In this document: positions 1 through 64,000 of the stretch, piece after piece | Numbering within the stretch: position 1 is the stretch's first letter | How the letters are laid out: every line of letters starts with the position of its first letter | Source: Cryptosporangium minutisporangium | GTDB lineage: Bacteria; Actinomycetota; Actinomycetes; Mycobacteriales; Cryptosporangiaceae | NCBI RefSeq assembly: GCF_039536245.1 | Contig: NZ_BAAAYN010000044.1 | Location: forward strand, 196,230 to 260,229 | Reading direction: 5' to 3' | Length of the DNA: 64,000 bases | Position numbers and translations under genes: made by a program | Notes under the pieces: model-generated | Databases searched by the model: none | Seen by the model: only the letters and a program-made list of their open reading frames with translations | Told to the model about the DNA's origin: nothing

Positions 1-14
1 TCACGTGAGCGCCC

Positions 15-34
15 CGTCGCGGCGCGCCGCGACG
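15..34. terminator. Perfect 20-bp palindrome after the aldo/keto reductase
   Basis: A perfect 20-bp GC-only-core palindrome lies 2 bp beyond the stop codon of the minus-strand aldo/keto reductase. The position fits a transcription terminator, although no T-run follows. What lies to its left is outside the window. Confidence 0.45.
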
Positions 35-36
35 CG

Positions 37-858
37 TCAGAACGTCGCGGTGTCGGGGTCGGCGCCGATGCGCTCGCCCGGCAGCGCGCTGATCGCCGCC
101 ATCTGGTCGGCGTCCAGCTCGAAGTCGAAGACCTCGAAGTTCTCGCGGATCCGGCTCGGCGTCACCGACTTCGGGAACACGATGTTCCCGAGCTGGATGT
201 GCCACCGCAGCACGGTCTGCGCAGGCGTCCGGCCCACCGCGTCGGCGATCTTGGCCAGCTCCGGCTCGTCGAGCAGCCCCTGGCCCTGCCCGATCGGGCT
301 CCACGCCTCGGTCAGGATGCCGTGCTGCGTGTTGTAGGCGCGCAGCTCGTCCTGGTTGAAGCCGGGGTGCAGCTCGATCTGGTTCACCGCGGGCACCACG
401 TCGGTCTCCGCCATCAGCCGGTCGAGGTGCGACTTGTGGAAGTTCGACACACCGATCGCCTTGGCCCGGCCGTCGGCCAGGACCCGCTCCATCGCCTGGT
501 ACGCGTCGACGTACCGGTCCTGGTCGGGGCGCGGCCAGTGGATCAGGTACAGATCGACGTAGTCCAGGCCGAGCCGCTTCAGGCTGGCGTCGAAGGCCTC
601 GGCCGCACGTCCGTGGTCGGCGTTCCACAGCTTCGTCGTGACGAAGATGTCTTCCCGGGGAACGCCGGACTCCCGGATCGCCTGCCCGACGCCCTCCTCG
701 TTGCCGTACGCGGCGGCCGTGTCGATGTGCCGGTAGCCCGTTTCCAGCGCGGTGCGTACCGGTCCGACCACCTCGTCCGCCGGCACCTGCCACACGCCGA
801 AGCCCAGCTGCGGGATTCGGACTCCGTTGTTCAGGGTCAGATAAGGCACGTCACCCAT
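37..858 (-). CDS. Aldo/keto reductase (2,5-diketo-gluconate reductase type)
   Basis: Predicted NADPH-dependent carbonyl reductase of the AKR5 type, 273 aa, the usual length for the family. The AKR catalytic tetrad is visible as Asp46, Tyr51, Lys76 and His107 (IHWP). The strand motifs GFGVWQV near the N-terminus and VNQIELHP and GVSNF in the middle are typical of 2,5-didehydrogluconate reductases. The physiological substrate cannot be read from the sequence; these enzymes act on many aldehydes and ketones. It stands alone on the minus strand, with a palindrome just past its stop codon. Confidence 0.9.
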   Translation of the reverse strand: MGDVPYLTLNNGVRIPQLGFGVWQVPADEVVGPVRTALETGYRHIDTAAAYGNEEGVGQAIRESGVPREDIFVTTKLWNADHGRAAEAFDASLKRLGLDYVDLYLIHWPRPDQDRYVDAYQAMERVLADGRAKAIGVSNFHKSHLDRLMAETDVVPAVNQIELHPGFNQDELRAYNTQHGILTEAWSPIGQGQGLLDEPELAKIADAVGRTPAQTVLRWHIQLGNIVFPKSVTPSRIRENFEVFDFELDADQMAAISALPGERIGADPDTATF

Positions 859-917
859 GTGGGTCCTTCCTGTGATCGGTACCGATCAAGGATCTCCCAC
901 GGCCGAAGAGCGGAAAC

Positions 918-2408
918 CTACCGGCCCGCGATCGCCGCGCGGAGCGCAGCGGTCTCGTCCTTGTCCGGTCCGTACGCGGCGACCAGGTTTCCGTTGCGGC
1001 GGTCGAACTGGGCGACGAACGGCCGCCCGTTGGACGAGCCGAGGTAGGCGGCGGTCGGCGTGCCCTCCGACGACCACGGCACCCGGTCCTTCCCGGCCGC
1101 CGCGGCGCGGATCAGCGTCCGCCACTCGGCGAGGTCCTGGTCGGTCGGCGTCCGCTCGTACCAGCCGGGTGCGCTGCGGTCGAACGTCGTCACGACCTCG
1201 GCGTCGGTCATCGTCGGAGTCTCGCAACCGGGCGCACCGGGCAGGCAGGCCACCGCTTCCGGAGCCGGGCCGACGGCGCTCGCGTTCGCGCTGACCTGGT
1301 ACGACGTCGTCGAGCTCCCAGCGCCCGGCGCGGTCGCGGCGGCGTAGAACGACCGCCACGAGGCGGTGGCGATCCGGCACGTAACGGCGGTCGCTGCGGC
1401 GGCGGCGACGGCCACGCGCCCGGAGCGGCAGCGGCCGAGCACCCTGCGGCCGCTGATGACCTTGCTGTTGAGAACCGCGGTCACCGGCGTATCGGTCGAG
1501 ACGTTCCGGATCCGGCCGGTGACCGTGCAGCCCTGGGCGTTGCACGCGCTGCGCAGCGACCCGTCGAAGCGCAGGCTGCGGTAGGCGTCGTAAGTGCCGG
1601 TCCGCAGCAGGGGCAGCGCCAGCGCGACGTCCCGAGCGATCTCGGCCGTGGCGGCGGGAGGCGTGACCGCCACCATCAGCGCGACCGGCCGGCTCTCCTC
1701 CGTCAGCAGCTCGCCTTCCAGCCGCACGACCTGGTGCGGCTTCGTGACCGTGACCCAGAGCGCGCCGGCCGATGCCTCGACCCGCCGCGCCTTCATGCCG
1801 TTGATCTCGGTCGTGGGCGGCATGTCGTCGAGCTCCAACGAGCCGAACCCGTCGTCGACGGCGGTCGCCAGGTCCTCCGGGCGCAGCGTCTCGGCGAGGT
1901 CGAGGCCGATCGTGGTGTCGGCGATCGCGACCCACACCCGGTCGTAGGTCTCCGCCCGGTTGTCGGTTCCCCACCAGGCAGCGCGTGCCCGCACGTAGGT
2001 CGTGGAGTCGACGACCAGTACGTCGCCGACGGTTCCGTGGCGTCGGATCTTTCCCGCTCCGTCGCCGGCGCCGTTGATGCGGACGTCGATCGCCAGCTCT
2101 TCCCCGGCCGCAGTCTCCACCGTGCCGTGGACCCGGACGCCGTCCGCCGTCCGCAGGGCGGAGGTGGCGGCCCGGACGTGGTTGGCGACCGAGTCGTACG
2201 TGACCATCTTTCCGTCGATCGGGCTGCAGCCCGTCAAGGCGAGCACGAGCACCGCAGCGCTCGCCAGCAGGACCGACCCCCGGAAACGCAAGCGGACACG
2301 CCTCCCCGTCTGCCATCGGCTATTCGTCCGAAGCGTCAGTTTACGGACGCCACTGTCCGGACTCACCGTAGCGACCCCTCGCACCCGTACTTGTAGTAGG
2401 CGGGACAT
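918..2408 (-). CDS. Putative lipoprotein, unknown function
   Basis: A 496-aa protein with a basic N-terminus, a hydrophobic stretch and a lipobox ending LTGC (Cys61), so it is predicted to be lipidated and anchored on the outer face of the membrane. The remaining ~430 residues contain no family I recognise. The middle resembles LppX/LprG-like lipoproteins in style (TYVRARAAWWGTD, VTKPHQVVRLEGE), and the C-terminal half has several cysteines. The ATG start is preceded by GGAGGG about 9 nt upstream; it gives an unusually long (about 37 aa) segment before the signal core, so a later alternative start such as GTG at 2366 is possible. Confidence 0.72.
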   Translation of the reverse strand: MSRLLQVRVRGVATVSPDSGVRKLTLRTNSRWQTGRRVRLRFRGSVLLASAAVLVLALTGCSPIDGKMVTYDSVANHVRAATSALRTADGVRVHGTVETAAGEELAIDVRINGAGDGAGKIRRHGTVGDVLVVDSTTYVRARAAWWGTDNRAETYDRVWVAIADTTIGLDLAETLRPEDLATAVDDGFGSLELDDMPPTTEINGMKARRVEASAGALWVTVTKPHQVVRLEGELLTEESRPVALMVAVTPPAATAEIARDVALALPLLRTGTYDAYRSLRFDGSLRSACNAQGCTVTGRIRNVSTDTPVTAVLNSKVISGRRVLGRCRSGRVAVAAAAATAVTCRIATASWRSFYAAATAPGAGSSTTSYQVSANASAVGPAPEAVACLPGAPGCETPTMTDAEVVTTFDRSAPGWYERTPTDQDLAEWRTLIRAAAAGKDRVPWSSEGTPTAAYLGSSNGRPFVAQFDRRNGNLVAAYGPDKDETAALRAAIAGR

Positions 2409-2503
2409 TACGGGCTACCCTCCGCCTTCCCGTTCAGTCACGATTCGTCCCATCCGAGCCGGGCCGCGCTTCCGTCCCGTCCTGATGGGTCGAAGCCTCA
2501 ATG

Positions 2504-2528
2504 ATCCGAAGCCGCCGCCGTTTCGGAT
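2504..2528. other. Intergenic region 2409-2729 with a weak hairpin
   Basis: The 321-bp divergent gap between the lipoprotein and the next plus-strand gene has no supported gene. It contains a 7-bp inverted repeat (ATCCGAA / TTCGGAT, 11-nt loop) at these coordinates. It presumably carries both divergent promoters, but I see no convincing -35/-10 pair. Confidence 0.3.
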
Positions 2529-2729
2529 TGGTCCGTCGGGTACCTGACGCAGAAATCCGTCCCTACTACGCGAAGGCTGCGTCGCGCCGATAACCGCAGC
2601 CCGGCTAATCCGAGCGATTCGCCCGATCGGGCCACGCCGCGCGAGCGTGCGGTCACCTGACGTCATCGATCGGATGTCTGGGCCGGACCGCTGCGGCGGG
2701 CGCTGGCGCGGGTTGGCAAACTGCCTTCC

Positions 2730-3725
2730 ATGGCGCTGTTCGAACGTCGCACGCGCGACCCCCGGGACAGCATTGCCGCGTTCTGGAGCTGGTGGGCACG
2801 CGCTCGCGACCAAGTGGGCGCCGGGCTCGACCGCGACGACCTCGGCAAGCTGCATCGAGACCTCACCGGACGAGTCCGCGCCATCCATCCGGAGCTGGCC
2901 TGGGAACTGACGTCCGGACGCGAGGCCAAGCACGCGCTGGTGGTCAGCCCGGAGGGCTCTCCGGCGTTGCGTCCGGTGACCGAACGCTGGCTGCGGGCCG
3001 GGCCGGGACCGGACGCCGACTGGGAGTACTACGCCTCCCGGCAGCCCGATCCGGCGGCGTACACCGGCTCGGTCCAGCTCGGGGGCCGGCCGTTCCACCC
3101 GGGCTCCGCCCGGTTCGGATTCGAGATCGACCTCGACCGCGCACGGGTGCACGTGGCGGTCTGGCACCCCGACTTTCCCCGGTTGGACGAGGCGATCCGG
3201 CTGCAGGCGTCGTTCCTGCTCCTCGACTGGGCCCTCGGTGAGGACGACGTCGAGCGCTGGCTGGGCGAGGTCAAGGTCACCGGGGAGGACCAGCCGTACG
3301 GCGTCGACGCGCTGCGCGCGGCTGTGGCGGAGCTGGCTGCCCACTACAAGCACGGTGAGTGGGTGACCGTGGACGGGTTCGACGACCGTGACCGGCCGGT
3401 CGCGGTCCGGGTTCGGGTGCCGTTCGCCCGCCTCGACTATCCGCTCTACGACCTGCACGGACGAGTGCGGATGGCGTTCGCGCCCGGCTCGGCGGAGGAG
3501 GCCGCGCTCGACGGCATCCAGAACGGGTTGCTGGGTCGGCTCGGTGACTCCGCCGTGCTGGTGGCGGTCGTGACCGTCTCCGGCGTCCGCACGCTGCACC
3601 TCTACGCGGACAGCAACGGCGTGGTGCCGGACCAGGTGGCGGCTTGGGCGACGCAGCAGTCCATCCAGATCACGCCGGAGTGGCGTCCCGATCCCGGCTG
3701 GGAAGCGGTTCGCGGCCTCTACTGA
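2730..3725 (+). CDS. Conserved hypothetical protein (331 aa)
   Basis: A soluble 331-aa protein, rich in Trp and acidic residues, without signal peptide or membrane span. I do not recognise the family with confidence; the general look (short alpha/beta units, ending in a WRPDPGWEAVRGLY tail) is vaguely like DUF695-type proteins, which is only a suggestion. The ATG start is followed at once by a basic segment (LFERRTRDPRD). It lies alone between divergent and tandem neighbours, so context gives no role. Confidence 0.7.
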   Translation: MALFERRTRDPRDSIAAFWSWWARARDQVGAGLDRDDLGKLHRDLTGRVRAIHPELAWELTSGREAKHALVVSPEGSPALRPVTERWLRAGPGPDADWEYYASRQPDPAAYTGSVQLGGRPFHPGSARFGFEIDLDRARVHVAVWHPDFPRLDEAIRLQASFLLLDWALGEDDVERWLGEVKVTGEDQPYGVDALRAAVAELAAHYKHGEWVTVDGFDDRDRPVAVRVRVPFARLDYPLYDLHGRVRMAFAPGSAEEAALDGIQNGLLGRLGDSAVLVAVVTVSGVRTLHLYADSNGVVPDQVAAWATQQSIQITPEWRPDPGWEAVRGLY

Positions 3726-3849
3726 GACGGCTCCACCGCACCACGGGGTGAACGATCTCAGTCAACTCACATCTGTCACTTAAGGAATCGACCGTTCTAC
3801 GGCAGGGTAAGGGGCCTGCACTCGGCTCATACCCGCAGAGAGGAACGGC

Positions 3850-4389
3850 ATGACCAACACACCGCCCCCGCCGTACGCCGCACCACCGCCGGTACCCGGC
3901 CAGGAGCCACGCCCTCCGCGGCCGACCACGGTCACCGCAGCGGCCGGCATTCTGGTGGGTCTCGCGGTTTTATCTCTCATCAGCGTGATCGTCTCGATGC
4001 TCACCCGGGACACCGTCCAGCGGGCCACCGACGAGTACCTGGAGGCGAACAACACCACCAGCGGTGGTAGTTCGACGCTCCAGGAAGTCATCGGCATCGT
4101 GTTCGGCCTGCTCTTCGCTGCGGCATTCGTCGCGCTCGCGCTCGGCGTCCTGCGTGGCTCGAACGTCGCCCGGATCATCACCTGGGTGGTCTCCGGCCTG
4201 GCGCTCTGCTGCGTCGGCGTCGGGACGGCCGCGTCGCTGCTGGTCATCGCGAAGTACCTGCCGGGCGGGTACCTCGCCTACTCGTACACGCTCACCGCTG
4301 TCGAGCTGATCGGGTTCATCGCGGTCATCGTGCTGTTGGCGCTGCCGGCGTCCAACGCCTACTTCCGCAAGCCGCAGGCTGGGTTCTGA
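3850..4389 (+). CDS. Small polytopic membrane protein with Pro-rich N-terminus
   Basis: A 179-aa protein with a proline-rich cytoplasmic N-terminus (residues 1-30) followed by four predicted membrane spans (about 36-58, 78-97, 103-128 and 138-164). It has no recognisable enzymatic motif. GAGAGGAA lies just before the ATG. One in-frame TTA leucine codon occurs at 3970-3972, rare in such GC-rich genomes. A strong hairpin follows the stop codon. Similar Pro-rich small membrane proteins are common in actinobacteria and mostly uncharacterised. Confidence 0.75.
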   Translation: MTNTPPPPYAAPPPVPGQEPRPPRPTTVTAAAGILVGLAVLSLISVIVSMLTRDTVQRATDEYLEANNTTSGGSSTLQEVIGIVFGLLFAAAFVALALGVLRGSNVARIITWVVSGLALCCVGVGTAASLLVIAKYLPGGYLAYSYTLTAVELIGFIAVIVLLALPASNAYFRKPQAGF

Positions 4390-4396
4390 TCTCCAC

Positions 4397-4436
4397 CGAC
4401 GCGGGGTCGACGGCGCAGGCCGTCGGCCCCGCGTCG
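4397..4436. terminator. Hairpin terminator after the membrane protein gene
   Basis: A nested inverted repeat: 10-bp perfect outer arms (CGACGCGGGG / CCCCGCGTCG) and a 7-bp inner stem (CGACGGC / GCCGTCG) with a 4-nt loop, starting 8 bp after the stop codon. No U-tract follows, which is common for actinobacterial terminators. Confidence 0.7.
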
Positions 4437-4468
4437 TGTCAGTAGCGCTGATCCGGAAGGATGCACGC

Positions 4469-5269
4469 ATGACGACAGCACTGGTCACCGGCGCGACGGC
4501 CGGGCTCGGCGCAGCGTTCGCCCGGGCACTCGCCGCCGAGCGACGCGACCTGGTCCTGGTTGCTCGCGACGCCGACCGCCTCGCCGCGACGGCGACGGAA
4601 CTGACCGAGAAGTACTCCGTCGAGGTCGAGGTACTCCCCGCCGACCTGGTCAGCGACGAGGGCTGCGCGTTGGTCGAGGCCCGCTTGGCGGACGCCGCTC
4701 GCCCGGTGGAGCTGCTGGTCAACAACGCGGGCATCGGGCTCCGCTCGGGCTTCGTCGAGAACACGATCGACGACGAGGAGCGCATGCTGCGGCTCAACGT
4801 CCGGGCGGTCATGCGGCTCACCCACGCGGCGGTGCCGGGGATGATCGCGCGCGGTCACGGCGACGTGCTCAACGTGTCGTCGGTCGCGGGCTTCGGACCT
4901 ACCGCGCCGGGCTCGACGTACTCGGCCACCAAAGCCTGGGTGACGACGTTCAGCGAGTCGGTGCACCTCACGCTGAAGCACCAGGGCGTCCGAGTGATCG
5001 CGCTGTGCCCCGGCTTCGTCCGCACCGAGTTCCACCAGCGTGCGGACATCCCGACCGGCGACATCCCGGACGCGCTCTGGCTCGACGCCGACAAGGTCGT
5101 TCGGGACGCGCTCGCCGACCTGCGCCGGGGCCGCCCCACCAGCGTGCCGAGCGTCCGCTACAAAGTTCTGGGCGGGATCGTGCGCTACGCACCACGCCCG
5201 GTTTACCTCCGGTTGATCGGGCGCGCCGCGAAGACCGTCGGCAGGACGACTACACCGCCGAGAGACTGA
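4469..5269 (+). CDS. Short-chain dehydrogenase/reductase (SDR)
   Basis: Classical SDR oxidoreductase, 266 aa. Cofactor loop TGATAGLG at residues 7-14, the NNAG motif (LVNNAGIG), the catalytic Ser in NVSSVAG, and the active-site YSATK. The long C-terminal segment is like the dehydrogenases acting on lipid or polyketide-like substrates (DltE/YqjQ type). Substrate unknown. Start chosen at the ATG at 4469, which has GGAAGG at a good distance; an upstream in-frame ATG at 4436 overlaps the terminator hairpin and is unlikely. The GNAT gene follows after 30 bp. Confidence 0.88.
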   Translation: MTTALVTGATAGLGAAFARALAAERRDLVLVARDADRLAATATELTEKYSVEVEVLPADLVSDEGCALVEARLADAARPVELLVNNAGIGLRSGFVENTIDDEERMLRLNVRAVMRLTHAAVPGMIARGHGDVLNVSSVAGFGPTAPGSTYSATKAWVTTFSESVHLTLKHQGVRVIALCPGFVRTEFHQRADIPTGDIPDALWLDADKVVRDALADLRRGRPTSVPSVRYKVLGGIVRYAPRPVYLRLIGRAAKTVGRTTTPPRD

Positions 5270-5299
5270 ACGGGCGTCGAGTCGCCCAGGGGTGATCGC

Positions 5300-6355
5300 G
5301 TGCAGACGTTGACGGTGGAGGCGGTAGACCCGCGGAGCGACGAGGCGTTCCGGCGCTGGTTCTCGGTGCTGACCGCCGCGCACCCGGTCGACCAGCCGCA
5401 CCTGCCCCCGCCGGTGCTCACCGAGGCGCGGGACGACGCGCCGCCGCCCGACGACCCGTACGACCGCTGGCACCACCTGGTCGCCGTGGCCGGAGGCGAG
5501 AGCGTTGGCGCGGCGCGGATCGAGCTGACGTCCGACAGCCCGAACCTGGCGTACTTCGAACTCGTCGTCCGTCCGGACCAGCGCCGCCGAGGGATCGGCT
5601 CGGCGCTGCTCGCGGGCGTGGAGAGCTGGGTGCTCGGGTCGGGCCGTGCGGTGGCGCTCAGCGAGACGCGGCGTCCGTTCCAGGATGAGCGGGAGGGCGG
5701 CGCAGGGCCCGACGGTGGTGCGGCGTTCGCGGAGAGACACGGCTACCGCGCCGGCCCGGTCTCGGTGCTGCGGACGCTGGATCTTCCGGTAGCGGAGCAG
5801 CGACTGGCCGCCGCCGATCCCGGCCCGGTGCCCGGCTACCGGGTGGTGACGTGGACTGATCGCTGCCCGGAGGAGTTGCTGGAGGCGCGCGCCGCGCTCA
5901 ACACGGAGATGTCCACAGATGATCCGGCGGCCGGTACACACCGTCAGGCCGAGGTGTGGGACGGCGCCCGGGTGCGGGCGTACGAGGACCGGTCGATCAG
6001 CCACGGGCGGCGTAAGTTGTGCGCCGGCGCCGTCCACGAGCGCACCGGCGAGCTGGTCGCGGCGACGGTGATCGCCGGCGTCGGTGCGCAGCGGACCCAC
6101 GTTCACCAGTGGGGGACGGTCGTGGGACGGAAGCACCGCGGGCATCGACTCGGGATGCTCGTGAAGGTCGCGAACCTGCGGCACCTGGCTTCCGCGTGGC
6201 CCGAGGCGCGGCAGATCTCGTCGTGGAACGGCGATGCGAACGCGTCGATGATCGCGATCAACGCGGCCCTCGGGTACCGGGTCGTCGGTGACGGGACCGA
6301 TTGGGAGAAGGTGCTCGGCTCCAGCCCCAGCGTCGGAGAGCGCGTTCGCCGGTAG
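5300..6355 (+). CDS. Tandem GNAT acetyltransferase
   Basis: A 351-aa protein with two GNAT folds, similar in layout to mycothiol synthase-like proteins. The first domain has the acetyl-CoA-binding segment RPDQRRRGIGSALL; the second has GRKHRGHRLGMLVK followed by WNGDANASMIAINAALGY, the typical C-terminal GNAT strand-helix. The acceptor substrate is unknown. It is probably not mycothiol synthase itself, since the substrate-binding segments are not recognisable. Starts with GTG. It may be co-transcribed with the SDR upstream. Confidence 0.82.
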   Translation: MQTLTVEAVDPRSDEAFRRWFSVLTAAHPVDQPHLPPPVLTEARDDAPPPDDPYDRWHHLVAVAGGESVGAARIELTSDSPNLAYFELVVRPDQRRRGIGSALLAGVESWVLGSGRAVALSETRRPFQDEREGGAGPDGGAAFAERHGYRAGPVSVLRTLDLPVAEQRLAAADPGPVPGYRVVTWTDRCPEELLEARAALNTEMSTDDPAAGTHRQAEVWDGARVRAYEDRSISHGRRKLCAGAVHERTGELVAATVIAGVGAQRTHVHQWGTVVGRKHRGHRLGMLVKVANLRHLASAWPEARQISSWNGDANASMIAINAALGYRVVGDGTDWEKVLGSSPSVGERVRR

Positions 6356-6398
6356 CCGAACCGGTCGGATTCCCGGCCCCGGCGGGTGAGGGTGGGGC

Positions 6399-7469
6399 AT
6401 GCGACTTCTCGTACTCGGTGGAACGAAGCTTCTCGGGAGTGCGGTGGTACGTGCTGCCCTGGATGCCGGCTGGCACGTCACGACGCTGACCCGAGGTCTC
6501 CACGGTGCGCCGCCGCCGGGTGTCGACGCCCGGACCGGTGACCGGACGACACCCGCCGGGTTGGCCGCGCTCGGCGACGACGAGTGGGACGTCTGCATCG
6601 ACACGTCGGGGTACGTGCCGCGGGACGTCCGGCTGAGTGCGCGGACGCTCGCCGGCCGGGTCGGACGCTACGTGTTCGTCTCGACCGTCAACGTGTACCC
6701 GGACTGGCCGGAGCGGCCGGTGACCAGCTCCTCCCCGGTCAGCGACTGCCCGCCCGACGCTGGACCGGACGACGGTGACTACGGGTACCTGAAGTCCGGA
6801 TGCGAACGGGCGGTGCTCGAGTCGTTTCCGGACGCCACGACGATCAACCGCGCGGGGCTGATCTTCGGTCCGCGGGACAACATCGCCCGGGTGTCGTGGT
6901 GGGTCCAACGGGTGGCGGCCGGCGGCGAGGTGCTGGCACCGGGGCGTCCGGACCAACCGCTGGCGCTGATCGACGCGCGGGACATGGCGGAGTGGATGCT
7001 GGGCGCGCCGCCCGGTGCGTTCGTCGTCAACTCGGCCGCGGGTACCCAGACGTTCGGGTCCCTGCTCGCCACCGCGCGGGACGTCACCGGGTCGGACGCG
7101 CGCTTCACCTGGGCGGACGACCAGGTGCTGCTGGACGCGTCGGTGGAGCCGTGGACCGAGCTGCCGCTCTGGCTGCCTGAGTCGATGTCCGGGCACGCGT
7201 GGGATCTGGACGTGTCCGGCGCGTACGCAACCGGTCTGCGCATCCGCCCGCTGGCTGAGTCGATGTCCGGGCACGCGTGGGATCTGGACGTGTCCGGCGC
7301 GTACGCAACCGGTCTGCGCATCCGCCCGCTGGCTGAGTCGCTGGCCGACGTCTGGGAGTGGGTGCGGGAGCACGGGCTGCCCTCGCCCGAGGACGCCGAG
7401 CGCCCCACCGAGCTGGAGAAGCGGATGTCCCGCGAGCGCGAGCAGAAGATCCTCACGGGCCTCGCCTAG
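6399..7469 (+). CDS. NAD-dependent epimerase/reductase with an internal 26-residue duplication
   Basis: Atypical extended SDR of 356 aa. The N-terminal Rossmann motif reads LVLGGTKLLG, and residues around NRAGLIFGPRDNI match NAD(P)-dependent epimerase/dehydratase proteins related to isoflavone reductase-like and RNA-binding CSP41-like SDRs. The substrate is unknown. The gene carries an exact in-frame tandem duplication of 78 bp (7178-7341), so a 26-residue block beginning SMSGHAWDLD occurs twice in a row near the C-terminus. The single-copy protein would be about 330 aa, the usual size. Ends 9 bp before pyrE starts. Confidence 0.85.
   Translation: MRLLVLGGTKLLGSAVVRAALDAGWHVTTLTRGLHGAPPPGVDARTGDRTTPAGLAALGDDEWDVCIDTSGYVPRDVRLSARTLAGRVGRYVFVSTVNVYPDWPERPVTSSSPVSDCPPDAGPDDGDYGYLKSGCERAVLESFPDATTINRAGLIFGPRDNIARVSWWVQRVAAGGEVLAPGRPDQPLALIDARDMAEWMLGAPPGAFVVNSAAGTQTFGSLLATARDVTGSDARFTWADDQVLLDASVEPWTELPLWLPESMSGHAWDLDVSGAYATGLRIRPLAESMSGHAWDLDVSGAYATGLRIRPLAESLADVWEWVREHGLPSPEDAERPTELEKRMSREREQKILTGLA
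7178..7341 (+). repeat. 78-bp perfect tandem duplication inside the epimerase gene
   Basis: Two back-to-back copies (7179-7256 and 7257-7334) plus 7 bases of a third, with no mismatch between copies. Being a multiple of three, it keeps the frame. The complete identity indicates a very recent slippage or unequal-crossover event. Confidence 0.95.
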
Positions 7470-7478
7470 GCTGGCGGC

Positions 7479-8015
7479 GTGGCCGACCGTGATGAGCTCC
7501 TCGACCTGATCCGTGACCTCGCCGTCGTGCACGGCAAGGTGACCCTCAGCAGTGGCCGTGAGGCCGACTACTACGTCGACCTGCGCCGGGTGACGCTGCA
7601 CCACGCGGCGGCGCCGCTGATCGGCGGTGTCCTGCTCGACACCACGGCCGATTGGTCGTTCGACGCCGTCGGTGGGCTGACGCTCGGCGCCGACCCGGTC
7701 GCCGCCGCGATGCTGCACGCCGCCGCCGCGCGAGGCCGCAAGCTCGACGCGTTCGTCGTCCGCAAGGGCGAGAAGGCCCACGGCCTGCAGCGACGGATCG
7801 AGGGCCCGGACGTGGCCGGGCGTCGCGTCCTCGCGGTGGAGGACACGTCGACCACCGGCGGCAGCGTGCTCACCGCGGTGGAAGCCCTGCGGGCAGCGGG
7901 CGCGGAGGTCGTCGGTGTGGCGGTCGTCGTCGACCGGGGAGCCGGACCGGCCGTCGAGGCGGCCGGCCTGCCGTACCGCGCCGCCTACTCGCTCGCCGAC
8001 CTCGACCTCAGCTGA
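7479..8015 (+). CDS. pyrE: Orotate phosphoribosyltransferase
   Basis: Converts orotate and PRPP to orotidine 5-phosphate in de novo pyrimidine synthesis; cytoplasmic homodimer. 178 aa, the usual length for actinobacterial PyrE. The PRPP-binding motif is VLAVEDTSTTGGS (about residues 109-121), and the catalytic loop with FVVRKGEKAHG precedes it. Starts with GTG 9 bp after the preceding epimerase. A strong bidirectional hairpin follows, separating it from the convergent gene. Confidence 0.96.
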   Translation: MADRDELLDLIRDLAVVHGKVTLSSGREADYYVDLRRVTLHHAAAPLIGGVLLDTTADWSFDAVGGLTLGADPVAAAMLHAAAARGRKLDAFVVRKGEKAHGLQRRIEGPDVAGRRVLAVEDTSTTGGSVLTAVEALRAAGAEVVGVAVVVDRGAGPAVEAAGLPYRAAYSLADLDLS

Positions 8016-8064
8016 ACCGTCCGGCTCGGCAGCGAGCGCAGCCGGGCCACTGACGGCGGAGACG

Positions 8065-8099
8065 CGAACGGCCCACCGCGGAGCGCGGCGGGCCGTTCG
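8065..8099. terminator. Bidirectional terminator between pyrE and the convergent gene
   Basis: Perfect 10-bp inverted repeat (CGAACGGCCC / GGGCCGTTCG) with a further inner CCGC/GCGG stem, lying between two convergent stop codons. Confidence 0.75.
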
Positions 8100-8113
8100 G
8101 CGGCGAGACGGAG

Positions 8114-9934
8114 TCAGCTCGGCTGCGGCGCCTGGCTGCGGACGTCGTTGAGCGACTTGTGCATCTCGTCCTTGTACTTGTCCGGCGACTGGAACCAGAC
8201 GCCGACCTGGTAGGTCAGGGTGCCGCCCGGCTTGTCGGCGAAGAAGTGGCTGAAGTCGACTGCGTAGAACCCGTCGTCGTTCTTCGGGATCTCGACGTAC
8301 GTGGTCGTGGCGTCGGACTTCTTGAGGTTGGGCTCTTCCTCGTCGTCGAACCAGGCCTCGTTCATCGTCTGCTGCTCGGTCGCCGTGCAGCCGGTCGGGC
8401 AGCGCCGCAGCATGATGTTGAAACGCTGCTGGTGACTGGTGCCCTCGGTCTTGACGCAGCCCCACGCGTTGGCGTCCGGGAGCTCGTCGATGGAGCCGCG
8501 CAGGCAGCTCCAGCCCTCCGGCAGACGGAACGCGAACGGCCAGCCGGTCAGGTCGAGCAGCTGGGTCTTGTCCTCGCTCCCCCAGGTCGGACCGATGACG
8601 GTGACGGGCTCGGCGTCCTCGCGGATCGTCGGCGTCGTGCTCGGGAGCGGCGACCGGGACGGCGTCGGACTCGGGCCAGCGGTCTCGGCCGGCAGTGGGC
8701 TGGCCGACGGCTTCGGCTTGGCGACCGGCTGCTTCGCCTTGTCGTCGTCGCCGCTGTTGATGAACACCACCGCGAAACCTACGGCGACGATCACCAGGGC
8801 GGTCACCGCGGCGATCAGCCCGATCAGCATGCCGGCACTACGTCGGTTGGGGTCGTCCGAGGGCGGCGGGGCTGCGTAGGGCGAAGCGACGCCGTTCGGG
8901 TCGTGCGGGACGGCGGGGTCGCCGTAGGCCGGTGCGCCCTGGTCCGGGTAGCCGCCGCCCTGGGCGGGATAACCGCCACCTTGGTCGGGATAGCCGCCGC
9001 CCTGGTCGGGATAGCCGCCGCCCTGGTCGGGGCTGACGTAGCCGCCCGCAGCGAACGAGGCCGGAGGCCCGGAGTGCGGTGGTGCGGACTGGGGCGGTGC
9101 CGACTGGGGGTCCGGCTGGCCGATCGGTGACGAGAACGGGTCGCTCGCCGGCGGCCCGGACTGGGGCGGCCCCGCCTGCGGTGCTCCGAACTGCGGGGGT
9201 CCGGACTGCGGCGGTCCGTACTGCGGTGGCCCGGACTGGGGCGGAGCGAACGGGGATGGGGTCTGCGGTGGCCCCGATTGGGGAACTCCGGACTGGGGCG
9301 CCGCGGAGACGGGTGCGGAGTACGGCGTCGAGGAGACCGGCGGGGAGTACTGCTCGGCTGCGGGCGGCCCGGCCTGGGTCGGCATCTGCGGCTGGCCGGG
9401 ATAGGGCTGCCCGGGACCCGGCGGCTGGCCGGGGTACGAGGGTTGGCCGGGGTACGAGGGCTGGCCGGGGTAGGACGCCTGCGGCTGCCCGTACGGCTGC
9501 TGGCCCGGGTACTGTCCGGGCGCTGCCCACTGCGGATTCGGCGCGCCCGGCGCCATACCGGCCAGCGCGGCGCCGACCAGCGCGGTGGGGTCGGTGCCCG
9601 GCGGCAGCGCCTGCGGAATCACGTTCAGGATGCGCTCGACGCCACGTCGTCCGGGCTCGTACCGACTGGCCACCCAGGGCCGCTGCCCCTGCAGGTCGCC
9701 GGCGTGCGCGGCGACGAACTGCGGATTGGTCGGGTCGACCGATGCGCGGTCGCGATTGACCAGGTCGGCGAATGCGTTCCGCCACGCCGGGTCGGCGCCG
9801 GCCTCCTGGGTGAGCGCGACCATCACGACCGGGCGTCCGCCCTGGTCGACACCGCTGAACAAGTCGGCCACCGCTGCGTGGTGCACCAGCCGGACCTGGG
9901 TGAACGCGCCTAACTCGTCGCCGGGTTGGGTCAT
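8114..9934 (-). CDS. Membrane protein with kinase-N-lobe-like head, Pro/Gln-rich linker and exported 4-Cys domain
   Basis: 606 aa. Residues 1 to ~110 (from LGAFTQVRLVHH to RPWVASRYEPGRRGVERIL) align by eye with the N-lobe of bacterial Ser/Thr kinases, but the glycine loop and catalytic Lys are absent. A long disordered linker follows, rich in Pro, Gly, Gln and Ser, with repeats such as GGYPDQ and PPQSG. One membrane span sits at about 367-393. The C-terminal ~210 residues, predicted extracytoplasmic, carry the signature WPFAF.+.P.GW.C and four cysteines (about 477, 492, 512, 516). The neighbouring 10122-12683 gene is a paralogue with the same architecture. ATG at 9934 is preferred over an upstream in-frame start because the conserved head begins there. 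Function unknown. Confidence 0.82.
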   Translation of the reverse strand: MTQPGDELGAFTQVRLVHHAAVADLFSGVDQGGRPVVMVALTQEAGADPAWRNAFADLVNRDRASVDPTNPQFVAAHAGDLQGQRPWVASRYEPGRRGVERILNVIPQALPPGTDPTALVGAALAGMAPGAPNPQWAAPGQYPGQQPYGQPQASYPGQPSYPGQPSYPGQPPGPGQPYPGQPQMPTQAGPPAAEQYSPPVSSTPYSAPVSAAPQSGVPQSGPPQTPSPFAPPQSGPPQYGPPQSGPPQFGAPQAGPPQSGPPASDPFSSPIGQPDPQSAPPQSAPPHSGPPASFAAGGYVSPDQGGGYPDQGGGYPDQGGGYPAQGGGYPDQGAPAYGDPAVPHDPNGVASPYAAPPPSDDPNRRSAGMLIGLIAAVTALVIVAVGFAVVFINSGDDDKAKQPVAKPKPSASPLPAETAGPSPTPSRSPLPSTTPTIREDAEPVTVIGPTWGSEDKTQLLDLTGWPFAFRLPEGWSCLRGSIDELPDANAWGCVKTEGTSHQQRFNIMLRRCPTGCTATEQQTMNEAWFDDEEEPNLKKSDATTTYVEIPKNDDGFYAVDFSHFFADKPGGTLTYQVGVWFQSPDKYKDEMHKSLNDVRSQAPQPS

Positions 9935-10121
9935 CGGGGTTCTCGCTCCACTCGCTTCCATGCGTGACCCGGCACCGGACCGGCCCCGTTGGCCCAGTGA
10001 TGTTACGGCCCTGAGTGACAGGTCAGCCCGGCCGAGGCTACACGGCCCGGTCACCCCGGGAGGCAGTTGCGCCTCCGTCCGCGGCCCGGTAACAACCCGG
10101 AAATCACGAACCAGGGAAACG

Positions 10122-12683
10122 TTAAGGCGTCTGGGTCCGGATGTCGTTGGTGACCTTCTGAAGCTCGGCCTGTTCGGAGGGCGGGCTCGTGCCGACGACG
10201 ACGACCTGCCAGCGCAGTGGTTCGCCGCGCCCGTCGCCGAAGAAGTGACTCATGACCAGCCGGTACTCGTTGTACTTGGCATCGGCCGACTCGTGGTAGC
10301 TCGTCGTCGCGTCGCCCCTGGTGAGGGGACCGGGCACGTCGTTGGTCAGTAGGGTCTGCTCCGCGCCGTCGCACGGCGCGTCGCACTCGCGGACACCGAT
10401 CTCCACGAGGGTTCCCGCGCGGCCAGGCGGGCGGCACACGGCGCCGTCGCTGTTCTTCCCGTCGACGACCTGCGCTCCGTCGCACATCCAGCCGACCGGG
10501 ACGCGGAACGCGAACGGCCATCCCGCACGCTGTTCGGTGCGCGTCTGCTCGCCGGAGGCGAATACCGCGCCGACGACCACGACCTGCAGCTCCTGCTTGA
10601 GCTCCGGAAGATTGCCCGCGCGCTGTTGGGCGTTACGGCTAGGGGCCGACGCGACGGACTCGGAGGCTGCCGGAGTGGAGGACGACGGAGCCTCGTCGTC
10701 GTTACCGCCGGACACCGCGAAGATCGTCACCAGCCCGCAGACTGCGAGAACGACCACGGTGAGGACGGCGACCAACGCCAGGACCGCCGTCCGTGCGCCG
10801 TTCCGCCGAGGTGGCTGGGGCTGGGGCTGCGGTTGGGGCGGCAGCTGCGGCCGTGGGAACGAACCGGTGTTGCTCGCGATCGGTCCGCCGGGGCCCGGCC
10901 CGCCCCGGCCGCCAGGCGCACCGGGTCCGCCCTGGCCACCCGGTCCGGTCGGGCCACCCGGTCCGGTCGGGCCACCCGGTCCGGTCGGGCCACCCGGTCC
11001 GGTCGGGCCACCCGGTCCGGTCGGGCCACCCGGTCCGGTCGGGCCACCCGGTCCGGTCGGGCCACCCGGTCCGGTCGGGCCACCCGGTCCGGTCGGGCCA
11101 CCCGGTCCGGTCGGGCCACCCGGTCCGGTCGGGCCACCCGGTCCGGTCGGGCCACCCGGTCCGGTCGGGCCACCCGGTCCGGTCGGGCCACCCGGTCCGG
11201 TCGGGCCACCCGGTCCGGTCGGGCCACCCGGTCCGGTCGGGCCACCCGGTCCGGTCGGGCCACCCGGTCCGGTCGGGCCACCCGGTCCGGTCGGGCCACC
11301 CGGTCCGGTCGGGCCACCCGGTCCGGTCGGGCCACCCGGTCCGGTCGGGCCACCCGGTCCGGTCGGGCCACCCGGTCCGGTCGGGCCACCCGGTCCGGTC
11401 GGGCCACCCGGTCCGGTCGGGCCACCCGGTCCGGTCGGGCCACCTGGTCCGGTCGGGCCACCCGGTCCGGTCGGGGCACCTGCGGCCGGGCCCGGCGAGC
11501 GCTGTGCCGTCGGCGGGCCCGGGTGGGGGATGGGCACTGTCGGGTTGTGAGCCCCGGGAGGGAGCGGGCCGTGTTTCGGTGCGCCCTCGGCACGCACCGC
11601 GGCGTCGCCCGCTCGGCCGGCCGGTGTGCCGGCGTGCACGGGGGAGCCAGGCTGCGGAACCGGCGAGCCGGCCGCACCGTCGGGTCCGGCCGGCGCGGAG
11701 GGTGCGGTTGCGGGGGAGGCTGCTGCGGGTGGCGCGGACGCCGCCGCCGGTGACCCGGTGGGCTCGACGGCGGGGATCGGCTCGGTCACCTGGGACCCGC
11801 TGGTCGGTGCGGCTGCGTCACCGGTCGCGGTGGGGGCGTTCGGTCCGGACGTCCCAGCGGGTTGCCCAGTCGGTATCGGCGCTGTCGGCTGGCCGGAGTC
11901 GGCGATCGGGGCGCCGGGCGAACTCATCGGCGCTTGCGGGGCCGGTTGTCCGGACGCGGGCTGCCCCGAGGCGGGCTGCCCCGAGGCGGGCTGCCCCGAG
12001 GCGGGCTGGGCCGAGGCGGGCTGGGCCGACGTCGGCTGGGGCGGCGTCGGCTGGGGCGGCGCGGAGGGCTGGCCGGCCGCGGCCGGTGACTGCGGCTGCT
12101 GCCCGGAGAACGCCCCCTGCTGCTGGGGAGCCGCCTGCGGCGCGGGCCGGGGGGCCGGTGGCTGCGGACCTGGCTGGTTCGGGTGCGGCGCCATGGGCTG
12201 CGGCCCGGCCTGCCCCGCTTGGCCGACACCGGGCTGGCCGACGCCCGGCTGCGGTGAACCAGGGTGGGGTGAACCAGGGTGCGGTGAACCAGGGTGCGGC
12301 GAGCCCGGCTGCGGCGGACGGGGAGCGTGGAGCAGCGCGCTCGGGTCGGTGCCCTCGGGTACCGCGCCGGGCAGGGCCGTCAGGATCCGCTCGGCACCAC
12401 GTCGACCTGGCACGATGCGGCTGGCCGCCCAGGGACGGCGTCCGTATAAATCGCTGACGTGCACCGGGACGTCGAGAGGGCCGAGCGTCGTGGCGTCCTT
12501 CGCCACCGCATCGGTGAACTCGGCCGACCAGTTCGGGTCGCGCCCGGCCTGCTCGGTGAGCGCGATCAGCACGACCGGACGCCGTCCGTTGCGCTCGAAG
12601 CCGGTGAACAGCTCCACGGTCGGCGTGTGGTGGATCAGACGCAGACCGGTGAACGGGCCGAGATCGCTCGCCGACGTCGTCAT
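10122..12683 (-). CDS. Paralogue with collagen-like (GPTGPG)n linker, one membrane span and 4-Cys exported domain
   Basis: 853 aa, same layout as the downstream gene at 8114-9934. Kinase-N-lobe-like head at residues 1-110 ([12 protein letters not shown] to [19 protein letters not shown]) without catalytic residues; Pro/Gln/His-rich linker with HPGSP and PASGQ repeats; about 30 copies of a Gly-Pro-Thr-Gly-Pro-Gly unit (about residues 402-581); basic RRNGAR before a single span (about 627-652); exported domain with [13 protein letters not shown] and cysteines near 733, 749, 765 and 769. The basic residues before the span predict an inside N-terminus, so the collagen-like tract would be cytoplasmic. 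GGAGAAGG precedes the ATG at 12683. The two paralogues are 187 bp apart and probably arose by tandem duplication. Function unknown. Confidence 0.82.
10941..11480 (-). repeat. 18-bp collagen-coding minisatellite, about 30 copies
   Basis: Thirty consecutive 18-bp units, in plus-strand form CGGTCCGGTCGGGCCACC, almost all identical; single-base variants occur near position 11445 and in the last unit. Each unit codes for two Gly-X-Y triplets on the minus strand. All reading frames stay open through the array, which explains apparent long ORFs on the plus strand. Near-identity at the DNA level suggests copy number varies between strains. Confidence 0.97.
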
Positions 12684-12837
12684 GTGCCTTCTCCGCCCGG
12701 GTCGACCGCCGTAGATCGATGCGGCCAGTTCTCGCTGTTCCGAGGCCGATGCCACGGCTGAGCTGGCTCGGAGACTAGCAGCGTGGAGCCAGCGCGGTCC
12801 GGTGTCCTCGCGTGCCCGGTCGACTATCCGACAGCGG

Positions 12838-13575
12838 TCAGAACTTCGGCGGCGTACCGGACCCGAGCGGCGCCTCGTCGGCGGCCGCCTCGGGCTCGTT
12901 CTTCTTGTGCCGACGACTGCGGATCCACTCGATCAGGACCGGCAGGATCGAGAGGAAGATGATGAACGCGATGCCGGGCACGAGGTACTTGTCGATCGGG
13001 AAGTTCTCGTCCACGACGTCGCCGAGGAAGTACCCGAGCAGCACGATTCCGTCGACCCAGAGGATCGCGCCGACCACGTTCCACAGGAAGAACTGCCTGG
13101 TGGGCATGCCGAGCATTCCGGCGACCGGGTTGAGGAACGTCCGCACGATCGGAATGAACCGAGCGAACACGACGGCCTTGGCCGGACCGAACTTCACGAA
13201 AGCCTGCTCGGCCTTCTCCACGTAGATGCCCTTGAACAGCCGCGAGTTGGGCCGGTCGAACAGTCGCCTGCCGTACTTGGCGCCGAGGAAGTGCCCGAAT
13301 TGGGCCCCGGCGATCGCGCAGATGGGACCGCCGATCAGCATGCCCGGGAGGCTCAGCGACGCGCCGACGATCGTCGCGCCGGTCGCCGACGTCGCGATCC
13401 CGGCGAGGAAGAGCAGCGAGTCGCCAGGCAGGAAGAAGCCCAGCAGCAGGCCGGTCTCGGCGAAGAGGATCGCCCAGATGCCGAACAGGCCGAAGGTCGT
13501 GACCAGATACTTCGGATCGATCGGGTTCGCGGCGAGCAGCTCGTTGGCGGCGTGGACGGTCTCGGATACCTGCAC
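12838..13575 (-). CDS. dedA: DedA family membrane protein
   Basis: 245-aa polytopic inner-membrane protein of the DedA/VTT (SNARE-associated) superfamily; known members are implicated in proton-motive-force maintenance and flipping of polyprenyl-phosphate or phosphatidyl lipids. Signature segments: an acidic residue and glycine run in [21 protein letters not shown], then [13 protein letters not shown], and the hallmark [21 protein letters not shown]. The C-terminal tail is charged. The start is a GTG. A DedA gene also lies next to fba in mycobacteria, and fba is 3.9 kb away here. Divergent from the flavoenzyme at 13692. Confidence 0.9.
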
Positions 13576-13691
13576 GCGCCGAGGCTACCGTGGCTTTCCT
13601 AGGAGCCGCCTGAGCCCGTTCCCGGCGTCTGCTGTACGCCTACGTAGCGTTACCTGCTGTTGAAGAGCGCACCGCGCGTTAGCGTGTGGGG

Positions 13692-15056
13692 ATGGCAGAG
13701 CGGCTGATCGTGATCGGCGCTGACGCGGCCGGGATGAGCGCGGCCAGTCAGGCGCGGCGTCGGCGCGATCATCGGGACCTGGAGATCGTCGCCTTCGAGC
13801 GGGGAACGCACACGTCGTACTCCGCCTGCGGCATCCCGTACTGGATCGCCGGGCTGGTCGACGAGCGCGACGACCTGATTGCCCGCACCCCCGAACAGCA
13901 TCGCGACCGGGACATCGATGTCCGCACCGGCCACACGGTCCTGGGCATCGACCTCGACCGCCGGACGGTTACGGTGCGCGAGCCGCTCGGCGACGAGAGC
14001 TCCCACGAATTCGACCAGTTGATGGTGGCCACCGGCGGCGAACCGGTCCGGCCGGACTGGCCGGGCATCGACGGCCGCGGCGTGCACGGCGTCCAGACGC
14101 TCGACGACGGCGAGGCGGTCAGCGCGTCGCTGCGGTCCCGGGACGCCAAGCGGGCGGTCGTGATCGGCGGCGGGTACATCGGCGTCGAGATGGCCGAGGC
14201 GCTGATCCGGCACGATCTCCAGGTGACACTGGTCGAGCGCGCCGAGCAGCCGATGAACACGCTCGACCCGGACATGGGGGCGCTGGTCACCGATGCGCTG
14301 AAGGGCTTCGGGGTGGACGTCCGGACCGGCGTGACGGTGCAGGGCGTCGAGCTGGACGACGACGGCTGGGTGCGTGCGGTCGCCACCGACGCGGGTGAGT
14401 TCGCGGCCGACGTCGTGGTGCTCGGGCTCGGCACCCGTCCCGGCGTGACGCTGGCCCGGGACGCCGGCCTGCCGATCGGGCCGAGCGGCGGCATCGTCAC
14501 CGACCGCCGGATGCGCGTTCCGGGGCATGACGGCATCTGGGCTGCCGGTGACTGCGTCGAGGTGGTGCACCGGGTGACCGGGCGTCCGGCGGCGATCCCG
14601 CTCGGCACGCACGCGAACAAACAGGGACGTGTCGCGGGCATCAACATCGGCGGCGGGTACGCGACGTTCCCCGGCGTCGTCGGTACCGCGGTGACGAAGG
14701 TCTGCGAACTGGAGATCGCCCGCACCGGGCTCCGCGAAGCCGAGGCCGAGGAGGCGGGGTTCGCGGTGGTCAGCGCCTCGATCGAGTCCCACACGGTCGC
14801 GGGTTACTACCCGGGAGCGAACACCGTCACGGTGAAGCTGGTCGCCGAACGGGGCACCGGGCGACTGCTCGGCGGACAGATCGTCGGGGGAAACGGGGCC
14901 GCGAAACGGATCGACGTGCTGGCGGTCGCGCTCTGGAACGGGATGACGGTCGACGAGATGACCGGCCTCGACCTCGGGTACGCGCCCCCGTTCTCGCCGG
15001 TCTGGGATCCCGTCCTCGTCGCTGCTCGAGCGGCGTCAGACGCGGTGCACGGCTGA
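13692..15056 (+). CDS. CoA-disulfide-reductase-like FAD/NAD oxidoreductase
   Basis: 454-aa class I pyridine-nucleotide disulfide oxidoreductase of the single-cysteine branch (CoA-disulfide reductase, NADH oxidase, persulfide reductase). FAD site VIGADAAGMSAAS at residues 7-19; redox Cys46 in SYSACGIPY, the active-site motif of this branch; NAD(P) site VIGGGYIGVEMAEA; second FAD motif GIWAAGDC; C-terminal dimerisation domain. No rhodanese domain is fused. It probably reduces a low-molecular-weight disulfide or oxygen using NAD(P)H; mycothiol-using actinobacteria make the natural substrate uncertain. ATG at 13692 chosen; GTG at 13686 is also in frame. Its last 21 bp overlap the convergent TetR gene. 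Confidence 0.88.
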   Translation: MAERLIVIGADAAGMSAASQARRRRDHRDLEIVAFERGTHTSYSACGIPYWIAGLVDERDDLIARTPEQHRDRDIDVRTGHTVLGIDLDRRTVTVREPLGDESSHEFDQLMVATGGEPVRPDWPGIDGRGVHGVQTLDDGEAVSASLRSRDAKRAVVIGGGYIGVEMAEALIRHDLQVTLVERAEQPMNTLDPDMGALVTDALKGFGVDVRTGVTVQGVELDDDGWVRAVATDAGEFAADVVVLGLGTRPGVTLARDAGLPIGPSGGIVTDRRMRVPGHDGIWAAGDCVEVVHRVTGRPAAIPLGTHANKQGRVAGINIGGGYATFPGVVGTAVTKVCELEIARTGLREAEAEEAGFAVVSASIESHTVAGYYPGANTVTVKLVAERGTGRLLGGQIVGGNGAAKRIDVLAVALWNGMTVDEMTGLDLGYAPPFSPVWDPVLVAARAASDAVHG

Positions 15057-15659
15057 CTCGAGCAGCCGGGTAATCATGTCGTCGACCTGGGCGTCCAGAT
15101 CGGGCCAGGGGAAGTTGGGTCGGGCCTGACGCAACATCACGATGCCGTGCAGCGCGCACCAGAACTGCATGGTGAAGAGGTTCGCGTCGACGTCGTCCGG
15201 CAGCGCCTGCCGGACGATCCGCAACACGGCGTCGTAGGCCCCGACACCCAGATATTGGACGCCCTCGGGCAGCGGTACGCGCTCCGCGGTGAACAGCACC
15301 CGGTACCGCGCGGGCTCGCGCATGCCCGAGTCCACATAGGCGTGGGAGATCGCCAGGATTCGCTCCCTGGGATCGTCGCCGGCAGCGGAGGCCGCGGATT
15401 CGACCTCCTCGGTGAGCATGTCGAGCCAGCGGCTCTTCACCGCCCGCTGGAGCGCGCCGATGTCGTCGAAGTGCAGGTAGATCGACGTGGTGGCGACCCC
15501 GACCTTCCGGGCGACCGCCCGTAGCGAGAGCGCGCTCGGTTCTCCGGTCTCGTTCAGCAAGCCGCATGCCGCGCTGACGATCTCTTCCCGCAGTCGATCG
15601 CCCTCCCCGCGCCTGGCCGGACGGCGCCGAGGGCTGTTCGTCGTCACTTCGGCAGACAT
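15036..15659 (-). CDS. TetR family transcriptional regulator
   Basis: 207 aa. N-terminal HTH at about residues 44-70 (SLRAVARKVGVATTSIYLHF), preceded by a basic arm; the C-terminal ligand domain contains the PARYRVLFT segment seen in the TetR_C_13/WHG subfamily. It is divergent from the MFS efflux gene with 103 bp between starts, the usual arrangement for a local repressor of a drug exporter. Its 3-prime end overlaps the flavoenzyme gene by 21 bp. Confidence 0.9.
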   Translation of the reverse strand: MSAEVTTNSPRRRPARRGEGDRLREEIVSAACGLLNETGEPSALSLRAVARKVGVATTSIYLHFDDIGALQRAVKSRWLDMLTEEVESAASAAGDDPRERILAISHAYVDSGMREPARYRVLFTAERVPLPEGVQYLGVGAYDAVLRIVRQALPDDVDANLFTMQFWCALHGIVMLRQARPNFPWPDLDAQVDDMITRLLESAVHRV

Positions 15660-15762
15660 GCGCTCCCTCTCTCCGCGCTCATCCTATCCGTTGACAGTGG
15701 TAGGGCAACGGGCGTACACCTACAGGCGTCAGGCTACGGCCGTACAGGAACGCGGAGGGATC
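15660..15762. promoter_or_regulatory. Divergent TetR/efflux promoter region
   Basis: TTGACA at 15691-15696 with TACACC at 15715-15720 (18-bp spacer) is a plausible sigma-70-type promoter for the MFS gene. The TGTAC/GTACA half-sites in 15713-15748 (CGTACACCTACAG and GTACGGCCGTAC-like) form an imperfect palindrome that could be the TetR operator. This is pattern reading only. Confidence 0.45.
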
Positions 15763-17334
15763 GTGGAAGAGACCAAGCAGCACCCGGGCTGGACGCTGGC
15801 CGTGGTGTGCGCGGCGATGTTCATGCTCTTGCTCGACCTCACGGTGGTGGCGGTCGCGCTCGGCGAGCTACAACGCGACTTCGACGCCGACCTCGCCGAG
15901 CTGCAGTGGGTGGTGGACGCGTACACGTTGCCGTTGGCCGGGCTGCTCCTCACCGCCGCGACGCTCGGTGACCGGGTCGGGCGTCGGCGGATCTTCGCGG
16001 CCGGACTGGTGTTGTTCACGATCGGCTCGCTGGCGTGTGCGCTGGCCTGGTCCGCGCTCTCACTGGACGCGTTCCGCGCGCTCCAAGGCGTCGGGGCGGC
16101 GTTGCTGTTCGGCACCGGCCTACCCCTCATCGGGGCTGCGTTCCCCGATCCCCGTCGGCGTGCCGGAGCGATCGGGGTCTTCGGCGCCACGCTGACCGGC
16201 GCAACGGCGGTTGGTCCGCTGGTCGGTGGTGCGCTGGTCGACGGGCCGGGCTGGCGCTGGATCTTCCTGATCAACGTTCCGATCGGGTTGGCCGCGCTTG
16301 TCGCCACGCGGTGGCGGCTGAGCGAATCGCGTCCGGAGAACGCCCGCCGGGCCGACTGGCCGGGCACCGTCCTGCTCAGCGCCGGGCTGTTCGCGCTGCT
16401 GCTGGGGCTCATCCGGGGCCACGCGGACGGCTGGGGTTCGCCGCTGATCGTCGGCTTGTTCGTCGCCGCAGGCGTCCTCGTTGTCGGTTTTGTCGTGCGG
16501 CAGGCTACGGCGGCGCAGCCGATGGTCGACCTGAGCCTGTTCCGCTCGCCGACCTTCACCGGCGCCGCCCTGTCGGTGTTCACGGTCTCGGCGGCGCTCG
16601 TCGGGGCCACGACCTACCTGTCGCTGTACTTCCTCAACACGCTCGGGTACACGCCGTTCGAGGCCGGGCTGCGGTTCCTGCCCCTGACTCTCGCCTCGTT
16701 CGTTGCGGCGCCGCTGGCCGCCCAGGTCGCCCACCGGGTCTCGCCCCGACTGACGGTCGGCGGCAGCGTGCTGCTGGCCGCGCTGGGGATGGCGCTGATG
16801 AGCCAGGTGGACGGGGGGTCGGCGTGGACCGCGCTCGTTCCGGGCTTCGTCATCGCCGGGATCGGCATGGGCGTGCAGGGCGCGGTCGTGTCGCAAGCGT
16901 CGCTCGCCGCGGTGGAGCCCGCGCGGGCCGGCATGGCGACCGGTGTCGTCAACACGCTCCGACAGCTCGGGGTGGCGGCGGGTGTGGCGGTGTGGGGCGT
17001 GATCTTCCAGGCTCGGGTGGGGGACGAGGTGACGTCGCAGCTGTCCGGCTCGGGGCTGCCCGACAGCGACGTGCGGACGCTGGCCGACGCCGCAGGCGCC
17101 GGGGCGGGAACGCAGATCGTCTCGGCGGTGCCCGAGGCGCTGCGGGATCTGGTGAGCGCGGCGGCCCACTCGGCGAGCGCCGCCGGGATCGGCCGACTCA
17201 TGTCGATCGGAGCCGTGGTCTCGGCGGTCGTCGGGGTGGCGGCGTTGATCCTGGTGCGGGTACCCGCGTCCACGTCGCCGGAGGCGGGCCCGGAGTCGGC
17301 GGTGGACGCCACCCCGGCCGGCGCCGCGGTCTGA
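15763..17334 (+). CDS. DHA2 family MFS multidrug exporter
   Basis: 523-aa proton-driven exporter of the 14-spanner EmrB/QacA type. Motif D1 LDLTVVAVALGELQRDF in span 1; WVVDAYTLPLAGLLLTAATLGDRVGRRR (motif A region) between spans 2 and 3; motif C in span 5 (GATAVGPLVGGALVDGPGWRWIF). The substrate is unknown; such pumps export hydrophobic cations, antibiotics or dyes. The start is the GTG at 15763, with GGAGG five bases upstream. Divergent TetR gene implies local repression. No gene follows in operon; the next gene, fba, has its own leader. Confidence 0.92.
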   Translation: MEETKQHPGWTLAVVCAAMFMLLLDLTVVAVALGELQRDFDADLAELQWVVDAYTLPLAGLLLTAATLGDRVGRRRIFAAGLVLFTIGSLACALAWSALSLDAFRALQGVGAALLFGTGLPLIGAAFPDPRRRAGAIGVFGATLTGATAVGPLVGGALVDGPGWRWIFLINVPIGLAALVATRWRLSESRPENARRADWPGTVLLSAGLFALLLGLIRGHADGWGSPLIVGLFVAAGVLVVGFVVRQATAAQPMVDLSLFRSPTFTGAALSVFTVSAALVGATTYLSLYFLNTLGYTPFEAGLRFLPLTLASFVAAPLAAQVAHRVSPRLTVGGSVLLAALGMALMSQVDGGSAWTALVPGFVIAGIGMGVQGAVVSQASLAAVEPARAGMATGVVNTLRQLGVAAGVAVWGVIFQARVGDEVTSQLSGSGLPDSDVRTLADAAGAGAGTQIVSAVPEALRDLVSAAAHSASAAGIGRLMSIGAVVSAVVGVAALILVRVPASTSPEAGPESAVDATPAGAAV

Positions 17335-17474
17335 CGGGTCGGCCGGCGGGCGTCCGATCGCGCCCGGTTGGCGTGATCATTCCCGCTTTGTCTGGGCGGG
17401 CGGCTGCGACGTGCCCCGCTGGCAGGGAATACTGCGGGATTGAAGACGGCCGCACGACCCCGAGGAGCGCACTG

Positions 17475-18506
17475 ATGCCTATCGCCACCCCCGAGGTGTA
17501 CGCCGAGATGATCGACAAGGCGAAGGCCGGTTCCTTCGCCTACCCGGCCATCAACGTGTCCTCCTCGCAGACCCTGAACGCGGCCATCCGCGGCTTCGCG
17601 GAGGCGGAGAGCGACGGCATCATCCAGGTGTCGACCGGTGGCGCCGAGTACCTCTCCGGCCCGACGGTGAAGGACATGGTGACCGGCTCGGTCGCGCTGG
17701 CCGCGTTCGCCCACGAGGTCGCCAAGAAGTACGACGTCAACATCGCGCTGCACACCGACCACTGCCCGAAGGACAAGCTCGACGGGTTCGTCCGGCCGCT
17801 GCTCAAGATCAGCCAGGACCGGGTCGCCGCCGGCGAGAACCCGCTGTTCCAGTCCCACATGTGGGACGGTTCGGCGATCGACCTCGACGAGAACCTGAAG
17901 ATCGCCCAGGAGCTACTGGCCGAGGCCGCCAAGGCGAAGATCATCCTCGAGATCGAGATCGGCGTCGTGGGCGGCGAAGAGGACGGCGTCGCGCACGACA
18001 TCAACGAGAAGCTCTACACCGCCGAGGGCGACTTCCTGCACACGATCGACGCGCTCGGCAGCGGCGAGAAGGGCCGCTACCTGCTCGCCGCGACGTTCGG
18101 CAACGTGCACGGCGTCTACAAGCCGGGCAACGTCGTGCTCAAGCCCGAGGTGCTCAAGCGGGGCCAGGAAGTGGCGACCGAGAAGCTGGGCCTGGCGGCC
18201 GGGTCGAAGCCGTTCGACCTGGTCTTCCACGGCGGCTCGGGCTCGCTGCTGGAGGAGATCCACGAGTCGCTCGACTACGGCGTCGTGAAGATGAACGTGG
18301 ACACCGACACCCAGTACGCGTTCACGCGGCCGATCGTCGACCACGTCTTCAAGAACTACGACGGCGTCCTGAAGGTCGACGGCGAGGTCGGCAACAAGAA
18401 GACCTACGACCCGCGGAGCTGGGGCAAGAGCGCCGAGGCCGGCATGGCCGCCCGCGTCGCCGAGGCCTGCCAGGCCCTGCGGTCGGCGGGCACCGCGAAG
18501 AAGTAG
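17475..18506 (+). CDS. fbaA: Class II fructose-bisphosphate aldolase
   Basis: Zinc-dependent cleavage of fructose 1,6-bisphosphate into DHAP and glyceraldehyde 3-phosphate in glycolysis and gluconeogenesis; cytoplasmic dimer. 343 aa, the class IIA length. Zn and catalytic motifs: ALHTDHCPK (zinc His and catalytic Asp), GNVHGVYKPGNV, and VFHGGSGS followed by KMNVDTD for phosphate binding. The ATG start has GAGGAG upstream. The long in-frame open stretch before it is only a shadow of the MFS gene. Ends in a strong convergent terminator. Confidence 0.97.
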   Translation: MPIATPEVYAEMIDKAKAGSFAYPAINVSSSQTLNAAIRGFAEAESDGIIQVSTGGAEYLSGPTVKDMVTGSVALAAFAHEVAKKYDVNIALHTDHCPKDKLDGFVRPLLKISQDRVAAGENPLFQSHMWDGSAIDLDENLKIAQELLAEAAKAKIILEIEIGVVGGEEDGVAHDINEKLYTAEGDFLHTIDALGSGEKGRYLLAATFGNVHGVYKPGNVVLKPEVLKRGQEVATEKLGLAAGSKPFDLVFHGGSGSLLEEIHESLDYGVVKMNVDTDTQYAFTRPIVDHVFKNYDGVLKVDGEVGNKKTYDPRSWGKSAEAGMAARVAEACQALRSAGTAKK

Positions 18507-18514
18507 TCGTGTTC

Positions 18515-18566
18515 GAGGCGTTGCACGTTTGCGTTCCCTCTGAGGGCTGCGAACGTGCAACGCCTC
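18515..18566. terminator. 52-bp palindromic bidirectional terminator after fba
   Basis: Perfect 15-bp arms (18515-18529 GAGGCGTTGCACGTT, 18552-18566) with an inner CCCTC/GAGGG stem around a single T, so almost the whole 52 bp folds on itself. It lies between the convergent fba and LOG-like genes. It is unusually long and exact for a terminator. Confidence 0.8.
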
Positions 18567-18573
18567 TTCCGGC

Positions 18574-19683
18574 TCAGCCGCCGGTGAGCAGCGCCACCGC
18601 CTCGTCCACGTCGTCGGTGAGGTGGACCCGCGCCGGCTCGGTCGGCGCCTGGGCGAACAGCGGCCTGAGCAGCGCCTCCACCGGCAGCACCTCCGTCCAG
18701 TAGCGACGGTCCAAGAAAATCATCGGCCCGGACGCCCCGTCGCTGTTGTAGAACGCCTTCGTCGCGGCCTGGAACACCTCCTGGACGGTGCCCGCCTTGC
18801 CCGGCGCGAAGACGATGCCGCCACGCGCGGCTCGCAGGATCGTGTCCTCCCGGATCGCGTTCGAGAAGTACTTCGCGATCTGCCCGGCGAACAGGTTCGC
18901 CGGTTCGTGTCCGTAGAGCCAGGTCGGGATCGACAGCCCACCCGCCCACGGCTCCGCGCTCGGATACCGGGACCGCACCGCCAACGCCGCCGCGGTGTAC
19001 GGCTCGTGGTCGGCGAAGTACGGCGCCGCCGTGAGTTCCTCGAGCGCGGACGGGAGCGCGGCGTCGGGGAGGTAGGCGCCCAGGTTCGCGGCCTCCATCA
19101 CCCCCGGCCCACCGCCGGTCAGCACCAGCGCCCCGGCCCGGGTCAGCGCGTGCCCGAGCGCGGCTGCTTCCCGGTACGCGACCGATCCGCGTGGCTCGGC
19201 GTGCCCACCCATGACGCCCACCACCGGCCCGGCGTCCGGCGCGGACTTCCACGCGCCCAGCGCGTCGGTCAGCGCGTTGTCGATGCCGTGGTCGTGCAGG
19301 CGCTGGGACAGCGCCTCGCGAATCGGCGGCAGCGGGCCGCCGTGCTCCACGAAGTGCTCGTACACGGCCGTGTCGTACATCCCGGCGAAGCCGCCGCGCT
19401 CGAACCCCGCGGTGAGGTCGGCCGGGGTGTAGAGCGTCGACGGGTGGGTCGGGTACGGCGCGTGGGCGAGCTCCGGCACGACGGAAGCCCCGCGGCCGAC
19501 GAGATCGGCGGCAACCTCCGTCGAGAGCCGGCACCCGAGGAACAGGGCGTCGTCCACCGCGACGCCGCTCAGGTCGATGCCGGTGAGGTCCAGTCCTTGG
19601 ACGGCGAGCCCGGCGAGGCTTCGTTTGTCCAGCCACAGGCGGAGTTCGGCCAGGGTTTCGATTTCGTCCGGGGTGGCGTCCAC
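18574..19683 (-). CDS. LOG-like (TIGR00730-related) protein with N-terminal pentapeptide-like repeats
   Basis: 369 aa. The central and C-terminal part has the nucleotide-binding signature of the LOG/lysine-decarboxylase-like fold: VVGVMGGHAEPRG, LTGGGPGVMEAANLGAY and, later, VFAPGKAGTVQEVFQA, matching the PGGxGTxxE motif of cytokinin-nucleoside-monophosphate phosphoribohydrolases with one Gly replaced by Lys. Residues ~17-50 show a five-residue periodicity (LDLTG, IDLSG, VAVDD, ALFLG) like pentapeptide repeats. The protein is longer than simple LOG enzymes (about 190 aa), so the reaction is inferred only as nucleotide glycosidase-like. GTG at 19683 is chosen; an in-frame ATG at 19800 would add 39 atypical residues. 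Confidence 0.75.
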   Translation of the reverse strand: MDATPDEIETLAELRLWLDKRSLAGLAVQGLDLTGIDLSGVAVDDALFLGCRLSTEVAADLVGRGASVVPELAHAPYPTHPSTLYTPADLTAGFERGGFAGMYDTAVYEHFVEHGGPLPPIREALSQRLHDHGIDNALTDALGAWKSAPDAGPVVGVMGGHAEPRGSVAYREAAALGHALTRAGALVLTGGGPGVMEAANLGAYLPDAALPSALEELTAAPYFADHEPYTAAALAVRSRYPSAEPWAGGLSIPTWLYGHEPANLFAGQIAKYFSNAIREDTILRAARGGIVFAPGKAGTVQEVFQAATKAFYNSDGASGPMIFLDRRYWTEVLPVEALLRPLFAQAPTEPARVHLTDDVDEAVALLTGG

Positions 19684-19916
19684 CGTCCCATATTGCCGTC
19701 CGGGGCAAATCCGGCCGGCCGCCTGGGCGAATCCGGTGCAGTTCGTGTCAGATCCCCGACGTCCCGAATTTCCGGCGAGTTTCCTTGGAACGCGCGGCAT
19801 GGTTTCCGCCCGGTGATTTGTTATTGCGAGCTAGCGGCGCAATTGCGTCGCGTAATACTGCCCACACCTGCAGGTACGTCGGTCCGCCACGTCCTCCCGC
19901 CCGTCAGGATGAACCC
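19684..19916. other. Divergent intergenic region, lower GC
   Basis: 233 bp between the LOG-like and DUF3151 genes, visibly richer in A/T than its surroundings (for example around 19805-19860). It likely carries the two divergent promoters; no clear hexamer pair or operator was identified. Confidence 0.35.
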
Positions 19917-20339
19917 ATGAGCCTTCCTCGTGACCTCCTCCCGCAGCCGCCCTCGACGCTCCTGCCGGAGGACCCGGAGGAACTGGCGGCCGTCCGAGCC
20001 GCCGCGGCCGGCGAGGAGGACCCGTCTGCCGTCGCGGCCCGCTACCCGACCAGCAGTGGCGCCTGGGCTGTCCTGGCCGACCAGGCGTTCGCGAAGGGCG
20101 ACGCGATCGCCTCCTACGCGTACGCCCGCACCGGCTACCACCGCGGCCTCGACGCGCTGCGCCGCAACGGTTGGAAGGGCCACGGCCCGGTGCCGTTCTC
20201 GCACGAGGGCAACCAGGGATTCCTCCGGGCGCTGAACGCGCTGGCCCGCGCGGCGCTGGAGATCGGCGAGTCCGACGAGGCCGCCCGCTGCGCCCAGTTC
20301 CTCCGCGACTCGGACCCGTCTGCAGCAGACCGCATGTAG
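19917..20339 (+). CDS. DUF3151 family protein
   Basis: 140-aa soluble acidic protein of the actinobacterial DUF3151 family (the mycobacterial member is Rv0360c). Diagnostic features are the N-terminal LLPQPPSTLLP, the Trp-containing LYPTSSGAWAVLAD-type TPR-like segment, and YARTGYHRGLDALRRNGWKG near the middle. The helix-rich pattern recalls a TPR-like scaffold. Function unknown. Family members are found near fba and purA in mycobacteria, as here. The ATG follows AGGATG at a short distance; the open frame upstream is non-coding leader. Confidence 0.85.
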   Translation: MSLPRDLLPQPPSTLLPEDPEELAAVRAAAAGEEDPSAVAARYPTSSGAWAVLADQAFAKGDAIASYAYARTGYHRGLDALRRNGWKGHGPVPFSHEGNQGFLRALNALARAALEIGESDEAARCAQFLRDSDPSAADRM

Positions 20340-20360
20340 ACGCACCTCGGACCGAACGAA

Positions 20361-20391
20361 CGGCGGGCGCCCGGATGCCGGGTGCTCGCCG
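20361..20391. terminator. Bidirectional terminator, DUF3151 / ATPase
   Basis: 14-bp arms with two G-T-type mismatches (CGGCGGGCGCCCGG, loop ATG, CCGGGTGCTCGCCG) between convergent genes. Confidence 0.65.
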
Positions 20392-20443
20392 TTGTCGTCC
20401 GCGGGTCAGTGCACAGCCACCGGGGACGCCGCCGAGCGCCGCG

Positions 20444-23050
20444 TCAGAGGCCCTCGGCGATCGCCGCCGCGATGCGGAGCCACGCGTTGCGGGTACGGGA
20501 CGAGAGATCGCCGTAACGGATCGGCTCGCCCGAGTCGAGCAGCCGCTCGTACGGCGCCAGCAGCACCGCCCGGGTCCGCGCCGCGAAGTGCCGCTGGATC
20601 GCCGGGAGGTCGACGTCCTTCCGGCTGGCCGGCATCGCGACCACGGTGACCGCCCGGCGCACGAGTTCGTGCCGCCCGGTCTGGTCGAGGTGGTCGAGCA
20701 TCCGCGCGGCGGTCTCCGCGGAGTCGCCACGCGCAGACATCGTCACGACCAGCTGGTCGGTGGCGTCGATCGCGGCTTGCCAGTTCTCCGCCCGGACGTT
20801 GTTGCCGGTGTCGACGACGATCAGCTTGTAGAACCGGCTGACGACCTCGCGGATGTTGACGAACGCCTGCGCGGTGAGCATCTCACCGGCGGTCGCCGAC
20901 TCGTCCGACGCCAGGACGTCGAACATCGCCTCGCCCTGGGACCGGACGAACGGTGTCAGGTCGCCGACCTTGCCCCCGCTGCTCTGGAAACTGGGGAGTG
21001 CGCGCAGCACGTCGCGGACGGTGTGCACGTGGTAGTCCTGCTGGGAGCGCATGCCCAGCGTGCCCTGGGTCTCGTTGTTGTCCCAGGCCAGCACGTATCC
21101 GCCGCGGTTCTGGCCGAACGTCATCGCGGTCATCAGCACGGCGACCGTCTTGCCGGCGCCGCCCTTCGGGTTCACCACGGTCACCTGGCGCAGCCCGCCG
21201 AAGTTCCGCCGGACCTTCCCCACCGCGTCGCGGTACTCGATCTCCCGCTTGGAGAGCTGCGGGCTCACGGTGCCGAACGTGACCCGCCGGATCAGCGCCG
21301 GCACGCCCATCGTCGGCTCCGGCGGTCGCGGGCGGTGTGCCCGCCGAGCGGCGAACTCCTCCGCGGTCGGCGGTACCGCCGGCTGGTCGAAACTCTGCGG
21401 CGTCGGACCGGTCCGCCACTCCGGCTGCGGCCGTGGGTGCTGTTCCCGTGCCTGCTGCGGACGCTCGGCAGCAGCGTCCGGCGCGGGCCGGTAGGAGTAG
21501 TGATCCGCGGGCCGATGCAGGTCGTGCGGGGCCGGCGGCGGTACCTGCGGCTGGGCTTCGGAGTGCGGTGGTGCGGCTGCCTGCGGTGGTGCTGGGTACT
21601 GGCCTTGGGCGAGCGGATCTGCGGCGGGCGGAGCGGACCACTCCTGGCTCGGCGGCGACTGATGCCCCGCCTCCGTGGACTCCGTCGGCCAGTGTGGCGC
21701 GGTCAGCGGATCGGGGTCGGCCGGCTGTCCGGACACGGGGTGCTCGAACACCGGCTGCCCAGAAATCGGCTGCCCTGAGATCGGCTGCCCTGAGATCGGC
21801 TGCCCGTAGTCCGGCTGCCCGGAAGTCGGCTGCCCGTACACGGGCTGGCCGGATGTGGGCTGGCCGGACGTGGGCTGGCCGGATGTGGGCTGGCCGGACG
21901 TCGGGTGGGCGGCCTGCGGCTCCCCTGACGTCGGTGCACCGGAAACGTGTGCGCCCGACACCGGGTTCGGCGCCGCGTACCCCTGCTCACCGGCTGGCTG
22001 CGCGGGCCACTGCGTCTGGTTCGGATCCGGCTGCGGCCACTGCTGGGCCGGCCACTGCTGAGCGGGCTGCTCCGGCCCCTGCTGGGCCGGGTGGGCCGGC
22101 GGCGGCTGGGCCGGCCACTGCTCCGACGGCTGCTGAGCCGGCCACTGCTGCTCCGACGGCTGCTGAGCCGGCCACTGCTGCTCCTGCGCCGGCCACTGCT
22201 GCCCCGCGGCCGGTGGCGGCCACTGGTTCTCCTGCCCCGGCCACTGCGTCTGTGCCGGCCACTGCTGCTGCGCGGGCCACTGGTTCTCCTGGCCCGGCCA
22301 CTGCTGCTGGGCCGGATCCTGCTGCGGCCACTGTTGCTGCGCGGGCCACTGCTGTTCGGGCGCCGGCCACGCAGCCTGCTGCGGCCACTGCGCGGGCTGC
22401 TGCGCCGGCCACTGATCCGGCTGCTGATTCGGCTGCTGACCCGGAGGCTGTTGGGCGGGCCACTGCTCCGGTTGCTCGCCGGGCCACTGCTGCGGTTGCT
22501 CGGTCGGCTCGGCCTGGCCGGGCCAGCCCTGCGCCGACGGTGGCTGCCACTCCTCGCTCGGAGCCACCCCGGGCACGGTCTGCGCGTACGGACCGGGATG
22601 CGGGGGCGGCGTCGACTGAGGGCTGCCCGGAGTCGGCCAGTGCGGCATCGCCGGCTGTTCCGACGGCGACGGCGGGGCCGACGTGGTGGCGTCCGGACCC
22701 GGCTGCGCGGGCACGTCGGGCGTGTCGGAGAGCCGGACCACCCCGTTGCTGGCGGTGGTGCTGTCTACCCACCCCGAACCGCTCTGCAAATGCTCGGCCT
22801 TGGGCGTGCCGTTGGGTGGCGTCTCCGAGCCGTCCGTAGACGGCCACCCGATCGCAGACGGCTCGCCGGGCAAGTCGGCGTGCGCATCGGAGTCAGGACG
22901 GCCATTGGCCTCACCGTTGCTCTGGCCGGTGCCTTGCACGGGATTGGAACCCCCCAACGTTGTGGCCGGAGCATTGCAGAGTCTGGACCCGGTGTGGAGT
23001 GAGGATCGTCCAGCCAGCCCGTGCGCAGGAGGCTGAACCACCCTCAGCAT
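20444..23050 (-). CDS. MinD/ParA-like ATPase with a giant Gln/Trp/Pro-rich N-terminal region
   Basis: 868 aa from the ATG at 23050; a GTG at 22939 (831 aa) is an alternative with a G-rich tract upstream. Residues ~60-600 are low complexity, with dozens of QWPAQ/QQWP units and a run of SGQP(T/I/V) units. The last ~270 residues are a P-loop ATPase: deviant Walker A NPKGGAGKT (about 626-634), LAWDNNETQGTLG, Walker B-like LIVVDTGNN, and a TMSARGDSAETA switch region. This plan recalls EspI of the mycobacterial ESX-1 locus and other MinD-like proteins with disordered N-termini, but no ESX genes are nearby. It presumably binds ATP and dimerises; cargo unknown. It is followed upstream by the DAGK-like gene at 48 bp, so the two may share a transcript. 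Confidence 0.85.
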   Translation of the reverse strand: MLRVVQPPAHGLAGRSSLHTGSRLCNAPATTLGGSNPVQGTGQSNGEANGRPDSDAHADLPGEPSAIGWPSTDGSETPPNGTPKAEHLQSGSGWVDSTTASNGVVRLSDTPDVPAQPGPDATTSAPPSPSEQPAMPHWPTPGSPQSTPPPHPGPYAQTVPGVAPSEEWQPPSAQGWPGQAEPTEQPQQWPGEQPEQWPAQQPPGQQPNQQPDQWPAQQPAQWPQQAAWPAPEQQWPAQQQWPQQDPAQQQWPGQENQWPAQQQWPAQTQWPGQENQWPPPAAGQQWPAQEQQWPAQQPSEQQWPAQQPSEQWPAQPPPAHPAQQGPEQPAQQWPAQQWPQPDPNQTQWPAQPAGEQGYAAPNPVSGAHVSGAPTSGEPQAAHPTSGQPTSGQPTSGQPTSGQPVYGQPTSGQPDYGQPISGQPISGQPISGQPVFEHPVSGQPADPDPLTAPHWPTESTEAGHQSPPSQEWSAPPAADPLAQGQYPAPPQAAAPPHSEAQPQVPPPAPHDLHRPADHYSYRPAPDAAAERPQQAREQHPRPQPEWRTGPTPQSFDQPAVPPTAEEFAARRAHRPRPPEPTMGVPALIRRVTFGTVSPQLSKREIEYRDAVGKVRRNFGGLRQVTVVNPKGGAGKTVAVLMTAMTFGQNRGGYVLAWDNNETQGTLGMRSQQDYHVHTVRDVLRALPSFQSSGGKVGDLTPFVRSQGEAMFDVLASDESATAGEMLTAQAFVNIREVVSRFYKLIVVDTGNNVRAENWQAAIDATDQLVVTMSARGDSAETAARMLDHLDQTGRHELVRRAVTVVAMPASRKDVDLPAIQRHFAARTRAVLLAPYERLLDSGEPIRYGDLSSRTRNAWLRIAAAIAEGL

Positions 23051-23097
23051 GCCCAGTATCCATACTGCCGGTACCTACCGACGGCTGATAACGCCGG

Positions 23098-25358
<2,261 letters not shown>

Positions 25359-25475
25359 TCGTTTGTGACCGGTTTGGTCGGGACGCGGAGTGACGTCAGT
25401 TCGCCGACGGGATCGCCGCGATCGTCCGCCGCCAGGGGGCCGGTCTGTACTGACGGCCGTGTCCACCGGCTAGTC

Positions 25476-25512
25476 GCGCCGCGCGGGGGCTACGTCCCCG
25501 CGCGGCGCTTTT
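25476..25512 (+). terminator. Rho-independent terminator downstream of purA
   Basis: 13-bp perfect arms (GCGCCGCGCGGGG / CCCCGCGCGGCGC) with a 7-nt loop, followed immediately by TTTT. The best intrinsic terminator in the window. Confidence 0.88.
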
Positions 25513-25632
25513 GCGCTGGGCCGGGGCCGTGTTTGTGAGGTGATCGACGGCGGTCGGGTCCGCGGCTGATGCACGATCCCGCTATAACGGCGGTACGAGA
25601 CGACGCTGCTGGGCGTGCGGAAGGCGGTGACG

Positions 25633-26748
25633 ATGGGTTCTTCGCCCACGGACGACGAGCAGCCGTCGCCGCCACCCGACCCGCCGCCCTCCGACGAAAC
25701 CGCCGGCAGCACCGCTCCGGGCGGGTTCACCGCACCGCCGCGCAGCGGTCTGCCGCCGCGGTGGGTCGGCGGCGGCCGGACGTTATCCAAGTTCGACGGC
25801 CTCGGCCTCGCCGCCCGGCTGGCCCGGCTGGCGGTGGTGGTGTTCCTGCTGGTGGGCGCCGTCGTTGTCGCCGCGGTGACGGTCAGCGGTGTCGGCCCGC
25901 CCTCCCAGGACGATCTCCGGCGGCAGGCCGGACTGCTCGACAAGCGTCAGCTGCTGATCGGCGTCAAGGACGACCAGCCCGGGATGTCGCTGCTGGAGAA
26001 CGGCGTCTACCGGGGTTTCGACGTCGAGATCGCGTACCTGGTCGCCGCCAGCCTCGGGTTCACCCCGGACGACGTGCGCCTCCTGACGATCGAGAGCGAG
26101 GACCGAGCCCGGCGCCAGGCACTCGACGTGAAGACGAAGAAGATCGTCACGGTCGACCTGGTCGTCGCCACGTTCAGCATCACCGCCGCGCGCGAGGCCG
26201 ACCCGGACGTCACGTTCTCGGCGCCGTACCTGCGCACCGAGCAGTCGGTGCTGACGCGGAAGAAGTCCGGCAAGCCGTACGAGGCGCTGTCCGACCTGGC
26301 CGGCCAGACCGTCTGCACGCTCAACACCACGACGTCGAAGCAGAACCTCGAGGCCGCGGGCGTCAACCCGGTCGGGAAGAACAAGATCAGCGAGTGCGTC
26401 CGCGGCCTCCGGGAGAAGCGGTACGACGCGGTCTCCACCGATGCGGCGATCCTGGCCGGGTTCGTGTTCCAAGACCCCGAAGCGTTCACGATCCACGACA
26501 TAGGCGCCGAAGGCAGTGAGCTCTACGGCATCAACGTGGGCACGAATGAGGCGCTGAAGACACTCGTCGACCTGGCGCTCTACCGCTCGTACACCGAGCC
26601 GACCGACCGCCGCTGGGAGACCGCGTACGACACCTATCTGCGCCGGGAGCAGCCGGCCGCGATGCCGCAGCAAGTCGCCGTCGCCAAGCAGCCCGACGTC
26701 GAGAAGCCTTCGGTGCGGATCTGGCCCTGGCAGGAGCAACAACAGTGA
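25633..26748 (+). CDS. Membrane-anchored solute-binding protein (SBP_bac_3 type)
   Basis: 371 aa. A Pro/Ser-rich cytoplasmic N-terminus (residues 1-60), one membrane span (about 68-90), then a periplasmic-binding-protein type 3 domain: LIGVKDDQPGMSLLENGVYRGFDVEIA, DVTFSAPYLRTEQSVL and the C-terminal lobe LYGINVGTNEALK match amino-acid (glutamate-like) binders. It is tethered by a span rather than the usual lipid anchor. No ABC permease or ATPase is adjacent, so it may act as a sensor rather than in transport. ATG at 25633 has GGAAGG 8 bases upstream; TATAAC at 25583-25588 may be a -10 element. The following gene starts inside its stop codon. Confidence 0.85.
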   Translation: MGSSPTDDEQPSPPPDPPPSDETAGSTAPGGFTAPPRSGLPPRWVGGGRTLSKFDGLGLAARLARLAVVVFLLVGAVVVAAVTVSGVGPPSQDDLRRQAGLLDKRQLLIGVKDDQPGMSLLENGVYRGFDVEIAYLVAASLGFTPDDVRLLTIESEDRARRQALDVKTKKIVTVDLVVATFSITAAREADPDVTFSAPYLRTEQSVLTRKKSGKPYEALSDLAGQTVCTLNTTTSKQNLEAAGVNPVGKNKISECVRGLREKRYDAVSTDAAILAGFVFQDPEAFTIHDIGAEGSELYGINVGTNEALKTLVDLALYRSYTEPTDRRWETAYDTYLRREQPAAMPQQVAVAKQPDVEKPSVRIWPWQEQQQ

Positions 26749-27809
26749 CCCGGCCGCAGCCGGTCATGCTCCCGGCCCGCCGACGTCGGGGCCGGGACCA
26801 GCAGTGGATGCTCACCGCGTTACCGGCTTTCCCGCTGCTCCTGCTCGTGCTGCGACTCTGGTACCTCAGCCGGCAGGACCTGCAGACGATGCTGCTGCTG
26901 GTGCAGAACGTGAGTCCGCTCGGGTTGATCGGCTCCCTGCTGATCACGTTGGTCTGGGTGCCCCCGGTGTTCATCCTGGTGGGGCGGGCGTTGGGGGCAC
27001 TGCTGCTGGTCAGCTCGATCGACGCCGGCCGGTCGTGGCTCGCCCGTGCCGCCGGTCGGACCCCGGGGTGGGTGGTGCTGTCGGCGGTCGGGGTCGCGGC
27101 CGTCACCTGGCAGCTGCGATTCCTGCCGACGCTCGGCATGCTGCTGCTCGTCATCCTCGCGCTGGACGTCCGGCTGCGGTACGAGGACCACCCGCAGCTG
27201 GTCCGGCTGGCGTGCGTCGTCGTGCCGGTGGCCTGCTCCGTGCTGGGCCTGCTGCTGTTCGGCCCGGCCACCCTGGACGCTCTGCGGGCCGGTGAGGCGG
27301 AGACCGCGTTCCTGCTGATGGGGCCGGTGCTGGCGCTGCCGTTCCTGACCGGACCGTTGCCGGCACCGTCCGCCCGGCTGGTGACGCACTGGGTGGCGAT
27401 GGCGGGGCTGGTGATCGGGCCGATCCTGGTCGCCGCGATCTTCGTCCAGGCACCGGTGCTGCCGGCCGTCGCGGTGGAACTCAAGCCGGACGTGGCCGGG
27501 CTGAGCCCCGAGGCCGACGACCCCGGGGTCGGGGAGCGGGACGACGTCACCGTGGTGCGCGGTCAGGTGATCACGGTGGACGACCGCACGACGACGCTGC
27601 TGGAGTCCGGCGGCAAGGTCCAGTTCGTCCCGAACGACGCGGTGATCTCGCAGGTGCTCTGCCCCGACCCGATCGCACCGCCGTACAGCGCGGTGACCGT
27701 GCACGGGTGGCAGGTCGAGCGGGCGATGCTGTCCTGGCTGGCGCCGTCGCGCTCGCAGACGGCGGAGCCCGACCCCCGCTGCCTCGGACGGCCCGCCCCA
27801 CGACGCTGA
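26745..27809 (+). CDS. Polytopic membrane protein coupled to the binding protein
   Basis: 354 aa with six or seven predicted membrane spans (about residues 21-42, 57-83, 107-121, 123-143, 160-178, 190-202 and 217-242) and a hydrophilic C-terminal ~110 residues with one Cys pair-less cysteine and a beta-rich look (GQVITVDDRTTTLLESG). Family not recognised; it is not an ABC permease. It starts with a GTG overlapping the stop of the binding-protein gene by 4 bp (GTGA), so the two are translationally coupled and probably form a complex. Confidence 0.75.
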   Translation: MTRPQPVMLPARRRRGRDQQWMLTALPAFPLLLLVLRLWYLSRQDLQTMLLLVQNVSPLGLIGSLLITLVWVPPVFILVGRALGALLLVSSIDAGRSWLARAAGRTPGWVVLSAVGVAAVTWQLRFLPTLGMLLLVILALDVRLRYEDHPQLVRLACVVVPVACSVLGLLLFGPATLDALRAGEAETAFLLMGPVLALPFLTGPLPAPSARLVTHWVAMAGLVIGPILVAAIFVQAPVLPAVAVELKPDVAGLSPEADDPGVGERDDVTVVRGQVITVDDRTTTLLESGGKVQFVPNDAVISQVLCPDPIAPPYSAVTVHGWQVERAMLSWLAPSRSQTAEPDPRCLGRPAPRR

Positions 27810-27842
27810 GCGCCCGGGCGCGGCGATGCACGATTGTGGCCC

Positions 27843-29318
27843 CTATGACGGCCGCGAAGGTGCAAGGTCGCGCCAGGCGGTGGCCAGCTCGGCGATACCG
27901 GCGTCGATGCGGTCGGTGGGCACGCTGGCGAAGCCGATCTTGACCGCGTTCAGTCGCCTCGGGGCGCGCAGGTGGTAGGCGTCGCTCGGCTCGATCAGGA
28001 CGCCACGGGTGCGTGCCGCCGCAGCGAGCGCGCGGCTGTTCAGATCGGGAGGCCCGACGGCCCAGAGGGCGGTGCCCCCGGCCGGGAAGGTGTCGCCGAA
28101 GGCCGGGCGCCACGCCAGGTGTTCCTCCACGGCCGCCACCGTGCGCCGCCACCGGTCACGCAAGATGGTCCGTGCCCGGCGGAGTGCCCGCGCGTAGTCG
28201 CCCGACGTGATCAGCAGCGCCAGAGCGCGTTGTTGCTGGCCAGGGACGTGACGTACGTGGAACCGGCGCCGTTCCCGCAGGGCGGCGACCAGCCGGGCGT
28301 CCGCCACCAGGAAGCCCAGTCGGAGGCCGGGAGCCAGGAACTTCGAGAAGCTGCCCAGGTACACGACCTGTCCGCGGTGGTCGAGCGCTTTCAACGCGGG
28401 CGTCGGACTACCGGAGTAGCGGAACTCGGCGTCGTAGTCGTCCTCGATGATCACCAGGTCGGGCGACGCGTCCAGCAGCTGGTGCCGGCGCCCGACGGTG
28501 AGCGTGACGTTCGTCGGGTACTGGTGGCTCGGCGTCACCGCCACCGCATCGCAGGAGGCCAGCGTGTCGGTCGGCACCAGCCCGCCACCGTCCACGTCCA
28601 GGGGCACCAGCGACGCTCCGGCCCGCACCGCGATGTGCCAGAGGTCCGGGTAGCCGGGATCCTCGACGGCCAGCCGTTTGCCCGGGCCGAGCAACTCACC
28701 GGCGATCAGCGCCTGGCCCTGCTGGGAGCCGAGCGTCACCAGCACCTGCGACGGGTCCGCGTCGATGCCGCGGGCCGGAAGGATGTGGCGGCACAGCGCC
28801 TCGACCAGCATCGGGTCGTCCGCGTCGCCGCTGTCGGACAGGCTCGGCCAGAAGTGCGGTGGCTCCAGCGCGGCGCGCAGGGCCCGCTGCCAGGCGCGGC
28901 GAGGGAAGAGATCGGCCGAGGGCTGACCGCTGAGGAACGGGTAGCGGTAGCGCTGCCAGTCGCGGGGGCGGTGCGAGATCGGCAGGTCGGCGTCGGGCGC
29001 CTGGACCAGCCGGGCGTCCCAGTCGAATCGGCCGTCCGTCCGCCGCGGGGCGGGCTCGGGCTCGGGCCGTAGCTCGGCGTTGACCGCGAGACCCGACCGT
29101 GGCATCGGCGTCACGTAGCCCTCGGCGATGAGCTCCTGGTAGGCGGTGACGACGGTGTTCCGGGAGACGCCGAGTGCGGTGGCGAGTTCGCGGGACGACG
29201 GCAACCGGCCTTCGGCCCCGATCCGCCCGGAAAGGATCTCCCGCTCCAGCGCGACCCGCAGTTGCCGGTAGAGCGGCACGCTGCTGCTCCGGTCCAGCTC
29301 GGCCAGGAGGGTCACCAC
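27843..29318 (-). CDS. MocR/PdxR-family transcriptional regulator (GntR HTH + aminotransferase fold)
   Basis: 491 aa. N-terminal GntR-type winged HTH (residues ~20-85: VPLYRQLRVALEREILSGRI, LPSSRELATALGVSRNTVVTAYQ), a linker, then a class I aminotransferase-like domain with the PLP region VEDPGYPDLW, IEDDYDAEFRY and the Schiff-base Lys in YLGSFSKFLAPGLRLGF. Such regulators sense PLP with an amino acid (GABA for GabR). It is divergent from a semialdehyde dehydrogenase/aminotransferase operon that it most likely controls. GTG at 29318 (or 29315) is favoured by a GAGG a few bases before; an in-frame ATG at 29345 is possible. Confidence 0.92.
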   Translation of the reverse strand: MVTLLAELDRSSSVPLYRQLRVALEREILSGRIGAEGRLPSSRELATALGVSRNTVVTAYQELIAEGYVTPMPRSGLAVNAELRPEPEPAPRRTDGRFDWDARLVQAPDADLPISHRPRDWQRYRYPFLSGQPSADLFPRRAWQRALRAALEPPHFWPSLSDSGDADDPMLVEALCRHILPARGIDADPSQVLVTLGSQQGQALIAGELLGPGKRLAVEDPGYPDLWHIAVRAGASLVPLDVDGGGLVPTDTLASCDAVAVTPSHQYPTNVTLTVGRRHQLLDASPDLVIIEDDYDAEFRYSGSPTPALKALDHRGQVVYLGSFSKFLAPGLRLGFLVADARLVAALRERRRFHVRHVPGQQQRALALLITSGDYARALRRARTILRDRWRRTVAAVEEHLAWRPAFGDTFPAGGTALWAVGPPDLNSRALAAAARTRGVLIEPSDAYHLRAPRRLNAVKIGFASVPTDRIDAGIAELATAWRDLAPSRPS

Positions 29319-29333
29319 ACCAGCCTCGCACGC

Positions 29334-29381
29334 AACTGGACCCATTACAACGGCGTGAACTGGATCTTGGCACTGGTCCAG
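29334..29381. promoter_or_regulatory. Candidate MocR operator with three ACTGG repeats
   Basis: In the divergent spacer, AACTGGA occurs at 29334-29340 and again at 29358-29364, followed by the palindrome CTGGTCCAG at 29372-29380. MocR regulators such as GabR are known to bind direct repeats. Inference from pattern only. Confidence 0.5.
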
Positions 29382-29432
29382 ATCCGGGTGACGGTAGCCC
29401 TGGACCCCCACGACCCCCCGAAGGAGAAGCCG

Positions 29433-30938
29433 ATGCGCACCGTCCCGCACTGGATCGACGGCAAGCCGACCGAGGGCGCCGTCGACGCCGGCGAGGTCCG
29501 CACCGGGCCGGTGTACGACCCGAGCAGCGGCGAGCAGATCGCCGCCGTGCCCTTCGCCGGCGCCGCAGACGTCGACACCGCCGTCGCCGCCGCGAAGGCC
29601 GCGTTCAAGACCTGGCGACGTTCGAGCCTCGCCCAGCGCACCCGCGTCCTGTTCGCGTTCCGGGAGCTGCTCGACCGCCACACCGACGAGCTGGCCCGCA
29701 TCATCAGCCGCGAGCACGGCAAGACGGTCCCGGACGCCAAGGGCGAGGTCGCTCGCGGGCTGGAGATCGTCGAGTTCGCCTGCGGCATCGGCGAGCACAT
29801 CAAGGGCGACCAGAGCCCCAACGTCTCGACCGGCGTCGACTCGTTCTCGGTGCGCCAGCCGCTGGGCGTCGTCGCCGGCATCACGCCGTTCAACTTCCCG
29901 GTCATGGTGCCGCTGTGGATGGCGCCGATCGCGATCGCCTGCGGCAACACGTTCGTCCTCAAGCCGAGCGAGAAGGACCCGTCGGCCGGCGTCCGGCTGG
30001 CCGAGCTGTGGGCCGAGGCCGGCCTGCCCGACGGCGTCTTCAACGTGCTGCACGGAGACAAGGTCGCGGTCGACGGCCTGCTGAACCACCCGGACGTCGC
30101 CGCGGTGAGCTTCGTCGGTTCGACGCCGATCGCGAAGTACATCCACCAGACCGCCAGCGCCAACGGCAAGCGTGTCCAGGCCCTCGGCGGCGCGAAGAAC
30201 CACATGGTCGTGCTGCCCGACGCCGACCTGGACCTGGCCGCCGACGCCGCGGTCAGCGCGGGCTACGGTGCGGCCGGCGAGCGGTGCATGGCCGTCTCGG
30301 TCGTCGTCGCGGTCGGCGCGGTCGCGGACGAGCTGGTCGGCAAGATCGCTTCCCGGATCCCGAGTGTCAAGGTCGCACCGGGCGACGCGGCCGGCGCCGA
30401 GATGGGTCCGGTCATCTCCGCCCAGCACCGCGACAAGATCAAGAGCTACATCGACCAGGGCGAGGCCGCCGGTGCCACGCTCGTCGCCGACGGCCGCGCG
30501 GTCAGCGTCGAAGGCCGCGAGAACGGCTACTGGGTCGGCCCGACACTCTTCGACAACGTCGGCAAGGACATGTCGATCTACACCGACGAGATCTTCGGCC
30601 CGGTGCTCTCGGTCGTCCGCGCCGAGACCTACGACGACGCGCTCGAGCTGGTGAACAGCAACCCGTACGCGAACGGCGTGGCGCTGTTCACCTGCGACGG
30701 CGGCGTCGCCCGGCAGTTCGGGCTCGACGTCGAGGTTGGCATGGTCGGCATCAACGTGCCGATCCCGGTGCCGGTCGCCACCTACTCTTTCGGTGGCTGG
30801 CGGAACTCGCTCTTCGGCGACGTGCACATGTACGGGGCCGAGGGCGTGCGGTTCTGGACCCGAGGCAAGGTCGTCACGACGCGGTGGCCCGACCCGTCCC
30901 ACCGTGGCGTCGACCTGGGTTTCCCCCAGAACAAGTAA
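29433..30938 (+). CDS. mmsA: CoA-acylating methylmalonate-semialdehyde dehydrogenase
   Basis: 501 aa. Oxidises methylmalonate semialdehyde to propionyl-CoA or malonate semialdehyde to acetyl-CoA, using NAD and CoA. Catalytic Cys in GAAGERCMAVS, cofactor segment ITPFNFPVMVPLWM, general base region of ALGGAKNHMVV, and the C-terminal PVPVATYSFGGWRNSLFGD hallmark of the CoA-acylating branch. ATG at 29433 with AAGGAGAAG upstream. Eleven bp ahead of the aminotransferase, so one operon; the pair would convert a beta-amino acid (beta-alanine or aminoisobutyrate) to an acyl-CoA. Divergent MocR is the likely regulator. Confidence 0.93.
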   Translation: MRTVPHWIDGKPTEGAVDAGEVRTGPVYDPSSGEQIAAVPFAGAADVDTAVAAAKAAFKTWRRSSLAQRTRVLFAFRELLDRHTDELARIISREHGKTVPDAKGEVARGLEIVEFACGIGEHIKGDQSPNVSTGVDSFSVRQPLGVVAGITPFNFPVMVPLWMAPIAIACGNTFVLKPSEKDPSAGVRLAELWAEAGLPDGVFNVLHGDKVAVDGLLNHPDVAAVSFVGSTPIAKYIHQTASANGKRVQALGGAKNHMVVLPDADLDLAADAAVSAGYGAAGERCMAVSVVVAVGAVADELVGKIASRIPSVKVAPGDAAGAEMGPVISAQHRDKIKSYIDQGEAAGATLVADGRAVSVEGRENGYWVGPTLFDNVGKDMSIYTDEIFGPVLSVVRAETYDDALELVNSNPYANGVALFTCDGGVARQFGLDVEVGMVGINVPIPVPVATYSFGGWRNSLFGDVHMYGAEGVRFWTRGKVVTTRWPDPSHRGVDLGFPQNK

Positions 30939-30949
30939 GGAGCACTTGA

Positions 30950-32299
30950 ATGACCGACGTCGAAGCTGGCGCGCGCGCCTACGAGCTGGACCGCGCGCAC
31001 GTTTTCCACTCCTGGTCGGCGCAGTCGCTGATCAAGCCGATGGTGGTGGCCGGCGCGCAGGGCTCCTACATCTGGGACCCCGAGGGCAACCGGTACCTCG
31101 ACTTCACCTCGCAGCTGGTGTTCACGAACATCGGGCACCAGCACCCGAAGGTGGTCGCCGCGATCCAGGAGCAGGCGGCGAAGCTCTGCACCGTGGCACC
31201 GGCGTTCGCGAACGACGTCCGGAGCGAGGCGGCGCGGCTGATCGTCGAGCGCGCGCCGGAGGGCCTGAACAAGGTCTTCTTCACCAACGGCGGCGCGGAC
31301 GCCAACGAGAACGCGGTCCGGATGGCCCGGCTGCACACCGGTCGCCGCAAGGTGCTGACGACCTACCGCAGCTACCACGGCAACACGGCCACCGCGATGC
31401 AGATGACCGGGGACCCGCGCCGGTGGCCGAACGACGGCGCCGCGACCGACGTCCACCACTTCTTCGGGCCGTACCTGTACCGCTCGCCGTTCTGGGCGAC
31501 GACCGAGGAGGAGGAGAACGACCGCGCGCTGGCCCACCTCGAGGCGACGATCCAGCTCGAGGGCCCGTCGACGATCGCCGCGATCGTGCTGGAGTCGATC
31601 CCTGGTACCGCCGGAATCCTGGTACCGCCGGGCGGTTACCTAGCCGGGGTCCGGGAGCTGTGCAACCGGTACGGCATCGTGTTCGTCGCCGACGAGGTGA
31701 TGGCGGGCTTCGGCCGGGCCGGCGAGTGGTTCGCGGTGGACCACTGGGGCGTCACCCCGGACCTGATCACGTTCGCGAAGGGCGTGAACTCGGGTTACGT
31801 GCCGCTGGGCGGCGTCATCATCTCCGACGAGATCGCCGCGACGTTCGCCGAGCGTCCGTTCCCGGGCGGCCTCACGTACTCCGGTCACCCGCTGGCGTGC
31901 GCGGCGGCGGTCGCGACGATCAACGCGATGGCCGAGGAGGGCGTCGTCGAGAACGCAGCCCGGGTCGGCGAGGAGGTCTTCGAGCCCGGCCTGCGCGACC
32001 TGGCCTCCCGTCACCCGGTGATCGGTGAGGTCCGGGGCCTCGGCGTGTTCTGGGCACTCGACCTGGTGCGCAACCGGGAGACCCGGGAACCGCTGGTGCC
32101 CTACAACGCGGCCGGCGCCGACAACGCGCCGATGGCCGAGTTGCTGGCCGAGGCGAAGCGCCGCGGGCTGATCCCGTTCGTCAACATGAACCGGATGCAC
32201 GTGGTGCCGCCGTGCACGATCAGCGACGGTGAGGCCAAGGAAGGCCTCGCGATCCTCGACGAGGTGTTCACCGTGCTGGACCGGCACTACCAGGGCTGA
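30950..32299 (+). CDS. Class III omega-amino acid:pyruvate aminotransferase
   Basis: 449-aa PLP enzyme, the usual length. Features: LDFTSQLVFTNIGHQHPKV near the N-terminus, FTNGGADANENAVRMAR for phosphate binding, YHGNTATAM, the Asp in VFVADEVMAGFGR, and the PLP Lys in ITFAKGVNSGYVPLGG. It most resembles beta-alanine/taurine:pyruvate transaminases. With the dehydrogenase just upstream, it likely makes malonate or methylmalonate semialdehyde. Exact donor is inferred. AAGGAG lies before the ATG. A hairpin terminator follows. Confidence 0.9.
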   Translation: MTDVEAGARAYELDRAHVFHSWSAQSLIKPMVVAGAQGSYIWDPEGNRYLDFTSQLVFTNIGHQHPKVVAAIQEQAAKLCTVAPAFANDVRSEAARLIVERAPEGLNKVFFTNGGADANENAVRMARLHTGRRKVLTTYRSYHGNTATAMQMTGDPRRWPNDGAATDVHHFFGPYLYRSPFWATTEEEENDRALAHLEATIQLEGPSTIAAIVLESIPGTAGILVPPGGYLAGVRELCNRYGIVFVADEVMAGFGRAGEWFAVDHWGVTPDLITFAKGVNSGYVPLGGVIISDEIAATFAERPFPGGLTYSGHPLACAAAVATINAMAEEGVVENAARVGEEVFEPGLRDLASRHPVIGEVRGLGVFWALDLVRNRETREPLVPYNAAGADNAPMAELLAEAKRRGLIPFVNMNRMHVVPPCTISDGEAKEGLAILDEVFTVLDRHYQG

Positions 32300-32312
32300 T
32301 CCACGTTGCGGG

Positions 32313-32344
32313 GCGGGGCCGGTCGCGTTGGCGGCCGGCCCCGC
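32313..32344 (+). terminator. Terminator of the mmsA-aminotransferase operon
   Basis: Perfect 10-bp arms (GCGGGGCCGG / CCGGCCCCGC) separated by 12 nt, 14 bp after the stop codon. Confidence 0.7.
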
Positions 32345-32419
32345 GTCGCTGGACGGCACGTCACGGCGAGTTAATGAAACGGTACATCTTCTCTGCAATA
32401 GGCATGATCTACTCAAAAG

Positions 32420-32836
32420 GTGTCTCTACCGCTCTGCGTCCTCGCGCTCTCTCTCGGAACGGCGGTCGGTGCGGTACGCGGTAGCTGCCGATGTGCGTCC
32501 GCGCTCGCCGTTCTTGCTCCGGTCTGGGTCCTCGCCAACGGTCCCGTGGAGGGCCTGGTCCTCTGGACGCTCGACAGCGAGCACGGGCTCACGATGGCCG
32601 ACCTGCTGACGATTCCGATGCTCTCGCTGGCAACCTGGCGGCTCGGACGGAGCACCGAGGTGCAGCGGTGGCTCGCTGCCCGGTCCGGGCCGGCGCCGCG
32701 TCCCCGGGTCGCACCACACCGGGTCACGCTGACGCGACTCGGCGGCCGACGGGCTCGGTCCGGCCCGCGCTCGGCGGCGCGCCTGTCCGACAGCGGCGTG
32801 ACCATCGCCCCCGCCCGCGCCAGCAACCCCCACTGA
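32420..32836 (+). CDS. Possible small membrane protein (hypothetical)
   Basis: A 138-aa reading frame starting with GTG. The N-terminal half is hydrophobic (LCVLALSLGTAVGAV; LAVLAPVWVLANGPVEGLVLW) and contains LTMADLLTIPMLSLATWRLGR; the C-terminal half is basic and probably cytoplasmic. No family recognised. Support is moderate: the codon choice is reasonable and a small hairpin with a T-run starts one base past the stop, but the ribosome-binding site is poor, and the next convincing element is purD. Confidence 0.5.
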   Translation: MSLPLCVLALSLGTAVGAVRGSCRCASALAVLAPVWVLANGPVEGLVLWTLDSEHGLTMADLLTIPMLSLATWRLGRSTEVQRWLAARSGPAPRPRVAPHRVTLTRLGGRRARSGPRSAARLSDSGVTIAPARASNPH

Positions 32837-32855
32837 CCACCCGACGGGGTGGTTT
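32837..32855 (+). terminator. Small hairpin after the hypothetical ORF
   Basis: CCACCC - GACG - GGGTGG stem-loop followed by TTT, directly after the TGA at 32834-32836. Confidence 0.5.
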
Positions 32856-33013
32856 CCCGAAAGCCAACCTCTGCGGGACCCGGGAGAGGTGGTCTTCCTA
32901 CAAAACCCGCCCCGCGCCCGCCCTGCGGGCCCCGCGCGCCCGGTGCGGGTGGCGGTGTCCACAGCTTGGCGGCCGGGGCACCGGGCGACTGGCGCCGCCA
33001 CTAGGCTCGTCGC

Positions 33014-34258
33014 GTGCGCGTCCTCGTAATCGGATCCGGTGCCCGCGAACACGCCCTGTGTACGGCGCTGGCAGCTGACCCCTCCGTCGAGCGTCTCGTC
33101 TGCGCTCCCGGCAATGCCGGCATCGCCGCGATCGCTCAGATCGAGCCGGTCAAGGCGACCGACCCCTATGCCGTCGCCGCGCTGGCCCGCCAGGTCGACG
33201 CCGACCTCGTGGTGATCGGACCCGAGGCGCCGTTGATGGCCGGCGTCGCCGACATGGTGCGCGAGGAGGGCGTCCCGGTCTTCGGCCCGGACGCCGCGGC
33301 CGCGCGCATCGAGGGTTCGAAGTCGTTCGCCAAAGCCGTGATGAGCGCGGCGCGCGTCCCCACCGCCGAATCCCGCACCTGCGACGACGCCCCACAGGTG
33401 GAGGCCGCCCTCGACCTGTTCGGCGCCCCGTACGTGGTGAAGGCCGACGGGCTCGCCGCGGGCAAGGGCGTCGTGGTCACCAACGACCGCGCCGCGGCCC
33501 TCGCCCACGCGGCGGAGTGCGGACGGGTCGTGATCGAGGAGTACCTCGACGGCCCGGAGGTGTCGCTGTTCGTCATCACCGACGGCAGCGCGGCCGTCCC
33601 GCTGCTCCCGGCGCAGGACTTCAAGCGCATCGGCGACGGCGACACCGGCCCCAACACCGGCGGCATGGGTGCGTACACGCCGCTGGCCTGGCTACCCGAA
33701 GGCTCGGTCGACGAGGTGATGCGTGATGTCGTCACGCCCACGCTCAACGACCTCGCCAGCCGGGGCACCCCGTTCGTCGGCGTCCTCTACGTCGGGTTGG
33801 CGATCACGGCCCGCGGGCCGCGGGTGATCGAGTTCAACGCGCGCTTCGGTGACCCCGAGACGCAGGTCGTCCTCGCGATGCTGGAGACGCCGCTGGCCGG
33901 GCTGCTGCACGCGGCCGCCACCGGGACGCTCGGCGCCCACCCGCCGCTGCAGTGGCGCGACGGCTCCGCCGTCACCGTGGTGATGGCCTCGGCTGGGTAC
34001 CCCGGCACCCCGCGCACCGGGGACGTCATCACCGGCGCCGACCAGCCCGGAGTGCTGCACGCCGCGACCGCGCGCAACGACGCCGGAGAGCTGGTGACCA
34101 GCGGTGGCCGGGTGCTCTCGGTGACCGGCACCGGCGACGACCTGGCTGCGGCCCGCGCGGCGGCGTACGCGAAGGTCCAGCAGATCACGTTCGAGGGTGC
34201 CCAGTTCCGCTCCGACATCGCCGCCAAGGCCGAGGCCGACGAGATCACCGTCGCCTGA
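33014..34258 (+). CDS. purD: Phosphoribosylamine-glycine ligase
   Basis: ATP-grasp enzyme joining phosphoribosylamine and glycine (GAR synthetase), second step of de novo purine synthesis. 414 aa, standard length. N-terminal VLVIGSGAREHAL, CAPGNAGI, ATP-grasp elements YVVKADGLAAGKGVVV and GPEVSLFVITDG, GPNTGGMGAYTP, and the metal/ATP segment VIEFNARFGDPETQVVL. Starts with GTG (VRVLVIG). It ends 4 bp before the stop of the convergent WD40 gene. Confidence 0.97.
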   Translation: MRVLVIGSGAREHALCTALAADPSVERLVCAPGNAGIAAIAQIEPVKATDPYAVAALARQVDADLVVIGPEAPLMAGVADMVREEGVPVFGPDAAAARIEGSKSFAKAVMSAARVPTAESRTCDDAPQVEAALDLFGAPYVVKADGLAAGKGVVVTNDRAAALAHAAECGRVVIEEYLDGPEVSLFVITDGSAAVPLLPAQDFKRIGDGDTGPNTGGMGAYTPLAWLPEGSVDEVMRDVVTPTLNDLASRGTPFVGVLYVGLAITARGPRVIEFNARFGDPETQVVLAMLETPLAGLLHAAATGTLGAHPPLQWRDGSAVTVVMASAGYPGTPRTGDVITGADQPGVLHAATARNDAGELVTSGGRVLSVTGTGDDLAAARAAAYAKVQQITFEGAQFRSDIAAKAEADEITVA

Positions 34259-34262
34259 CGGG

Positions 34263-35657
34263 TCACACGCTCCAGATCCGGAGTTTGCCGTCGGCCTCGG
34301 CGGCGGCGAGGTACTTGCCGGTCGGGCTGAACGCCAGCGCGTCCACGAACCGGAACTCGCCGGACGGCGGGTTGCCGACCGACCTGAGCGTCGTCGGGTC
34401 GTAGAGCTTCACCGGCCCTTCGATGCTGGCGCAGACCAGCATCTTGCCGTCCGGCCGGAACGCGAACGCGCCGATGGAATCGGTCTTCGGTACCGGGACC
34501 GTGCGCCCGGTGCGCGCGTCCCACTGGTGCAACCCGGACGCGCTGACGGTGGCGACCACTCGCCCGTCCGGTCGGTAGATCAACTCGTCCCCCGCCGTCC
34601 CCACGGTCGTCGACGGCGTGTCCGCCTGACGGATCCGCTGCCGCGTCGCGACGTCCCAGAACGACACCGAACCGTCGTCGGAGAGCGTGGCCAGCACCCT
34701 TCCGTTCGGGCTGAACTTCACGGCGGTCACCGCGACTTCGTACGCCGAATCTTCGGGCGTCGCTCGGATCGGAGCACCGAGCTGCTGGCCGTTCGTCGGA
34801 TTCCAGAGCCGAACGGTCCCGTCCGCACTGGCGGTGGCGACCAACCGCCCGTTCGGTGAGAACGTCACACCGTTCACGACGCCCATCCGCCCGGCGCCGA
34901 ACGGCCGGGTCACCAGCCGCCCGGTGTCGAGGTCCCAGACCTCCACCGAGCCGCGCATCCCACCGGCGACCAGCCGGCTTCCGTCCCGGCTGAACTCGAG
35001 CGACTTCATGTCCTGGGCCCCGGCCGCCGGCATGCCGTTCGTCGAGTCGAACCGCGCCAGCCGTGCCTTCCGCCCGACCTTCCACAGCGTGACGGTGCCG
35101 TCGACGTTGGCGGTCGCGTAGAGGTCGCCGTACCGGCGGTCGAACTCGACGTCGTTCGCCCGGACGTCGACGTCGGCAACCACCTTCCAGGTCGGTCCGA
35201 ACGGCGACGGGGACGGGGTGACCGCGACGCTCGGAGCGCCGCCGTTCGTCACCCGGGGAGCGGCCAGCGCCGCCGCGGCCAGCCCGACGACCAACAGCAG
35301 CACCCCGACGCCGAGAATCCAGCCCAATTTCGAGCGGCGCGGTGGCGGAACCACCGCCATTTCCGGATCTTCTTCTCCGGCGAGCAGGGCCTGAATGCGT
35401 GCGGCAAAAACGTGGTCGCGGTCCAACTCGAATTGCAACGTTCGAATTGCCGCATCTTTCGCGTCGTCGTCCGTGGGATGCTCCGTTATTCGCTGATACG
35501 CACCGCGTCCGGCGTCGCTGAGCAGTAAACGATCGGCAACCGCTTTGAACAGTGATCCGAACGTGGGATCCGCTTCAGCCTCCGCCGGGTTCGCGTCCGC
35601 TCGTACCAAACGACTGGTTATCGCCTCGATGGCCTGAGAAGCGGGTACTGCGTCCAC
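34263..35657 (-). CDS. Single-span membrane protein with WD40 beta-propeller
   Basis: 464 aa, GTG start preceded by AGGGGG. Residues 1-105 are a helical, acidic cytoplasmic domain without recognised family; one span at about 108-130; then a predicted exported seven-blade WD40-type propeller (about 155-464) with repeated F.PNG..+AT...DGTV.LW patterns and blade ends such as VEVWD and VRLWN. Bacterial WD40 propellers serve as protein-binding platforms and often follow kinase or effector-associated domains, but no kinase is present here. Ligand unknown. Confidence 0.83.
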   Translation of the reverse strand: MDAVPASQAIEAITSRLVRADANPAEAEADPTFGSLFKAVADRLLLSDAGRGAYQRITEHPTDDDAKDAAIRTLQFELDRDHVFAARIQALLAGEEDPEMAVVPPPRRSKLGWILGVGVLLLVVGLAAAALAAPRVTNGGAPSVAVTPSPSPFGPTWKVVADVDVRANDVEFDRRYGDLYATANVDGTVTLWKVGRKARLARFDSTNGMPAAGAQDMKSLEFSRDGSRLVAGGMRGSVEVWDLDTGRLVTRPFGAGRMGVVNGVTFSPNGRLVATASADGTVRLWNPTNGQQLGAPIRATPEDSAYEVAVTAVKFSPNGRVLATLSDDGSVSFWDVATRQRIRQADTPSTTVGTAGDELIYRPDGRVVATVSASGLHQWDARTGRTVPVPKTDSIGAFAFRPDGKMLVCASIEGPVKLYDPTTLRSVGNPPSGEFRFVDALAFSPTGKYLAAAEADGKLRIWSV

Positions 35658-35856
35658 GGGTGTTTCCCCCTGTGCCAGTAGCGCTCGGCGGCCGTGGCTC
35701 GGCCGGGCGGAACAGGGGCAGAATAACGCGGACGCCGGGCTCTCCGGCTACGCTCACGCCATTTCCGTGCGGACGTCCGATGTCCGATTGAACGATGTCA
35801 CCCAACGGGAATCGAGTGCGAAAACCACGCGTTCCGTGCGGACTGCCGCCGGTGTC

Positions 35857-36657
35857 TCAGTCGGCCTCAGACGCCGCCCAGGTGCCGTCGTCGCTCACCG
35901 TGATCCGGTAGGTCAAGTCGTCACCGTTCGTGAACATGAGAAGGCACTGGTAGGTGCCCACACCGGTCGCGTCGACGGCCTCCTCCAGGCAGACGGCGTC
36001 GGCGACCGTGACGCCGGCCGCGCTGCTCGACTCGAGCTGCCGCTCGAGCTGACCGGTCGTCATCACGGTCACCGACTGCAGGTAGGCCGGGATCGCCACC
36101 GCGATCGCCAGACCCAGGACGAGGGTCCAGAGCGCGAAGCTCCCGACCAGCGCACCCGCGAACACGGCCCAGTAGCGGCCGCCGGGGAGGCCGAGAGCGC
36201 GGGCGTCGCTGGAACGGCGGGCGGCAGAGATCGCGCCGAAGATCCCGAAGAGCACGGTGAAGACCCCCACCGGCCAGGCTTTCGGGCCGTCGAAGGCGGG
36301 TGCCCAGCTCGGAGCGGCGGCGTAGCCGTATCCGTAACCGGGCGAGTCGAAGCTCACCGGGCGCGCGGCCGGCGGGTAATCGCCCGGGAACGAGCCGGTC
36401 GGGGAGTACGGCGGGATCGAAGCAGCGCCGCGGGTCCAGGCCTGGTTCGCGCCGGCGAGCGCGGCGGCGGGGGCGGGGAGCGCGGCGTCGGGGACCGGGA
36501 GCGCGAGCGCGCGGTCCGGCGAGACGAACCGGACCTCGGTGGCCGGCGGGTCGAAGCCTTCGGGCCCGGCGATCGTGGGAAACGACAGCCCACCATCCGC
36601 GGTCGGCGTCGACTCGGCGGTGTTCGGGGTCGGCTGGTTCGCGGTGGAGCTGGTCAT
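35857..36657 (-). CDS. Pro/Ala-rich membrane protein with exported C-terminus (DUF4333-like)
   Basis: 266 aa. A long Pro/Ala/Tyr-rich cytoplasmic N-terminus (residues 1-130), two predicted spans (about 136-152 and 173-197), then an extracytoplasmic tail with two cysteines and a beta-rich segment (CLEEAVDATGVGTYQC, YRITVSDDGTW) that resembles DUF4333 domains of actinobacterial membrane proteins. DUF4190-like spans precede it. Function unknown. The ATG at 36657 has GGAGAG upstream. It is divergent from the GH6 gene. Confidence 0.72.
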   Translation of the reverse strand: MTSSTANQPTPNTAESTPTADGGLSFPTIAGPEGFDPPATEVRFVSPDRALALPVPDAALPAPAAALAGANQAWTRGAASIPPYSPTGSFPGDYPPAARPVSFDSPGYGYGYAAAPSWAPAFDGPKAWPVGVFTVLFGIFGAISAARRSSDARALGLPGGRYWAVFAGALVGSFALWTLVLGLAIAVAIPAYLQSVTVMTTGQLERQLESSSAAGVTVADAVCLEEAVDATGVGTYQCLLMFTNGDDLTYRITVSDDGTWAASEAD

Positions 36658-36816
36658 CGGGGCTCTCCAGGGAGGAAGCGTGGTTCGCGCTACCCCGACG
36701 TCGTCCCCCGTTCGTCGGACGCCATCTGATTCGGGCATCCGCACCCGCTCTGCACCGGCGGCGAAACGGTGGGCCCGAAGCATCAGGTGCGGACCGGACC
36801 GGCCGATGAACCGGTC

Positions 36817-37878
36817 ATGCGGACGCTCGGCGGTCGGCGCCGTGGGCTGCGTGTCCTCGCCGCCGCCGCGATCAGCATCACCACCCTCGCTGCGGGTGAG
36901 CCGACCTCGACGAGCCTCGAGCGCGCTTTCGCGCAGCCCGGTAACGCACTGGTGGCCACCGCGGCCGCCACCACGCCGAACGCCCAGCGGGCCATCGTCC
37001 GCAGCCGTGCGCTGTTCACCGCGCCCGGCAGCGCGGCAGCCGTCGCCCTGGCCAGAACCCCGCGGTCGGATACCCGCACCCGAACGCTGCTCGGCAAGAT
37101 CGCCGGCCAACCGCAGGCGGTGTGGCTCGGTGACTGGCTCAGCCCGGTGAAGGCGCGGACGCAGGCGGCGTCCCTGGTAGCCGCCGCGAAGAAGGCCAAC
37201 AAGCTGCTGCCGGTCGTGCTCTACAACATCCCGTTCCGTGACTGCGAGGGCTACTCCGCCGGTGGCGCGAAGAGCGATACCGCCTACCGCACCTGGGTGA
37301 ACCACGTCGCGGCCGGTCTGGCCGGTGGCAAGGTCGTCGTGGTCCTGGAGCCGGACGCGCTACCCCACCTCGATTGCCTCACCGCCGCCCGGCAGGCGTC
37401 CCGGCTGGCCTTGCTGCGGTACGCCGTGGCGAAGCTGACGAACACACCCGGCGTCGCCGTGTACCTGGACGCCGGGCACAGCTCGTTCAAGCCGGCCGCC
37501 ACGATCGCCACCCGGCTGGAGCAGGCCGGCATCGACCAGGCCGCCGGGTTCGCGTTGAACGTCGCGAACTTCCAGACCACGGCGCGCGAGCTGGAGTACG
37601 GACGGCAGGTCTCGGCCGCCTCCGACGGTGCGCACTTCGTGATCGACGTGAGCCGCAACGGCAACGGCCCCTGGACCGGCACGCTGTCCTGGTGCAATCC
37701 ACCGGGACGGGCGCTCGGGGCTCGGCCGACCACCTCGACCCGCGACCCGCTACTGGACGCGACGCTGTGGGTGAAGACGATCGGGCTGTCCGACGGCACC
37801 TGCCGAGCCGGCGCACCGAAGGCGGGTGTCTGGTGGCAGGCGTACGCGATCGGGTTGGCGTCCCGCGCGCGGTGGTGA
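36817..37878 (+). CDS. Glycoside hydrolase family 6 (cellulase-type), secreted
   Basis: 353 aa; signal peptide MRTLGGRRRGLRVLAAAAIS with a basic n-region, then a GH6 domain. Signatures: LYNIPFRDCEGYSAGG, VVVLEPDALPHLDC with the catalytic Asp, GFALNVANFQT, FVIDVSRNGNGPW, WCNPPGRALG, and the C-terminal LWVKTIGLSDGTC. In most GH6 enzymes the last motif reads VKPPGESDG, so the conserved Glu is Leu here while Lys and Asp remain. No carbohydrate-binding module. Beta-1,4-glucan hydrolysis is the family activity; the substitution makes efficiency uncertain. ATG at 36817 is chosen for the signal peptide; a GTG at 36769 is in frame. Confidence 0.87.
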   Translation: MRTLGGRRRGLRVLAAAAISITTLAAGEPTSTSLERAFAQPGNALVATAAATTPNAQRAIVRSRALFTAPGSAAAVALARTPRSDTRTRTLLGKIAGQPQAVWLGDWLSPVKARTQAASLVAAAKKANKLLPVVLYNIPFRDCEGYSAGGAKSDTAYRTWVNHVAAGLAGGKVVVVLEPDALPHLDCLTAARQASRLALLRYAVAKLTNTPGVAVYLDAGHSSFKPAATIATRLEQAGIDQAAGFALNVANFQTTARELEYGRQVSAASDGAHFVIDVSRNGNGPWTGTLSWCNPPGRALGARPTTSTRDPLLDATLWVKTIGLSDGTCRAGAPKAGVWWQAYAIGLASRARW

Positions 37879-37889
37879 TCCCCGGCCGC

Positions 37890-39146
37890 TCAGAGCTCGG
37901 AGATCGCTCGCCGCAGGAACGCCTGTTCGGACTCGTTGTCGGTGCGGGCCAGCGCGGCCTCGAACGCGGCCCTGGCCTCGGCGTTGCGGCCGAGGCGGCG
38001 CAGCAGGTCGGCGCGGACGGCGTGGAACAGGTGGTAGTCGCCCAGCGGTAGTGCGTCGACGAGCGGAAGTGCCGCAGCCGGCCCCTCCACCTCGGCGATC
38101 GCGACGGCCCGATTGAGCGCGACCACCGGGGTCGGGGTCAGCGTCAGCAACTGGTCGTAGAGCCGCCGGATCTGGGTCCAGTCCGGTTCCGGTCCGTCGG
38201 TGTGCACCGCGCTGATCGCCGCCTGCACCTGGTACGGGCCGGGCTGCCCGCGCCGCAGGCATTGGCGGACGAGAGCGCGACCCTCCGTGACCAGCGTCGC
38301 GTTCCACTTCGATCGGTCCTGCGCCGTGAGAGGTACCAGCGTGCCGTCGGCGCCCACCCGGGCGTCCCGGCGGGCTTCGGCGAGCAACATCAGCGCCAGC
38401 AGCCCTCGCGCCTCGGGTTCGTCGGGCATCAGCTCGACCAGGAGCCGGCCCAACCGGACCGCCTCCGCGCAGAGCTCGGCGCGGACGAGCCGGTCACCGG
38501 CGCTGGCTGCGTACCCCTCGTTGAAGATGAGGTAGACGACCGCGAGCACGGCGCGCAGGCGGTCCGGCAGGTCGGCCTCCCGCGGCATCCGGTACGGGAT
38601 GCGAGCCGCGGCGATCTTCTTCTTCGCGCGGGTGATCCGGGCCGCCATCGTCGGCTCGGGCACCAGGAAGGCGCGTGCGATCTCCGGAGTCGTCAAGCCA
38701 CCGAGCAGGCGCAAGGTGAGGGCGACCCGCGCGGCCGGTGCGAGCGCGGGGTGGCAGCAGGTGAAGATCAGCCGGAGCCGGTCGTCCTGCACGGCACCCA
38801 CCTCCTCCGGTGGCTCGTCGTCCAGCAGGGCCACTGCCTGGGCATGGCGCGCGTCCCGACTGCGCTCGCGGCGGAGGCGGTCGATGGCGCGATTGCGGGC
38901 AGTGGTGATCAGCCACCCGGCGGGGCTGGGTGGCACACCCTCGGTCGGCCAGCGGCCGACGGCGGCGGTGAACGCGTCCTGGACGTACTCCTCGGCCAGG
39001 TCGATGTCGCCGCAGACGCGAACCAGGACGGCGACCGTGCGCCCGTACTCGGCCCGGAACACGGCCTCGATCTCCTCGATCGTGGCCCTGGGGCCGGCGC
39101 CGTCCGCTACGGGTGCCGGTCCGTGCGCCGCCGGGCTGTGGCGCAC
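37890..39146 (-). CDS. ECF42 family sigma factor with TPR-like C-terminal domain
   Basis: 418 aa. Sigma region 2 at about residues 15-80 (FRAEYGRTVAVLVRVCGDIDLAEEYVQDAFTAA then ARNRAIDRLRRERSRD), region 4 at ~125-185 (FTCCHPALAP, EIARAFLVPEPTMAARITRAKKKIAAARIPY), and a ~200-residue helical extension (YDQLLTLTPTPVVALNRAVA, DFLRRLGR-like repeats) typical of ECF42. It directs RNA polymerase to promoters of its own operon in known cases; there is no anti-sigma factor, and the extension is thought to control activity. The partner DGPF gene is directly upstream (about 21 bp before this start). The GTG at 39146 is a best guess. A second such module is at 62-63.6 kb. Confidence 0.9.
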   Translation of the reverse strand: MRHSPAAHGPAPVADGAGPRATIEEIEAVFRAEYGRTVAVLVRVCGDIDLAEEYVQDAFTAAVGRWPTEGVPPSPAGWLITTARNRAIDRLRRERSRDARHAQAVALLDDEPPEEVGAVQDDRLRLIFTCCHPALAPAARVALTLRLLGGLTTPEIARAFLVPEPTMAARITRAKKKIAAARIPYRMPREADLPDRLRAVLAVVYLIFNEGYAASAGDRLVRAELCAEAVRLGRLLVELMPDEPEARGLLALMLLAEARRDARVGADGTLVPLTAQDRSKWNATLVTEGRALVRQCLRRGQPGPYQVQAAISAVHTDGPEPDWTQIRRLYDQLLTLTPTPVVALNRAVAIAEVEGPAAALPLVDALPLGDYHLFHAVRADLLRRLGRNAEARAAFEAALARTDNESEQAFLRRAISEL

Positions 39147-39166
39147 GGAGCCGGTGTCCGGGGTGG

Positions 39167-39547
39167 TCAGGAGCCCGCCCAGTGGAAGGGACGGACCTCG
39201 ATCGGCAGCCCGATCGTCGCGGCGGTCTTCCGCCCCCAGCGCAGCGCTTCGTCCAGATCCTCGGCCTCGATGACCGTCAACCCACCGAGGTACTCCTTGG
39301 CCTCGATGAACGGGCCGTCGGTGAGCAGTACCTCGTCGCTGGACAGGGACCCGTTCGGGAGGAGTTCGCCGGTCGTCCGCACCACGGTCGCGGTGCTCGG
39401 CGCCTCCAGGCCGCCGGAGAACACCCAGGCGCCGGCGTCCCTCATCTCCTGCTCGAGCTTCGCGACGTTCTCCATGATCCCGGCGAGGGTCTCCGGCTGT
39501 GGCGCCTCGCCCTCGGGCTGGTAGACGCTGAGCAGGTACTGAGCCAT
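39167..39547 (-). CDS. YCII-related DGPF-domain protein (ECF42 partner)
   Basis: 126 aa with the DGPF motif (LLTDGPFIEAKEYLGG) and the YCII/EthD-like dimeric alpha-beta barrel pattern. DGPF proteins are almost always encoded next to ECF42 sigma factors; they are thought to be part of the sensing or target system. GGAG at 8 nt before the ATG. Located directly upstream of the sigma-factor gene and probably co-transcribed. Confidence 0.92.
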   Translation of the reverse strand: MAQYLLSVYQPEGEAPQPETLAGIMENVAKLEQEMRDAGAWVFSGGLEAPSTATVVRTTGELLPNGSLSSDEVLLTDGPFIEAKEYLGGLTVIEAEDLDEALRWGRKTAATIGLPIEVRPFHWAGS

Positions 39548-39629
39548 CGTGAAACTCCGTTCGATCGGTTGCTCCGTCAGCCCTTACACGAACGGACCCC
39601 GGCCGGATCGACAACTCCTCCGAGAAATT

Positions 39630-40487
39630 TCAGTGTCGGCGCGCCACCCGGCGGTGGGCGGCGTACGCACGGGAGATCAGCCGGACCCGCGGTGGCATCC
39701 GCGACCACACCGCGCCCATCGTCCGCATCACCCGGCGGAACCGGCGTTCGTCACGGTCGGTCCAGGTGATCCCGAGCTTCTCCCGGACCACCGGCGGGAA
39801 CACCCCGTGGTTCAGCCACCGCAGCGGCCGGGCGACGAGGGGTGCGGCACCGCGCCAGAGAACCTTCGGCACGCCCGGGTAGGGCGAGTCGCCGAAGTGG
39901 TCGAAGAGCTGCAACAGCCGTAACGCCGCCGGCGTCGGTTCCAGGACGTCGGCGCACATCCGGTCCCAGTACGCGCAGAAGGCGGCGTAGTCGGGAGGCA
40001 CTGGGCGCATGCTCAGCCCGTACATCGCGTACCAGTCGACCGACTCCCGGTAGAGCTGCTCCTTCTGCGCGGCGGTCAGCTCGATCCCACCGATCTCGAT
40101 GCCGAAGAAGATCGCCCGGACGAACGTCGCGTGGGCCCAGTAGTACGTGTCCGGGTCGAGCGCGTGGTACCGGCGGCCCTGGTCGTCGACGCCGGTGATC
40201 GGCTCGTGGTACCGGCGGATCTGTTCGGCGGTCGCCGCGGCGTCCGAGCCGTCGTACACGACACCGAGAATCTGCGGGAGCGAGCGGATCAGCCGGTCCC
40301 AGGGATCGTCGTAGACGTCGGAATGTTGCGTCACGCCGGCCCCCAGCGCCGGAAGCATGTTCTGGAGAATTCCGTACGCCGCTCCGTGGAGGTAGCCGAG
40401 CCGGGAGCCGAAGTGCTGCCAGACCATCGAGTTCGGCCCGAACGGCTCCGGCGTCACCCCGTGCGCCGCGGTAGCCGGAGCGTCCAT
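39630..40487 (-). CDS. MpaB-like oxygenase family protein (DUF2236)
   Basis: 285 aa. Helical protein of the DUF2236/MpaB-like family, related to the latex-clearing protein LcpK and to actinobacterial hypothetical proteins. The N-terminus has GPNSMVWQHFG and the region DTYYWAHATFV, with His residues conserved in this family as probable heme-axial or catalytic groups; WGDRMCADVLEP and RREKLG patterns follow. Role unknown; some relatives oxidise polyisoprene or fatty substrates. ATG at 40487 with GGGGAGG; the 19 in-frame codons upstream lack an initiation site. Confidence 0.85.
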   Translation of the reverse strand: MDAPATAAHGVTPEPFGPNSMVWQHFGSRLGYLHGAAYGILQNMLPALGAGVTQHSDVYDDPWDRLIRSLPQILGVVYDGSDAAATAEQIRRYHEPITGVDDQGRRYHALDPDTYYWAHATFVRAIFFGIEIGGIELTAAQKEQLYRESVDWYAMYGLSMRPVPPDYAAFCAYWDRMCADVLEPTPAALRLLQLFDHFGDSPYPGVPKVLWRGAAPLVARPLRWLNHGVFPPVVREKLGITWTDRDERRFRRVMRTMGAVWSRMPPRVRLISRAYAAHRRVARRH

Positions 40488-40830
40488 GGATCCTCCCCGC
40501 AGAGCACTCTGGTGGCATCCCTGCCACCAATTAGACCGAACCATGCCACGGTCGAGGAATGAGGGGAACAGCCGCTAACCGGTGTTCCCGAAGTGGGAAT
40601 CCCGCGCGTTCGGGAATTGCGGGGGCAGTGTGGAGGCTGATCGGCGCTACGGAGGAACGGATTATCGTCCGAACGGACGATCACCCTGGTCACGGTATTG
40701 GCGCTTCCGTCGTCTCTATTAAATGAACCTAGTAAAAGCGTGAAGACGGCGCAGTTGGTTTGGTGTCGCATCGGAACCCACCTAACGTACCGAATGCAAG
40801 TGGGGATGCAGTCATGGGGTGGGGGAGCCG
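40488..40830. other. Intergenic region with two inverted repeats
   Basis: 343 bp between the divergent MpaB-like and kinase genes, with visibly lower GC near 40700-40790 and no supported gene. It contains TTCCC-GAAGT-GGGAA at about 40586-40600 and the more notable palindrome at 40664-40681. TTGGCG (40698-40703) with TAAATG (40720-40725) is a weak promoter candidate for the kinase. Confidence 0.4.
40664..40681. promoter_or_regulatory. Candidate operator palindrome
   Basis: ATCGTCCG - AA - CGGACGAT: perfect 8-bp arms around a 2-bp centre, upstream of both divergent genes and 17 bp before the possible -35 of the kinase gene. The dimension is right for a dimeric HTH repressor; the regulator is unknown. 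Confidence 0.5.
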
Positions 40831-41679
40831 ATGCGGGTGATCGCTGGGCGATACGAATTGCAGAGAGAATTGGGCGTGGGGGGAATGGGGGCAGTCTGGC
40901 TGGGGCGGGATCAGGTACTAGGGCGATCGGTGGCGATCAAAGAGGTTCGGCTGGCGCCGGTGGACGCGGTCGGCACCACGAAGCTCACCGCGGCAGCGTT
41001 CCGGGAGGCGAGGACCGCGGCAGCTCTGAGCCACACCCATATCGTGCCCGTGTACGACGTGGTGGAGCACCGCAGCCGACCGTGGATCGTGATGCTCGCG
41101 ATCGAGGGGCCGACGCTCCTCCAGCGGGTCCTGGACAGTGGGCCGCTCGACGTCGACACCGTGGCGACGATCGGGGCGAGCCTGGCGTCGGCGCTGGACG
41201 CCGCCCACGAGCAGGGCATCGTGCACCGGGACGTGAAGCCCGCCAACGTTCTGCTCGCCACCGACGACCATCCGTGGCTCACCGACTTCGGGATCGCCCA
41301 GACGCTCGCCGGGGCGTCGTCGACCTCGTGCCGGGCGAAGGGGAGCCCGGGGTACGCCGCACCGGAGCAGGTGCGCGGGGAGCCGCCGGGTCCGGCGGTG
41401 GACGTCTTCGGGCTCGGCGCGACGCTGTACTACGCGGTCGAGGGTGAGCACGCGTTCAGCGGCGACGACGGCTGGGCGACGTTGATGGCGCCCGAGTTCG
41501 GAGTGGTCCGTACGCCGGAGCGAGCGGGCTGGTTGGAACCGATCCTGCTGCGCATGCTGGCCCGGCGCCCGGCCGACCGTCCGACGCTCACCCGGATCCG
41601 AGAGGCCTTGCGGACGGGTCGGCTCCCGCAGCGTCGCGGTCCCGTGCGTGGGTGCTTGCCGCGGCTGCGTCGTCGCTGA
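40831..41679 (+). CDS. Soluble Ser/Thr protein kinase
   Basis: 282 aa, essentially a bare PknB-type kinase domain: glycine loop LGVGGMGAVWLG, ATP-binding Lys37 (VAIKEV), catalytic loop IVHRDVKPANV, LTDFGIA, then YAAPEQ and DVFGLGATLYY. All catalytic residues are present, so activity is likely. It has no membrane span or PASTA/sensor domain; the last ~20 residues are basic. The in-frame GTG at 40819 is possible, but GGGGGAG precedes the ATG at 40831 at a suitable distance. No obvious substrate gene is adjacent. Confidence 0.92.
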   Translation: MRVIAGRYELQRELGVGGMGAVWLGRDQVLGRSVAIKEVRLAPVDAVGTTKLTAAAFREARTAAALSHTHIVPVYDVVEHRSRPWIVMLAIEGPTLLQRVLDSGPLDVDTVATIGASLASALDAAHEQGIVHRDVKPANVLLATDDHPWLTDFGIAQTLAGASSTSCRAKGSPGYAAPEQVRGEPPGPAVDVFGLGATLYYAVEGEHAFSGDDGWATLMAPEFGVVRTPERAGWLEPILLRMLARRPADRPTLTRIREALRTGRLPQRRGPVRGCLPRLRRR

Positions 41680-41687
41680 GACGTCGC

Positions 41688-42395
41688 CTACTCCGCCGCG
41701 GCGGCACTGGCCGGCGTCACGGTCGCGACGAGGGCACGGTGATCACCCACCGGAAGAATGCGGGAGTGCACGGACTCGACCGTGAGTCCCTGCGTGATCA
41801 CGTAGTCGATGGTCCGATCGGGGTGCCGCAGCGGAAAGGTCTGCAGCCCGGCCGTCGCGATCCAACCGGCCGCCTCGACGGCCGGGACCACTACCGACGG
41901 GGGCAGGTTGAGGTCACCCATCAACAGGTGCGGACCAGGGCGGCGGCGAAGCACGTCGATCACGGACGCGAGCTGGATCTCCGCGAGCGCCGGCCGGAAG
42001 TCGAGGTGGGTGACGCCGACCGAGAGCGTCTCCCCTGCGGTGTGCACGTGAGCGAGGATGGCGACCCGCTGCTCGGCCCCCTCGTACCGGGACGTCTGGG
42101 GCAGGATCACGACCTCGCGATCACCGAGGTCGCCGTCGACGAGCAGCGCGTTGCCGTACTCACCGCCCTCCATCTCCATGGCGGCCCCGAAGCACGACTG
42201 CATGCCGGTCTCCTCCGCCGCGAGCGCGGTGAGGTCGGTCCCGCCGGAGCGGGTGGTACACCGGTCCACCTCCTGCAGGGCGATCACCGAGGCACCCAAC
42301 TCGGCGCAGGCCTTGCCGAGCAGCCCGGGCTCGATCGAGCCCGACTCGGTCCGCCCGTGCTGGATGTTGAACGTTGCGACAACCACGGACCCCAT
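41688..42395 (-). CDS. Endonuclease/exonuclease/phosphatase family protein
   Basis: 235-aa EEP-superfamily phosphodiesterase fold (Mg-dependent phosphoesterases such as sphingomyelinase C, APE1 and inositol phosphatases). Diagnostic residues: Asn in TFNIQHG, Glu in IALQEVD, His/Asp in VTHLDFR, Asp-Leu-Asn in LLMGDLN, and terminal Asp-His in VGDHRALV. No signal peptide, so it is intracellular; the substrate (nucleic acid, lipid or phosphoinositide) is unclear. AAGGGG precedes the ATG. Convergent with the kinase, 8 bp apart. Confidence 0.9.
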   Translation of the reverse strand: MGSVVVATFNIQHGRTESGSIEPGLLGKACAELGASVIALQEVDRCTTRSGGTDLTALAAEETGMQSCFGAAMEMEGGEYGNALLVDGDLGDREVVILPQTSRYEGAEQRVAILAHVHTAGETLSVGVTHLDFRPALAEIQLASVIDVLRRRPGPHLLMGDLNLPPSVVVPAVEAAGWIATAGLQTFPLRHPDRTIDYVITQGLTVESVHSRILPVGDHRALVATVTPASAAAAE

Positions 42396-42523
42396 CCGGG
42401 TGCCCCTTTCTGTCTGCCTTAAAGGCGCTTACCCCGCAGGTGGGTCACACATGTTTGGGAGGCGGAACGGGTAGCGATCGGTCATCTCCCCACGATGAGA
42501 GCTCTGCTGGATGAGAGGACACG

Positions 42524-44038
42524 ATGCACCCGCCACGCCTCCCGCTCCCCGGCGACGTCGACCGGGCGGTGGCCGACGACCACGTCGTCGTGCTCCGCCT
42601 GCTCGAACACCTCCAGGCGGGGCCCGGCGACCGCCGGGCGCTCGCCGATCAGCTAGTGCACCGGTTCTCGTTGTTGTCCACCGGGATGGAGCAGGTGGTC
42701 CTCCCTGCACTGGAGAAGTACAGCGGCGACGCCGGGCCGCGGCCGACCTCCGCGATCGTCGCCGAAGCGATCAGCGGGCAGCACGCGGCGAAGGAGCGGC
42801 TGGCCGTGCTGGACGCCGCCGAGCCGGGCGAGCCGGAGTTCGCGCAAGCGCTGCTCCGATTGATCGAGGGCACCCGGGTCCACCTCGCCCAGGTCGCGGA
42901 CGAGTTGCTGCCGGTGCTGCGCGCCTCCGGTGCAGACCTGCAGGCGCTCGGCCGGGAGTATTTGGCGGCGCGTCGACGCTCGTCCGGCCACGCGCACCCC
43001 GATGCTCCGGCGTCGCCGGCTGCGTCCCGGATCGTCGCGGCCGTGACCTCGGTGATCGACGGGCTCCGTGATCGGTCGTCCGGGCGCACCGACCGGCTGG
43101 CCACCGACGCATCCGGGTTGCTCGACCACGACGCCCAACTGGTGATGGACGCGTTCGCGCGGCTGGAGCCAGCGCCGCTGGACACGCTGGAGGTGGCCGA
43201 GGCGCGGCAGCGCCCGTCCATCGCGTCCGTGGTGTCGGCGCCGCCCCCGGTGCCGGTGGGGAAGCAGACGATCGCCGGTGTGCCGGTGGTGCTGTTCCGG
43301 CCGACCGGAGCCGAGGAGCAGTTGCCGGTCGTCGTGTACGCGCACGGTGGCGGGGGTGTGCTCGGCGAGGCCGTCGACGCCACCGCGCAGGCGCTCTGCG
43401 ATCAGCTGGACAGCGCGGTCGTCAGCGTCGACTACCGGCTGGCGCCGGAGCACCCGTTCCCGGCCGGACATGAGGACTACCGGGCCGTGCTGGAGTGGGT
43501 GCTGGCGAACGCGGCGGAGTTGGGTGCGGACCCCGCCCGGGTCGTAGCGGCCGGGGAATCGATGGGCGCGAACATCGCCGCGTCGGCGTGCCTAGGGCTG
43601 TCCGGAACCGGGTCGGTGGGCTCCCGGCGGCCGGCGGCGCTGCTGATGATCGTGCCGGTGACCACCGTACGGCAGGACACGCCGTCCATGCTGGACGCAG
43701 CGGACGCGGCGACGCTCGACCGGCCGTCGTTGGACTGGTTCCTCACGCACCTGTTCGCGCAGCCCACCGACGCGGTGGATCCGCGCTTCGCCGTGCTGGA
43801 GGCACCCACGGAGGCGTTGGCCGCGCTGCCGCCGACCCACGTGATCACCGCCGACCGCGACCCGCTGCGGGACCAGGGCGAGCAGTTCGCCGTGCGACTG
43901 GCCGAGGCGGGCGTACCGACGACCGTGCGCCGCTACGCAGGGGTGCCGCACGGGTTCTTCGCCCTCGGCGCCGACGTGCAGGCGTCCGTCCAGGCGCAAA
44001 TGGACGCCGCCGAAGCGATCCGCCCCCACCTCGCGTAG
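42524..44038 (+). CDS. Hemerythrin-like domain fused to an HSL-type alpha/beta hydrolase
   Basis: 504 aa. Residues 1-150 form a hemerythrin-like HHE domain (DDHVVVLRLLEHL, MEQVVLPAL, QHAAKERLAVL, HLAQVADELLPVL), implying a di-iron or metal-binding four-helix bundle. Residues ~235-504 form an HSL/esterase-type hydrolase: HGGGG oxyanion motif (VVYAHGGGGVLG), nucleophile elbow GESMG, Asp in ADRDPLRDQG and His in GVPHGFFAL. The two folds are not usually joined in one protein. A redox- or oxygen-gated esterase is a speculative reading. AGAGGA precedes the ATG. Confidence 0.88.
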   Translation: MHPPRLPLPGDVDRAVADDHVVVLRLLEHLQAGPGDRRALADQLVHRFSLLSTGMEQVVLPALEKYSGDAGPRPTSAIVAEAISGQHAAKERLAVLDAAEPGEPEFAQALLRLIEGTRVHLAQVADELLPVLRASGADLQALGREYLAARRRSSGHAHPDAPASPAASRIVAAVTSVIDGLRDRSSGRTDRLATDASGLLDHDAQLVMDAFARLEPAPLDTLEVAEARQRPSIASVVSAPPPVPVGKQTIAGVPVVLFRPTGAEEQLPVVVYAHGGGGVLGEAVDATAQALCDQLDSAVVSVDYRLAPEHPFPAGHEDYRAVLEWVLANAAELGADPARVVAAGESMGANIAASACLGLSGTGSVGSRRPAALLMIVPVTTVRQDTPSMLDAADAATLDRPSLDWFLTHLFAQPTDAVDPRFAVLEAPTEALAALPPTHVITADRDPLRDQGEQFAVRLAEAGVPTTVRRYAGVPHGFFALGADVQASVQAQMDAAEAIRPHLA

Positions 44039-44056
44039 CGCTTACTACGGTGCTGG

Positions 44057-44090
44057 GGCCCGCCCACGGCAGCGTCGCCCTGGACGGGCC
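44057..44090. terminator. Weak hairpin between convergent genes
   Basis: GGCCCG / CGGGCC arms separated by 22 nt between the hydrolase fusion and the sugar-transferase gene. A weak candidate. Confidence 0.35.
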
Positions 44091-44094
44091 GCCA

Positions 44095-45546
44095 CTACCT
44101 ACCGCCGGCGCGTAGTACTTCTAGGAAGGTGCGGATGAACACCTTCACGTCGAGCCAGAGGGACCAGTTCTCGATGTAGTAGTTGTCGAACCGCGCACGG
44201 TCGGAGATCGGCGTGTCCCCGCGCAGGCCACTGACCTGAGCCAGGCCGGTGAGCCCGGCAGGCACCCGGTGCCGGTACGCGTACTGGCGGTGCTCCGCGG
44301 AGAACCGCTCGACGAAGTACGGGCGCTCCGGCCGCGGTCCGACGATCGTCATGTCACCGCGCAGGATGTTCCAGAGCTGTGGCAACTCGTCCATCGACGT
44401 CCGGCGCAGGACCCGGCCGACGGGGCCGACCCGGCTGTCCTCCGCGATCGACCAGTTGGTGGCGGACTCCGCCTCGTTGCGCGGCCGCATCGAGCGGAAC
44501 TTGTACAGGACGAACGGCCGCCCGTCGCGCCCGACCCGCTGCTGCTCGAACAGCACGCCCGGACCGCCCTCCAGCCGCACCGCCACCGCGATCAGGGCCA
44601 GCAGCGGGCTGAGCAGGACCAGCCCGACCGCCGCGACGATGAGGTCGACCGCCCGCTTCATCAGCCACATCGGGCCGTTCAGCCGGGGCTGCCGGATGCG
44701 CATGATCGGGATCGCGCCGATGTGGTCGGGCAGTCCGGTCTGGGTGTGGAACTCGCGCATCCGCGGCACGACCAGCAGGTCGCAGCGGGAGGCACGGGGG
44801 CGGCGCACCAGTTCGACCAGGCGCGCGTCGTCCGAGGTGTCGGCGACCAGCAGGACGTCGGCTCCGGTCACGCGGATGACGTTCTCGATCTCGTCCAGAC
44901 CGCCGCGCCACGGCACGTCGATGCCCTCGGCCGGCCCGGCGTCGCTGACGTGGGCGGCGACCCGGAGCCCGTACTGCGGGTAGCGCCGGAGGAGGTCGGT
45001 GAGCTCCATCGCGGCTTCCCCGGACCCGACCAGGACGGTGCCGTGCGCGACCAGTCGGGCGCGGCGTCCGTACAAAATGATCTGTCCGGTGAGGAACCGC
45101 CCGACGATGACGAGCGCCATCGCCGCCGCGGCGGCACGCAGGAAGTTGCCGAGGATGACGGTGTCCTCGTGCCGGATCGAGGTGATCACGGCGACCACCG
45201 CAGCGGCGGTGAGCAGCCGTCCCAGCAGCAGCGGTAATTCGTCGAGGATGCTCAGGTGGAGTCGCGCGCGGTAGCGGCCGCCGGTGGCGAAGAGCGCAAC
45301 GGTCAGCAGGGCCATCGAGAGGACGGCCTTGAGGTTGCCCAGCGTCCAGATGGCCGGGATCGACAGCATGACCAGGTCGACCGGGAGGACGATGTAGTAC
45401 GCCTTCATGTGCGGCACCCACTTGCGCAGGCGTCGCTTGATGAACCCGTCGCGCGGCGCCGCTGGCGCCGCCGGTTCGGTCAGTGGCTGTGTCGTAAGGG
45501 GATCGACATCGACCACCGGGTGTTCACCAGTTATCTGCGACACCAT
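44095..45546 (-). CDS. Polyprenyl glycosylphosphotransferase (initiating EPS transferase)
   Basis: 483-aa polytopic enzyme that transfers a sugar-1-phosphate from a nucleotide sugar to undecaprenyl phosphate, starting repeat-unit assembly at the membrane. N-terminal four- or five-span region (about 45-130), a Rossmann-like CoA-binding segment (FHTQTGLP neighbourhood), and the C-terminal bacterial sugar transferase domain: KRAVDLIVAAVGLVLLSPLL, GPGVLFEQQRVGRDGRPFVLYKFRSM and a final GLTGLAQVSG...WSLWLDVKVFIRT. ATG at 45546 chosen for AGGGGTGGG just upstream. First gene of the polysaccharide locus; a leader hairpin and repeats lie upstream. Confidence 0.93.
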   Translation of the reverse strand: MVSQITGEHPVVDVDPLTTQPLTEPAAPAAPRDGFIKRRLRKWVPHMKAYYIVLPVDLVMLSIPAIWTLGNLKAVLSMALLTVALFATGGRYRARLHLSILDELPLLLGRLLTAAAVVAVITSIRHEDTVILGNFLRAAAAAMALVIVGRFLTGQIILYGRRARLVAHGTVLVGSGEAAMELTDLLRRYPQYGLRVAAHVSDAGPAEGIDVPWRGGLDEIENVIRVTGADVLLVADTSDDARLVELVRRPRASRCDLLVVPRMREFHTQTGLPDHIGAIPIMRIRQPRLNGPMWLMKRAVDLIVAAVGLVLLSPLLALIAVAVRLEGGPGVLFEQQRVGRDGRPFVLYKFRSMRPRNEAESATNWSIAEDSRVGPVGRVLRRTSMDELPQLWNILRGDMTIVGPRPERPYFVERFSAEHRQYAYRHRVPAGLTGLAQVSGLRGDTPISDRARFDNYYIENWSLWLDVKVFIRTFLEVLRAGGR

Positions 45547-45990
45547 TCCCACCCCTGAGAAACGGGCTTCGAGGCCCGTGGTCGGTTGACGGCAGTTGGG
45601 TTGTCGGATCACGCGTAGCGAGGATGTAATGCCCCGGTCACACAATGACGCGTAATGCTGGCGTCACATCATGATCGCTCCTCCTCGACCTGCTGTCTCC
45701 CCCTGAGAGGGTGACGACCTCGATGTTTAACGAGGGATTAACGGGTTCCGGGTCGTCCGATCGAACTGCTGACCAGGCAATATTCGGGGCTCTGAGGGAA
45801 TCGTCGGCTATCCGACTCGCCCTTTGGCTGAAAGGTTGATAACGACCGGACGGCTGGCGGGTGGAGCACTCCGGGCGGTTGATCTTGAGCCTCGGAATGT
45901 GACAGGACATCGCTGTCGTTGTGGACCATTACTGGGCTGCCCGACTTGCCGTATAAATCCCGTTGCGAGCTGGGATACCCTGGTCGTTCG
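45547..45990. promoter_or_regulatory. EPS-locus upstream region (444 bp)
   Basis: No gene. Contains, just before the transferase ribosome-binding site, a perfect hairpin ACGGGC-TTCGAG-GCCCGT (45562-45579), and two TTAACG direct repeats 11 bp apart (45727-45732, 45738-45743), one helical turn. A candidate regulatory region for the transferase gene; no canonical promoter was assigned. Confidence 0.5.
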
Positions 45991-47235
45991 TCACTTGGCC
46001 AGTGCGCTGCGGAAGCCCGCGACCGCGCGTTCGGCGGCGCTCTCCCAGGACAATTCCTTCTTCATGAAGCGGTAGCCGGCGATGCCCATGCGTTCGGCGT
46101 CGGCTGGGGAAGAAAGCAGCGCCAGCAGGGCCTCCGCGAATCCGTCGGGTGTCGGCTGGGCAAGCAATCCGGTCTCGCCCGCCAAGACGACGTCACGCAT
46201 GGATCCGACGTCCGTCGCGACGACGGGTCGAGCGAACGTATATGCCATGTGCACCACGCCGCTGATATTGACGATTTCATAGGGAAGGGCGACGACCCGG
46301 GCTCCGGCGAACAGACCAGGCACATCTTCCATCGCGACATACCCCGGCTTCAATTGGACGCCCGGGATCTCGGCGGCTTGCTTGGTCACCGCGTCCAGAT
46401 CGAGGTCCGCCATCACCGGACCCGCCACCACGAGCTCCGCGGTCGGCATCTCCGCACGGACCTTCGCGAAGGCGCTGAGCAGCATGGGGATGTTCTTGTA
46501 CCGCGTCCAGGTCCCGAAGAAGACCACCCGCGGCGGAGTCGTGCTCGCGCCGGGCGTCTGGGCGGCGGCGGGCGCGAAAGTGGAGTACTCGCCGTGGCCG
46601 ATCACGGCGGTGCGCTGCACCTCGGGGTAGGCCTTGACCAGGTCGTCCCGCGGTCCGGGGCCGAGCGTCAGCACGAGGTCGAACGCCCGGTAGGCCGCCC
46701 GCAGCGCCCGCATCGTCACCGGGTCGGACTTCTCGACCGAGTCGTGGTCGCCGCTGACGTCGTACGGCGTCGGGTTGTGCGCGACCTCGGCGATGACCGT
46801 GCCCGGCCGCCGCTTCTTCGCGAGACGCACCGCGAAGTAGCTGTCCAGCGCGAACCGCATCTCGCCCAGTTGGACGACGTCCGGGCGGGTGCTGCGGACG
46901 TGCCGCACGAGCTTCGTCCAGGAGTACGTCAGCCGCGCGGCGCGCCAGACCCGGCGAACCTTCCGGAACCAGTTGGCCTCGCCGGTGTCGGCGCCGGGAT
47001 GCCAGGTGGGGAAGAACGATCGGACGGTGAAGCCGGGGACGTTGGTGGACAGCTCCGGCTCCGGGCCGGTCAGCAGCGTCACCTGGTGACCGAGCGAGGC
47101 GAGCGCCTCGCCCAGCATGAAGTTGAACTGGAACATCCCTCCGCTGGGGAGGAACTCCACGAGGACGATGGTCAGCGGGGTCTGATCCGCGGACGTCTCA
47201 TTCGACGTCTCGCCGACGGTGTTGCTCGCGGTCAC
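45991..47235 (-). CDS. GT4 family glycosyltransferase
   Basis: 414-aa GT-B retaining glycosyltransferase. N-terminal FLPSGGMFQFNFMLGEAL, C-terminal nucleotide-sugar lobe with VFFGTWTRYKNIPMLLSAF, ALPYEIVNISGVVHMAYTFARPVVATDVGSM and ETGLLAQP. The donor sugar cannot be told. Starts with a GTG that overlaps the stop of the preceding Wzz-like gene by 4 bp, last gene of a chain of overlapping genes. Confidence 0.9.
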   Translation of the reverse strand: MTASNTVGETSNETSADQTPLTIVLVEFLPSGGMFQFNFMLGEALASLGHQVTLLTGPEPELSTNVPGFTVRSFFPTWHPGADTGEANWFRKVRRVWRAARLTYSWTKLVRHVRSTRPDVVQLGEMRFALDSYFAVRLAKKRRPGTVIAEVAHNPTPYDVSGDHDSVEKSDPVTMRALRAAYRAFDLVLTLGPGPRDDLVKAYPEVQRTAVIGHGEYSTFAPAAAQTPGASTTPPRVVFFGTWTRYKNIPMLLSAFAKVRAEMPTAELVVAGPVMADLDLDAVTKQAAEIPGVQLKPGYVAMEDVPGLFAGARVVALPYEIVNISGVVHMAYTFARPVVATDVGSMRDVVLAGETGLLAQPTPDGFAEALLALLSSPADAERMGIAGYRFMKKELSWESAAERAVAGFRSALAK

Positions 47236-48062
47236 GAAAAGAGAACCCGTTCGTCGGCCGAGTTGGACTCGGTGGTGGACGGTGTCGGATCCGTCTTCGT
47301 CGACGGTGTCTCGGTCTTCTTCTCACCCTTGCCCGCCCACTCGGACGTGCCGGTGAAGCCGTTGGGTGTCTCGGCGGTGGCGTCGGCGGCGGCCGGAGCT
47401 GCCGCCGCCGCGGGGGCCGCCGTCGGGGTGGCCGAGGACGCGGCCGAGAACGGCGGACGCCGGACCGGTCGGCGTGCTCGGCGCCGGGACTGCAGCACCT
47501 GGTAGGCCGCCTGCTGTACGGCGAGCGCGACCGCCAGCGCAGCGATCACCGTGCCGCCGAGGACGATCCACGGCGCGGTACCCGCCGAGTACGCGGTGCC
47601 GGCCGCCGGTCGCACCTGCGTCGCGGTGTAAGGCTTGATCATCGACTGCAGGTAGGTGGCGCTCAGCGCCGCGGTGCGGTCGGCGACCTGCTCGGCGATG
47701 CCGGCGGTGCTCGCCTCCGCCTCGATCAGCAGCACCGACGTGGACGGCACCACGGTCACGGTCACGGTGGTGTCGGCGGCCTCGGCGGTGGAGAGGCCCA
47801 GCGCCTTCTCGGCCTCGGTCTCGAAGCGCCCGCTCTGGGCGACCTCCGCCATCGTGGCGACCACCTGGCCCCGACTGAGTGTCTCCAGGAAGCTCGCCTG
47901 TTCCTGGGCGTCCAGAGTGCTCGCCGGCAGCACGATCAGCGAGGTCTCCGCCTTGTAGCGGCCCTGCTGAGTCAGCGCGAACACCGCGCCGGCGGCCAAC
48001 ACGAGTAACGCCGCGACCACAGCGATCTGCAGGCTGCGCCGCAACGGCTGGAAATCACTCAC
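47232..48062 (-). CDS. Wzz/CpsC-like chain-length determinant protein
   Basis: 276 aa; two membrane spans (about 13-30 and 165-185) enclosing a periplasmic-type loop with an YKAETSLIVLPAS segment, the classic Wzz plan, followed by a disordered Ala/Pro/Thr-rich cytoplasmic tail. There is no Walker motif, so no bacterial tyrosine-kinase domain is attached. GTG at 48062 overlaps the upstream glycosyltransferase gene by 8 bp (coupled); ATG/other in-frame starts up to 48104 exist. Confidence 0.82.
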   Translation of the reverse strand: MSDFQPLRRSLQIAVVAALLVLAAGAVFALTQQGRYKAETSLIVLPASTLDAQEQASFLETLSRGQVVATMAEVAQSGRFETEAEKALGLSTAEAADTTVTVTVVPSTSVLLIEAEASTAGIAEQVADRTAALSATYLQSMIKPYTATQVRPAAGTAYSAGTAPWIVLGGTVIAALAVALAVQQAAYQVLQSRRRARRPVRRPPFSAASSATPTAAPAAAAAPAAADATAETPNGFTGTSEWAGKGEKKTETPSTKTDPTPSTTESNSADERVLFS

Positions 48063-49236
48063 TGGACGGTCCCATCTTTGGTGCTCGGCTGCGTCCTGCG
48101 GCATCGCGCCTCGGGCGCGGCGACCTGACCAGCACCGATCGGTAGGCGGCCGCGAGGCGGGCGCTCAGTATCGGCAGGTCGTGCCGCTCCTCGGCGCGTT
48201 TCCGTGCTGCTGCTCCGATCGTCTGGCGCCGTGTTTTCGACGCAAGTACGTCCGCTAGCGCTTCGGTCAGGGCCGGTACGTCGCCGGGCTCGACCACCCG
48301 ACCCTCGACACCGTCCCGGATCATCGTCGGTACTGCTCCGATCGCGGTGGCCACGACCGGCAGACCGCTGGCCATCGCTTCCAGGATGGCCATCGGTTGG
48401 CCCTCAAGATAGGACGGAAGGACAAACACGTCGGCGTCCCGCAAGCGCACCCGGACCTGTTCGCCGTACTCCGGCCCGACGGCGGCGTCCGCCAGCCCGG
48501 CGGACTCGAGTGCGCCCATCACCCGGGCGTACTCCTCGTCCGGGGTGGGGCCCTGGCCGCCGATGATCACCAGGTTGAACCGCACGCCTCGCGTCCGGAG
48601 GTCGGCGCAGGCCGCGGCGAGTTCCGGTACGCCCTTGCGGGCGCAGACGACGCCGACGAACAGCACGGTGGGGACGTCGGCGTCGAGGCGCGCGAGTTCG
48701 AAACTCCCCACGTCCACCGCGTTGTCGACGGTCTCAACCGGCGTCTTCGGCAGGATCTCGGAGAACGTGCTGGTACCGGCGTCGGAAACCGTGAGCACCA
48801 GCGCGCTGACCCCGACCGCACGGAGGATCCGCCGGTCCCGGGCGCTGTAGTCGGCGACCTCGGGTCGTCCGGCGTTGCCGGTGGCCGAGTGGACGTGGGC
48901 GACGACGCCCCGGGTGCCTGCCCGCGCGGCCAGGCAGAGCGCCGCCGCCCGGATCGTCGGCAGCCCCGGGTCGGCGACCAGCTGGACGTGCACGACGTCG
49001 GCGCGCCGGGCGGCTTCGAACGTCTTCCACGCGTCGCTCAGCGCGTGGGTGATGTTGGAGAAGACCAACTTGCCGCCCTGGCGGGTGGCGGTGCGGGCGG
49101 TGTTGAGCAGCTCGACGTCGAACTCGGCGGCCAGGCGCGGATCGGCGGTGATCGTCTCGGCGAACGTGGCGATGCCACCGCGCATCGGTGCCGCCTCGGC
49201 GACCACCACCACGCGTGGGCGGGCAGGAACAGTCAC
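48055..49236 (-). CDS. GT4 family glycosyltransferase
   Basis: 393-aa GT-B transferase. N-terminal MRGGIATFAETI; C-terminal FVGVVCARKGVPELAAACADL, FNLVIIGGQGPTPDEE and PSYLEGQPMAILEAMASGLPVVAT, the E-x7-E signature of family 4 (EGQPMAILE). GTG start overlaps the stop of the next upstream glycosyltransferase gene by 4 bp. Part of a coupled four-gene chain. Confidence 0.9.
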   Translation of the reverse strand: MTVPARPRVVVVAEAAPMRGGIATFAETITADPRLAAEFDVELLNTARTATRQGGKLVFSNITHALSDAWKTFEAARRADVVHVQLVADPGLPTIRAAALCLAARAGTRGVVAHVHSATGNAGRPEVADYSARDRRILRAVGVSALVLTVSDAGTSTFSEILPKTPVETVDNAVDVGSFELARLDADVPTVLFVGVVCARKGVPELAAACADLRTRGVRFNLVIIGGQGPTPDEEYARVMGALESAGLADAAVGPEYGEQVRVRLRDADVFVLPSYLEGQPMAILEAMASGLPVVATAIGAVPTMIRDGVEGRVVEPGDVPALTEALADVLASKTRRQTIGAAARKRAEERHDLPILSARLAAAYRSVLVRSPRPRRDAAGRSRAPKMGPSSE

Positions 49237-50381
49237 GCGGCCGTCCCCACCGGCCGGCCCGCCGCGGCCTCCTCGTACAGGCCGCGCAGCTGCCGCGCCC
49301 AGTTCACCGCGTCGAAGTGCTGTTCGACGTGCGAGCGGGCCGTCACTCCCATCGCCGCGCGACGGGACGGATCATCGAGCAGGGAGATCAGCGCGTCGGC
49401 GATCGCGTCGGCGTCGCCGGGCGGGGTAAGCAGGCCGGTGACACCGTCCTCGACGATGTCCGGGATCCCGCCGATCCGGCTCGCGACCACCGGACGAGCG
49501 CACCCGGCCGCCTCGATCAACACCGTCGGCAGGTTCTCGCCGTAGGTGGAGGGCAGCAGGACGACGTCCGAGGCCCGCAGAATCGCGGCCACATCGGACC
49601 GGGCACCGGCGAAGACGACGTCGTCCTGCAGGCCGGCCTCGGTGACCTGGCGGCCCAGGTTCTCGGTCTCGTTACCAGCGCCGACGAGTAGCAGGCGGGC
49701 ATCGGGGCGAGCCGCGCGCACCAGCGGCCAGGCCCGCACGGCGTGCGTGATGCCTTTGAAGTCGCGGTGAGCGGCGAGCACGGTGACGACCGGACGGCCG
49801 GTGAGACCGAACTCGGGCGGCATCAGCGAGGGGCCGGGGGAGAAGTGGGCGAGGTCGACGCCGTTGTGGACGACGACCCAGTTCTTCGGGATCCGACCGG
49901 ACTTGCGGTACTTCTCGGCGAACGACGCCCGGGACGCCTCGGAGACGAAGATCGTGCGGTAGGAGCGGCTGGCCACCTCGACGGCGAGCTTCTCCCGCCA
50001 CGCCGCCCGGCCCGGCAACGGCCGGTGGACGTGGTGGAACGTGCAGAGCGCCTTCCGGCCGGCGAGCTTCGCGGCGGGCACCGCCAGCGTCATCGCCATC
50101 TCCAGATGGGCGTGGACGACGTCGGCGCCGGACTCCTTGATCGCGGCGGCCAGCAGACGCGGGGCGCGGGGATCGAGCGTGCGGCGGATCCCGAGATAAC
50201 GAGGAGTCAGTCCGGACTCGCGCAGCAGCGGTTCGAGTTTCGAGTGCTCGTCCGACGGGGGTAACAGGCTGAGCACGTCCATCTCGAACCCGGCGGTACC
50301 GGCGACCCGGCCGAGTTGCGCGATCAGTGTTTCGGCGCCTCCTAACCGAAACGCGTCAACGAGCGTCAGGACCCGAACCAT
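49233..50381 (-). CDS. GT4 family glycosyltransferase
   Basis: 382-aa GT-B transferase, first gene of the chain. N-terminal LVDAFRLGGAETLIAQLGR (GG loop), VHAHLEMAMTL, VHNGVDLAHFSPGP, LLLVGAGNE and LPSTYGENLPTVLIEAAGCARPVVAS (E-x7-E). ATG at 50381 with GGGTGGGAG upstream. Confidence 0.92.
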   Translation of the reverse strand: MVRVLTLVDAFRLGGAETLIAQLGRVAGTAGFEMDVLSLLPPSDEHSKLEPLLRESGLTPRYLGIRRTLDPRAPRLLAAAIKESGADVVHAHLEMAMTLAVPAAKLAGRKALCTFHHVHRPLPGRAAWREKLAVEVASRSYRTIFVSEASRASFAEKYRKSGRIPKNWVVVHNGVDLAHFSPGPSLMPPEFGLTGRPVVTVLAAHRDFKGITHAVRAWPLVRAARPDARLLLVGAGNETENLGRQVTEAGLQDDVVFAGARSDVAAILRASDVVLLPSTYGENLPTVLIEAAGCARPVVASRIGGIPDIVEDGVTGLLTPPGDADAIADALISLLDDPSRRAAMGVTARSHVEQHFDAVNWARQLRGLYEEAAAGRPVGTAA

Positions 50382-50621
50382 ATAACTCCCACCCGTGGAC
50401 GCCTTAGGCAGTGCGGCCGACATCTGTTCACGTCGACAATGTCTGGTTGCAGAAGATTACGCAGCGTGCCCGTCGACAACGACGGGGCGAATAGATCGGG
50501 GCTGGTTTCGCCGCCCACGTTAGCATGCGCTCGGGTCACGGTTCCGGAGCCGACAGAACGCCCGATGCCCGCCGTTCGGCGGCCCGCGAATGGGACATTC
50601 AACTGCCTGGGGGGAGGAAAC
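50382..50621. promoter_or_regulatory. Divergent intergenic region of the EPS locus
   Basis: 240 bp between the glycosyltransferase chain and the flippase gene; must carry both promoters. No clear hexamers seen; a GC-poor patch is present near 50435-50470. Confidence 0.35.
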
Positions 50622-52163
50622 GTGTCACAGTCCAGCGCTTCCGAGGACGCGATCGACGGACGTGACCCCGGAAGAGAGGACCGTGAACCGCCCGTTCAGC
50701 CGAGCTTGGCGGGGGCCGCCACCAGGGGTTTTCTCTGGACGACGCTCGCCTGGGGCGGTAACCGTCTGGTGGTGCTGGCGCTCACCGCGTTACTAGCGCG
50801 CCTATTGGTTCCGGAGGATTTCGGCCTCGTAACTGCGGGGTTGACGATCATCACGTTCTTTGACGCCGCTCTCGATCTCGGCGTCGGCTACGCACTCGTG
50901 TACGAACAGGAACGGGGAATTAACGCGCGGGTACGGCTCGCCGCCGGACTGAATCTGGCACTCAGTGCATCGCTCTGCCTAATCGGTGTGGCGGCGTCGC
51001 CGCTCATTGCCCGGCTATTTGGCGAATCGGACCAGACGGCCTTATTTGCCACGCTCTTTCTCTACCCGCTGTTCCGTGGCGCCAGCCAGGTGAACGACGC
51101 GGTCCTGAAACGTGACATGTTGTTCAAGAAGCGCACGGTCGCGGACCTGACCAGGGCCGGTGTACGGGTCGCGGTGTCGGTCCCGCTGGCGCTGACCGGC
51201 TACGGCGCGTGGAGCATCGCGCTCGGGATCATCGCCGGCGAGGCGGCGTGCGCACTGTTCATGTGGATGCTGGTGCCGATTCGCCCGGACTTCCGGCTGC
51301 GCTGGAGCAAGATCAAGACGCTGGTGTCGTTCGGCGGCGCGGTGACCGGCGTGCGGGTGCTCGGATCGTTCCGCGCGAGCGTCGACTACCTGTTCATCGG
51401 CAGCGTGCTCGGCTCCGCCGCGCTCGGCTACTACGGGATGGGCTACCGGCTTCCGGAACTCGTCATCGCGAACGTCCTGTGGATCTTCACCACGGTGGCG
51501 TTCCCGGTGTACGCCCGGGCGCGCGTCGAGGGCCTGGACAAGCTGCGAACGACGATGCTGAAGGCCACCCGGCTGGTGGCGTTGTTCGGCCTCACCGCCG
51601 GCACGACGCTCGCCGTGCTGGCCCCGCTCGCGATTCCGGTGATCTTCTCGGCGACCTGGGAGCCCGCCGTCGTCCCGATGGCGCTGATCTCGTTGGCGCT
51701 GGCCTGCCAGTCGCTGGGTTGGGCGAGCGGCGACGTCTTCTCGGCCCTCGGCCGGCCGGGTTTGCTGCTCGCGGTCGACATCCCAGCGACGATCATCGTC
51801 ACGATTGCGTTCGGTGTCGCGGCTCCGCAGGGCATCGCCGCGGTCGCCGCCGTGCACATCGGATTCGAGATCGTCTACGCGATCATCCGGGTGACGATGG
51901 CAGTCCGCGTCACCGGCGTGGCGGCCAGCGCGATGGCGCGGACGCTCGCCCCCGGGTTCGCGGTCGCAGCCGCGGTCGCCGCGGTCGGTCTGCCGCTGCG
52001 CTCGTTGTTACCCGAGAACTCGTTCTGGTCGCTGCTGGCGCTGACCGCCGCGTGCGGTGCGGTGGCGTTCGTCGTGGCCGGGCTGACGGCCCGACGCGAG
52101 TTGCTCGGCGTGCTCGGCGCCGTCCGCGATCGTGCGGCGCCACGTGCGGTCCCCGCCGCCTGA
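50622..52163 (+). CDS. Wzx-like polysaccharide flippase (MOP superfamily)
   Basis: 513 aa, about 13-14 predicted membrane spans; the pattern GFLWTTLAWGGNRLVVLALTALLARLLVPEDFG near the N-terminus is typical of the polysaccharide-transporter (PST/RfbX) branch, which flips undecaprenyl-linked repeat units across the membrane. GTG start with GGGGAGG. Three in-frame TTA leucine codons (50790, 51042, 52008), more than any other gene examined, and an A/T-richer 5-prime part suggest later acquisition or translation control by a rare tRNA. Confidence 0.92.
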   Translation: MSQSSASEDAIDGRDPGREDREPPVQPSLAGAATRGFLWTTLAWGGNRLVVLALTALLARLLVPEDFGLVTAGLTIITFFDAALDLGVGYALVYEQERGINARVRLAAGLNLALSASLCLIGVAASPLIARLFGESDQTALFATLFLYPLFRGASQVNDAVLKRDMLFKKRTVADLTRAGVRVAVSVPLALTGYGAWSIALGIIAGEAACALFMWMLVPIRPDFRLRWSKIKTLVSFGGAVTGVRVLGSFRASVDYLFIGSVLGSAALGYYGMGYRLPELVIANVLWIFTTVAFPVYARARVEGLDKLRTTMLKATRLVALFGLTAGTTLAVLAPLAIPVIFSATWEPAVVPMALISLALACQSLGWASGDVFSALGRPGLLLAVDIPATIIVTIAFGVAAPQGIAAVAAVHIGFEIVYAIIRVTMAVRVTGVAASAMARTLAPGFAVAAAVAAVGLPLRSLLPENSFWSLLALTAACGAVAFVVAGLTARRELLGVLGAVRDRAAPRAVPAA

Positions 52164-52199
52164 GGTTTGGCGGTCGGCTCGGCGGGCAACGGATGCGGC

Positions 52200-52295
52200 A
52201 TGAGCGCTGCCATGTGGATCGCCATCGCGATTGCCCTGCTCGCCGGACTCATCGGCGTTCCGCTGGCCCTGCGGCGGGGCGAGCGGGAGAAGTAG
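52200..52295 (+). CDS. Small one-span membrane peptide (31 aa)
   Basis: A short ORF, ATG at 52200, TAG at 52293-52295: MSAAMWIAIAIALLAGLIG, then VPLALRRGEREK. One hydrophobic span and a basic tail; 36 bp after the flippase stop and directly before the convergent glycosyltransferase. ATG is preceded by GGCAAC/GGATG only, so initiation is uncertain. Resembles the many small membrane peptides of unknown role. Confidence 0.45.
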   Translation: MSAAMWIAIAIALLAGLIGVPLALRRGEREK

Positions 52296-52304
52296 TCCCA
52301 GGCT

Positions 52305-53573
52305 TCAGGAGAAGAACTCGTCGTAGCTACGGCGGATGACGTCGGGAGCGAATCGCTTTTCCCAGGTCTCGCGGGCAGCCGCGGACAGTGTTCGGTTGGT
52401 GGTGGGGTCGGCGGCCCGGGCCAGCAGCGTCGCCAGCTCGGCCGGGGTCGAGCCGACCAGGCAGCCGTTCTCCTCGCTGACCTCGGTGCCCTGCACGCCG
52501 TACGGCGTCGCGACGACCGGCAACGATCGGGACAGCGCCTCCAGCACCTTGATCTTGATACCGCTGCCCACTCGGAGCACCGACAGCAGTGCCGAGCAGC
52601 CGGCCAGGGTCTCGCCGAGGTCGTCCACCCAGCCGACGAACTTCACGTGCTCGCCCCAGCGCGCCGCCTCCGGGACGCCGACCTCGGTGCCCTTGCCGAT
52701 GACCAGCAACTCGAAGTCCGGCAGCGCGGCGAGTACCTGGTCGCGGCAGTTGCTCAGGAACCAGGCCAGACCGTCGGCGTTCGGGGCGTAGTCCAGCCCG
52801 CCGAGGAACGCGAACCGCGCCCCCACCGGTGCGCGTTCGAGCGGCGCCACGTCGGGTAGCATCGGCAGCAGCGTGTGGATGTCGGTGCGGCCGGTGAACG
52901 TGCGCAGGCGGTTGGTCTCCTCGTCGTTGACCAGCAGCGTCGCGTCGAACCAGGCCGGCTGGTTCCGCTCGGACGCGCCGACCAGGCGGCTCTCCAGCCG
53001 GAGCAGCGGCCGGTACACCGACTTGCGGCTCAGCAGCGGACGCGCCGGGCCCGGCAGCATCTTGTGGAACTCGCCAAGCGGGTTGACCTGCCTGTTGCTG
53101 GGTCCGTTCAGCTCCCGCAGCATCGTCTTGTAGCGCTCGGAGAACAGATCGTCCTCGTACAGGACGCGCCGCCGACGCGGCACACCGGCGGCGTACTGGC
53201 CGGTGCGGATCGTGTCCCAGACCTCGAGGTCCGCGTCGATCGTCGCCAGCAACTCGCCGATCTCCTTGGCGATCCGCGGTGCGTACACCGCGGCCTCCTG
53301 GATGGACGTGTGCGGCCCCGCGACAACCCGGCTGACCAACGACCAGACCTGCTCCGTCGACCGCGGCTTCGCGACGACGTGCAGGTGGTACCTGGTCGGA
53401 CGCACTTCGACGTCGGGTTTGGCGATCAAGATCAGGTGGACGTTGTCGTCCCCATGGGTGTCGCACAGGTGGTCGAGGATCCCACCCATCACCACCCGCT
53501 TGCCGTACGAGCGTGGCTCCGGCTCGGTCGTGGTGATGTACACCGCTCGCCTGACCTGGGTGGATTCCACCAT
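52305..53573 (-). CDS. GT4 family glycosyltransferase
   Basis: 422 aa, GT-B fold. The N-terminal part is atypical (RAVYITTTEPEPRSYGKRVVMGG), the C-terminal domain has FAFLGGLDYAPNADGLAWFL, FELLVIGKGTEV, FVGWVDDLGETLAGCSALLSVLRVGSGIKIKVLEALSRSLPVVATPYGVQG. The G-S-G-I-K-x-K-V-L-E acid motif is typical of this subgroup. GGAGGGGGAG gives a strong start signal at 53573. Stands alone on the minus strand between the flippase and polymerase. Confidence 0.9.
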   Translation of the reverse strand: MVESTQVRRAVYITTTEPEPRSYGKRVVMGGILDHLCDTHGDDNVHLILIAKPDVEVRPTRYHLHVVAKPRSTEQVWSLVSRVVAGPHTSIQEAAVYAPRIAKEIGELLATIDADLEVWDTIRTGQYAAGVPRRRRVLYEDDLFSERYKTMLRELNGPSNRQVNPLGEFHKMLPGPARPLLSRKSVYRPLLRLESRLVGASERNQPAWFDATLLVNDEETNRLRTFTGRTDIHTLLPMLPDVAPLERAPVGARFAFLGGLDYAPNADGLAWFLSNCRDQVLAALPDFELLVIGKGTEVGVPEAARWGEHVKFVGWVDDLGETLAGCSALLSVLRVGSGIKIKVLEALSRSLPVVATPYGVQGTEVSEENGCLVGSTPAELATLLARAADPTTNRTLSAAARETWEKRFAPDVIRRSYDEFFS

Positions 53574-53781
53574 CGGCTCCCCCTCCAACGGCCGGTGGCC
53601 GCCTCGCGGCACATCTAACCGTGTCTCTGGGTTCGGTGCGTTACGTCCCCGAACGGAGGACCTGACGAGCGAGAACCAGCCATCGGATACTGCCGGTAAC
53701 GACACTGGCGTGAAACCCCGCGACTTGAAAGTTTAGGTAGCCTCGCCAGAGTCGTGACCCCCCGCATCGTTCAGGAGCGTC

Positions 53782-55740
53782 GTGGTCTCCACAATCGCCG
53801 GTCTCGTCGCGGTTGGCGTCGTTGCGGCTTCACTTGTCGCGCTCGCCCTGCTCCGACCGACGATCATCCTCGTCGTCACGGTGATGCTCGACGCCACGAA
53901 TCTCAACGTCGTCGTCGAGACGAACACCGGCGTCAGTCCGTTCAAGCCGATGCTGGCCCTGGTCGTCCTCGCGCTGTTCGTGCTCTGGCGGCAGAACAAG
54001 CTGAAGGTCGGCTGGTCACCGGTTCTCACGGCACTGCTCGTCCTGGTCGCGGCCTGGTTCGTCACGATGTTCAACTCGGTCGACCCGCCGACGAGCTGGA
54101 CGCTGTTCATGGACTACGCGAACGGTTTGGTCTACTTCGCGCTGGTGTACGCGCTGCTCTGCGCCACCGGTTCGTGGAAGGCCGTGCTGTCCGCCGTCGT
54201 CGGTGGGCTGGCGGTCATCGCCGCGCTGACGATCGTCCACCAAGTCGTTCTGGACAACGTGGGGAACCTCTACGGCCTGAGCAACGTCCCGCTCGTGGAG
54301 GAGCACGGGGCGATGACACCGCGGCACGCGGGGACCGCCGCGGACGTGAACTTCTGGGCCCGCGCCCTGGTGATCGTGGTCCCGCTGGCCTTGAGCCTGT
54401 GGGCGATCAACCGCGGGCTGACCAAGCTGTTCTGGGTCGGTGCGACGCTCGCGCTGGTCGGCGGGTTGTTCCTCACCCAGTCGCGGGGTGGATTCCTCGC
54501 GGTGCTGCCGGCGATCGTGGTCTGGTTCGTGATGGCCGGTGGGAAGTACCGCCGGATGCTGGCCTACCTGCCGCTCCTGCTGCTCGTCGCGATACCGGTC
54601 AGTGGGGTCTGGGAACGGCTGGCCACGCTCACCGACGTGTCGGCGTCGTCGAACATCGCCGCGGCCGACCCGTCACTGGTCACCCGGGCGCGCCTGCAGG
54701 AAGCCGCGTGGCGGATGTTCCTCGACGCACCGGCGTTCGGCCACGGCATGGGCACGTACGGGACGCTGTTCCCGCAGTACGACCGGTACTCCGACCAGGG
54801 CGACCCGGTCACGATCGTGGTGGCTTCGCACAACTTCTACTTGGAGCAGGCCGCCGATGGCGGCTTGGTGCTGCTGGCGGCGTGGGGGATCCTGTTCGGC
54901 GCGATCTTCTTCGTGTGCTGGCGGGTGTCGCACCTCGCCCGCTCGATCGGACGGCAGACAGAGCACCTGCTCGCGATCGGGGTCGCGTCGGCGCTGGTCG
55001 GGTGGCTCGCCGCGAGCGTGTTCCTGCACCTGTCGGACTTCCGGGTACTGCTCCTGCTGGCCGGGGTCGCGGCCGCGCTCGACGTGCGGGTCCGATGGGC
55101 GGTCGGCGCGCTGCCGGAGCCGACGGAGGTGGATCCGCCGCCTCGGGCCCGGGTGATCGATCTCCGGGCCTGGACGCCACGGGTGCTGCTGCCCGCGGCC
55201 GGGCTGGTTCTCGTGCTCGGTGCGGTGCTCGTCGTCCGGGCGGTGCCGACGACGTGGAGCGTGGAGCTGGAGAGCCGGGCGTCGGTGGTCGCGGCCGACG
55301 AGGACTGGTTGACGGCCTACCAGCGTGACCTGATCACCCGGGGCCAATTGGTGCCGTCGTTCACGGTCGTGGCCAATTCCGCCGATTTCTCGAGCGTCGT
55401 CGCGCGTCGGGCCGGGCTGACCCAGGACCAGGCGGACCACGTGAGGGTGTCGCTGGAGGTGTCGCGCCAGGGTGGCGCGATCACGGTCCGCGCGTCCGCC
55501 CGGGACAAGGCGGTAGCCGAGGACGTCGCGGTGGCGGCCGGGCAGGTGGTCGCGGAACGGGTGAAGGCGCTCAACACCCCGTTCGTGATGCAGCAGCCCC
55601 GGCGACCGGTCGCGGTGGCGGGCCACCCAGGTCTGATGCCAGGGCTCGGCGCGCTGTTCGCGGCGGTGCTGCTAGCAGGCGCGGCCGCGGTGGCAAGCCC
55701 GCGCGCACGCGAACCCGAGCCCACGCTCGAGGCCGTCTGA
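53782..55740 (+). CDS. O-antigen polymerase (Wzy/WaaL-like) fused to a Wzz-like domain
   Basis: 652 aa. Residues 1-420: ten or more spans with the Wzy/ligase signature; the large extracytoplasmic loop has an Arg-rich segment and SHNFYLEQAADGGLVLL, the O-antigen-ligase HN motif. Residues ~465-640: two spans (RVLLPAAGLVLVLGAVLVV and LMPGLGALFAAVLLAGAAAV) bracketing a domain with AYQRDLITRGQLVPSFTVVANS and a terminal repeat-like A-AVAAGQVVAERV, which follows the chain-length-determinant plan. It would polymerise lipid-linked units and set chain length in one protein. GTG with CAGGAG upstream. Confidence 0.88.
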   Translation: MVSTIAGLVAVGVVAASLVALALLRPTIILVVTVMLDATNLNVVVETNTGVSPFKPMLALVVLALFVLWRQNKLKVGWSPVLTALLVLVAAWFVTMFNSVDPPTSWTLFMDYANGLVYFALVYALLCATGSWKAVLSAVVGGLAVIAALTIVHQVVLDNVGNLYGLSNVPLVEEHGAMTPRHAGTAADVNFWARALVIVVPLALSLWAINRGLTKLFWVGATLALVGGLFLTQSRGGFLAVLPAIVVWFVMAGGKYRRMLAYLPLLLLVAIPVSGVWERLATLTDVSASSNIAAADPSLVTRARLQEAAWRMFLDAPAFGHGMGTYGTLFPQYDRYSDQGDPVTIVVASHNFYLEQAADGGLVLLAAWGILFGAIFFVCWRVSHLARSIGRQTEHLLAIGVASALVGWLAASVFLHLSDFRVLLLLAGVAAALDVRVRWAVGALPEPTEVDPPPRARVIDLRAWTPRVLLPAAGLVLVLGAVLVVRAVPTTWSVELESRASVVAADEDWLTAYQRDLITRGQLVPSFTVVANSADFSSVVARRAGLTQDQADHVRVSLEVSRQGGAITVRASARDKAVAEDVAVAAGQVVAERVKALNTPFVMQQPRRPVAVAGHPGLMPGLGALFAAVLLAGAAAVASPRAREPEPTLEAV

Positions 55741-55784
55741 CACGTGGGAGACCGGCCAGATCGTGGATCCGCGACACTCGGCGC

Positions 55785-56159
55785 ATGAGCGTCTTCCCGA
55801 TCATCAACTGTCGTGAGATCGCGCCGGTGCGTGAGTTCTACGAACGTGTATTCGGTGGTGAGCTCTCGTACCGCTTCCCGGAGGAGGGCGAGCCGGTCTA
55901 CCTCACGCTGCAGATCGGCACCGGCCAGGTCGCGATCGGCCGTGGCACCGAGCCAGCGCTCTACGGTGAGACCCCGCTCCCGGCGACCGGCCACGCCGTC
56001 GACCTCTGCCTCTACGTCCCCGACCTCGACGCGGCGATCGAGAAAGCCGGTGGGGACGGACTCGTGACCCCGCCGGCTGACATGCCCTGGGGCGAACGTG
56101 TCGCCTATCTCCGCGACCCGGCGGGCACGATGCTGTTGGTCATCCAGGAGCAGGGCTGA
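55785..56159 (+). CDS. VOC (glyoxalase-like) family protein
   Basis: 124-aa single-domain vicinal-oxygen-chelate fold protein with REFYERVFGGELSYRF and the C-terminal RVAYLRDPAGTMLLVIQEQ. Metal ligand positions (an H or Q at start and E near the end) are only partly visible. Function unknown; members range from bleomycin-binding to dioxygenase-like. Confidence 0.85.
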   Translation: MSVFPIINCREIAPVREFYERVFGGELSYRFPEEGEPVYLTLQIGTGQVAIGRGTEPALYGETPLPATGHAVDLCLYVPDLDAAIEKAGGDGLVTPPADMPWGERVAYLRDPAGTMLLVIQEQG

Positions 56160-56191
56160 GCAACCCGCCACCGGGTTGACATGCTGTACGG

Positions 56192-57343
56192 ATGGGTGAG
56201 CTGTCGACCGCGCAGGTTTCGGACGTGCTGGGCGCGTACGTCGAGAGCGGCGCGGTCCCGGGGGCCGTCGCGCTGGTGAGTCGGCGCGGCGAGGTGACCG
56301 TCGACGCGATCGGCGTCACCGAGCCCGGCGGCGCACCGATGCGTCGCGACACGATCTTCCGCATCGGGGCGATCACGATGCCGGTCGTCGCCGCGGTCGC
56401 GCTGATGTTCACCGAGGAGGATCGCCTCGGCCTCGACGCCCCGGTCGACCTCTGGCTGCCCGAGCTCGCCTCGCGGCGGGTGATCCGGTCGTTCACGGCG
56501 GATCTGGACGACACCGAACCGGCGCAGTCCCCGATCACGCTCCGGCACCTCCTGACCAACACGTGGGGGTTCGGCCTGTTCTTCGGTGCGGGCGACGCAC
56601 CGCTGCGGCGCGCGGCCAACGAGCTCCGGATCATGAACGGGCCGCCGGTACCGGAGAACTCCGACAGCCCGGACGAGTGGCTGCGGCGGCTCGGCACGCT
56701 GCCGCTGGTGCACCACCCGGGCGAGAGGTGGATGTACAGCATCGGAGCGGACGTGTTGGGAATCCTGCTCGGCCGGGCGTCCGGACAGCCGCTGGAGCAG
56801 GTGTTGCAGGAGCGGGTGTTCGACCCGCTCGGCATGGTCGACACCGGCTTCTTCGTACCCGCGGCCGAGCTCGACCGGGTCCCGCCGGCGTACGTGTCCG
56901 ACCCGCGGAGCGGGGAGCTGCACGTCTACGACCCGGGGCAGTGGGGCACCGAGTGGCGGGAGCGGCCGACCTACCCGTCCGCGGCCGGCGGGCTCGTCTC
57001 GACCGTCGACGACCTGCTGGCGTTCGGGCAGCTCCTGCTGGCCGGCGGCCGGGTCGGGTCGAACCGGTTGCTGGCCAGGCGGTCGGTGGCATCGATGACG
57101 TCCGACCAGTTGACACCGCACCAAAAAGCGGGGGCGCACGTCTTCCCCGGCTTCTTCGAGCGGCACGGCTGGGGCTACGGGCTCGCGGTGACGCCGTCCG
57201 GTCGGTTCGGCTGGGACGGTGGGCTGGGCACCTCGCTCTGGGTGGAGCCGGAGTCCGAGACGATCGGCATCCTGATGACCCAGCGTTCCGGCATGCCGCT
57301 GCAGTCCGACCTCTACCGGGACTTCTGGGCCGCGCTCGGGTGA
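56192..57343 (+). CDS. Serine beta-lactamase/esterase-fold protein lacking the catalytic Ser and Lys
   Basis: 383 aa. The fold is the class C beta-lactamase/EstB/D-Ala-D-Ala carboxypeptidase family, seen in TIFRIGAITMPVVAAVALM, LTNTWGFGLFFG, HHPGERWMYSIGADVLG and LVSTVDDLLAFGQLLL. In this family the second element should read S-x-x-K (for example IASMTKP); here it reads G-A-I-T-M, so the nucleophile Ser and the general-base Lys are replaced by Ala and Met. YSN is YSI. The enzyme is predicted to be inactive as a serine hydrolase. Read directly from codons at 56341-56390. Confidence 0.88.
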   Translation: MGELSTAQVSDVLGAYVESGAVPGAVALVSRRGEVTVDAIGVTEPGGAPMRRDTIFRIGAITMPVVAAVALMFTEEDRLGLDAPVDLWLPELASRRVIRSFTADLDDTEPAQSPITLRHLLTNTWGFGLFFGAGDAPLRRAANELRIMNGPPVPENSDSPDEWLRRLGTLPLVHHPGERWMYSIGADVLGILLGRASGQPLEQVLQERVFDPLGMVDTGFFVPAAELDRVPPAYVSDPRSGELHVYDPGQWGTEWRERPTYPSAAGGLVSTVDDLLAFGQLLLAGGRVGSNRLLARRSVASMTSDQLTPHQKAGAHVFPGFFERHGWGYGLAVTPSGRFGWDGGLGTSLWVEPESETIGILMTQRSGMPLQSDLYRDFWAALG

Positions 57344-57413
57344 AGGCGTAACAGGCGGGGTGACGGCGGGTTCCGTAGAATTTTTGCGTGACTGCGCCAG
57401 GTCGAGGTGACTG

Positions 57414-59249
57414 GTGAGCCATCCGGACGCGTTCCGAGCCGCGCCGGACGACCACCACCGGTTGGATGCCGTGCAGCGCACCGGGCTGGGCGCCTCGGCC
57501 GACGCGGCCTTCGACCGGTTCGCGGAGATGGTGTGCGCCGTGCTGAACGTGCCGGTTGCCCTGGTGGCGCTGGTCGGTGCGGATCGGCAGGTCTTCCCCG
57601 GCGCCTGCGGGCTGGGCGAGCCGTGGGCGACGACCCGGCAGACGCCGCTGAGCCACTCGTTCTGCCAACACGTCGTGGCCGACGCCGAGCCGCTGACCGT
57701 GGTCGACGCCCGAGCGGATCCCCGGGTGCGCGACAACCTGGCGGTCGAGGACCTGGGGGTGGTCGGTTACGTGGGAGCGCCGCTGACGGACGCCGACGGA
57801 GCCACGCTGGGCTCGCTCTGCGCGATCGACCACCGGCCACGGCAGTGGACCGACCGCGAGCTCGGACTCCTGTCCGACCTGGCCGCCGCGTGCTCCGACA
57901 GCCTGCGCCTGCGGATCGTGACCGAGACCGCCCGACGAGGCCACGCGCAGGCCCGAGCGGCGGAGCGGCAGACCGGTGCGGCGTTCGCCCGCAGCCAGTT
58001 GCTGCTGCGGGCGAGCCAGGCGCTGGCCGCCACGACCACCCTCGACGAGGTGGTCGACACCGTTCGGAACCTCGTGACCGGCGTGCTCGACCCGGAGCCG
58101 GCGTACGTGGGGATCTCGCGGCTGGAACCCGGCGGTGTGGTCTCGCTGGCGTCCACGCAGCACCTGCCGGAGGGGGTCGCCGCGCGATGGGCGCGCTACG
58201 GCCTCGAAGCGGCCACACCGTCGGCGCTCGCCGCGCGCACGGGGCACCTGGTGCTGCTCTCGGACTTGGATGCGGTCGCCGAACGCGCCCCGGAAGCGGT
58301 GGCGACGTTCGAGGAGATGGGTTGGCAGTCGTCGGCGAGTGTGCCGTTGCCGAGCCAGCGCGGCCCGATCGGCGCCCTGACGTTCGTCTGGAAGGTGCCC
58401 CACCGGCCGGATGCGTCCGAGGAGGCGGTGCTGATCTCGCTCGCCGGTTACGCAGCGATGGCGCTGACCCGCGCACGGGTGCTCGACGATCGGCGCACCG
58501 CGGCGGCGACCCTGCAGAAGGCGTTGCTCACCCCGCTACCGGCCCACGGTGATCTGCGGCTGGCCGCGCGGTACGTCCCGGCGCACCACGAGAATCACGT
58601 CGGCGGTGACTGGTACGACGCGATCAGCTTCGACGGTCACCGCTTGGCGCTGGTGATCGGCGATGTCGTCGGGCACAGCATCGCGGCCGCCGCGACGATG
58701 AGCGAGTACCGCAGCATGCTGCGCACGCTCATCGTCGATCGGCAGGAGCCGCCGTCGGTGATCTTGCGCCGACTGGATCAGGCCACCGGCACGCTGGGCG
58801 CGGGGGGCTTGGCGACCGTGCTGCTCGCCTACCTGGATGCGGCCCCGGACGGTGGCCACGTCCTCACCTGGTCGAACGCCGGCCACCCGCCGCCGATGAC
58901 GCTGCACGCCGGGCGGACGAGCCTGCTGACCGGTACCGACCCGCTCATCGGCGCGGTCCGCGGATTTCCCCGGCGGGACCACACCGTCCACCTGCCCGCC
59001 GGGTCGGTGCTGATCCTCTACACCGACGGCCTGGTCGAGAGCCGCACCCAGCTCGTCGACACCGGTCTGGAGCGACTGGGAGAGCTGCTGACCTGGCACG
59101 CCGGGGTCGAGGCCGACCAACTGGCCGATCTGCTCGTCGATACGGCCGCGAGCGCGGGTCAGGACGACGTCGCGGTGTTGGTCGTGGAGACGCCGCGCGG
59201 GTTCCACTCGGGACGGACCCCATTTCGTCGGACGTCGGGGGCAGGATAG
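57414..59249 (+). CDS. GAF-GAF-SpoIIE serine phosphatase
   Basis: 611 aa. Two GAF domains (about 30-175 and 205-350), the first with the CQHVVADAEPLTVVDA segment typical of actinobacterial phosphatases, then a PP2C-type SpoIIE catalytic domain (~385-600) with GGDWYDAI, IGDVVGHS, LTWSNAGHPPP, LYTDGLVES and QDDVAVLV, which supply the metal-binding aspartates. No kinase (HATPase) domain. Such proteins dephosphorylate anti-anti-sigma factors; the partner is not nearby. GTG start with GAGG. Cytoplasmic. Confidence 0.93.
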   Translation: MSHPDAFRAAPDDHHRLDAVQRTGLGASADAAFDRFAEMVCAVLNVPVALVALVGADRQVFPGACGLGEPWATTRQTPLSHSFCQHVVADAEPLTVVDARADPRVRDNLAVEDLGVVGYVGAPLTDADGATLGSLCAIDHRPRQWTDRELGLLSDLAAACSDSLRLRIVTETARRGHAQARAAERQTGAAFARSQLLLRASQALAATTTLDEVVDTVRNLVTGVLDPEPAYVGISRLEPGGVVSLASTQHLPEGVAARWARYGLEAATPSALAARTGHLVLLSDLDAVAERAPEAVATFEEMGWQSSASVPLPSQRGPIGALTFVWKVPHRPDASEEAVLISLAGYAAMALTRARVLDDRRTAAATLQKALLTPLPAHGDLRLAARYVPAHHENHVGGDWYDAISFDGHRLALVIGDVVGHSIAAAATMSEYRSMLRTLIVDRQEPPSVILRRLDQATGTLGAGGLATVLLAYLDAAPDGGHVLTWSNAGHPPPMTLHAGRTSLLTGTDPLIGAVRGFPRRDHTVHLPAGSVLILYTDGLVESRTQLVDTGLERLGELLTWHAGVEADQLADLLVDTAASAGQDDVAVLVVETPRGFHSGRTPFRRTSGAG

Positions 59250-59254
59250 GCCGC

Positions 59255-59986
59255 ATGACCGGAGTAGGACGCTTGGAAATGGTCGCGATCGACGCGCCCG
59301 ACAACCGGAAGCTCGCGTCGTTCTACGCGGACCTCGCCGGATGGCAGATCTTCCGCGCCGAGCCGGACTGGGTTGTCACCCGCACGCCCGAGGGGAAGGA
59401 GGTCGCGTTCCAGCTCGCTCCCGACCATGTCCCGCCGCAGTGGCCCGGGCAGGAGCGTCCGCAGCAGTTCCACCTGGACCTGCTCGTGGACGACCACCAG
59501 GCGGCCGCCGAGCGGGCCGTGTCGCTCGGCGCGACCCGGCTCGCGGACGGGGCGACGTGGGTGACGCTCGCCGATCCGGCCGGCCATCCGTTCGACCTCT
59601 GCCAGCGGGACGGCGTCGGTCCGGCGATGGAGCTGTTCGCGGTGACGATCGACGCCCCGGACGCCGCGGGTCTGGCCCGGTTCTACGCCGCGCTGACCGG
59701 CGCCGAGGTCACCTACGAGGGCCCGGAAGGCGCGATGATCTCCGGCGTCGACTATCGGGACGTACCGGCCAGCGTGATGTTCCAGCAGGTCAACGAGTAC
59801 ACCCCGCCGCAGTGGCCGGATCCGGCACACCCGCAGCAGGCCCACTTCGACGTCCGCGTCGACGACCTCGAGGCCGGGGAGGCCAAGGTGGTCGACCTCG
59901 GCGCGCGGCGGCTGCACCAGGCTCCCGAGGGCTGGTTCGTGTTCGCCGACCCGGCCGGTCATCCGTTCTGCCTGACGGTGGGGTGA
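59255..59986 (+). CDS. Tandem VOC (glyoxalase/bleomycin-resistance-like) protein
   Basis: 243 aa made of two copies of the VOC fold (about 5-118 and 126-243); both end in the GHPF(D/C)L motif (ADPAGHPFDLC, ADPAGHPFCLT). Each copy begins with IDAPD...LA.FYA. The gene overlaps the next (DinB) gene by 4 bp and is 5 bp after the phosphatase. Substrate unknown. Confidence 0.88.
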   Translation: MTGVGRLEMVAIDAPDNRKLASFYADLAGWQIFRAEPDWVVTRTPEGKEVAFQLAPDHVPPQWPGQERPQQFHLDLLVDDHQAAAERAVSLGATRLADGATWVTLADPAGHPFDLCQRDGVGPAMELFAVTIDAPDAAGLARFYAALTGAEVTYEGPEGAMISGVDYRDVPASVMFQQVNEYTPPQWPDPAHPQQAHFDVRVDDLEAGEAKVVDLGARRLHQAPEGWFVFADPAGHPFCLTVG

Positions 59987-60516
59987 GCACGGTGGGACAT
60001 CCGGAGCCGCCGATCGCCGGCACCGAGACCGACACGCTGCTCGGCTCGCTCGACCGGCAGCGGGCCACGCTCGCGTGGAAGTGCGGTGGTCTCGATGCGG
60101 ACGGACTGAACGCGACGGTGGGCGCCTCCACGGTCACGCTCGGCGGGTTGCTCAAGCACTTGGCGCTCGTCGAGGACATGTACTTCACGGTGCGGCTGCG
60201 GGGCGGCGGGTACCCGGCCGTCTGGGAGCCGTACGACGGCGACGGCTGGGAGTGGCGGTCGGCCGCCCACGACTCGCCCGAGCAGCTGATGACGATCTGG
60301 GAGGACGCGGTCGCGCGGTCCCGCGCCGCGGTCGGTGCGGCGTTGGAGGAGGGCGACCTCGGCCAGCTGACCGTGTGGAGGGCCGAGGACGGGCGCCAGC
60401 CGAGCCTGCGCCGAGTGTTGATCGACCTGATCGAGGAGTACGCGCGGCACGTCGGCCATGCCGACCTGATTCGCGAGTCCGTCGATGGCCTGGTCGGCGA
60501 GGACCCACCCGGATGA
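59983..60516 (+). CDS. DinB/DUF664 family protein
   Basis: 177 aa. Helical bundle with DTLLGSLDRQRATLAWKC, LLKHLALVEDMYF and the C-terminal H-x-x-H (EEYARHVGHADLIRE), the metal-binding triad of DinB/DUF664 proteins related to thiol-S-transferases. Starts with GTG overlapping the VOC stop codon (GTGA), so translationally coupled. In mycothiol-using actinobacteria some relatives transfer mycothiol; this is not demonstrated here. Confidence 0.88.
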   Translation: MSTVGHPEPPIAGTETDTLLGSLDRQRATLAWKCGGLDADGLNATVGASTVTLGGLLKHLALVEDMYFTVRLRGGGYPAVWEPYDGDGWEWRSAAHDSPEQLMTIWEDAVARSRAAVGAALEEGDLGQLTVWRAEDGRQPSLRRVLIDLIEEYARHVGHADLIRESVDGLVGEDPPG

Positions 60517-60541
60517 GCCGGGGATGATCGATGCGTGAGTG

Positions 60542-60928
60542 CTACGACTCGACGAGGGTTCCGGCGACGGCGGTGCGTCCGTCGGGAGCGCCGACGAACT
60601 CGATGGTGACGCCCGCCCGGACGTGTTCGCCGATCACGGTCGCTATCGCGTCGGTGACCCCGGCCGCCAACCCGCCGAGGATGTCGGCGCCCTCCGGACG
60701 GCTGAACACGCCGTCCCGGATGCCGAAGGTCACGCGGGGCGCCGGTGCCTCGGCGGGCTTACCGCCGATGCCCCAGCGTCCGGCCGGGTATCCGAGAAGC
60801 TGGACGACCGCGATGTCGCGGGCCCAGTCGCCGTAGACCGCGACAACGGCTTCGGTGAGGGCGGCGATCAGGTCGGCCTCGCGGCCGTCGAGGTCGTTCT
60901 CCAGCGCGTGGACGAGAAGATGCGGCAC
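60542..60928 (-). CDS. Tautomerase superfamily protein
   Basis: 128 aa. N-terminal Met-Pro (MPHLLVHALEN), so Pro1 would be the catalytic base after Met removal, as in 4-oxalocrotonate tautomerase, cis-CaaD and malonate-semialdehyde decarboxylase. The length is that of the fused two-repeat subfamilies. Substrate unknown. Divergent from the MarR gene with palindromic operators in the spacer. Confidence 0.8.
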   Translation of the reverse strand: MPHLLVHALENDLDGREADLIAALTEAVVAVYGDWARDIAVVQLLGYPAGRWGIGGKPAEAPAPRVTFGIRDGVFSRPEGADILGGLAAGVTDAIATVIGEHVRAGVTIEFVGAPDGRTAVAGTLVES

Positions 60929-60940
60929 GAGATCCCCTTT

Positions 60941-60967
60941 GTTTGCAAACTAGCTTTGACCTCAAAG
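60941..60967. promoter_or_regulatory. MarR operators in the tautomerase-marR spacer
   Basis: Two palindromes in a 58-bp spacer: GTTTGCAAAC (60941-60950, perfect) and CTTTGA-CC-TCAAAG (60954-60967, perfect 6-bp arms). The spacing of 13 bp between the starts places them near one face of the helix. MarR dimers recognise short palindromes of this kind, so autoregulation and control of the tautomerase gene are likely. Confidence 0.72.
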
Positions 60968-60986
60968 GTATTAGGGGGGTGGCGAG

Positions 60987-61439
60987 GTGTCAACGGACGA
61001 CGCCGTCCGGGAACTGCTCCTGGTGATGCCTCGGGTGATCGGGCGGATCAAGCGGCTGGCTCCGCCTGAGCAGCTCCGGTCGGCCGAGCTGGCGCCACGG
61101 CACCTCTCGCTGCTCTCGTTGCTCCTGCTCGACGGAGCCCAGGCCGTGTCCCAGCTGGCGGAGCGGCTGGAGGTCGCGCCGACCACGGTGAGCCTGATCG
61201 TGAGCGACCTGAGCCGAAAAGGCGTGCTGGTGCGGCGGGAAGACGACAACGACCGCCGCCGCCGCATCGTCGACATCTCCGCGGAGGCCCGGCCGGCGAT
61301 CGCCGAGTGGCTGCAGCCGGGTGCGCAGGCGTGGCGGAAGGCGCTGGAGCCGTTGAGCCCCCGGGAACAGCGGCTCGTCGTCGACACGTTCCTCGCCTAC
61401 GAGGCCGCCGTCGCCCAGGGTCTCGATCAGAGCCAGTAG
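60987..61439 (+). CDS. MarR family transcriptional regulator
   Basis: 150 aa winged-helix protein: LLLLDGAQAVSQLAERLEVAPTTVSLIVSDLSRKGVLVRREDDNDRR covers the recognition helix and wing with the DxRR motif. GTG start after GGCGAG. Divergent from the tautomerase gene with palindromes between; 13 bp overlap with the convergent cupin gene. Likely a repressor released by a small phenolic or electrophilic ligand. Confidence 0.93.
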   Translation: MSTDDAVRELLLVMPRVIGRIKRLAPPEQLRSAELAPRHLSLLSLLLLDGAQAVSQLAERLEVAPTTVSLIVSDLSRKGVLVRREDDNDRRRRIVDISAEARPAIAEWLQPGAQAWRKALEPLSPREQRLVVDTFLAYEAAVAQGLDQSQ

Positions 61440-61906
61440 TTGTCGTGCGCCAGGTAGAACTCTGCCTTCTCCTCGTCGCTCTTGTCCGCCAGCGTGAGCA
61501 GGCCCTCGAAGTAGCCCTCGCGGGGCGCGCCGGGGGAGAAGTGCAGCAGCATCGACGCCGGTTCCCCGGACTCGTTGCGGAACGCGTGCACACCGCCGAT
61601 CGGCACGTGGACGAAGTCGCCGGGCTGCGTGTCGATCCAACGACGCCCGTCGTAGATCCGCACGCTGCCGGACAGGATGTAGAACGACTCCGAGATCGAG
61701 CGGTGGAAGTGCGGCCCCGGACCGCTGGGCTCCGGCCCCATCTCCCACCGATACAGGCCGAACAGCCCGCCCGTCGACTCGTGCGTCGCCAGGTAGTGGG
61801 CCGTGTTGCCGTTCGGGTAGGTCAGCTCGGGCAGCGCGTCCCGGTGTCGGTACGTGGCGCTCGGTTCGCCGGTGTCCCCGGAGTAGAGCGGCGGCGGATA
61901 GCTCAT
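61427..61906 (-). CDS. Cupin-domain protein
   Basis: 159 aa. Central cupin with both motifs: GPHFHRSISESFYILSGSVRI (G(X)5HXH(X)3-4E type) and DFVHVPIGGVHAFRN (G-D-x-P-x-G-x-x-H type). Metal-binding residues present, so a dioxygenase, isomerase or sugar-binding role is possible; not distinguishable. GAGAGG before the ATG. Confidence 0.88.
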   Translation of the reverse strand: MSYPPPLYSGDTGEPSATYRHRDALPELTYPNGNTAHYLATHESTGGLFGLYRWEMGPEPSGPGPHFHRSISESFYILSGSVRIYDGRRWIDTQPGDFVHVPIGGVHAFRNESGEPASMLLHFSPGAPREGYFEGLLTLADKSDEEKAEFYLAHDNYWL

Positions 61907-62044
61907 GTGGTCCTCTCTGGTCGCGTTCTTCCCCGACCTTCACATTCCGGCGAGCGAACCGCGAAGATTTTGCCGGGCGCTGTCGATTTTCGTCCGACTC
62001 GTCGGTCGTAGTTGACACAACGGTGCGACGAAACGGAGACCGGC

Positions 62045-62407
62045 ATGACCGAGAACGCGACGACCGAGCGCAGGCCGCAGTACGCGGTGTTCATCTACGA
62101 GGCCGTCCCGCCGGAGGACCTGCCGCCGGACGTGATGGCGGGCCACATCGGCCTGCCCGAGAAGATCGCGGCCGCGGGCGGGCGCGTCGTCGCCGGGCTC
62201 GGATTCCAGGACCCCTCGACGACCACCGCTGTCCGTGGTGACCTGCTCACCGACGGACCGTTCGTGGAGACGAAGGAGGCGCTGGCCGGCATCTACGTGC
62301 TGGAGGCCCGAGACCTCGACCACGCGCTGGAACTCGCCCGGATGACGCCGATCGTCAGCGGCGGCGTCGAGGTGCGGCCGCTGGTCGATTTCCAGGTGCT
62401 GCCCTGA
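62045..62407 (+). CDS. YCII-related DGPF-domain protein (second ECF42 partner)
   Basis: 120 aa, with the DGPF motif in LLTDGPFVETKEALAG and the ferredoxin-like YCII pattern (YAVFIYEAVPP...). Start at the ATG at 62045, with GGAG; the frame can be opened further upstream without signal. Five bp before the sigma-factor gene. Confidence 0.92.
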   Translation: MTENATTERRPQYAVFIYEAVPPEDLPPDVMAGHIGLPEKIAAAGGRVVAGLGFQDPSTTTAVRGDLLTDGPFVETKEALAGIYVLEARDLDHALELARMTPIVSGGVEVRPLVDFQVLP

Positions 62408-62412
62408 GGGCC

Positions 62413-63612
62413 GTGCACCAGGCGGTCGCCGACGCGCACCGTCGCGAGTGGGCCGCGGTGCTCGCCGCGACGGTGCGGGTTACCCGTGACCTGGACGTCG
62501 CCGAGGAGAGCGTGCAGGACGCGTACGTCTCCGCGCTCTCGGCGTGGGAGCGGGACGGCGTCCCGGACCGTCCGGGAGCCTGGCTGACCACCGCAGCGCG
62601 GAACAAGGCGCTGAACGCCCTGGCGCGCCGGCAGACGCTGCGGGCGAAGCTGCCGCTGCTGGTCCTACCGGAGGAGCTCACCGTGCCGGAGGCGATCCCC
62701 GACGACCGCCTCCGCCTGGTCTTCACCTGCTGCCACCCGGCGCTCTCCGCCGAGGCGCGGATCGGGTTGACGCTGCGTCTGGTGTGCGGTGTCAGCACGG
62801 CGGACGTGGCGTCTGCCTTCCTGGTCCCGGAAGCCACGATGGCGGCCCGGATCACCCGCGCCAAGAAGAAGATCGCCGCAGCCAGGATCCCCTACCGGGT
62901 GCCGGAAAGCGACGAGCTGCCTGCCCGGCTGGACTCCGTGCTGACCGTCGTCCACCTGCTCGCGACCACCGGCCACACCGCGCCGTCCGGCGACGCGCTG
63001 GTCCGCATCGACCTCGCCGAGCGCGCGCTGGACCTGGCCCGGCTGCTGCACGCGCTGCTTCCGGAGGAGGCCGAGGTCGCCGGATTGGTCGCGCTGCTCC
63101 TCGTCCACCGGGCCCGGGAAGGAACCCGCACCGACGAGGCCGGCCGGCTGGTTCCCCTCGCGGATCAGGACCGGTCGGCCTGGGACCGGAACCTGATCGC
63201 GGAGGCCGACCAGCTGGTGGTGCGCGCCTTGCTGGCCGGCCCGCCGGGCCGGTTCACGCTGCAGGCCGCGATCGCGGCCCTGCACGCCCAGGCGCCCAGC
63301 TACGCCGAGACCGACTGGCCCCAGATCCGGACGCTCTACGACGCGCTGCTCCGGGTGTGGCGGACACCGGTGGTGGCGCTCAACCGGGCGGTCGCCGTCG
63401 CGATGGTGGACGGCCCCGCGGCAGGTCTCGCCGCGGTGGAGGTCCTCGAAGCGAGCGGCGAGCTGGCGGGCTACCACTACCTGCCCGCGGCCAAGGCCGA
63501 CTTCCTCCGCCGCCTGGGCCGTTTCGCCGAGGCGGCCGACGCGTACGCGGCCGCCCTGGCCCTCACCGACAACGCCGCCGAGCAGGATTTCCTCCGGGAC
63601 CGACTGGGATAA
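62413..63612 (+). CDS. ECF42 family sigma factor (second copy)
   Basis: 399 aa. Region 2 (RDLDVAEESVQDAYVSALSAW, AARNKALNALARRQ), region 4 (FTCCHPALSAEARIGLTLRL, FLVPEATMAARITRAKKKIAAARIPY) and the TPR-like extension (WPQIRTLYDALLRVWRTPVVALNRAVAVA, KADFLRRLGRFAEAADAY). Very similar to the copy at 37890-39146, with the gene order DGPF-sigma conserved. GTG start. Confidence 0.93.
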   Translation: MHQAVADAHRREWAAVLAATVRVTRDLDVAEESVQDAYVSALSAWERDGVPDRPGAWLTTAARNKALNALARRQTLRAKLPLLVLPEELTVPEAIPDDRLRLVFTCCHPALSAEARIGLTLRLVCGVSTADVASAFLVPEATMAARITRAKKKIAAARIPYRVPESDELPARLDSVLTVVHLLATTGHTAPSGDALVRIDLAERALDLARLLHALLPEEAEVAGLVALLLVHRAREGTRTDEAGRLVPLADQDRSAWDRNLIAEADQLVVRALLAGPPGRFTLQAAIAALHAQAPSYAETDWPQIRTLYDALLRVWRTPVVALNRAVAVAMVDGPAAGLAAVEVLEASGELAGYHYLPAAKADFLRRLGRFAEAADAYAAALALTDNAAEQDFLRDRLG

Positions 63613-63669
63613 CCGGGACCTTTCGCTGAAACGGTTCAGGCGCCGTGCGCTCGCTAGTACGGTCACGGC

Positions 63670-64000
63670 GTGGCGCTGTGGGGGCGGGACGCGGAGCAGG
63701 CCGAACTCGATTCCGTGCTGGCATCGCTGGGCGATGGGCTCAGCCGGGCACTGGTCCTGCGGGGCGAGGCGGGCATCGGCAAGACAGCACTGCTGGACTA
63801 CGTGGCGTCCGCCGCCGACAGTGAGGTCCGTGTCCTGCGGGTGGCCGGCGTCGAGGAGGAGACCGACTTCCCGTTCGCCGCGCTGCACCGGATGCTGATC
63901 CCGTTCTTCGACCTCCGCGACCGTCTCCCCGCCCTGCAACGGGACGCTCTGCTGGTCGCCTGCGGGCTGGCCGATGGCCCGCCGGCCGACCGGCATCTAG
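63670..64000 (+). CDS. AAA-ATPase/LuxR-type regulator, 5-prime part only
   Basis: GTG at 63670 opens a frame that runs off the window (110 codons seen). [20 protein letters not shown] is the typical start of MalT/LAL-type LuxR regulators; Walker A is [11 protein letters not shown], followed by [12 protein letters not shown]-terminal LuxR HTH would lie beyond the window. No start-proximal ribosome-binding site is strong. Adjacent to the ECF42 module, no functional link shown. Confidence 0.75.

Follow-up and report, generated by a model that had tools for sequence, protein, structure and literature searches.

A tandem pair of single-span proteins from Cryptosporangium with a predicted kinase N-lobe inside and a four-cysteine domain outside

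What could half a protein kinase do when it is joined, through a linker and one membrane span, to an exported domain? The question is raised by two adjacent genes on the minus strand of the window (the whole stretch of 64,000 nucleotides that was analysed), which encode the proteins termed P1 and P2 here. The original prediction described a pair sharing a head, a linker, one span and a four-cysteine tail, and the coordinates and alignments agree with this description.

8114..9934, minus strand: P1, 606 aa, a paralogue of P2 with like architecture
9590..9934, minus strand: P1 head (aa 1-115), predicted N-lobe without catalytic residues, from alignment to the P2 head and kinases
8744..8845, minus strand: P1 membrane span (aa 364-397), from hydropathy
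8117..8611, minus strand: P1 putative exported four-Cys domain (aa 442-606; Cys 477, 493, 512 and 516), from AlphaFold2 and structure searches
10122..12683, minus strand: P2, 853 aa, with N-lobe head, Pro/Gly-rich linker, one span and exported four-Cys domain
12345..12683, minus strand: P2 head (aa 1-113), predicted kinase N-lobe, from AlphaFold2, Foldseek and VIA, and residue columns
10938..11459, minus strand: GPTGPG repeated 29 times inside the P2 linker, with Gly at each third residue
10698..10802, minus strand: P2 membrane span (aa 628-662), from hydropathy
10125..10589, minus strand: P2 putative exported four-Cys domain (aa 699-853; Cys 734, 750, 767 and 771), from sequence comparison
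12838..13575, minus strand: DedA-like membrane protein, upstream of P2 on the same strand after a gap of 154 bp

The heads of P1 and P2 are 51% identical over 116 columns. The C-terminal domains also align, with 32% identity over span-plus-tail and four matching cysteines, whose spacings (16/19/4 in P1 and 16/17/4 in P2) match as first described. A single hydrophobic segment is present in each protein, with an arginine pair on its N-side and acidic residues directly after it. The linker between head and span is disordered and hundreds of residues long, and signalling through it is a proposal; no run comparable to the GPTGPG repeat of P2 was found in three sister species. The pair occurs in all three other genomes compared from the genus. 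In the window no kinase gene was noticed next to it, the nearest kinase-like open reading frame spotted by eye starting at 40819. The DedA-like gene adjoins family members in five Glycomyces loci too, and VTT_dom was found on the copy of the Glycomyces locus L066, which falls in the same blast cluster as the gene of the window.

The head and the kinase N-lobe

The P2 head (113 aa) was modelled by AlphaFold2 with a pLDDT of 83.3 and a pTM of 0.77, and the predicted order of its elements is kinase-like, with strands 1-3, αC, strands 4-5 and then a helix. Among the matches listed by Foldseek for this model, 50 of 50 are kinases, at least 44 of them at E ≤ 0.001, and no unrelated fold appears. Superposition with VIA gave a Z of 10.5 to PknB (1o6y; rmsd 3.0, 102 aligned) and of 9.9 to the MviN pseudokinase (3uqc; rmsd 3.3, 106 aligned). 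Searches of actinobacterial genomes with head profiles find true Ser/Thr kinases, as had been anticipated. At the outside loci read for profile A3, an open reading frame with a kinase HRD motif is encoded at 24 of 29 and an N-lobe-only membrane protein at 4 of 29. The broad profile A8 matches 110 of 396 genomes of the phylum (E ≤ 1e-6), with HRD and DFG in an open reading frame at 25 of the 28 loci read. Other sequence searches were less informative: none of 18 single heads matched a Pfam kinase family, the head profile found only PknE (E 0.15) and one unrelated row among PDB sequences, and the N-lobe of one outside kinase, searched alone against the PDB, had no match at E ≤ 1e-10. Judged by profile search, predicted topology and structure search, the P1/P2 head is a kinase N-lobe.

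The residue columns separate these heads from active kinases. The β3 lysine and the αC glutamate are each found in 0 of 30 heads and in 10 of 10 kinases, and an HRD-like motif is absent from P1, P2 and all 28 relatives. In P2, as in P1, the head is followed by a low-complexity linker and no C-lobe, and the glycine loop is also missing from both. Structure, profiles and residue columns thus concur with the earlier description of an N-lobe layout that lacks the glycine loop, the lysine and the C-lobe. Because they are without the ATP-binding lysine, the αC glutamate and the C-lobe, P1 and P2 should not be kinases. Measured against the Hanks-type definition, the predicted structure and the profiles place β1-3, αC and β4-5 in the head, and the C-lobe with HRD and DFG is absent from the family; a kinase fold without catalytic residues, as bacterial pseudokinases are defined, is what the head is predicted to have, for the N-lobe only. 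The Asp after β4 is kept (27 of 30 heads and 10 of 10 kinases) and may have a structural role; it is missing in four N-lobe-only proteins of another family. The head ends in a PWVA...GAE[RK]-like motif, the G-A-E part of which is not present in kinases.

The bacterial membrane pseudokinases described, MviN and, in the available text on it, EssB, are two-lobed, and the N-lobe-only form found here differs from them. MviN (Rv3910) is, like P1 and P2, an actinobacterial membrane pseudokinase. According to the accessible part of a 2025 review, in which bacterial pseudokinases fall into seven families (ActPs1-3, GLW, CP1, DYD and DLHK), MviN belongs to the ActPs3 family, and its dead kinase domain forms back-to-back dimers and brings in a partner; the pseudokinase is part of a protein without which peptidoglycan is not made, and it recruits FhaA via a phosphorylated tail (PMC12599244). 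An N-lobe-only family is not mentioned in that part, and the text of the review never uses the term C-lobe (PMC12599244). A literature search for a kinase N-lobe without C-lobe found nothing. EssB/YukC of Firmicutes type VII secretion has a similar order of parts, with a cytoplasmic pseudokinase-like part, one span and an exported domain, but, as far as the available text goes, it keeps both lobes and its exported domain is helical, neither of which holds for P1 and P2 (PMC3694306).

The exported four-cysteine domain

The original prediction described the two proteins as uncharacterised. For the exported domain, the structure searches indicate relatives in fold. The AlphaFold2 model of the P1 tail (pLDDT 93.5, pTM 0.89) matches PsbP (2xb3, Z 11.1), 1eq6 of the PsbP/Mog1 fold (Z 9.4) and the mycobacterial proteins MTC28 (Z 9.3) and LpqN (Z 8.7), and Foldseek matched it to CyanoP with an E of 5.7e-4 and a TM of 0.43, although the TM-scores are low (0.39 and 0.43 for the best two rows). 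On the predicted model, the P1 tail has a PsbP/Mog1-type fold and is hence no orphan. The likeness to LpqN, MTC28 (Rv0040c) and PsbP is one of fold, with identities of about 8-10% in the alignments; no Pfam family of this fold is among the matches of 16 tails (E ≤ 1), and a literature search for mycobacterial LpqN with a PsbP fold found nothing.

PknH, a mycobacterial receptor kinase, has a cytoplasmic kinase, a linker, one span and an exported domain with disulfides. Its kinase is complete and active, whereas P1 and P2 are without a two-lobed kinase domain, and the likeness lies in an exported domain of similar fold. The match of the P1 tail to the PknH ectodomain (4esq) is weaker than those above (Z 7.4, rmsd 4.1, 131 aligned). 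Pfam lists no PknH_C match for P1, P2 or 16 tails, PF14032 (PknH_C) has no match in the genome itself at E ≤ 0.001, and hhalign of the tail and PknH_C profiles gave a poor alignment (probability 3%, P 0.015). Homology to PknH_C was rejected, the fold being alike at a middling score only and the sequence test negative.

Matching cysteines are found in all 47 tails compared (46, 47, 47 and 47 of 47 in the four aligned columns), and all four are unchanged in the eight tails within the genus. The lone column miss is in the relative L056, where the Cys is displaced by one residue. If the cysteines form disulfides, as the original prediction has it, the pairs expected are Cys1-Cys2 and Cys3-Cys4. 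The tail is placed outside the cell because the sequence of a headless relative from Dactylosporangium (L060) looks by eye like that of a lipoprotein; together with the charges flanking the span, this points to an external tail and a cytoplasmic head.

A link to type VII secretion, through distant membership of the tail in the Rv3446c family (TIGR03931), was also considered. Proteins of that family have a like succession of cytoplasmic domain, linker and span and an exported domain that is possibly related. TIGR03931 covers span and tail with an E of 1.6e-4 in P2 and 8.9e-5 in the Glycomyces protein L066, but the scores (22.1 and 22.9 bits) are under half of the curated cut-off of 47.6 bits, P1 reaches only E 0.007 (16.7 bits), and relatives in L134 and L130 have no match at E ≤ 0.01. 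Comparison of profiles gave a P of 7e-5 with the register kept at the VP.GW motif, and eight reversed or shuffled controls all had P ≥ 0.036; the match is nevertheless largely one of span and linker, and its probability of 63% is not decisive. Members above the cut-off are encoded by 6 of 41 genomes, and their cytoplasmic part, read by eye, is not the same. We regard this link as quite unlikely.

Conservation and origin of the pair

The head recurs with the tail, as first proposed, in 28 of the 39 tail proteins read outside the genus, and 9 of the 39 are headless. These headless relatives, and the loss of the catalytic Lys and Glu and of the C-lobe, would suit a head that is a non-functional relic on an exported domain that alone matters. 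The retention of the head in most relatives speaks against such a relic, as does the identity of P2 between species, 95%-99% in the head and 56%-71% in the tail. Within the genus, dN of the P2 head (0.004-0.045) lies below that of the OPRT-like neighbour (0.016-0.067) in every species pair; the values are 0.023-0.125 for the DedA-like gene and 0.22-0.40 for the P2 tail. The P2 head is not decaying and is at least as conserved in the genus as the neighbouring enzyme gene. The term "pseudokinase-lobe remnant", used in the original prediction, therefore holds for the pseudokinase N-lobe, given the predicted fold and the absence of Lys and Glu, and is wrong as to decay. A decaying kinase relic is ruled out by the dN comparison, and a relic without function is highly improbable. 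The contrast between head and tail is limited to P2: with a dN of 0.044-0.082, the P1 head is under weaker constraint than the OPRT-like gene and resembles the P1 tail (0.056-0.144).

The eight P1 and P2 heads cluster in one group (SH-aLRT 87), and the P1 tail is more similar to the headless protein L053 (44% identity) than to P2 (32%). Grouping the P1 and P2 tails in one clade was rejected (p-AU 0.007), in a test whose clade was named after the tail tree had been seen and whose tree has long branches. A recent whole-gene tandem duplication was set aside on this conflict between grouped heads and separate tails, which suggests domain exchange or unequal rates.

Gene neighbourhoods and a possible docking role

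Polysaccharide genes (glycosyltransferases, flippase-like, O-antigen-ligase-like, LCP and sugar transferase) lie near the gene at 13 of the 14 fetched loci of related genera and in 0 of 20 random regions; the query set was taken from the same loci that it scored, and many of these are from one genus. Such neighbours were found at 0 of 11 loci scanned in the window's genus, Glycomyces, Stackebrandtia and two MAG loci, so that the link may be restricted to certain branches. These neighbourhoods could fit a head that serves as a structural scaffold in an envelope or polysaccharide-assembly complex and binds assembly proteins, not kinases, with no signal passed. EssB, a membrane protein with a pseudokinase-like part, is proposed in the available text to anchor the secretion apparatus (PMC3694306). 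The genus itself and Glycomyces, however, are without polysaccharide neighbours, and a fast-changing P2 tail on a frozen head is easier to reconcile with a variable ligand than with a fixed complex. A scaffold is thus possible, if doubtful.

The architecture of P1 and P2 is very probably that of an N-lobe-only pseudokinase receptor, as the models suggest: a receptor-like, single-span protein with the N-lobe alone on its cytoplasmic side and, on a short stalk outside, a domain of predicted PsbP/Mog1 fold with four conserved cysteines. That they act as non-catalytic docking receptors is a reading to which we give an even chance. The exported domain would bind a ligand or partner in the envelope, and the conserved surface of the N-lobe would dock on a partner in the cytoplasm. 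The best candidates are a true Ser/Thr kinase and the sister protein, either of which would pair through its own N-lobe, much as PknB and MviN do in their back-to-back dimers. That the partner is a kinase is less likely than not. The state of the surface could thereby be coupled to the control of envelope or polysaccharide assembly, a coupling drawn from the gene neighbourhoods of related genera and not from those of this genus. Taken as a whole, the explanation by an N-lobe-only receptor, through which an envelope sensor is linked to partners that might include a kinase, stands about evenly balanced. A bolder version is rather unlikely: the N-lobe, cut after the hinge, would have become a stand-alone allosteric module on single-span proteins with exchangeable exported domains and would toggle true Ser/Thr kinases by N-lobe heterodimers. 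Extracellular sensing and catalysis would then reside on separate polypeptides.

The family keeps the N-lobe and no other part of the kinase. Selection on it is strong in P2, it recurs in combination with an exported sensor-like domain, and Pfam detects neither the heads nor the tails that were searched. Docking would suggest a function for envelope proteins near polysaccharide genes. If the head docks on kinases, it would offer a compact, testable case in which an N-lobe acts allosterically by itself, and actinobacterial signalling would gain a set of hidden receptors.

The P1/P2 gene pair

The two membrane proteins, P1 and P2, are encoded by adjacent genes, with P2 upstream:

12838-13575 (-), DedA-like gene, preceding P2 and P1 on the same strand
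10122-12683 (-), P2, 853 aa; hydrophobic segment forming the membrane span at aa 628-662
8114-9934 (-), P1, 606 aa; hydrophobic segment forming the membrane span at aa 364-397

In both, a head of ∼113 aa is followed by a long linker rich in Pro, Gly and Ala, a single hydrophobic span and a tail of ∼160 aa with four cysteines. The heads are 51% identical and the span and tails 32%. The pair is adjacent in 3/3 other genomes of the genus, and the four cysteines are invariant in 8/8 tails. In the P2 linker (window 10919-11480), ∼31 near-identical 18-bp units (98% matches) encode 29 copies of GPTGPG, a collagen-like run with Gly at every third residue, N-terminal of the span. Nothing comparable occurs in the three sister species, and the run is probably a recent slippage expansion.

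Pairwise dN was compared among four species of the genus, with pS at 0.16-0.47 in all genes and parts. Values for P2 were 0.004-0.045 in the head and 0.22-0.40 in the tail; the neighboring orotate-phosphoribosyltransferase-like gene (named by eye) gave 0.016-0.067 and the DedA-like gene 0.023-0.125. The P2 head is therefore constrained at least as strongly as the enzyme gene, while the exported domain of P2 evolves fast. No such contrast is seen in P1 (head, 0.044-0.082; tail, 0.056-0.144). The linkers are far more divergent, with ∼15-85% identity in most 60-column segments.

Two other features of the window were recorded. A 78-bp tandem repeat at 7172-7347 (2.3 copies, 96% matches) duplicates 26 aa in frame within an epimerase-like gene, named by eye, at 6399-7469 (+), and reflects either a slip in the assembly or a duplication of recent origin. 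In an 868-aa ORF at 20444-23050 (-), the long N-terminal part is rich in Pro, Gln and Trp and contains many tandem repeats, and the C-terminal part, which includes GGAGKT, looks MinD/ParA-like by eye; the NCBIfam ParA match is weak (E 0.005), and no ATPase family was matched in Pfam. The ORF is similar to the EspI type found in type VII loci.

The head as a kinase N-lobe

Profile searches and a predicted structure indicate that the head of the P1/P2 family is a kinase N-lobe, in agreement with the original prediction. The head profile of the genus matched in 90/394 genomes of the class (own genome counted, E ≤ 0.001). The search returned 29 outside loci: an ORF containing the kinase HRD motif is present at 24 of them, four (L024, L025, L026 and L038) code for short proteins in which an N-lobe and a span are the only recognizable features, and one (L030) was unassigned by motif pattern. 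At E ≤ 1e-6, a broader profile built from 18 heads matched in 110/396 genomes of the phylum, with a best match beyond the family at E 6e-19; an ORF with HRD and DFG was found at 25 of the 28 loci read. Taken singly, 0/18 heads matched a kinase family in Pfam, and a search of the head sequence profile against the PDB gave only PknE (E 0.15) and one unrelated row.

The AlphaFold2 model of the P2 head (10 sequences; pLDDT 83.3, pTM 0.77) has three strands, a short helix, a long helix, two strands and a helix, an order that matches β1-3, αB, αC, β4-5 and αD. With this model, Foldseek returned protein kinases in 50/50 of the matches listed, and 44 matches at E ≤ 0.001. In a second structural aligner, PknB (1o6y) ranked first (Z 10.5, rmsd 3.0, 102 aligned), over a range that extends into the C-lobe. 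Seventh was the MviN pseudokinase (3uqc; Z 9.9, rmsd 3.3, 106 aligned).

The predicted lack of the glycine loop, the Lys and the C-lobe was confirmed for both proteins. When 10 kinases were aligned with 30 heads and four N-lobe-only proteins of another family, the β3 Lys and the αC Glu were each present in 10/10 kinases, 0/30 heads and 0/4 N-lobe-only proteins. The first and last Gly of the glycine loop are kept in 15/30 and 19/30 heads, respectively, and are absent from P1 and P2. An HRD-like motif occurs in 0/28 relatives and is likewise missing from P1 and P2. Judging from these residues, head-bearing proteins should be without kinase activity. The first position of the G-A/V-E-like residues after the hinge is G in 26/30 heads and 4/4 N-lobe-only proteins and L in 10/10 kinases. 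Because heads and N-lobe-only proteins share these residues, the alignment, gappy at this point, hints that the N-lobe-only proteins are one lineage.

A second family of membrane proteins with the N-lobe alone, lacking the four-Cys domain, was noted at L146 7763-8485 (-), L147 8112-8951 (+) and L148 7979-8740 (-). By eye, VWA-type genes are neighbors at 3/3 of these loci and MoxR-type ATPase genes at 2/3; DUF58 was confirmed at L146. Against the AfsK model, the L146 protein gave a match to the N-lobe end (E 7.6e-5) that falls far short of the model cut-off.

The four-cysteine tail

The AlphaFold2 model of the P1 tail (16 sequences; pLDDT 93.5, pTM 0.89) gave two Foldseek matches at E ≤ 0.001, photosystem II chain P and CyanoP, whose TM-scores are low (0.39 and 0.43); many plant ABA receptors followed in lower rows at low probability. 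The second aligner placed 3hlz first (Z 11.5, rmsd 3.7, 129 aligned) and PsbP 2xb3 next (Z 11.1, rmsd 3.5, 133 aligned), with the mycobacterial proteins MTC28 (Z 9.3) and LpqN (Z 8.7) at lower ranks, and TiME (Z 7.8) and Apa (Z 7.2) in the range the tool rates middling. The fold match to the PknH ectodomain is also middling (Z 7.4, rmsd 4.1, 131 aligned), and at the profile level PknH_C is hardly alike (P 0.015, probability 3%). In contrast, the type VII secretion-associated family TIGR03931 resembles the tail at P 7e-5 (probability 63%); the best P among eight controls, reversed or shuffled and four for each family, was 0.036. Cysteine occupies the four aligned columns in 46/47, 47/47, 47/47 and 47/47 tails, the exception being L056, whose first Cys is shifted by one residue. 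From strand positions in the model, Cys1-Cys2 and Cys3-Cys4 are putative disulfide pairs.

A tail profile matched in 48/397 genomes and 9/85 genera of the order (the genus of the window counted), and a narrower one in 3/394 genomes of the class, own genome counted. The tail profile gave 14 loci in named genomes, which belong to Glycomyces (six), Hamadaea (three, two of them MAGs), Candidatus Stackebrandtia (a MAG), Actinoplanes utahensis, Dactylosporangium fulvum and two further MAGs. After leaving out duplicates (L073 and L077) and a fragment (L080), all 39 tail proteins from outside the genus with an available locus were read. The head is present in 28, in line with the expected repeated co-occurrence of the two domains; many of these are from one genus and thus not independent. 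It is interrupted by the reading frame in L083, and L062 is truncated at a contig end. The nine headless proteins have a different N-terminus (L053, L074, L075 and L076), are short or different (L057, L058, L063 and L068) or, in L060, are lipoprotein-like with a lipobox-like N-terminus (by eye), which places the tail outside the cell.

In a tree of 47 tails, those of P1 and P2 separate, though their heads group, and the P1 tail is closer to headless proteins of another family than to the P2 tail. A joint clade of the two tails, defined with the tree already in view, was rejected (p-AU 0.007). Domain exchange is possible.

Gene neighborhoods and a possible role

The searched genomes contain 21 loci with the head (cut in one), and 9-17 kb of surrounding sequence was analyzed for 14 of them. 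Genes of polysaccharide type (glycosyltransferase, O-antigen-ligase- or flippase-like, LCP, sugar-transferase, acyltransferase) were found in 13/14, 10 by Pfam and three more by blast cluster; L141 has none of them. With each locus's own proteins excluded, tblastn still found them in 11/14, compared with 0/20 control regions at round coordinates in seven of the same genomes; the queries were drawn from the scored loci themselves, most of which are from one genus. At L143, the family ORF abuts a same-strand glycosyltransferase ORF, with one base shared (mechanical starts). The same type of gene was found by tblastn at 0/11 loci of the genus of the window (three), Glycomyces, Stackebrandtia and two MAGs, and at 0/3 headless loci. 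A DedA-like gene is the neighbor in the genus of the window and at five Glycomyces loci.

Headless tail relatives at L131 7880-8809 (+), L144 and L145 lie between class I tRNA synthetase and NlpC/P60 genes, with a DivIVA gene upstream (genes assigned by Pfam at L131 and by the same blast clusters at L144 and L145). Separately, window 44095-55740, ∼32 kb from P1/P2, is likely a polysaccharide-synthesis cluster, its ORFs being glycosyltransferase-like, chain-length-determinant-like and O-antigen-ligase-like by eye.

Membrane pseudokinases are already known in EssB and MviN, and PknH is a known kinase with an ectodomain of comparable fold to the tail, at a middling score. The combination of an N-lobe-only pseudokinase with such an ectodomain was not found in the part of the open-access literature covered, which is short of a full survey. 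For the P1/P2 family, the single span, the two folds, the loss of catalytic residues and the constraint on the P2 head are predicted or shown. PknB is able to form a back-to-back dimer (PMC6333020), and the MviN N-lobe has many family-specific constraints, particularly at the back-to-back interface (PMC12599244). The head of P1/P2 may be a docking surface, the main rival reading being that it is a scaffold within a polysaccharide machine. As a docking surface, the simplest role for a lone N-lobe would be to form a back-to-back dimer with a kinase or with a sister head.
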